Virus record (IMG/VR): IMGVR_UViG_3300017637_000004
Span: 1-22,758 of that record
DNA from: a virus
Direction: 5' to 3' (one strand)
DNA length: 22,758 bases
Shown: positions 1 to 22,758 of the stretch, in pieces
How the letters are laid out: each line of letters starts with the position of its first letter
Position numbering within the stretch: position 1 is the first letter of the stretch
Translations under genes and position numbers: made by a program
The notes under the pieces: model-generated
Database searches by the model: none
The model's input: the letters and a program-made list of their open reading frames with translations, nothing else
Told to the model about the DNA's origin: nothing

Positions 1-2
1 AG

Positions 3-38
3 GTCGCGGCCTGGGCGGCGGTGGTCGCAGCGCCCTGA
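3..38 (+). CDS. 3' end of an upstream gene (partial, uncertain)
   Basis: One forward frame enters from outside the window and stops at TGA 36-38. It reads as a short hydrophobic tail (VAAWAAVVAAP). Such an end would fit a membrane protein's last helix, but eleven codons cannot prove a gene. The next 85 bases contain a small GC hairpin and then the Shine-Dalgarno sequence of the following gene. Confidence 0.3.
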   Translation, partial: VAAWAAVVAAP

Positions 39-123
39 CGGCTCGACGGCGGCGCGCTGCCCGCCTAGGGGGAGGGCGACGCGGGGTGCCACACCCCGGC
101 CCCCGGTTCGAGGAGAGCGACTG

Positions 124-1506
124 TTGCGCCGCCTGATGCTGCCCGTCCTGACCCTGTGCCTGTCCGCCTGTTCGACGACCGCGCCGGGGCCTGCACTCAA
201 GATGGCGGCAGCGCAGCCCGCCGCGCTGGAGATCGATCGTGCCGCCTATGCCCGGCGAATGGAGGGGTTCTGGCTGGGCCAGAGCATCGCCAACTGGACC
301 GGCCTGGTTACCGAGATGGACAAGATCGGCGGCGACGGGCCGCATGGCCGATTCTACACCCGCGACGATTGGGGCAAGCCCGACCAGCCGAGCATCTTTG
401 ACCCGACCAAGCCCAGCCCGATTTCGCCGACGATCGATTTCGTGCGGCGCGGACCGGGCGAAAGCTGGGGCGCGGATGACGATACCGATATCGAATATAT
501 CTATCAGGACGCGCTGCTGAAGCACCGCACCAGCATCCTGACGCCGCAGCAAATCCGGCAGGCGTGGATCGACCATATCTATGACGAGAGGCAGCCGACG
601 CCATACGGCAAGGACGAAACCGGCAACCAGAATTACCTGTGGGTTTCGAACCAGCGCGCCCACGAATTGATGCTGGCAGGAGTGCTGCCGCCCGACACCT
701 CCGACCCCGCGCGCAACGAACATACCGATATGATCGACGCGCAGCTGTCGACCGAGATTTTCGGCCTGTTCGCGCCGGGCCGTCCCGACATCGCGTTGCG
801 CATGGCCGATTTGCCGATCCGCACCACGGCGCGGGGAGCCGCCGCCGACATTTCGCGCTTTCATGTCGTGCTCCATGCACTGTCGGCGCAGGTCGATCCG
901 GCGCGACCGCTGGGGCCGCAATTGCGCGCCATCGCCGCGCAGGCGAGCCGGGTGCTGCCCGAGGGTGGCTATCCGCTGGCGATGTACCGATTTGTGTTGG
1001 GGCAATATGAGAGCGGGGTGCGCTGGGAGGCGGTGCGCGACGCGGTCTATCGCCGCTATCAGGTCGAGATGGCCGATGGCTACGACATCTCCGCGCGCAA
1101 GCTCTACTGCAATGGCTGTTTCGCGGGGGGCATCAACTTTGCCGCGGGGCTGGTCAGTTACTTCTATGGCGAGGGCGATCTGCGCGAGACGATCCGCATC
1201 GGCACGCTGGCGGGATGGGATTCGGACAATCCCACCGCGACCTGGGGCGGGCTGATCGGGTCGATCATGGGCCGCGCGCGGATCGAGGCCGCGTTCGGGC
1301 GGAAGCTGTCGGGGCGTTTCTACATCCATCGCACGCGCAAGGGGTTTGCGAACGAAGGGTATGACGATTTCGCCGCGATGGGGACGCGGGCGCTGGGGAT
1401 TGTCGACCGCGCGGTGATCGAGGAGGCCGGGGGGCGGGTTGATCGGGCACGGGGGCGGTGGGTGATTCCGAGGGCGGACGGCGTGTGGGGGCCGGGGGGC
1501 GAGTAG
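124..1506 (+). CDS. ADP-ribosylglycohydrolase family lipoprotein
   Basis: The 460-residue product looks like a secreted member of the ADP-ribosylglycohydrolase (DraG/ARH-like) family, whose members remove ADP-ribose from proteins or small molecules using a di-metal site. Metal-binding hallmarks are visible at both ends: DDDTD at residues 118-122 and GWDSDNP at 364-370, followed by a glycine-rich helix (GGLIGSIMG). The N-terminus is a lipoprotein signal with lipobox LSAC and lipidated Cys16, so the protein should sit in the periplasm or on the outer membrane, which is unusual for an enzyme class often found in the cytoplasm. The start is TTG at 124: AGGAG at 111-115 is well spaced for it, while the internal ATG at 136 would shorten the positive part of the signal peptide. 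The substrate cannot be read from sequence. The gene stands alone and converges on a reverse-strand gene 27 bases downstream. Confidence 0.85.
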   Translation: MRRLMLPVLTLCLSACSTTAPGPALKMAAAQPAALEIDRAAYARRMEGFWLGQSIANWTGLVTEMDKIGGDGPHGRFYTRDDWGKPDQPSIFDPTKPSPISPTIDFVRRGPGESWGADDDTDIEYIYQDALLKHRTSILTPQQIRQAWIDHIYDERQPTPYGKDETGNQNYLWVSNQRAHELMLAGVLPPDTSDPARNEHTDMIDAQLSTEIFGLFAPGRPDIALRMADLPIRTTARGAAADISRFHVVLHALSAQVDPARPLGPQLRAIAAQASRVLPEGGYPLAMYRFVLGQYESGVRWEAVRDAVYRRYQVEMADGYDISARKLYCNGCFAGGINFAAGLVSYFYGEGDLRETIRIGTLAGWDSDNPTATWGGLIGSIMGRARIEAAFGRKLSGRFYIHRTRKGFANEGYDDFAAMGTRALGIVDRAVIEEAGGRVDRARGRWVIPRADGVWGPGGE

Positions 1507-1533
1507 GGGCTGCTTGCGACCCCGTCGCGGACG

Positions 1534-1860
1534 CTAGGCACCGATCCGCATCGTGGCGAAATCAGGCATCTCGCCGACTGTCACAACCGGTAGATCGCAG
1601 GCGGCTGCTAAGATCGCGGGGTCATCTTCGATCCAATGGGTGAAGCCATCACCCGTCCACAAATACGCGTTGTCGCCTTGCGCAAACAATGACGAAACGA
1701 ACTGCGCCGCGATAGTCCGCCCCCACCGCATCGCTTCATCTTCTGTTGCGCTGGCGATCCATACGCCGGTGCTGTCCTCGTCGTCCCAACCATGCCTAGC
1801 GTTTCGCTCGGCTTGGTCCGAAGTCTCATAGCCAAACCGAAAAAGGCGCTTTGTCAGCAT
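1534..1860 (-). CDS. hypothetical protein, 108 aa
   Basis: I do not recognise a family. The 108-residue product is soluble and acidic, with aromatic-rich stretches (YLWTGDGFTHWIEDD around residues 66-80) and no signal peptide or membrane segment. Its amino acid make-up is that of a real protein rather than a shadow frame: it is balanced, with no arginine or alanine excess, and the opposite strand has no convincing product. Base composition is visibly less GC-rich than its neighbours, which may reflect transfer. No clear Shine-Dalgarno sequence precedes the ATG at 1858-1860. It converges with the ADP-ribosylglycohydrolase gene and has 280 bases of repeat-containing DNA upstream. Confidence 0.6.
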   Translation of the reverse strand: MLTKRLFRFGYETSDQAERNARHGWDDEDSTGVWIASATEDEAMRWGRTIAAQFVSSLFAQGDNAYLWTGDGFTHWIEDDPAILAAACDLPVVTVGEMPDFATMRIGA

Positions 1861-1987
1861 TACGCCACGCTATCGCTGACACGCGCGAGGTCAATGGCAG
1901 CTAACCACCCAATTGCTGTCCTAGCCATCCTCAACCGATTTCGGATTGGCGTCGTACCCCGCGGCTAAGTCGCTTGTGGCCCGGTGG

Positions 1988-2121
1988 ATGCTGAAACAAG
2001 TTCAGCATGACGGGAGGAGGGGTGGGCTGTCTGCCCATTGGCGGCTTCGCCGCGCCGGCCTTGAGCCGGGGCAGGGCTTCGTGGCGCTCAAGGCAGCCCG
2101 GTCCCGGGTCAAGCCCGGGAC
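1988..2121. repeat. cluster of three short palindromic intergenic repeats
   Basis: The 280-base gap between the two reverse-strand genes (1861-2140) holds no gene I can support. It contains three perfect inverted repeats: ATGCTGAA at 1988-1995 with TTCAGCAT at 2001-2008; CCTTGAGC at 2059-2066 with GCTCAAGG at 2086-2093; and GTCCCGGG at 2101-2108 with CCCGGGAC at 2114-2121. Sequences of this kind are scattered between genes in many sphingomonads. None is followed by a T run, so I call them repeats, although the last could act as a transcription barrier 20 bases past the stop of the DUF6491 gene. Confidence 0.7.
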
Positions 2122-2140
2122 GACGAGAGGGTTTGACGTT

Positions 2141-2524
2141 CTAGCCCTTCGGCCTGGCCGGCTTCTTTGCGCGTTCCGGCGGTTTGCCGTCGATCTTGAC
2201 CAGCGAGGCGAGGCGGCATTCGCCTTCGCGGGGGACGATGATGCTGGCGAAGCGGTCGATGCCGCCGACGCCGCCCGAGGGCTTGAAGGCGATCTGCCAG
2301 GCCCAGGGGAGCTCGATGCACGGGGCGAAGAAGGTGCCACGATACCATTGCCGCCCGGCGCGCAGGTAAATTGCGTCGCGGCCATCGGCGCGGAAGTCGC
2401 GGATCATCGAGGAGAAGGGGATGCGAGCCTCTTTGGGGGCGGCGGGCGCGGATTCCTGCGCCGTGGCGGGGAGGGCGGTGGCGAGCAGGGCCAGCGGGGC
2501 GAGCAGGGCGGGGCGGTGGGTCAT
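2141..2524 (-). CDS. DUF6491 family secreted protein
   Basis: The 127-residue product resembles the DUF6491 family of small exported proteins, whose function is unknown. A Sec signal peptide covers residues 1-22 (cleavage after PATA). The mature part has the family pattern: an IPF...IRDFRADG stretch at 35-48, WYRGTF at 60-65, Cys69, and a DRFASI segment at 90-95 before Cys103. The two cysteines could form a disulfide in the periplasm. The frame stays open far upstream, but codons before 2524 overlap the divergent promoter region and read as non-protein, so I start at the ATG just before the signal peptide. No strong Shine-Dalgarno is visible. The tail is rich in Lys, Arg and Pro. Confidence 0.75.
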   Translation of the reverse strand: MTHRPALLAPLALLATALPATAQESAPAAPKEARIPFSSMIRDFRADGRDAIYLRAGRQWYRGTFFAPCIELPWAWQIAFKPSGGVGGIDRFASIIVPREGECRLASLVKIDGKPPERAKKPARPKG

Positions 2525-2572
2525 GCTGGAAGCATGGCACAGGTGCGATGAACCGGCGATGCATGAATTCAC

Positions 2573-2587
2573 GAACCAAATAGGAAC
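2573..2587 (+). promoter_or_regulatory. candidate LexA (SOS) box
   Basis: GAAC-CAAATAG-GAAC matches the direct-repeat operator GAAC-N7-GAAC (GTTC-N7-GTTC on the other strand) known for alphaproteobacterial LexA. It lies in the divergent gap between the DUF6491 gene and the phage-like cluster, seven bases before a sigma70-like -35 element. About one such match in a window of this size is possible by chance; the position is what makes it credible. Confidence 0.5.
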
Positions 2588-2594
2588 ATAGCGC

Positions 2595-2623
2595 TTGACA
2601 TCGTCACGCTCTTTCGGTACATA
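2595..2623 (+). promoter_or_regulatory. sigma70-like promoter of the phage-like cluster
   Basis: TTGACA at 2595-2600 is a perfect -35 hexamer. After a 17-base spacer, TACATA at 2618-2623 is a fair -10. Transcription would start near 2630 and give a leader of about 125 bases, containing the hairpin at 2700-2737, before the small terminase gene. It is the only convincing promoter I can see ahead of the particle genes. Confidence 0.6.
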
Positions 2624-2699
2624 ACAGGAACGCTGAAGAATTGCGAGTCGCGGCGACCGGGCCGCTGAACGCGATCTTTTGGGAATTGGAAATCGAGTG

Positions 2700-2737
2700 A
2701 AGTCGGGCCGGGGCGGCAACGCCTGCCGGCCCGATTT
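2700..2737 (+). promoter_or_regulatory. long leader hairpin with GCAA tetraloop
   Basis: Positions 2700-2711 pair with 2726-2737 (twelve pairs, one of them G-U). Inside, GGCG 2712-2715 pairs with CGCC 2720-2723 around a GCAA loop (GNRA type), leaving a two-base bulge at 2724-2725. It sits in the predicted leader, ending 20 bases before the start codon and just before the Shine-Dalgarno sequence. It lacks a T tract, so a terminator is unlikely. It shares its first 16 bases with the hairpin at 10611-10652. Confidence 0.55.
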
Positions 2738-2756
2738 GCGTTGGGGAGAGGCGACA

Positions 2757-3377
2757 ATGCCGAAGGGATGCCGCATTGATCTCGATGGACAGCGGGTCGC
2801 GACCGGCAAGCGTGCGCGCGCTCGTTGGAGCAGGGCGATGCGCGTTGCGTTTCTCGACCACCTCGCTGCCACATGCCACGTCGCCCAATCGGCTGCGGTT
2901 GCGAAGGTGGATGTGCATACCGTTTATGCGCACCGGCGGCGCGACGCCCGTTTCGCCGAGCAGTGGGAAGCGGCACTGGCGCTTGGCTATCAGATGGTCG
3001 AGACGCTGCTGCTGGGCCATGTGCTTGCGGGCAACCGTGCCAGCGATCACGTCGATACCCAGCAGTGCGAACAGCCGCTGATCGATTTCGACGCGGCAAT
3101 GCGCTTGCTCGCGGCCCATCGCAAGCCGGACGCGAAGCCGCGAAAGGGCGGGCCCCCGCTGCAATTTGCCGCTCCTGACGAGACCGACGCCGTGCTGCTC
3201 AAGCGCCTGAAGGTGATCGAGATGCGACGCGCGCGTGAGGCGCAATGTGCCGCGCAGGTGGCCGCGGGTACGGCCGGGTTGCTGGCGCAGGATGCGGGCG
3301 CGGGCGATCCGGTCCTGGCACGCGATGCGGTGATCGATCACGTCCCGCAGGCGGAGGGTGCGCGGGATGGCGAGTGA
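2757..3377 (+). CDS. small terminase-like DNA-binding protein (GTA g1-like)
   Basis: This is probably the small terminase subunit, which recognises DNA and hands it to the large subunit for packaging. The 206-residue product has a basic N-terminus and a helix-turn-helix-like segment at residues 32-62 (DHLAATCHVAQSAAVAKV), followed by helical sequence rich in Ala, Glu and Arg, as in small terminases. The assignment also rests on position: its stop overlaps the start of the large terminase, as g1 and g2 do in RcGTA. I chose the ATG at 2757 because GGAGAGG at 2745-2751 fits it. The frame stays open 26 codons further, but that part lies in the leader hairpin. It would be the first gene after the promoter at 2595. 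Other helix-turn-helix proteins cannot be excluded. Confidence 0.7.
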   Translation: MPKGCRIDLDGQRVATGKRARARWSRAMRVAFLDHLAATCHVAQSAAVAKVDVHTVYAHRRRDARFAEQWEAALALGYQMVETLLLGHVLAGNRASDHVDTQQCEQPLIDFDAAMRLLAAHRKPDAKPRKGGPPLQFAAPDETDAVLLKRLKVIEMRRAREAQCAAQVAAGTAGLLAQDAGAGDPVLARDAVIDHVPQAEGARDGE

Positions 3378-4686
3378 TGCAGAGATCGGCGCGTTCATCG
3401 ACCGACTGATCGCGCTGCCCGATGAAGAACGCGGCCATGCGGTGCGCGGGATGACGAAGCCGATGCGGCGCGAGTTCCTCGCGCGGTGGAAGCTGTGGGC
3501 GCATGGCGGGCAGCTGGTGCCGCCGGGGGACTGGCGCGTGTGGCTGATCCGCGCCGGGCGTGGCTTTGGCAAGACGCGCGCGGGGAGCGAATGGGTCAAC
3601 CAGCTCGCGCTGGATGTGCCCGAGGGGCGCTTTGCGCTGGTCGGCGCGAGCCTCGACGAAGTGCGGCGGGTGATGATCGAGGGGCAGTCAGGGCTGATCG
3701 CCACGGCGCGGTCCGACCGGCAACCGGTGTGGAAGGCGAGCGCGCGCGAGCTGCACTGGCCGTCGGGCGCGGTGGCCTTTGCCTATTCGGCGGAGTCGCC
3801 GGAGGGGCTGCGCGGGCCGGAGCATCATGCCGCCTGGGCCGATGAGCTGGGCAAATGGGGGCGCCGGGGCGATGCGGCGTGGGACAATCTGATGATGGGA
3901 TTGCGGCTGGGGGATCGGCCGCGCGTGCTGGTGACGACGACGCCGCGGCCGACGCGGCTGATGCGGCGGGTCATGGCGTTGCCGAGCTGTGTCGAGACGC
4001 GGGGGAGGACGCGGGACAATCCGCATCTGCCGACGAGTTTCGTGGAAGCGATGGAGGCCGAATATGGCGGCACGCGGCTGGGGCGACAGGAGCTGGAGGG
4101 CGAGCTGCTGAGCGATGTGCCTGGGGCGCTTTGGACGCGGGCGATGATCGAGGCGGCTCGGGCCGTTGTGGTGGGCGATCCGGTGCGCGTAGTGGTCGGC
4201 GTTGATCCGCCCGCGAGTGCCGAGGGCGATGCGTGCGGGATTGTCGCGGTCGCGATCGACGGTGCCGGGCGGCTGAACGTGCTGGAGGATGCGAGCGTGT
4301 CGGGCCTGTCGCCCGAGGGGTGGGCGCAGGCGGTGGCGGCGTGCGCCGCGCGGCAGGGCGCGGACCGGGTGGTGGCGGAGAAGAACCAGGGCGGCGACAT
4401 GGTCGAGAGCGTGCTGCGCGCGGCGGCGGTGGCGATGCCGGTACGGCTGGTCCATGCCAGCCGGGGCAAGGCGGCGCGGGCGGAGCCGGTGGCGGCGCTG
4501 TATGAGCGGGGCCATGTGCGGCACGCGGAGCCGTTTGCGGCGCTGGAGGACGAGCTGTGCGGGCTGGTGCGCGGCGGCGATTATGCCGGGCCGGGGCGAT
4601 CGCCGGATCGCGCCGATGCGCTGGTGTGGGCGGCGTGGGAGCTGGTGTTCGGGTGGAAGGGCGAGGTTGGGGTGCGCAAGCCCTGA
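3367..4686 (+). CDS. terminase large subunit (GTA g2-like)
   Basis: This is the packaging motor: an N-terminal ATPase that pumps DNA into the head and a C-terminal RNase H-like nuclease that cuts it. Walker A is AGRGFGKT with Lys69 and Thr70. Walker B ends in WADE (Asp159, Glu160), and a TTTPRPTR coupling motif follows. The nuclease shows GVDPPAS with Asp280 and a C-terminal SPDRADAL with Asp414 and Asp417. All expected catalytic residues are present, and 439 residues is normal for the GTA/HK97 type, so the gene looks functional. GGAGGG at 3352-3357 favours ATG 3367 over the GTG at 3358. It overlaps the small terminase by 11 bases. Downstream, the usual portal neighbour is displaced by two unrelated genes. 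Confidence 0.95.
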   Translation: MASDAEIGAFIDRLIALPDEERGHAVRGMTKPMRREFLARWKLWAHGGQLVPPGDWRVWLIRAGRGFGKTRAGSEWVNQLALDVPEGRFALVGASLDEVRRVMIEGQSGLIATARSDRQPVWKASARELHWPSGAVAFAYSAESPEGLRGPEHHAAWADELGKWGRRGDAAWDNLMMGLRLGDRPRVLVTTTPRPTRLMRRVMALPSCVETRGRTRDNPHLPTSFVEAMEAEYGGTRLGRQELEGELLSDVPGALWTRAMIEAARAVVVGDPVRVVVGVDPPASAEGDACGIVAVAIDGAGRLNVLEDASVSGLSPEGWAQAVAACAARQGADRVVAEKNQGGDMVESVLRAAAVAMPVRLVHASRGKAARAEPVAALYERGHVRHAEPFAALEDELCGLVRGGDYAGPGRSPDRADALVWAAWELVFGWKGEVGVRKP

Positions 4687-4732
4687 GATCGGCTCTAGGC
4701 GATGCGTTCGCCCCTCGCTAAGCCACGCTCCC

Positions 4733-5461
4733 ATGTGCGTGCTGGCGTTGGCGTGGGGGATGCATCCCAATTGGTTGTTGGTCGCCGCGGGGAACCGTGA
4801 CGAGCGGCATGCGCGCGCGACTTTGCCGCTGTCGCGCTGGATGGCGAAGGGTCCGGTGATCGGCGGGCGCGATCTGGAGGCCGGGGGGACCTGGCTGGCG
4901 GTGAATGAGGCCGGGCGGCTGGCGGCGGTGACCAATGTGCGCGGGGAGGCGGCCGATCCGGGCAAGCTTTCGCGCGGGGCTTTGGTGACCGACATGCTCG
5001 CCGGGAATGAGCCGGAGGATTTGAACGCGTACAACCCGTTCAACCTGATCGCGGTGGATCGCGATGGGCCGCTCTATCTGTCGAACCGGCCCGATCCGGT
5101 GCGGCGGCCGCTGAGCCCGGGGATGCATGGGTTGTCGAACGGGTTGTTCGATACGTTGTGGCCCAAGACGATCCGGGTGCAGATGGGGTTGCGCGCCTGG
5201 CTGGAGGCGGGGAGCTCGGCGCTGGAGCCGCTGTTTGCGGTACTGGCCGACGAGCGGCCGGCGGGGGCGGCGGAGCGCTATGAACCCGATCCGTTCGAGC
5301 CGGTGGACTCGCCGGTGTTCATCCGCAACCCGGTCTATGGCACGCGGTGCAGCACGGTGGTGACGGTGGACCATCTGGGGCGCGGGCGGATTGCGGAGCG
5401 GCGGTTCAGTTCGACGGGGTTGCTGGAAGGCGAGAGCGTGTTGAGTTTTACGTGGAGTTGA
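4733..5461 (+). CDS. NRDE (TANGO2-like) family protein
   Basis: The 242-residue product begins MCVLALAW and carries NRDE at residues 21-24, the defining motif of the NRDE/TANGO2 family. The invariant Cys2 suggests an N-terminal-nucleophile-type fold, and this fixes the start at 4733 even though no Shine-Dalgarno is visible. A GGTWLAVN segment follows at about 49-56, also typical. The molecular role of bacterial members is unsettled; TANGO2 proteins have been linked to heme or acyl-lipid handling. No phage role is known to me. The gene lies 46 bases after the terminase stop and one base before the next gene, so it probably forms a pair with it. It is an insertion relative to the usual terminase-portal order. 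Confidence 0.88.
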   Translation: MCVLALAWGMHPNWLLVAAGNRDERHARATLPLSRWMAKGPVIGGRDLEAGGTWLAVNEAGRLAAVTNVRGEAADPGKLSRGALVTDMLAGNEPEDLNAYNPFNLIAVDRDGPLYLSNRPDPVRRPLSPGMHGLSNGLFDTLWPKTIRVQMGLRAWLEAGSSALEPLFAVLADERPAGAAERYEPDPFEPVDSPVFIRNPVYGTRCSTVVTVDHLGRGRIAERRFSSTGLLEGESVLSFTWS

Positions 5462-5462
5462 G

Positions 5463-6134
5463 ATGACACCTCGGGAAGTGATCGGCGTGGCCGAGGTGCC
5501 GGGCGGGGAACCGCTGCGGCTGGTGCGGCATGGGCGCGACTTCATCATCATGCTCGAGCGCAACGAGCTGATGTCGAGCCGGATGAGCGGATCGGAAGAG
5601 GCGCTGGCGGAAATGACGCTGGACCGGCTGAGCGATCCGGCGAATGCGCGGCTGCTGATCGGCGGCTATGGCATGGGATTTACGCTGCGCGCGGCGCTCA
5701 AGCGGCTGGGGCCGAAGGGATGGGCGTGCGTAGTCGAGCTGGTGCCGGGGATTATCGACTGGGCGCGCGGGCCGATGGCGGATCTGGCCGATGGGTGCCT
5801 GGACGATCCCCGCACGCAGCTGGTGATGGGCGATGTCGGCGCGGAGATTGCGCGCAGCCGGGGGAGCTGGGAGGCGATCCTGCTGGATGTGGACAATGGG
5901 CCGGACGGGCTGACGCGCGACGCGAATGACGGGCTGTACACGATGCGCGGGCTGGAGAAGGCGCGGGCGGCGCTGGCGCCGGGCGGCGTGCTGGCGGTAT
6001 GGTCGGCGGGGCCGGACCCGGCCTTTACGCGGCGGATGCGCGATGCGGGGTTCGAGGTTGAAGAGGTTCAGGTGCGGGCACGGCAGAATGGCAAGGGGCC
6101 GCGCCACGTGATCTGGTTCGGTAGGAAGCGCTAG
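5463..6134 (+). CDS. spermidine synthase-like / SAM-binding protein
   Basis: The 223-residue product has a Rossmann fold of the spermidine synthase or class I methyltransferase type. The nucleotide-binding loop is LLIGGYGMGFTLRAAL at about residues 63-78, an acidic residue ends the next strand (VVELVP), MGDVG follows, and AILLDVDNGPDG takes the place of the catalytic-loop region of aminopropyltransferases. It is shorter than a full spermidine synthase and lacks most of the N-terminal beta domain. It may use a different acceptor or be a methyltransferase; the substrate is unknown. GGAG at 5454-5457 serves the ATG at 5463, one base after the NRDE stop, so the two are probably co-translated. Like the NRDE gene it is not a particle component. 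Confidence 0.75.
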   Translation: MTPREVIGVAEVPGGEPLRLVRHGRDFIIMLERNELMSSRMSGSEEALAEMTLDRLSDPANARLLIGGYGMGFTLRAALKRLGPKGWACVVELVPGIIDWARGPMADLADGCLDDPRTQLVMGDVGAEIARSRGSWEAILLDVDNGPDGLTRDANDGLYTMRGLEKARAALAPGGVLAVWSAGPDPAFTRRMRDAGFEVEEVQVRARQNGKGPRHVIWFGRKR

Positions 6135-6172
6135 GCGCTCAATCGCCGCGAGGCGATCACAGGAGATCCAAT

Positions 6173-7297
6173 ATGAAATGGTTCGGGCGGAAGTCCGGGC
6201 GCGAGGGTTCGCGTCCGGTGTTGGCGCGTGGGCAGGGCGCGGGCGCGGTGCTGGGTGAGTGGCCGCAGAGTTACGAGGCGCAGGTGCGTGCGGGCTATGC
6301 TGCCAATCCGGTGGCGCAGCGGGCGGTGAAGATCATCGCCGAGGGCGTGGCGGCCGCGCCGGTCGCGGCGAGCGATGCGGCGTTGCTGAAGCTCATCACC
6401 GCGCGGAGCCAGGGGCAGGAGCTGGGGGCGACGATCGCCGCGCAGTTGCTGTTGCATGGGAATGCATTCGTGCAGCTCCTTGGCGATGGCGCGGGGGGCG
6501 TGGCGGAGCTGTTCGCGCTGCGGCCCGAGCGGATGAGCGTCGAGACCGATGCCGGGGGGTGGCCGGTCGGCTATCGTTATCGCGTCGGCGGGAGCGTCAC
6601 CACGATCGCGGCGGAGGATGCGGCGGGGCGTCCGCAGGTCGTGCATCTGAAGGCGTTCAACCCGGTCGACGATCATTATGGGCTGGGCTGCCTGGGCGCG
6701 GCGTCGGGGGCGATCGCGATCCACAATGCGGCGACGCGGTGGAACAAGGCGCTGCTCGACAATGCGGCGCGGCCATCCGGGGCGCTGGTCTATGAGCCGG
6801 GGGATGGGAGCGCGCTGTCACCTTCGCAGTTCGAGCGGCTCAAGAGCGAGATGGAGGCGGGCTTTGCCGGGGCCGCCAATGCCGGGCGGCCGATGCTGCT
6901 GGAGGGCGGGCTGAAGTGGCAGGCTATGAGCCTGACGCCGGCGGACATGGATTTTGTCGGGCTGAAGGCGGCGGCGGCGCGCGAGATCGCGCTGGCGTTC
7001 GGGGTGCCGCCGATGCTGATCGGCCTGCCCGGCGACAATAGCTATGCGAACTATCGCGAGGCGAACAAGGCGGTGTGGCGGATGACGATCCTGCCGCTGG
7101 CGGACAAGATCCTGACCGAATTGGCGCAGGGGTTGTCGCCGTGGTTTCCCGATGCGCGGCTGTGGGTCGCGGTCGACAAGGTCCCGGCGATGGCCGAGGA
7201 CCGCGAGCGGCTTTGGCGCAGCGTGAGCGCGGCGGAATTCCTGACGCCAGAGGAGAAGCGCGCGCTGGTGGGGATCGGCGCGGAGGTCGAGTCGTGA
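6173..7297 (+). CDS. HK97-type portal protein (GTA g3-like)
   Basis: Portal proteins form the twelve-fold ring at one head vertex through which DNA enters and to which the tail attaches. The 374-residue product shows the HK97-type features: a helical start (YAANPVAQRAVKIIAEGVA), HGNAFVQLLGD near residue 98, the clip/stem region, and the conserved GVPPMLIGLPGDNSYANYRE at about 277-296. The length is slightly short but within range for this type. AGGAGATC at 6161-6168 gives a strong ribosome site for ATG 6173. A small stem (6142-6147 with 6152-6157) lies in the 38-base gap upstream. The stop overlaps the next gene's GTG. Confidence 0.93.
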   Translation: MKWFGRKSGREGSRPVLARGQGAGAVLGEWPQSYEAQVRAGYAANPVAQRAVKIIAEGVAAAPVAASDAALLKLITARSQGQELGATIAAQLLLHGNAFVQLLGDGAGGVAELFALRPERMSVETDAGGWPVGYRYRVGGSVTTIAAEDAAGRPQVVHLKAFNPVDDHYGLGCLGAASGAIAIHNAATRWNKALLDNAARPSGALVYEPGDGSALSPSQFERLKSEMEAGFAGAANAGRPMLLEGGLKWQAMSLTPADMDFVGLKAAAAREIALAFGVPPMLIGLPGDNSYANYREANKAVWRMTILPLADKILTELAQGLSPWFPDARLWVAVDKVPAMAEDRERLWRSVSAAEFLTPEEKRALVGIGAEVES

Positions 7298-7611
7298 GCG
7301 CGCCGGTGGACGGCAAGCTGCTGGCGCAGCTGATCGCGCAAGGGTCGGCCGAGGGGGCGGACATGGCGACGCTACGCGCGGTGGCGGAGGAGGCGGGCGA
7401 GCTGGGCGCGAGCCGGGCGCTGGCGCGGCTGGGGCTCGACGATCCGCATGCCGGCAAGGACATGGGCGAGTTGCGCGAGCTGCTGGAGGCGTGGCGCGAT
7501 GCGAAACGGTCGGCGGTGAAGGCGGTCGCGGGATGGGTCGTGCGGATGCTGCTCGCGCTGCTGGTTGTGGGGCTGGCGGTGAAGCTGGGGTTTTGGGGGG
7601 TGGGGAAGTGA
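7294..7611 (+). CDS. DUF6127 family membrane protein (GTA g3.5 position)
   Basis: The 105-residue product resembles DUF6127, a small family I know from sphingomonad GTA-like clusters. It has a charged helical body (GADMATLRAVAEEAGELGA, then LRELLEAWRDAKRSA) and one hydrophobic helix near the C-terminus (about residues 82-101), so it is probably a membrane-anchored protein. It occupies the place of g3.5 in RcGTA, between portal and protease. Its role is unknown; membrane tethering of head assembly would be a guess. The start is GTG 7294, overlapping the portal stop as GTGA, with GGAGG at 7282-7286. It is coupled in the same way to the protease. Confidence 0.8.
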   Translation: MSAPVDGKLLAQLIAQGSAEGADMATLRAVAEEAGELGASRALARLGLDDPHAGKDMGELRELLEAWRDAKRSAVKAVAGWVVRMLLALLVVGLAVKLGFWGVGK

Positions 7612-8099
7612 ATGGCCCCGACAGGCCCTCCCCCGACCCCTCCCGCGAGCGGGAGGGGAGTGTGCGGTTCGCCGGTTATGCGGCGGTGTTCGATGTGCCG
7701 GATCGCGGCGGGGACGTGATCCGGGCCGGGGCGTTCGGGGCGCGGGTACGGCGGGTGCCGCTGCTGTGGCAGCATCGCGGGGCGCCGGTCGGGGTGATCG
7801 AGGCGATCGGCGAGGATGCGCGGGGCTTGCGGGTGACGGCGCGGGTCGATGCGCCCGGGCTGGCGGCACTGGTGGCGCGGGGCGCGGTCAATGGGCTCAG
7901 CTTTGGGTATCGCACCGTCAAGGCGCGGCAGGGGCGGTGGCGCGAGATCGAGGCGCTGGAGCTGTGCGAGGTGAGTCTGGTGGCGCGACCGATGCAGGGG
8001 CTGGCGCGGGTGCATACGGTGGCGGGTGTCGAAACAGCTTTGCAGGATCGCAACGCCATGGCAGGTGATACATTGTATCAGAGCAGGGGTCGCGGATGA
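7608..8099 (+). CDS. HK97 family prohead protease (GTA g4-like)
   Basis: This protease trims the capsid N-terminal arm and scaffold during head maturation. Counting from the GTG at 7608 the product has 163 residues, with catalytic His56 in LLWQHRG and Ser98 in NGLSFGY, plus the usual FAGYAAVFDVPDRGGDVI start of the domain. The first 18 codons are odd: they read through a palindromic repeat (7637-7658) and give a Pro/Arg-rich peptide foreign to the family. An alternative GTG at 7662, with GGGAGG at 7651-7656, would begin directly at the conserved domain and give 145 residues. The last 20 or so residues also look unlike the family. Both ends may have been remodelled by insertions. Its stop overlaps the next gene as ATGA. 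Confidence 0.88.
   Translation: MNGPDRPSPDPSREREGSVRFAGYAAVFDVPDRGGDVIRAGAFGARVRRVPLLWQHRGAPVGVIEAIGEDARGLRVTARVDAPGLAALVARGAVNGLSFGYRTVKARQGRWREIEALELCEVSLVARPMQGLARVHTVAGVETALQDRNAMAGDTLYQSRGRG
7637..7658. repeat. palindromic repeat inside the prohead protease 5' region
   Basis: CCCCTCCCGC at 7637-7646 is a perfect inverted repeat of GCGGGAGGGG at 7649-7658. It resembles the intergenic palindromes frequent in sphingomonads, and a degenerate relative lies at 9319-9351. Its right arm could serve as the ribosome site for the alternative GTG at 7662. Confidence 0.7.
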
Positions 8100-9247
8100 G
8101 ATCGATACGTGCGGCAATTCTGGCAATCGTTGCTGCCTTGTCGCTGTCGATCGTACCCGCGCCGGCATGTGCCGACAGTTGGGCGCTGCCTACGACCACC
8201 AGCTATGTGTCACCGGGCGGATGCGCCCGCATCACGATCGTGCCGCGTGCGCTGGAGGATCAGCTCTCGTATTTCGAGGACAAGGTCGAGAAGGTGGAGC
8301 CCGCCGGACAGAAGGCCGGCGGTGCGGACACCGCGCGGGCGCGGCTCGAACGTCGAGCGGGAGAACGCTGGGAAACGGTGTGGGAGGGCAAGATCGTGAA
8401 CGAGGTCGCCCCTGTATCGGCGATCGTCCGGGACGATGGCGCCTATGCCGTGACCTTCGATAACTGGCACGGCGTCGGCTATGGGCCAGATGTCGTGGCG
8501 ATCTATGGAGAAATGGGGCGGTTAGTGCGTGCCTTGTCGCTGACCGACCTCATGCCTGAAGACTATATTGCGGCGCTCCCGAGATCGGTCAGCTCGATGC
8601 GCTGGCGCGGGGAGCCGCGTTTCTCGCTGGACGGCACGCAGGTGGTGATCCCGGTCGTGATCCCTGGCGAGGAGGACGGTACGGTCGATTTTGCGATCAG
8701 TCTTGCCGACGGTCGGGCGGCGCCGACGGATGCTGCGGCATGGCAGCGGGCGCTGTCCAAAGGGCGCGCGGTTCGTACCGAACAGCTGGCGGCGGAAGCT
8801 GCGGCGAAAGCGGCGTTCATCGCCCCATTGCGTCGCCCCGGAGAGAATACCGAGCGTGCGTGGCACGATTATCTGCGCGAGGCTGTAGCGCGACGGATCG
8901 GAGACGATGCGTCGGCCTGGACTATGGTACTGCGGCTTCCGGGCGCGAAGGACTACGCGGTGTCGGAGACGTGGATCCGTGAACACCTGACCGACCGAGA
9001 CGCGTACATGGTCGCACTGGCCTCCCTGTCGGAACCGAACCTCGCCCGGGTTCTGACTAAGGTGGGGGCGACCTTGCCCAGGCATTCGTTGGTGAAGACG
9101 ACGGTGTTCGTTGCGGTGTCGGACCAGCATTGGCCAACGATCGTTTCGGCGATGCGGAACAGTGGCGCAGCACTTGTGCAGTTTGACCCGGACGAGGCGA
9201 TCGCACAGCGCCCGGAGCGAATAGTGCGACGGTATGAGGGCAATTGA
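8096..9247 (+). CDS. secreted protein of unknown function, inserted in the head genes
   Basis: I do not recognise a characterised family. The 383-residue product has a clear Sec signal peptide (residues 1-26, cleavage after PACA), so it is exported, unlike any known head protein. The mature part starts DSWALP and contains VTFDNWHGVGYG and a WRGEPRFSLDG stretch suggestive of beta-propeller-like or lipoprotein-like folds, then an alpha-helical half rich in Ala and Arg. AGGGG at 8085-8089 supports ATG 8096, which overlaps the protease stop as ATGA, so it is translationally coupled to the protease despite looking foreign. Codon use is less skewed to GGG and GCG than in the phage genes. It separates protease from capsid, which are normally adjacent. 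Confidence 0.75.
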   Translation: MRSIRAAILAIVAALSLSIVPAPACADSWALPTTTSYVSPGGCARITIVPRALEDQLSYFEDKVEKVEPAGQKAGGADTARARLERRAGERWETVWEGKIVNEVAPVSAIVRDDGAYAVTFDNWHGVGYGPDVVAIYGEMGRLVRALSLTDLMPEDYIAALPRSVSSMRWRGEPRFSLDGTQVVIPVVIPGEEDGTVDFAISLADGRAAPTDAAAWQRALSKGRAVRTEQLAAEAAAKAAFIAPLRRPGENTERAWHDYLREAVARRIGDDASAWTMVLRLPGAKDYAVSETWIREHLTDRDAYMVALASLSEPNLARVLTKVGATLPRHSLVKTTVFVAVSDQHWPTIVSAMRNSGAALVQFDPDEAIAQRPERIVRRYEGN

Positions 9248-9478
9248 ATTGTCGGCGCCCGCATGGCGACGGGCCGGCTGACTGTGGTCCCGGTAATGGT
9301 CTGACCGAATAAAAGAAGACCCCTCCTAACTCCTCCCGCAAGTTGGAGAGGCGGTGTTTGGCGGGCGCTGAATTTCTGAAACGACGGGGTTTGCCTGGGG
9401 CAGGCCCCTTCCATCGCTGGCGACGCCAGCGGTTCCCCTCCCCATGCCTGGGGAGGTTCCTTTGGCATGGAGAAGACT
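9248..9478. repeat. repeat-rich gap before the capsid gene
   Basis: No gene is visible in these 231 bases. The stretch from about 9319 is a run of palindromic, GC-rich repeats: a degenerate copy of the 7637-7658 element at 9319-9351, a pairing CCTGGGG/CCCC-type segment near 9393-9410, GCTGGCG/CGCCAGC around 9415-9431, and the perfect hairpin at 9437-9456. I see no convincing promoter in it. Confidence 0.6.
9437..9456 (+). promoter_or_regulatory. hairpin holding a possible capsid ribosome site
   Basis: CCTCCCCA at 9437-9444 pairs perfectly with TGGGGAGG at 9449-9456 around a TGCC loop. The right arm, GGGGAGG, is the only upstream Shine-Dalgarno candidate for an ATG at 9467 and would be hidden when folded. 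A start at 9479 would instead use GGAGAAG at 9469-9475, outside the hairpin. Confidence 0.45.
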
Positions 9479-10534
9479 ATGGAAACGAAGGCGGATGTCC
9501 TCGAACAGTCGTTCGAGGCGGTGGAAGCGGCTGGGGTGCCGGTGGCGCGGCCGATGTTGAGTGGCGCGCGCAGTGTGACGGGCGCGGCGTTCGAGGGGTT
9601 TCTGCGCAGCGGGAGCGGCGCGCTGGAGATGAAGGCGCTGTCGGGGACGAGCGGGGCCGAGGGCGGCTATGCCGTGCCGCGTGAGATCGACGCGCTGGTT
9701 GATGCGACGCTGGCGAGCATTTCGCCGATCCGCGCGATCGCCAATGTCGTGACGGTGGGCAGCGCGGGCTACCGCAAGCTGGTCGCGTCGGGCGGAACCG
9801 AATCCGGCTGGGCGAGCGAGACGGCGGCGCGCGACGAGACCGATACGCCAGTGTTCAACGAGATTGCCCCGCCGATGGGCGACCTGTTCGCCAATCCGGC
9901 GGCGAGCCAGGCGATGCTGGACGACGCCGCGTTCGATGTCGAAGCGTGGCTGGCCGACGAGATTGCGCGCGAATTCGCCCGGGCCGAGGGGGCGGCGTTC
10001 GTCAGCGGCAATGGGACCAACAAGCCCAAGGGTTTCCTGACCTATGCCACGGCGACGACCGGTGACGACGTCCGGGCGTTCGGCACGCTGCAGCATATCG
10101 TGTCGGGTGCGGCGGGGGCGTTTGCGGCCAATCCCGAGGAGAAGCTGATCGACCTGGTCCAGGCGCTGCGGCCGCCGTACCGCCAGGGTGCGGTGTGGTG
10201 CATGAACTCGTCGACGCTGGCGCGCATCCGCAAGTTCAAGACGAGCGACGGGGCGCTGCTGTGGCAGCCGTCGCTGAGCGCGGGGCAGCCGGCGACGTTG
10301 CTGGGCTATCCGGTGGTCGAGGCCGAGGACATGCCCGACATCGCGGCCAATTCGCTGTCGATCGCGTTCGGCAACTTCAAGGCGGGGTATCTGATCGCCG
10401 AGCGCGGCGAGACGCAGATCCTGCGCGATCCCTACAGCAACAAGCCGTTCGTCCACTTCTACGCCACCAAGCGCGTCGGCGGCGCGGTGACGAACTCCGA
10501 GGCGATCAAGTTGATGAAGTTCTCCGCCTCCTGA
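9479..10534 (+). CDS. HK97-fold major capsid protein (GTA g5-like)
   Basis: This is the main shell protein of the head. The 351-residue product has the HK97-type core: GGYAVPREIDALV, SPIRAIANVV, the GYRKLVASGGTESGWASE segment, the spine helix near FDVEAWLADEIAREFARAEG, SGNGTNKPKGFL, and the C-terminal HFYATKRVGGAV...KLMKFSAS ending typical of GTA capsids. Only about 50 residues precede MKALSG at residue 51, against roughly 80-100 in usual HK97/GTA capsids, so the scaffolding delta domain is largely missing. The start is either ATG 9479 (GGAGAAG at 9469-9475) or in-frame ATG 9467; I prefer 9479 because METK is the common start in relatives. It is separated from the protease by a secreted-protein gene. 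Confidence 0.95.
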   Translation: METKADVLEQSFEAVEAAGVPVARPMLSGARSVTGAAFEGFLRSGSGALEMKALSGTSGAEGGYAVPREIDALVDATLASISPIRAIANVVTVGSAGYRKLVASGGTESGWASETAARDETDTPVFNEIAPPMGDLFANPAASQAMLDDAAFDVEAWLADEIAREFARAEGAAFVSGNGTNKPKGFLTYATATTGDDVRAFGTLQHIVSGAAGAFAANPEEKLIDLVQALRPPYRQGAVWCMNSSTLARIRKFKTSDGALLWQPSLSAGQPATLLGYPVVEAEDMPDIAANSLSIAFGNFKAGYLIAERGETQILRDPYSNKPFVHFYATKRVGGAVTNSEAIKLMKFSAS

Positions 10535-10610
10535 GGCGGATGGGCGGTGGGCGGCGTGGTTAGCGGGGTGATAGCCGTCGCGATTCTGCCGAACACCGCC
10601 CCCCTGATAC

Positions 10611-10652
10611 AGTCGGGCCGGGGCGGTGCGGGCGCCCCGGCCAGTTCCGACT
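10611..10652 (+). promoter_or_regulatory. very strong leader hairpin before the fibre gene
   Basis: GGCCGGGGCG at 10616-10625 pairs perfectly with CGCCCCGGCC at 10633-10642 around a seven-base loop, and AGTCGG at 10611-10616 can extend it by pairing with CCGACT at 10647-10652 past a short bulge. No T tract follows. It lies in the 140-base gap between capsid and fibre, 22 bases before the fibre start. Bases 10611-10626 are identical to 2701-2716 in the terminase leader. Confidence 0.6.
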
Positions 10653-10674
10653 TTACCTCCGCGGGAGCACGATC

Positions 10675-12450
10675 ATGGCACAGCTGATTTACGCAGACCT
10701 AGTCGAGGAAGTGACGAGCACCACCGGGACCGGCGCGGTCACGCCCGGCGGAGCGGTGGACGGATCGCGCAGCTTTGCATCCGTGCTGAGCGAGGGTGAC
10801 CAATTTTACTACAGCATCTCCGGCGCGCCTGCGGACACGAGCCTGTTCGAGGTCGGGATCGGGACCTTGGTCGGCGGGACGATCGCGCGGGCGCCGATCG
10901 TGTCGTCTGCCGGGACCGGCGCCGTCGACCTGCCCGCCGGGTCCAAGACGATCGCGCTGACGGTTGCGGCCGAATTCTATCAGATTGTCCAGGCACATGA
11001 CGTGTTCGCTGCGTGGCAGGCGCTTCCCGGGAATACGGACGGGACGGTTGCGGAGTTTCTGACCGCGACGGTGAACCCGGACGTGTTCGGCCCATCGGAT
11101 GTGTTCGCGGCGTGGCAGGCGATTCCGGGCAACGAAGGTCTGTCGGTCAGCGATTTCCTGGACCAGGTGAGCGGTGCTGACGGGCTGTCGGCGCCGCATT
11201 ACACGATCGAGGCGGAGACGCCCCCCGATATCGATTCGGGCTGGTCGCAGGAGGGGCTCGTCTATGACTCCCCGTCGCGCGACGAAGGTGGCGAGCCGTC
11301 GAGCATCCGCTTCGGGCTCAACCTTACCTATGGACCCTATCCGGCGGATGCGCAGTTTCCGGGGCAGCTGGCCTATACCAACAATGTCTTCGGGCTGAGC
11401 TGGAACCTCAATACGAGTTTTGCGCCGATCAACACCGCGATGGGCGGGCCGTCGATCCGGATCGAGAGCAGGTTCAAGAAGCCGAGCCGCAATCCGGGCA
11501 ATCCGGGCGGCTGGGTCGACGGGTCCGAATTCCACCATGCCATGCACACCACCGGGGCGACCGGGTTCGAATATCGGCCGATCAGCATCTATGCCCCGTT
11601 CGACGAGGGCGATTGGGGGCATGATTCCGACACCAGTTTCCAGGCGGCCTATTATGCCTTTGCCGATGGCTATCGGAATGTGCACGTCACCTTTGGCTGG
11701 AATGGTGCAGCAGACGATGCAAAGCCGATCACCTTGTCCAATCAGGTTCGGATCAACCGCGCCGGGAACAACACCGCCTGGCTGACCCAGACCAATGCGG
11801 CGGGGACGTCGCAGATTAACCTGCCCTACGTCAATTCGGGCAACGGCTATACGTTCGATCGCGACATCTATCTGTCGGCGGGCAATGTCGGGACCAATCC
11901 GCTGGGCATTCAGTCGCTGTTGTCGCTGGTGGGTACGTCGGGGTTCACGAACGGCGCGCGGATGATCTACCTCAACACCAATGCGGTGACGGGGTCGGTG
12001 ACCGGGTTCGAGGCCGAGCTTTCCGCGTCGACGCGGTTCGAGGGCTTCAAGCTGCGCAACACCCATGCGAGCGGCGTTGCGGGCGGGCGGATCCAGGGCA
12101 ATGGCAATCTGTATCTCGACTTCTTCAACGAAGCCAATTTCCATCGCTGGGGCCTGCGGCTCAAGACCAATGGCGACTTCACCATCGGCCAGACCGATCA
12201 GGGCAACGATATCGCCGATGCGCTGCGCATCAACTTCACGACGCTGCAGACCAGTTTCATGAAGGCGCCGAGATTGCCGGGGGCGACTGTGGCGGGTGCG
12301 GGGTCGGCGGCGACGGCGGGCGCAGGGGCGCTGCATTATGTGACCGATCTGAACGCCACCACGACCGGGAGCGTCGCGGCGGGGGGCGGGAGCAATGGCG
12401 GCGTTGTCGTCAGCGACGGCGCGGACTGGAGGATCATGGCGGCATGGTAA
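10675..12450 (+). CDS. phage fibre-like protein between capsid and adaptor
   Basis: The 591-residue product looks like a fibre or spike that contacts the recipient cell. Residues 1-105 resemble the N-terminal attachment domain of many tail fibres (TSTTGTGAVTPGGAVDG, SFASVLSEGDQFYYSI). Two related 33-residue units follow, starting DVFAAWQA at residues 109 and 142, each with PGN; such units are common in fibre shafts. The middle is beta-rich and Gly/Asn/Thr-rich. The C-terminus (LHYVTDL..., SDGADWRIM) matches the end of many phage fibres. GGGAG at 10663-10667 serves the ATG. Composition is less G-rich than neighbours, consistent with acquisition. Fibre genes normally lie at the tail end; here it directly follows the capsid gene, so a head spike like RcGTA GhsA/GhsB is possible. 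Confidence 0.72.
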   Translation: MAQLIYADLVEEVTSTTGTGAVTPGGAVDGSRSFASVLSEGDQFYYSISGAPADTSLFEVGIGTLVGGTIARAPIVSSAGTGAVDLPAGSKTIALTVAAEFYQIVQAHDVFAAWQALPGNTDGTVAEFLTATVNPDVFGPSDVFAAWQAIPGNEGLSVSDFLDQVSGADGLSAPHYTIEAETPPDIDSGWSQEGLVYDSPSRDEGGEPSSIRFGLNLTYGPYPADAQFPGQLAYTNNVFGLSWNLNTSFAPINTAMGGPSIRIESRFKKPSRNPGNPGGWVDGSEFHHAMHTTGATGFEYRPISIYAPFDEGDWGHDSDTSFQAAYYAFADGYRNVHVTFGWNGAADDAKPITLSNQVRINRAGNNTAWLTQTNAAGTSQINLPYVNSGNGYTFDRDIYLSAGNVGTNPLGIQSLLSLVGTSGFTNGARMIYLNTNAVTGSVTGFEAELSASTRFEGFKLRNTHASGVAGGRIQGNGNLYLDFFNEANFHRWGLRLKTNGDFTIGQTDQGNDIADALRINFTTLQTSFMKAPRLPGATVAGAGSAATAGAGALHYVTDLNATTTGSVAAGGGSNGGVVVSDGADWRIMAAW

Positions 12451-12632
12451 GGGTACAGGGTGGAGCCCAGATCGGGCGGGCACGCATCGCTGCGGGCGCG
12501 ATCGGCAGGGCGCAGCAGGCCAGATCGCGCCCGGCGCGGCTGGTCAAAGTCGCGGGTGCCGCGCGTGCGGGCAGCGATGGCGGCGATCTGATCCGTGCGG
12601 TCGATGGCGAGCGCGTGGTGCGCGCGGGCTGA
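12444..12632 (+). CDS. small basic ORF overlapping the fibre stop (62 aa)
   Basis: This 62-codon frame starts at ATG 12444, seven bases inside the fibre gene, and ends 27 bases before the intrinsic terminator. The product is strongly basic and rich in Ala, Gly and Arg (for example RVQGGAQIGRARIAAGAIG), without a membrane segment. The overlap geometry and place inside the transcript suggest a real gene, but such composition can also arise by chance in GC-rich DNA. No family recognised. Confidence 0.4.
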   Translation: MVRVQGGAQIGRARIAAGAIGRAQQARSRPARLVKVAGAARAGSDGGDLIRAVDGERVVRAG

Positions 12633-12659
12633 AGCGTCGCGACGGCGAAAATGACTCAG

Positions 12660-12688
12660 GGGGCGGTCCGTCGGGCCGCCCCTTTTTT
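12660..12688 (+). terminator. intrinsic terminator inside the particle gene cluster
   Basis: GGGGCGGTCC at 12660-12669 pairs with GGGCCGCCCC at 12673-12682 (ten pairs, one G-U) around a three-base GTC loop and is followed directly by six T residues at 12683-12688. This is the only textbook Rho-independent terminator in the window. It closes the unit ending in the fibre gene. The next gene starts 21 bases later. Confidence 0.85.
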
Positions 12689-12709
12689 CTTGGGGAACGG
12701 GGGTGAGCA

Positions 12710-12988
12710 ATGGGCATCTTCCTGAAGGATCCGGCGGCGGCGCTGGACTATGCGATCGACTGGGCGGCGATTGCCGGCGCGGCGGGGGTGAGCGCGAGCA
12801 GCTGGAGCGTCGAGCCGACGCATGACGGCGGGCTGACGGTGGTCGCGGAGGCGGTGAGCGGGCCGCGTTGTGCCGCGACGGTGGAGGGCGGGCGGCCGGG
12901 GCTGGTCTATCGGCTGACCAACCAGGTGAGTTGGAGCGACGGGCGCCGCGATGCGCGTGCGATCGACGTGCGGGTGGAGCGGCGGTGA
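12710..12988 (+). CDS. phage fibre-tail adaptor-like protein (92 aa)
   Basis: The 92-residue product resembles the short Ig-like phage proteins annotated as fibre-tail adaptors: DPAAALDYAIDW at residues 7-18, a SASSWSVEP strand, GLTVVAE, and a C-terminal YRLTNQVSWSDGRRDARAID stretch that matches the family's closing strands. It probably decorates or joins particle parts; the exact partner is not readable. Its position right after a fibre gene makes a functional pair plausible. It starts at ATG 12710 with GGGGGTGA upstream and shares TGATG with the next gene. The terminator 22 bases upstream means its transcription must come from read-through or a promoter within the preceding genes. Confidence 0.65.
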   Translation: MGIFLKDPAAALDYAIDWAAIAGAAGVSASSWSVEPTHDGGLTVVAEAVSGPRCAATVEGGRPGLVYRLTNQVSWSDGRRDARAIDVRVERR

Positions 12989-13527
12989 TGGTCGAGACGA
13001 TCGCGCCGCCCGAGGCGGCCCCTGTCGCGCTGGCCGAGCTGCGCGCGTTCCTGCGCATCGACGGCGTGGTGGGTGACGCCGAGCTGGCGGCGCAGCTGCG
13101 CGTCGCGACCGAATTGTGCGAACGCTATATCGGCACGGCGCTGCTCGAGCGGACGCTGCGCGAGACGCTGGTGGCGCGGGGAGAATGGCAGGCGCTGAGC
13201 GTCGCGCCGGTGCGCGCGGTGACGGCGGTGCATCAGCTGGCCGGCGATGGCGGCGCGGTGGCGCTGGCGCCGGCGCTTTATGCCATCGACATCGATGCGG
13301 CGGGGCAGGGCTGGGTGCGGTGTGCGCCCGGTGCCGGGCGGATCGCCGTGACCTATCGCGCGGGAAGCGCTGGCGACTGGAACGCTGTGCCCGAGCCGGT
13401 GCGGCACGGAATCCTTCGGCTGGCGGCACATCTGCGGATGGATGGCGAGGGCGTGCCGCCGGCGGCGGTCACGGCGTTGTGGCGCCCGTGGCGGGTGATG
13501 CGGCTGGGCGTGGGGGCGGTGCGATGA
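12988..13527 (+). CDS. head-tail connector protein (GTA g6-like)
   Basis: This protein belongs to the head-tail connector (gp6-like adaptor) family that sits under the portal and links it to the tail. The 179-residue product starts with the family pattern PVALAELRAFLRIDG near residues 12-26, then a helical ELAAQLRVATELCERYIG stretch and a beta-rich centre (GRIAVTYRAG near residue 114), and ends with a helical IRRLAAHL-type segment before a short basic tail. The ATG at 12988 overlaps the previous stop (TGATG), and its own stop overlaps the next start as ATGA. The size and order match g6 in RcGTA. All elements look intact. Confidence 0.85.
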   Translation: MVETIAPPEAAPVALAELRAFLRIDGVVGDAELAAQLRVATELCERYIGTALLERTLRETLVARGEWQALSVAPVRAVTAVHQLAGDGGAVALAPALYAIDIDAAGQGWVRCAPGAGRIAVTYRAGSAGDWNAVPEPVRHGILRLAAHLRMDGEGVPPAAVTALWRPWRVMRLGVGAVR

Positions 13528-13928
13528 GCGCGGCGGTGGTGTTGGCGGAGGCGATCCGGGCGGCGCTGAGCGGGCATGCGCCGCTCGCCGAGGGGCTGGC
13601 GGGGGTGTTCGTTGCGCCGCCGGTGCGCGCGGCGACGCCGCATGCGGTGATCGGTGAGGCGTTGCTGAGCGACTGGGGGACCAAGGACATGGCCGGGCGC
13701 GAGGCGCGGGTCGTGGTGAGCCTGTTCGATGCCGGGGAGAGTCCGGCGCGGCTGCGGCGGATGGTGGGCGAAGTCGAGGTGGCGATGGCGGGGCTGCCGC
13801 GCGTCATCGGCGGGGGCTGGGAACTCGCCAGCCGGGTGCTGTTGCGCGCGCGGATCGAGCGGAAGGGCGAGGGACGCTGGGTCGCGACGAGCGAGTGGCG
13901 GCTGCGCGTGTTGAAGAGCGGGATTTGA
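13524..13928 (+). CDS. DUF3168 family tail terminator (GTA g8-like)
   Basis: The 134-residue product matches DUF3168, the tail-terminator family that caps the tail tube at the head end. Visible features are an N-terminal helix (VVLAEAIRAALSG), GVFVAPPVRAATPHAVIGEA, the DWGTKDMAGREARVVVSLFD segment around residues 51-70, and a C-terminal strand pair ending in SEWRLRVLKSGI. The length is typical. It starts at ATG 13524, coupled to the connector gene by ATGA. RcGTA has a stopper gene (g7) between g6 and g8; none is visible here, so the connector and terminator may join directly or another protein may fill the place. Confidence 0.85.
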   Translation: MSAAVVLAEAIRAALSGHAPLAEGLAGVFVAPPVRAATPHAVIGEALLSDWGTKDMAGREARVVVSLFDAGESPARLRRMVGEVEVAMAGLPRVIGGGWELASRVLLRARIERKGEGRWVATSEWRLRVLKSGI

Positions 13929-13940
13929 GGGAGATCGGTG

Positions 13941-14348
13941 ATGGCGGTGGAGAAGGGAAGCGCGTTCCTGTTGAAGGTGGGCGATGGCGGGTCGCCGGTC
14001 GCCTATGCCACGGTGGCGGGGCTGCGCACGACGCAGCTGAGCGTCAATGGCGAGGCGGTGGCGATCACGTCGAAGGACTCGGGCGCGTGGCGCGAATTGC
14101 TGTCGGGTGCAGGGGTGCGATCGGTCAGCGTGTCGGCGGCGGGGGTGTTTACCGGGTCGGCGGCGGAGACGCGGATCCGGGGCAATGCGCTGAGCGGGGT
14201 GATCGACGATTACCGACTGAGCTTTGAGAGCGGCGAGACGATGACCGGGCGGTTTCTGGTCACGCGGCTGGACTATGCCGGGGATTTCAACGGGGAGCGG
14301 TCGTACACGCTCAACCTGGAGAGTTCCGGGCCGGTGGTTTCGGCATGA
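13941..14348 (+). CDS. phage major tail protein, TP901-1 type (GTA g9-like)
   Basis: This is the tail tube protein that stacks in rings to form the non-contractile tail. The 135-residue product shows the family start (KGSAFLLKVGDGGSPVAYATV), then TTQLSVNGEAVAITSKDSG at about residues 32-50, which is the most typical motif, and a C-terminal DYAGDFNGERSYTLNLESSG. An ATG at 13941 is preferred over the GTG at 13938 because GGGAG at 13929-13933 is better placed for it. The stop overlaps the next gene's ATG. The gene looks complete, with no frameshift. Confidence 0.92.
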   Translation: MAVEKGSAFLLKVGDGGSPVAYATVAGLRTTQLSVNGEAVAITSKDSGAWRELLSGAGVRSVSVSAAGVFTGSAAETRIRGNALSGVIDDYRLSFESGETMTGRFLVTRLDYAGDFNGERSYTLNLESSGPVVSA

Positions 14349-14653
14349 GCGCGAATCCGGCGCGGGGCGAGGCCAGCTTGCGGGTGGCGGGGGTCGAGCT
14401 GGTGCTGCGGCCTTCGTTCGGTGCGCTGGTTGCGGCGGAGCAGGAAGTGGGGCCGCTGTTTGCGCTGGTCGAGCGAGCGGCGGAGGGGCGGTTGGGGCTG
14501 GGCGAGATAGTCGCCTTGTTCTGGCACTGCCTGAGGGAGCGACCCGAGGGACTGACCCGGGAGGCATTCGGCGAGGGGGTGGCGGTGGGGGGACTTGCCG
14601 CGGCGACCCCTGCGCTGCGTGTGCTGATCGGGCAGATACTGGCGGGGCGGTGA
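14345..14653 (+). CDS. GTA gp10-like tail tube / tail-assembly protein
   Basis: The 102-residue product fits the family called gene transfer agent protein or GTA gp10-like tail-assembly protein. The first part reads as a strand pair (EASLRVAGVELVLRPSF), then helices (ALVAAEQEVGPLFALVERA and LGLGEIVALFWHCL). By analogy with tail-assembly chaperones of siphophages it would coat the tape measure before tube polymerisation. It is joined to its neighbours by ATGA at the start and GTGA at the end, the same upstream-downstream arrangement as g9, g10 and g10.1 in RcGTA. Confidence 0.82.
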   Translation: MSANPARGEASLRVAGVELVLRPSFGALVAAEQEVGPLFALVERAAEGRLGLGEIVALFWHCLRERPEGLTREAFGEGVAVGGLAAATPALRVLIGQILAGR

Positions 14654-14841
14654 GGTTCGCGGAGACCGCAGTGCGGCTGGCCGGGCAGGCGGGGGTGGCG
14701 TTCGGTTGGACGCCCGAGCTGTTCTGGAATGCGACCCCGGCCGAGTTGGCGGCACTGGTGCGGGCGGTGGCTGGCGAGGCGGTCGCACCGCCCGATCGCG
14801 ACATGATCGCACAGCTGATGGAGGCATTTCCCGATGAGTGA
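14650..14841 (+). CDS. phage tail assembly chaperone (GTA g10.1-like)
   Basis: The 63-residue product matches the very small tail assembly chaperone found after g10 in GTA clusters. Recognisable features are FGWTPELFWNATPAELAAL at about residues 19-37, where tryptophans and the TP-E-L pattern are typical, and a C-terminal helix with a short acidic end (FPDE). The start is GTG 14650, overlapping the previous stop as GTGA; no ATG exists in frame at a suitable place. Its last eight bases overlap the tape measure start. In siphophages such proteins often form a chaperone pair by frameshifting; here they are two separate but overlapping genes. Confidence 0.82.
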   Translation: MRFAETAVRLAGQAGVAFGWTPELFWNATPAELAALVRAVAGEAVAPPDRDMIAQLMEAFPDE

Positions 14842-15412
14842 GGATCTGGACGAGATGATCGTGCGCGTGCGCGCCGATACGCAAGGCTTTGCCCGCGACG
14901 TGGCCGAGATGCGCGCGGCGATCGACGGGCCGCTGCAGGCCGGGGCGGACCGCGCCGGGCGCGGGGTCGAGCAGGCGCTGTTGCGGGCGGCGCGGACGGG
15001 CAAGCTGGGATTCGAGGATCTGAAGCGTGTGGCGTCGCAGATCCTGAGCGAGATTGCGGCCGAAGCGGTACGCGCGGGGCTGTCGTCGCTGTTCGGAGGG
15101 GGCAGCGGCGGTAGTGGCGCGAGCAGTGCCGGGCTGGGTGCCGCGATCGGTCAGCTTCTTGGCCTGCCCGGCCGTGCGACCGGCGGGCCGGTGGCGCCGG
15201 GGCGGGGCTATGTCGTGGGCGAACGCGGGCCGGAGCTGTTCGTGCCGACGACGAGCGGGCGGGTCGAGGTCCCGGTTCAGGGCGGCGGGCGTGATGTGCG
15301 TGTGGCGATCACGATCAACGCGCCGGGTGGCGGCGACGCCGCCGGGGCGTTGCGGCAATCGGGGCGGCAGGTGGCGCGGGCGGTCAAGGCGGCGCTGGCG
15401 GGGGTGGATTGA
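14834..15412 (+). CDS. short tail tape measure protein (GTA g11-like)
   Basis: The tape measure sets tail length and is packed inside the tube. At 192 residues this one is very short, as in RcGTA (about 220), and would specify a short tail. It has a helical N-terminal half (GFARDVAEMRAAIDGPL, then FEDLKRVASQILSEIAAEAV), a Gly/Ser-rich linker at about residues 88-105, and the typical C-terminal GGPVAPGRGYVVGERGPELF followed by VPTTSGRVEVPVQ. The ATG at 14834 overlaps the chaperone gene by eight bases. It is the last gene before the inserted reverse-strand gene, whose stop is five bases away. Confidence 0.88.
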   Translation: MSEDLDEMIVRVRADTQGFARDVAEMRAAIDGPLQAGADRAGRGVEQALLRAARTGKLGFEDLKRVASQILSEIAAEAVRAGLSSLFGGGSGGSGASSAGLGAAIGQLLGLPGRATGGPVAPGRGYVVGERGPELFVPTTSGRVEVPVQGGGRDVRVAITINAPGGGDAAGALRQSGRQVARAVKAALAGVD

Positions 15413-15417
15413 AGGGG

Positions 15418-15762
15418 TCAGGGCCTGGTGCGGTTCAGATGATCCTCCAGGCGCCAACCGTCAGCCGTCAGGACCAGCCGAAAATTTTGGCGAGAGCGCG
15501 AACTCATCCGATGGATGACGCCCCGGCAGGTGACGGTTGCTTGCTCTGCCTCAGCGGGGGTGCAGCGGAGGGCGGTAACACGGCGGGTGCGATGGACTGC
15601 GACCGATACGACGTCGTCCGACCCGCGCGAGGCATCGGCCTGCAGATCCCATTCCAGGTCGCCTTCAAATGCGTTGAACGCGGCGATCACCTCTTGCGGC
15701 GAAGGGCAGGAGACGGGTGCTGCGCATCCCGACCCGGCAGCGAGCACCATCGCAAAGAGCAT
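15418..15762 (-). CDS. exported protein of unknown function, antisense within the tail genes
   Basis: No family recognised. The 114-residue product starts with a short hydrophobic signal sequence (MLFAMVLAAGSGCAAP), perhaps a lipoprotein signal, although the residues before Cys13 do not make a canonical lipobox. The rest is soluble with four further or so cysteines spread along it (for instance SCPSPQE and TALRCTP), which suggests a periplasmic disulfide protein. GAGAGGG just before the ATG at 15762 is a good ribosome site and decides against the upstream in-frame ATG. It runs against all surrounding genes: five bases separate its stop from the tape measure stop, and 43 bases separate its start from the DUF2460 start. 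Any promoter for it must lie in the first part of the next gene. Confidence 0.65.
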   Translation of the reverse strand: MLFAMVLAAGSGCAAPVSCPSPQEVIAAFNAFEGDLEWDLQADASRGSDDVVSVAVHRTRRVTALRCTPAEAEQATVTCRGVIHRMSSRSRQNFRLVLTADGWRLEDHLNRTRP

Positions 15763-15805
15763 ATCCCTCTCCCGTTCTGCGCGGCTTTTAACACGGAGCA
15801 CGACA

Positions 15806-18088
15806 ATGGCATATTGGCTGGCGTCCGAGCGGACGGTGCAGGTGGCGGGGGTGATCTCGCGCTTTGACCCCGCCTATTGGACGGTCAATTTTCCGCGGCC
15901 GATGATGGCGAGCGTGGTGACGATTGCGCCGGACGCATTGCGCGTGGATGCACTGTTCTATCGCCAGAATGATCTGGCGGGGCTGATCTGGGAGAGCGTG
16001 GATCGGCATGACCACCCGCTGCTGTCCTATGAAACCAGCCGCGACTATCGTGCGTGCCGGTTGCGCTTTCGCTGGCGTTCGTCGGGGGTGATGCCGCTGG
16101 ATGCGGTCAATGGCCCGGTGCTGACGATCGAGGGGCGCGATGCGGCGGGGGCGCCGCGCGCCTGGTATGTGCGGCTGTGGAACTATGCGCAGGGGACGCC
16201 GGAGGATTGCGTCGTCAGCCTCGACTTTGCCAGCGTTGCGGGCGGGTTCGTGCTGCCGGGCGAGGCCGATCCGGTGTGGGCTGGCGATGTCGACCGGATG
16301 TTCGTGAGCCTGGTGCCGCCGGGGTATACCGGTGCGGATGCGGCGCTGGCAGTGCCGGTCGAGGGGTGGGTCGAACTGTCGGAGATCGCGGTCGAGGGGC
16401 CGGGGGCGGTGCTGGCGATCGGCGATGTGGTGGTGCCGGAACACGGGCTGTCGATCTGCTCGGGCTATGACGACAGCTATCATGTCACGCCGGAACGACT
16501 GCTGCGCAATGCGCTGCAGCTGGGGTATCGCGGGGACATCGTCCATTATGTCGGGATGAGCCATTATTTCCGGCTCGAGGCGGCGTCGGGGGGCTATTAT
16601 GCGAGCCTGAGCGGTGGGGCGCTGAATGGCCCGTGCGCGGCCTGGCATACCGATTTCGCGGCGCGGACCAAGGCGTTGGGCTTCGGGGTGATCTGGTCGC
16701 TGTCCTATGAGCTGTTCGACGCGCATTGCTGGGGCGACTGGAAGCAGCGGGCGGCGGATGGGTCGCCCGCGCTGACCGGGTGGGAGCCGCCCTCGACCCT
16801 GTTGTCGCCAGCGCATGCGGGGGCGATGGGGTATCTGCAGGCGGTGGCCGCAGCGTTTGTCGGGATCGCGCTGGATGCGGGGCTAGCGGTCAAGTTCCAG
16901 GTCGGTGAGCCGTGGTGGTGGGTGATGGCCGATGGCCGGCTGTGCATTCATGACGATGCGGCGCGGGCGGCGTTGGGCGATCCGGCGGAGCAGAATGTGC
17001 GAGGCGATCCCGACACCGATGTGCTCGACGCGGCGGGGGCGTTGCTGGCGGCGTCGACGGCGGCGCTGGGTGCGGCGGTGCGGGGCGTGGCTCCGGGGGC
17101 GCAGCTGCTGCTGCTCGCCTATTTGCCCACGGTGCTGGACCGGGACGCGCCGGAGGCGATGCGGGCGAACTTGCCGGTCGGTTGGGCCTATCCGGCGTTC
17201 GATGTGCTGCAGCTGGAGGATTATGACTGGGCGGCGGCGGGCAATGCCGTTGCGAGCGCGCGCGGCGTGGCGCTGGCGCAGGGTCGACTGGGCTATCCGG
17301 TCGAGAAGCAGCATTATTTCGCGGGGTTCGTGCTGAACCGGGAGGATGCGGTGCAGTGGCGTGGGATCGCCGCAGCGGCGGATGCGGCGCGTGCGCGGGG
17401 CGTGGCAGCGACGTTCATCTGGGCGCTGCCGCAGGTGATCCGCGACGGGTTTGTGACCTTCGATCAGGAGGATGAGATGCAGGCGTTCGATGATGTGCTG
17501 TTTCCGATTGCGCTGGGGCGTGAGGCGGAGGTGGCGCCGGAGGTTTCGACCGCGATCCTGACCAGCGCGGGCGGGCATGAGGCGCGCAACGCCGCCTGGG
17601 CGCAGGCGCGGACGCGGTACGATGTCGGGCCTGGGGTGCGGAGCGAGGCGGATATCCGGGCGCTGCTTGGGTTTTACCGGGCGCGGATAGGGCCGGCGCG
17701 GGGGTTCCGGCTGCGCGATCCGTTCGATGATTGCTCGAACGATAGCGGGGAGCCGGGGGCGACCGACCAGGTGCTGGGCGAGGGGGATGGCGAGCGGCAG
17801 GCGTTTGCGCTGGTGAAGGCCTATGGCGATGTCGCGCGTCGGATCACGCGGCCGGTGGCGGGGAGTGTGCGGGTGGCGGTGGCCGGGGTCGAGACGGCGG
17901 CGTTCGCAGTGGATGCGGGCGGAGTGGTCGTGCTGGACGAGCCGCCGGCCGAGGGCGCGGTGGTGACGGCGGGGTTCCGGTTCGATGTGCCGGTGCGCTT
18001 TGCGGAGGATTCGCTGAGCGTTAATCGGGCCACGTTCATGGCGGGGGCGGCGCCGAGCGTGCCGTTGGTCGAGGTGCGTGAGGCATGA
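15806..18088 (+). CDS. DUF2460 tail protein with a long N-terminal glycoside-hydrolase-like region (GTA g12-like)
   Basis: The 760-residue product has DUF2460 (the distal tail protein family, g12 in RcGTA) only in its last 185 residues: STAILTSAGGHEARNAAWAQ near 580, LLGFYRARIGPARGFRLRDP near 619, and VRFAEDSLSVN near the end. The first 570 residues are extra. They begin with a beta-rich part (residues 1-210) and continue with sequence that reads like a TIM-barrel hydrolase, with candidate acids Glu368 in VGEPWW and Glu471 in QLEDYDW. The barrel is inference from motif style. This could be a tail-sheath-like or sugar-cleaving tail part. GGAG at 15796-15799 fixes ATG 15806; the longer upstream frame overlaps the antisense gene and is not coding. 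The stop overlaps the next start as ATGA. Confidence 0.85.
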   Translation: MAYWLASERTVQVAGVISRFDPAYWTVNFPRPMMASVVTIAPDALRVDALFYRQNDLAGLIWESVDRHDHPLLSYETSRDYRACRLRFRWRSSGVMPLDAVNGPVLTIEGRDAAGAPRAWYVRLWNYAQGTPEDCVVSLDFASVAGGFVLPGEADPVWAGDVDRMFVSLVPPGYTGADAALAVPVEGWVELSEIAVEGPGAVLAIGDVVVPEHGLSICSGYDDSYHVTPERLLRNALQLGYRGDIVHYVGMSHYFRLEAASGGYYASLSGGALNGPCAAWHTDFAARTKALGFGVIWSLSYELFDAHCWGDWKQRAADGSPALTGWEPPSTLLSPAHAGAMGYLQAVAAAFVGIALDAGLAVKFQVGEPWWWVMADGRLCIHDDAARAALGDPAEQNVRGDPDTDVLDAAGALLAASTAALGAAVRGVAPGAQLLLLAYLPTVLDRDAPEAMRANLPVGWAYPAFDVLQLEDYDWAAAGNAVASARGVALAQGRLGYPVEKQHYFAGFVLNREDAVQWRGIAAAADAARARGVAATFIWALPQVIRDGFVTFDQEDEMQAFDDVLFPIALGREAEVAPEVSTAILTSAGGHEARNAAWAQARTRYDVGPGVRSEADIRALLGFYRARIGPARGFRLRDPFDDCSNDSGEPGATDQVLGEGDGERQAFALVKAYGDVARRITRPVAGSVRVAVAGVETAAFAVDAGGVVVLDEPPAEGAVVTAGFRFDVPVRFAEDSLSVNRATFMAGAAPSVPLVEVREA

Positions 18089-18897
18089 CGGCGCACTGGC
18101 TGAACGCGCCGCTCGCGACGATCGCCTATTGCTGGCGGATCGAGCGGCGGGATGGGGTGGCGATCGGGCTGACGGCGCATGATCGCGATCTGGAGGTGGA
18201 TAGGTTCCACTATCGCGCTGCGCCGGGGATGACGCCGTCGGCGATCCGGCGCGGCGCGGGGCTGGATGCCGACAGCATGGATGTGACCGGGGCGCTGACC
18301 GGGGCGGCGATCAGCGAGGCCGACCTGTTGGCCGGGCGCTGGGACGGGGCGCGGATCAGCCTGTTCGCGGTCGACTGGACGGCGCCGGGCGAGGTGGTCG
18401 CACTGGGCAGCGGGACGATCGGGGCGGTCGAGACGCGCGATGGCGTGCTGACGGCCGAGCTGCGCGGCGCTGCGGCGGCTCTTGATGCGCCGGTGGTCGA
18501 GATGACCTCGCCCGAATGCCGCGCCGAGCTGGGTGACGCACGGTGCCGGGTGGCGATGGCGGGGCGGCGGCGGTTCGCGCGGGTGATTGCGGCTAATGGC
18601 GCGGCGCTGACGCTGGATCTCCACGAGCCGGTGGCGGGCGGATGGGCTGGCGGGCGGCTGCGCTGGTTCGGCGGAGCGCATAGCGGGCTGAGCGACGTGA
18701 TCGCGGCGTCGGTGGGGGATGTCGTGACGCTGCGGCGCGCGCCGCGTTTCGAGGCTGTGGGGGCATTGGTGGAGGTGAGCGAGGGATGCGACAAGAGCAT
18801 CGCGACCTGTGCGGGGCGGTTCGGCAATGCGGCGAATTTCCGGGGCGAGCCGTATCTGCCGGGGATCGACCTGTTGACGCGCTATCCGGGCGGGTGA
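18085..18897 (+). CDS. DUF2163 baseplate hub protein (GTA g13-like)
   Basis: The 270-residue product is a DUF2163 (BR0599-type) protein, the hub at the tail tip. It begins with the family pattern LNAPLATIAYCWRIERRDGV, then GLTAHDRDLEVD, a DVTGAL segment and SPECRAELGDARC. Four cysteines are placed at 145, 154, 235 and 242, the last two in EGCDKSIATC, followed by GNAANFRGEPYLPG, the most conserved stretch. The RcGTA hub is reported to hold an iron-sulfur cluster; this four-cysteine set would fit the same ligand pattern, which is inference. The gene is coupled to DUF2460 by ATGA and to the peptidase by GTGA. Confidence 0.92.
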   Translation: MTAHWLNAPLATIAYCWRIERRDGVAIGLTAHDRDLEVDRFHYRAAPGMTPSAIRRGAGLDADSMDVTGALTGAAISEADLLAGRWDGARISLFAVDWTAPGEVVALGSGTIGAVETRDGVLTAELRGAAAALDAPVVEMTSPECRAELGDARCRVAMAGRRRFARVIAANGAALTLDLHEPVAGGWAGGRLRWFGGAHSGLSDVIAASVGDVVTLRRAPRFEAVGALVEVSEGCDKSIATCAGRFGNAANFRGEPYLPGIDLLTRYPGG

Positions 18898-19268
18898 CGC
18901 CGCTGGAGCGCGCGCGCGGCGCGATCGGGGCGCGGTTTCGGTTGCATGGGCGGTGCGTGCCGCATGGGCTGGACTGTGTCGGGCTAGCGGGGTTGGCATA
19001 CGGGATCGCGGTGCCGCGCGGCTATGCGCTGCGCGGGGGCAGTGTGGCGCAGGTGGCTGACGCAGCCGCAGGGGTGGGGCTGATGCGCGTGGACGCGGCA
19101 CGGCCAGGCGATCTGGTGCTGTTCGATGCCGGGGCGGGGCAGCTGCACCTAGCCATCGCGAGCGAGGACGGCGTGATCCACGCCGATGCGGCGCTGCGCC
19201 GCGTGGCCGCACGGCCCGGCGTGCCGCCCTGGCCGGAACTGGCGCGGTGGCGGTTCAAGGAGGATTGA
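18894..19268 (+). CDS. NlpC/P60 peptidoglycan peptidase (GTA g14-like)
   Basis: The 124-residue product is a small NlpC/P60 cysteine peptidase that would open peptidoglycan so that the tail can deliver DNA. Catalytic Cys28 lies in HGLDCVGLAG and His85 in QLHLAIA, with His96 in GVIHAD as the third polar residue. RPGDLVLFD precedes the His, as is usual in the family. The start is GTG 18894, overlapping the hub stop (GTGA). Relative to RcGTA g14 it is of similar size and lacks a signal peptide, as expected for a particle component. The position between hub and tail-tip protein is as in RcGTA. Confidence 0.9.
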   Translation: MTPLERARGAIGARFRLHGRCVPHGLDCVGLAGLAYGIAVPRGYALRGGSVAQVADAAAGVGLMRVDAARPGDLVLFDAGAGQLHLAIASEDGVIHADAALRRVAARPGVPPWPELARWRFKED

Positions 19269-19269
19269 G

Positions 19270-21408
19270 ATGGCGACGTTGGTACTTTCCACCGTCGGCG
19301 GGATCGTGGGCGGTCCGGTCGGCGCGATGATCGGTGCGCTGGCCGGGCAGGCGATCGACCGGGAGTTGCTGTTCAAGCCCAAGGGGCGCGATGGGCCGCG
19401 GTTGACCGAACTGGCGGTACAGACGTCGAGCTATGGCACGCCGATCCCGCGGCAGTTCGGAACGATGCGGGTGGCGGGGACGGTGATCTGGGCCACCGAT
19501 CTGATCGAGCATCGTCAGCGCGAGGGCGGCAAGGGGCGACCGACTGTAAACAGCTATAGCTATACTGCGTCGTTCGCGGTGGCGTTGTCGGCGCGGCCGA
19601 TCCTGTCGGTCGGGCGGATATGGGCGGACGGCAAGCTGTTGCGCGGTGCGGCGGGCGACTGGAAGGTGCGGACCGGGTTTCGGCTGCACCTGGGCAACGA
19701 GGATCAGGCGGTCGATCCGCTGATCGCGTCGGCCGAAGGGGCGGGGCTTGCTCCGGCGCATCGGGGGATCGCCTATGCCGTGTTCGAAAATCTGGAGCTC
19801 GAGGAGTTCGGCAATCGCATTCCGTCGCTGAGTTTCGAGGTGACCGCCGATCCGGGGCCGGTGGCGGCGGGAGAGATCGTGGCCGAACTGTCGCGCGGGA
19901 CGATCGCGGCGGGCGAGGCGATGCAGCCGATTGCGGGATATTCGGCCTATGGGGAGACGGTGCGAGGGGCGTGCGCGCCGCTGATCGAGGCGAATGGTGC
20001 CTGGCCCGTCGCGCGCAGTGCCGGATTTGTGCTGGTGAACGGGGCGGACAGCGGAGCGCTGCCTCTCGTTGATCCCGGCGTGGGTGGCGCGGGTGTGGAG
20101 CGGGCGATCGAGTCACCGGACCGGGTGCCGCGCCGGGTCGTGATCAGTCACTATGATCCGGCGCGCGACTATCAGGCCGGCGTGCAGAGCGCATCCGACC
20201 CGGCGGGGCAGGATCGCGAACGGCGCATCGAACTGCCCGCGGCTCTGCCGGCGGAAGCGGCGAAGCGCATTGCGGAAGCGGAGCTGATCCGCGCCGACTG
20301 CATGCGCATCCGGCGCATGGTGCACCCGGGATGGTCGGCACTGGGGATCGCGCCGGGCCAACGGGTGGCGATTGTCGGCGAAGCGGGGCAGTGGCGCGTG
20401 ATCGAGGCGCGGATCGAGGACGGCGACGTTGCGCTGATGCTGACCCCGGTTGCGCCGAATGCCATTCCGGTCGGGGCGAGTCCCGGGCGTGTCGCTCCGG
20501 CACCGGACCGGGTCCATGGCGCGACGGTGCTCCATGCATTTGAATGCCCCCATCTTGGCGAGGAGCTGCTGAGCGGGCCACGATTGTCGATTGCGGCATG
20601 TGGCACCGCGCCCGGGTGGCGACGCGCCGCGCTGGCGCTGAGCGGGGATGCCGGCGCGCGGTGGGAGCCAATCGGTGCGACTGCCGCACCGGCGGTGATC
20701 GGCGTGGTCGCGGTCCCAGCCGGCCGCGCGAGCGCGCTGATCGCAGATCGCGTGTCGCAACTGGTGGTCGACCTTGCTCATGCCGAGCTGGCCTTGGCCG
20801 ACGCGAGCGTCGAGGCGCTCGATGCGGGCGCGAATATTGCCATGGTAGGAGACGAGCTGATCCAGTTCGGTTGCGCCGAGCCGATGGGTGGCGGGCGCTG
20901 GAGACTGACGGAGTTGTGGCGCGGACGGCGGGGGACTGAAGATGCAATCGGCGCGGGCGTCGCAGGCGACCGCTTCGTCCTGATCGAACGCGACGTATTG
21001 GTCGTTCGCGACGGGATTGCGGCGGGCGGGGTTCAGCGCGTCATGGCGACCGGAGTCGGCGATTTGGAGTCGGTAGAGCAGGCGTTGATGGTCACGGGTC
21101 GGTCAGCGACGCCACCGGCACCGGTCGCGCCGCATGTCGCGCGTACGGCTGGTGGGCGGGTACTGCGCTGGACCCGCCGCAGTCGAGCCGGCTGGCGCTG
21201 GAGCGACGGCACGGACGCGCCGGTGGGTGAAAGTATCGAGCGCTATCACCTGCGCCTGAGCATTCCCGGCCAGCCACCGGTGGTCGTGATGCGCGACACG
21301 CCGTTTTGGACCGTGGACAGTACCTCCGCAATGCAGGTGGAGATACGCCAGGCGGGTGATCACGGGCTGTCCCCACCCGCTACCCTGACTCTCGAAGCGA
21401 TGGAGTAA
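19270..21408 (+). CDS. large tail-tip protein (GTA g15-like, short form)
   Basis: The 712-residue product is the large tail-tip or host-specificity protein. It starts with a Gly-rich hydrophobic segment (LSTVGGIVGGPVGAMIGALA), then QTSSYGTPIPRQFGTMRVAG at about residues 51-70, SYSYTASFAVALS, and the AYAVFENLELEEFGNRIPS motif that marks phage tail_3-type proteins. The C-terminal part is beta-rich, with a fibronectin-like ending (WTVDSTSAMQVEIRQAGDHG). RcGTA g15 has about 1300 residues and includes an N-terminal TIM-barrel; this protein seems to lack it and opens directly into the tail_3 part. AAGGAGG at 19258-19264 is a strong ribosome site for ATG 19270. Confidence 0.88.
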   Translation: MATLVLSTVGGIVGGPVGAMIGALAGQAIDRELLFKPKGRDGPRLTELAVQTSSYGTPIPRQFGTMRVAGTVIWATDLIEHRQREGGKGRPTVNSYSYTASFAVALSARPILSVGRIWADGKLLRGAAGDWKVRTGFRLHLGNEDQAVDPLIASAEGAGLAPAHRGIAYAVFENLELEEFGNRIPSLSFEVTADPGPVAAGEIVAELSRGTIAAGEAMQPIAGYSAYGETVRGACAPLIEANGAWPVARSAGFVLVNGADSGALPLVDPGVGGAGVERAIESPDRVPRRVVISHYDPARDYQAGVQSASDPAGQDRERRIELPAALPAEAAKRIAEAELIRADCMRIRRMVHPGWSALGIAPGQRVAIVGEAGQWRVIEARIEDGDVALMLTPVAPNAIPVGASPGRVAPAPDRVHGATVLHAFECPHLGEELLSGPRLSIAACGTAPGWRRAALALSGDAGARWEPIGATAAPAVIGVVAVPAGRASALIADRVSQLVVDLAHAELALADASVEALDAGANIAMVGDELIQFGCAEPMGGGRWRLTELWRGRRGTEDAIGAGVAGDRFVLIERDVLVVRDGIAAGGVQRVMATGVGDLESVEQALMVTGRSATPPAPVAPHVARTAGGRVLRWTRRSRAGWRWSDGTDAPVGESIERYHLRLSIPGQPPVVVMRDTPFWTVDSTSAMQVEIRQAGDHGLSPPATLTLEAME

Positions 21409-21413
21409 TCGAT

Positions 21414-21923
21414 ATGAGTATGACCGCGCGATTCGCGCTGCCCCTGCTTCATGCGGGGCAGGCGCAGAAAGAGATGTTCCACAATGAAGCAGTCGTCGGG
21501 ATCGACGCGCTGCTGCACCCCGATGTGCGCGGCGTGGGCGACAATGTCCCGCCCGCCGCGCCTGAGGCGGGCGAGGCATGGATCGTCGGGACCGAACCGG
21601 TCGGGGACTGGGAGGGACATGGCGCGGCGATCGCAAGCTGGACCGAAGGAGGGTGGCGATTCGCGGCTCCGCGTCCGGGCATGGAAGTGTGGGCGGAAAG
21701 CCTTGGCCAGACCGTACGTTATCGCGGCGTCGATGGGTGGCAGGTCGGCGTTCTCGCCGCCAGCCGAGTCGAGATCGGAGGGGTGCAGGTGGTCGGAGCG
21801 CAGGCCACCGCGGTTGCCTTACCCAGCGGTGGTGCTATCGTCGACGAACAGGCACGGACGGCAATCGTGGCGGTGCTGGAGAGATTGCAGGCGCATGGGC
21901 TGATTGCCAGCTCCGAACTGTGA
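21414..21923 (+). CDS. DUF2793 tail fibre-associated protein
   Basis: The 169-residue product belongs to DUF2793, a family found at the end of GTA and phage tail clusters and present in the RcGTA tail fibre. The conserved start is ARFALPLLHAGQAQKEMFHN, followed by EAWIVGTEPVGDWEGHGAAIA at about residues 53-73 and a WRFAAPRPGMEVW turn. The C-terminal 40 residues form a probable coiled or helical end. It may be a tail fibre component or a scaffold for one. The ATG at 21414 has GGAG at 21402-21405; it follows the tail-tip stop by five bases. It is the last particle gene; the next gene begins 102 bases later with different codon use. Confidence 0.88.
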   Translation: MSMTARFALPLLHAGQAQKEMFHNEAVVGIDALLHPDVRGVGDNVPPAAPEAGEAWIVGTEPVGDWEGHGAAIASWTEGGWRFAAPRPGMEVWAESLGQTVRYRGVDGWQVGVLAASRVEIGGVQVVGAQATAVALPSGGAIVDEQARTAIVAVLERLQAHGLIASSEL

Positions 21924-21961
21924 CGTTCCGGCAACAGTCCCCGGATTTTGTTCGCTTGCGC

Positions 21962-21989
21962 GGAAACTTTCCAGAGGTTAGGAAGTTAG
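21962..21989 (+). promoter_or_regulatory. possible operator upstream of the outer-membrane gene
   Basis: The 102-base gap before the beta-barrel gene holds a perfect short palindrome GGAAACTTTCC (21962-21972) and a direct repeat GTTAG-GAA-GTTAG (21977-21989). Either may bind a regulator. I cannot place a convincing -35/-10 pair here. Confidence 0.2.
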
Positions 21990-22025
21990 CGCTGTCCGAA
22001 GTGGCAACTACGAAAGGGGATTAAG

Positions 22026-22758
22026 ATGCGGAAGCTTGCCGTAACTCTGGCACTTGCTTCGACCGCGCTCACCACGCCCGCCCTCGCACGCGACGACGCG
22101 TGGTATGTGGGCGTCGAAGGCGGCGCGATGATCGTCGAAGACATCGATTACGACATCGGCACCACCGCCGCTGCCGGCACCGTCGACCATGAATATGGTT
22201 TCGACGTGGGTGGCACGATCGGTTACGACTTCGGCGGTTTCCGCGCCGAGGCCGAGGTGAGCTACAAGCGCGCGACCGTCGACGGCTATCGCTCGACGCT
22301 GACCACGCCGTACTACATCTCGACGCTGGCACTGGCGAACATCGCTCCGGGCAACTTCACCTATGCAGGTGGCAGCTCGACCGCGCTGAGCTTCATGGTC
22401 AACGGCCTGCTCGACTTCGGTGAAGACGATGGTCTGCAGGGCTTCATCGGCGGTGGCGCCGGTGTGGCACGCGTCAAGGCGGACTATGCGCTCAACACGC
22501 GTGGTGCGTTCCTCGACGATTCCGACACCGTCTTCGCATGGCAGGCACTCGCCGGTCTGCGCCAGCCGGTCACGGACAACATCGATGTCACGCTGAAGTA
22601 TCGCTTCTTCAACGCTGACAACGTCAAGCTGGTCGACGTGACCGGTCGCGTCTTTGATGGCCGCTTCCGCTCGCACAGCCTGCTTGGTGGCGTGACGTTC
22701 AACTTCGGTGAGCCGGCTGCTCCGCCGCCGCCTCCCCCGCCGCCGCCGCCGCCGCCTC
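22026..22758 (+). CDS. OmpA-type outer membrane beta-barrel protein (3' truncated by window)
   Basis: The visible 244 codons encode a Sec signal peptide (residues 1-21, cleavage after PALA) and an eight-strand-type beta-barrel: alternating strands such as AWYVGVEGGAMIV, FDVGGTIGYDFGGFRAEAEVSY, GFIGGGAGVARVKADYAL and FAWQALAGLRQPV, closing with SLLGGVTFNFGEPA. A proline tract then starts (after GEPAA) and runs to the window edge. In sphingomonad OmpA-like porins this linker precedes a peptidoglycan-binding OmpA domain, which lies outside the window. AAGGGG near 22014 serves ATG 22026. Codon use differs from the phage genes: C-ending codons dominate and GGG is rare, as in highly expressed genes. 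Confidence 0.9.
   Translation, partial: MRKLAVTLALASTALTTPALARDDAWYVGVEGGAMIVEDIDYDIGTTAAAGTVDHEYGFDVGGTIGYDFGGFRAEAEVSYKRATVDGYRSTLTTPYYISTLALANIAPGNFTYAGGSSTALSFMVNGLLDFGEDDGLQGFIGGGAGVARVKADYALNTRGAFLDDSDTVFAWQALAGLRQPVTDNIDVTLKYRFFNADNVKLVDVTGRVFDGRFRSHSLLGGVTFNFGEPAAPPPPPPPPPPPP

Follow-up and report, generated by a model that had tools for sequence, protein, structure and literature searches.

This locus raises the question of where a GTA-type tail carries its barrel domain: on the tail-tip protein, as in RcGTA, or on a different tail protein, and in the latter case whether the barrel was moved there or gained separately. The window, that is, the whole stretch of DNA analysed, comes from IMG/VR and is 22,758 bases long. 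From g2 to g15 (terminase to megatron-like protein), its gene order is that of an RcGTA-type head-tail cluster. The tape measure protein has only 192 residues, so a short tail is expected.

3358-4686, terminase
6173-7297, portal
7491-8099, S78 protease
9467-10534, capsid
13530-13928, tail completion protein
14834..15412, plus strand, g11-position tape measure protein, 192 aa
15806..18088, plus strand, g12-position distal tail protein, 760 aa, with NCTSP_N, TIM barrel and DUF2460
18085..18897, plus strand, g13 baseplate hub protein, unfused in the window (PF09931, PF09356; TIGR02218 above cut-off)
18786..19268, plus strand, g14-position NlpC/P60-like peptidase, start uncertain, overlapping g13
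19270..21408, plus strand, g15 tail-tip protein (short megatron), 712 aa

PF00877 scores 19.5 bits on the g14-position peptidase, under its 23-bit cut-off. Several other genes lie within or beside the cluster. The leftmost part of the window holds an ADP-ribosylglycohydrolase gene, which adjoins the cluster in the genome of Sphingomonas sp. R647 too. Host-like TANGO2-like and spermine-synthase-like genes lie between terminase and portal (4634-6134), and their homologues are near the cluster in several further sphingomonad loci. Family searches give no match for a protein of 383 residues whose start resembles a signal peptide (8096-9247, between protease and capsid) or for a 591-aa fibre-like protein (10675-12450, between capsid and g6); the latter is found only in the closest relatives and in L160, and is possibly a head fibre. 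The gap between tape measure and g12 is occupied by a 127-aa open reading frame on the minus strand (15418-15801), which has no match in Pfam.

The g12-position protein is a composite. Its start codon (ATG 15806) has a Shine-Dalgarno-like GGAG 7 nt upstream, and three Pfam domains together divide the whole protein.

15854..16423, plus strand, NCTSP_N, residues 17-206, homologous to the N-terminal part of N4 gp65 (PF23844, E 1.1e-99)
16436..17452, plus strand, (beta/alpha)8 barrel, TIM-barrel_NCTSP, residues 211-549 (PF23845, E 1.3e-160)
17489..18079, plus strand, DUF2460 or distal tail domain, residues 562-758 (PF09343, E 6.6e-69)

An earlier note, made from the DNA letters, had suspected a barrel within residues 200-570, and the PF23845 match, with 534.6 bits (cut-off 27) over positions 1-348 of the 348-position profile, bears this out. 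The note also placed DUF2460 correctly at the C-terminal end, but gave it 185 residues, and we measure 197. DUF2460 is assigned by PF09343 (231.9 bits, cut-off 30.4) and TIGR02217 (189.7 bits, cut-off 136.65), and it matches RcGTA Rcc01695 with E 1.9e-43. This three-domain architecture is not a product of chance, since the same arrangement is shared by about 300 homologous ORFs. A PHROG family of unnamed function, PHROG 6040, also covers the composite, matching the window protein over residues 12-754 with E 3e-205. The closest cellular relatives of the protein are in Sphingomonas, with 94% amino acid identity in Sphingomonas sp. R647 (L081). In the plasmid collection, a similar gene over most of the query was found only on one 395-kb Sphingomonas replicon.

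The AlphaFold2 (AF2) model of the g12 protein, built with 96 homologues, has a pLDDT of 94.3 and a pTM of 0.87. It contains eight barrel strands (216-220, 244-249, 294-300, 363-367, 433-439, 467-471, 502-506, and 535-538), and the strands and helices follow each other in barrel order. In a structure search of the PDB, the best match of the barrel is N4 gp64 (Z 28.7, 2.4 Å over 294 residues). The next fold neighbours are glycoside hydrolases at Z 19-23, as the earlier note had anticipated, including GH42 beta-galactosidase (23.1), GH14 beta-amylase (21.8), the glycan hydrolase PgaB (21.5), and GH35 and GH164 (both about 20.5). In the model, the barrel is glycoside hydrolase-like by structure, and a common fold does not establish function.

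Three glutamates are located at the strand ends of the modelled barrel, where acidic residues would be expected in a hydrolase.

16709..16711, plus strand, Glu302 codon, just after barrel strand 3, invariant
16907..16909, plus strand, Glu368 codon (GEPWWW), just after barrel strand 4, invariant
17216..17218, plus strand, Glu471 codon (LEDYDW), last residue of barrel strand 6, invariant

Glu368 and Glu471 had been pointed out before at these same positions, and Glu302 had been missed. Together with Asp383, the three are 100% conserved in the 96 homologues (32 effective), which were drawn from diverse viral contigs and sphingomonad genomes; Asp222 and Asp223 are conserved at 96-97% in the same set. 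The invariant acids of the barrel are also kept in Acinetobacter, Salmonella, and Pseudomonas phage proteins. Clan GH-A glycoside hydrolases require a glutamate at the ends of both strand 4 and strand 7. Glu368, directly after strand 363-367, is placed as the acid/base of this clan would be, yet the second conserved glutamate is on strand 6 and not where the nucleophile belongs, and no acid is conserved on strand 7 (502-506), with positions 503 and 511 variable among the 96 homologues. The clan-A spacing proposed earlier for the two acids therefore fails for this barrel, and the choice of a catalytic pair is a guess, which for us would be Glu368 with either Glu471 or Glu302. Mean conservation is no higher on the catalytic face than on the opposite face of the barrel (p 0.29), which leaves the individual invariant residues as the argument for a pocket.

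The g15 tail-tip protein starts at ATG 19270, preceded by the Shine-Dalgarno-like AAGGAGGA. Its length of 712 residues had been read correctly, but the tail_3 part is not at its very start as supposed: this part is at residues 232-380, and residues 1 to ~195 correspond to megatron residues 20-225, an iris/adhesin-like stretch. Aligned with the RcGTA megatron, g15 residues 9-219 match 20-225, and residues 222-664 match 791-1248, weakly. Against other megatrons (L194, L195), the two g15 blocks abut at 195/196 and about 500 residues are skipped. Megatron residues ~226-790 are thus missing at the junction near 195/196 (nucleotides 19854/19855), and the missing peripheral domain amounts to ~500-560 residues, GTA_TIM included. 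The megatron equivalog NF048004 scores 359.4 bits on this protein, below its cut-off of 800. Because the blocks abut with the middle skipped and the equivalog stays under its cut-off, the entire peripheral domain is absent, beyond the barrel alone. PF13547 (GTA_TIM) has no match in the window record, nor in the g12 protein or g15, which agrees with the earlier suggestion of a tail-tip protein without a barrel. Where GTA_TIM is matched in Pfam, it is accompanied by a match to GH113, a clan-A family, at residues 437-465 of the peripheral domain. Judged from sequence and this match, the clan-A signal is one of the GTA_TIM barrel rather than of the window barrel. The megatron TIM barrel projects from the tail tip of RcGTA, and its function is given as unknown in a 2026 preprint (PMC13420450); the peripheral domain is termed mannanase-like in a roseophage paper (R4C, PMC10276861).

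Comparison with known systems shows where the two halves of the g12 protein have their counterparts. The NCTSP_N and barrel parts are shared with the N4 sheath proteins gp65 and gp64 (PDB 9lc0, 9yf4, 9yf5), which also have the GEPWWW and EDYDW motifs. Around the N4 tail, gp64 and gp65 pair up as a sheath with six-fold symmetry (PMC12633501). This short-tailed phage encodes the module in two separate genes, whereas in the window it is one chain fused to a GTA-type distal tail protein, without the receptor-binding C-terminal part present in N4 gp65. The DUF2460 half corresponds to RcGTA Rcc01695 (g12; PDB 6tba, 6teh), the whole 210-aa protein being homologous to window residues 560-758, and the R4C distal tail protein (8gtc) is listed with it as a counterpart. 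RcGTA g12 has no N-terminal barrel module, unlike the window protein, and the distal tail of RcGTA is a hexamer with six-fold symmetry (PMC7296036). The RcGTA megatron Rcc01698 (g15) likewise has a TIM barrel at the tail tip, but this barrel belongs to another family (PF13547), is carried on a trimeric g15, and has a clan-A-type motif matching GH113. Salmonella phage UAB_1 (Justusliebigvirus) and Acinetobacter phage fJoAci01 have NCTSP_N and barrel with the invariant acids in common with the window, but no DUF2460 fusion, and are of other tail types.

The NCTSP_N and barrel module is portable: it is found fused to g12, fused to the hub g13, standing alone, or split over two genes in N4. Fusion to DUF2460 is found in most loci. 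Fusion to the hub is found instead in a cellular genome (L165/L397) and in viral contigs (L310, L318, L321, L328, L329); in these loci, DUF2460 is unfused where that part is present, and complete g15 proteins have ~770-800 residues. Stand-alone modules are those of fJoAci01 and UAB_1. In N4-like contigs (L312, L313, L314, L316, L320), barrel positions 4-46 are on the gp65-like ORF and positions 63-342 on the gp64-like ORF, so that strands 1-2 and strands 3-8 are separated with no overlap. The same split is seen when the PDB is searched by profile: positions 3-253 of the window-protein profile match gp65 (46-416 of 9lc0_I), and positions 268-559 match gp64 (110-410). The gp65:gp64 heterodimer of N4 may complete the barrel in trans. 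In the barrel tree, the hub fusions form one clade (SH-aLRT 98), and the state of the g12 fusion changes at least five times, so the fusion partner has changed repeatedly. No hub-like C-terminus was detected by phmmer in the Lebethron barrel protein. In two viral relatives, a SASA carbohydrate-esterase domain follows the barrel (L322, 2335-aa ORF; L325, 1131-aa ORF).

The two barrels exclude each other in all sampled sequences. Among the same 387 alphaproteobacterial genomes, PF23845 is found in 5 and PF13547 in 40, with an overlap of 0. In the Sphingomonas family, PF23845 is present in 96 of 149 genomes, nearly always in single copy, and PF13547 is over its cut-off in 0 of 149; flanking synteny between the sphingomonad genomes is weak and patchy. 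We also counted loci, de-duplicated by unique g15; each had been picked up through one of the two traits and then examined for the second. The barrel without the peripheral domain is found in 188 unique g15 loci, and the GTA peripheral domain without the barrel in 112; none of these loci, nor any of the sampled genomes, has both. DUF2460 is unfused in all GTA_TIM loci checked. In four divergent phage loci with the barrel and a short g15, the middle block was not recognised. Seven loci have neither barrel (L410-L414, L428, L429); each of them is decayed or lies at a contig end. An intact cluster lacking both a barrel and a domain at the peripheral slot was not seen among the loci scored. Four of these loci, in cellular sphingomonad genomes (L410, L411, L412, L413), are decaying clusters that have lost g12 and other genes, with g15 still open. 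In ten loci without a barrel, another stretch of ~320-420 residues is found at the slot of the peripheral domain; in L416 and L417, this stretch may be a divergent tail_3 part instead of an insert. Seven loci (L415, L418, L419, L421, L425, L426, L427) represent a third class of g15 with a repetitive, beta-rich insert of 360-420 residues and an unfused DUF2460. This insert looks propeller-like by eye, with at best a sub-threshold propeller repeat in Pfam. On the g15 tree, the barrel trait changes four times, which gives 2 (on supported branches) to 4 independent pairs, all concordant. As the loci are related by descent and so few pairs are independent, the exclusion lacks statistical significance; it is striking and statistically unproven.

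We propose that in the sphingomonad GTA-type cluster the g12 module does the job of the g15 peripheral TIM barrel and that it binds, and probably hydrolyses, surface polysaccharide; we give this reading a probability of roughly 60%. It looks like one sugar-handling tool replaced another in the virus-like DNA-delivery particles of Sphingomonas, with sugar cutting predicted. In the proposed arrangement, an N4-sheath-type module (NCTSP_N with a glycoside hydrolase-like barrel) would sit at the N-terminus of g12 in the Sphingomonadaceae cluster. If DUF2460 forms a hexamer, as the RcGTA and N4 structures suggest, then the end of the tail would be surrounded by six barrels, with the N-terminus of g12 probably facing the baseplate; both copy number and position are borrowed from RcGTA and N4 and not taken from this particle. 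The counterpart in RcGTA would be the three barrels on the trimeric megatron. The barrel would act on the polysaccharide during the approach to the cell, as its fold and conservation suggest. Most likely, the module is a six-copy collar that cleaves or binds glycans, catalysis being suggested by the modelled fold and the conserved residues. We hold a wider reading more tentatively, and at less than even odds: NCTSP_N and barrel may define a so far undescribed family of virion enzymes that cleave glycans, the acids being located after strands 3, 4, and 6; this family would be used on at least four tail scaffolds, have its barrel completed in trans in N4, and have functionally replaced the clan-A-like megatron barrel in Sphingomonadaceae GTAs.

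The most direct challenge to a cutting role is that the barrel once was, or only resembles, a glycosidase and serves as a collar that binds glycans or is structural, without catalysis, like an N4 sheath subunit. The gp64:gp65 pair is indeed a tail sheath, strand 7 lacks an acid, and the aromatic-rich GEPWWW fits sugar stacking as well as catalysis; in addition, no hydrolytic or other enzyme activity is reported for any member of the barrel family in the literature searched, nor for gp64 in the main text of the N4 preprint (PMC12633501). However, three invariant glutamates at strand C-ends together with the near-invariant Asp222/223, kept in very different phages, exceed the conservation usual for binding only. 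Moreover, receptor binding by the gp65 homologue of phiAxp-3, an N4-like phage, maps to 795-1195, outside the barrel (PMC5862860), and the SASA esterase domain adjoins the barrel in L322 and L325; these two observations support a glycan role without being decisive. We consider a non-catalytic collar rather unlikely. A literal domain swap, in which the TIM barrel of RcGTA g15 itself was relocated to g12, could explain why the two barrels are mutually exclusive and similar in size, but it is very improbable. Their Pfam families differ, and PF13547 matches neither the window record nor the g12 protein. GTA_TIM matches clan-A GH113, and the window barrel, without an acid on strand 7, does not. In hhalign, the window barrel and the GTA peripheral domain have no significant homology (probability 0.3%), although FQVGEP/FLIGSE and LQLEDYDW/GIDNY are aligned with each other despite this. 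The window barrel is most closely related to N4 gp64:gp65 and to other phage tail proteins. Thus, of the two origins raised in the earlier note, separate gain of a barrel of the N4 sheath family is favoured, and transfer of the g15 barrel is not.

The exclusion could also reflect shared ancestry only, each lineage happening to hold one barrel with no functional replacement. The g15 tree needs only four trait changes, with 2-4 independent pairs, and the third class of g15 holds an unrelated insert of ~360-420 residues at the slot and no barrel, both of which fit descent. On the other hand, the barrel switched its fusion partner among g12, the hub g13, and others while g15 remained short, and an intact cluster with neither is lacking among the loci scored; we regard ancestry alone as doubtful. 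An origin of the fusion in faulty assembly or annotation can practically be dismissed: frameshifted copies are isolated (L146, L199), and such an error is already refuted by independent assemblies, in which about 300 fused ORFs are intact, and by a single open frame in nearly all of the 96 genomes. We prefer a g12 module that does the work of the megatron barrel, in whichever direction the exchange went. A whole bacterial family has an unrelated barrel on another tail protein, and the two barrels never occur together; this suggests that tails of this type require a sugar-handling barrel close to the tip, and the contrast between the two barrels offers a comparison for testing this need. Because N4, Justusliebigvirus-type tail proteins, and GTAs are linked by one module, a single assay of the barrel would bear on all of them.

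Parts of this picture are already known. RcGTA-like clusters have been described in Sphingomonadales (PMC11409702, PMC8067484), both domains of the module have Pfam entries, and the composite protein is clustered in PHROG 6040. In the open-access literature, we found no description of the g12 composite, of its portable module, or of the way the two barrels exclude each other, and nothing on PF23844/PF23845 or the barrels of sphingomonad GTAs. PHROG 2913, which is matched by the DUF2460 part alone, carries the name 'glycoside hydrolase', and in the R4C study the distal tail protein is likewise linked to glycoside hydrolases (PMC10276861). These labels may have been carried over from fused barrels, and such fusions offer an explanation for the link between distal tail proteins and 'glycoside hydrolase' in databases.
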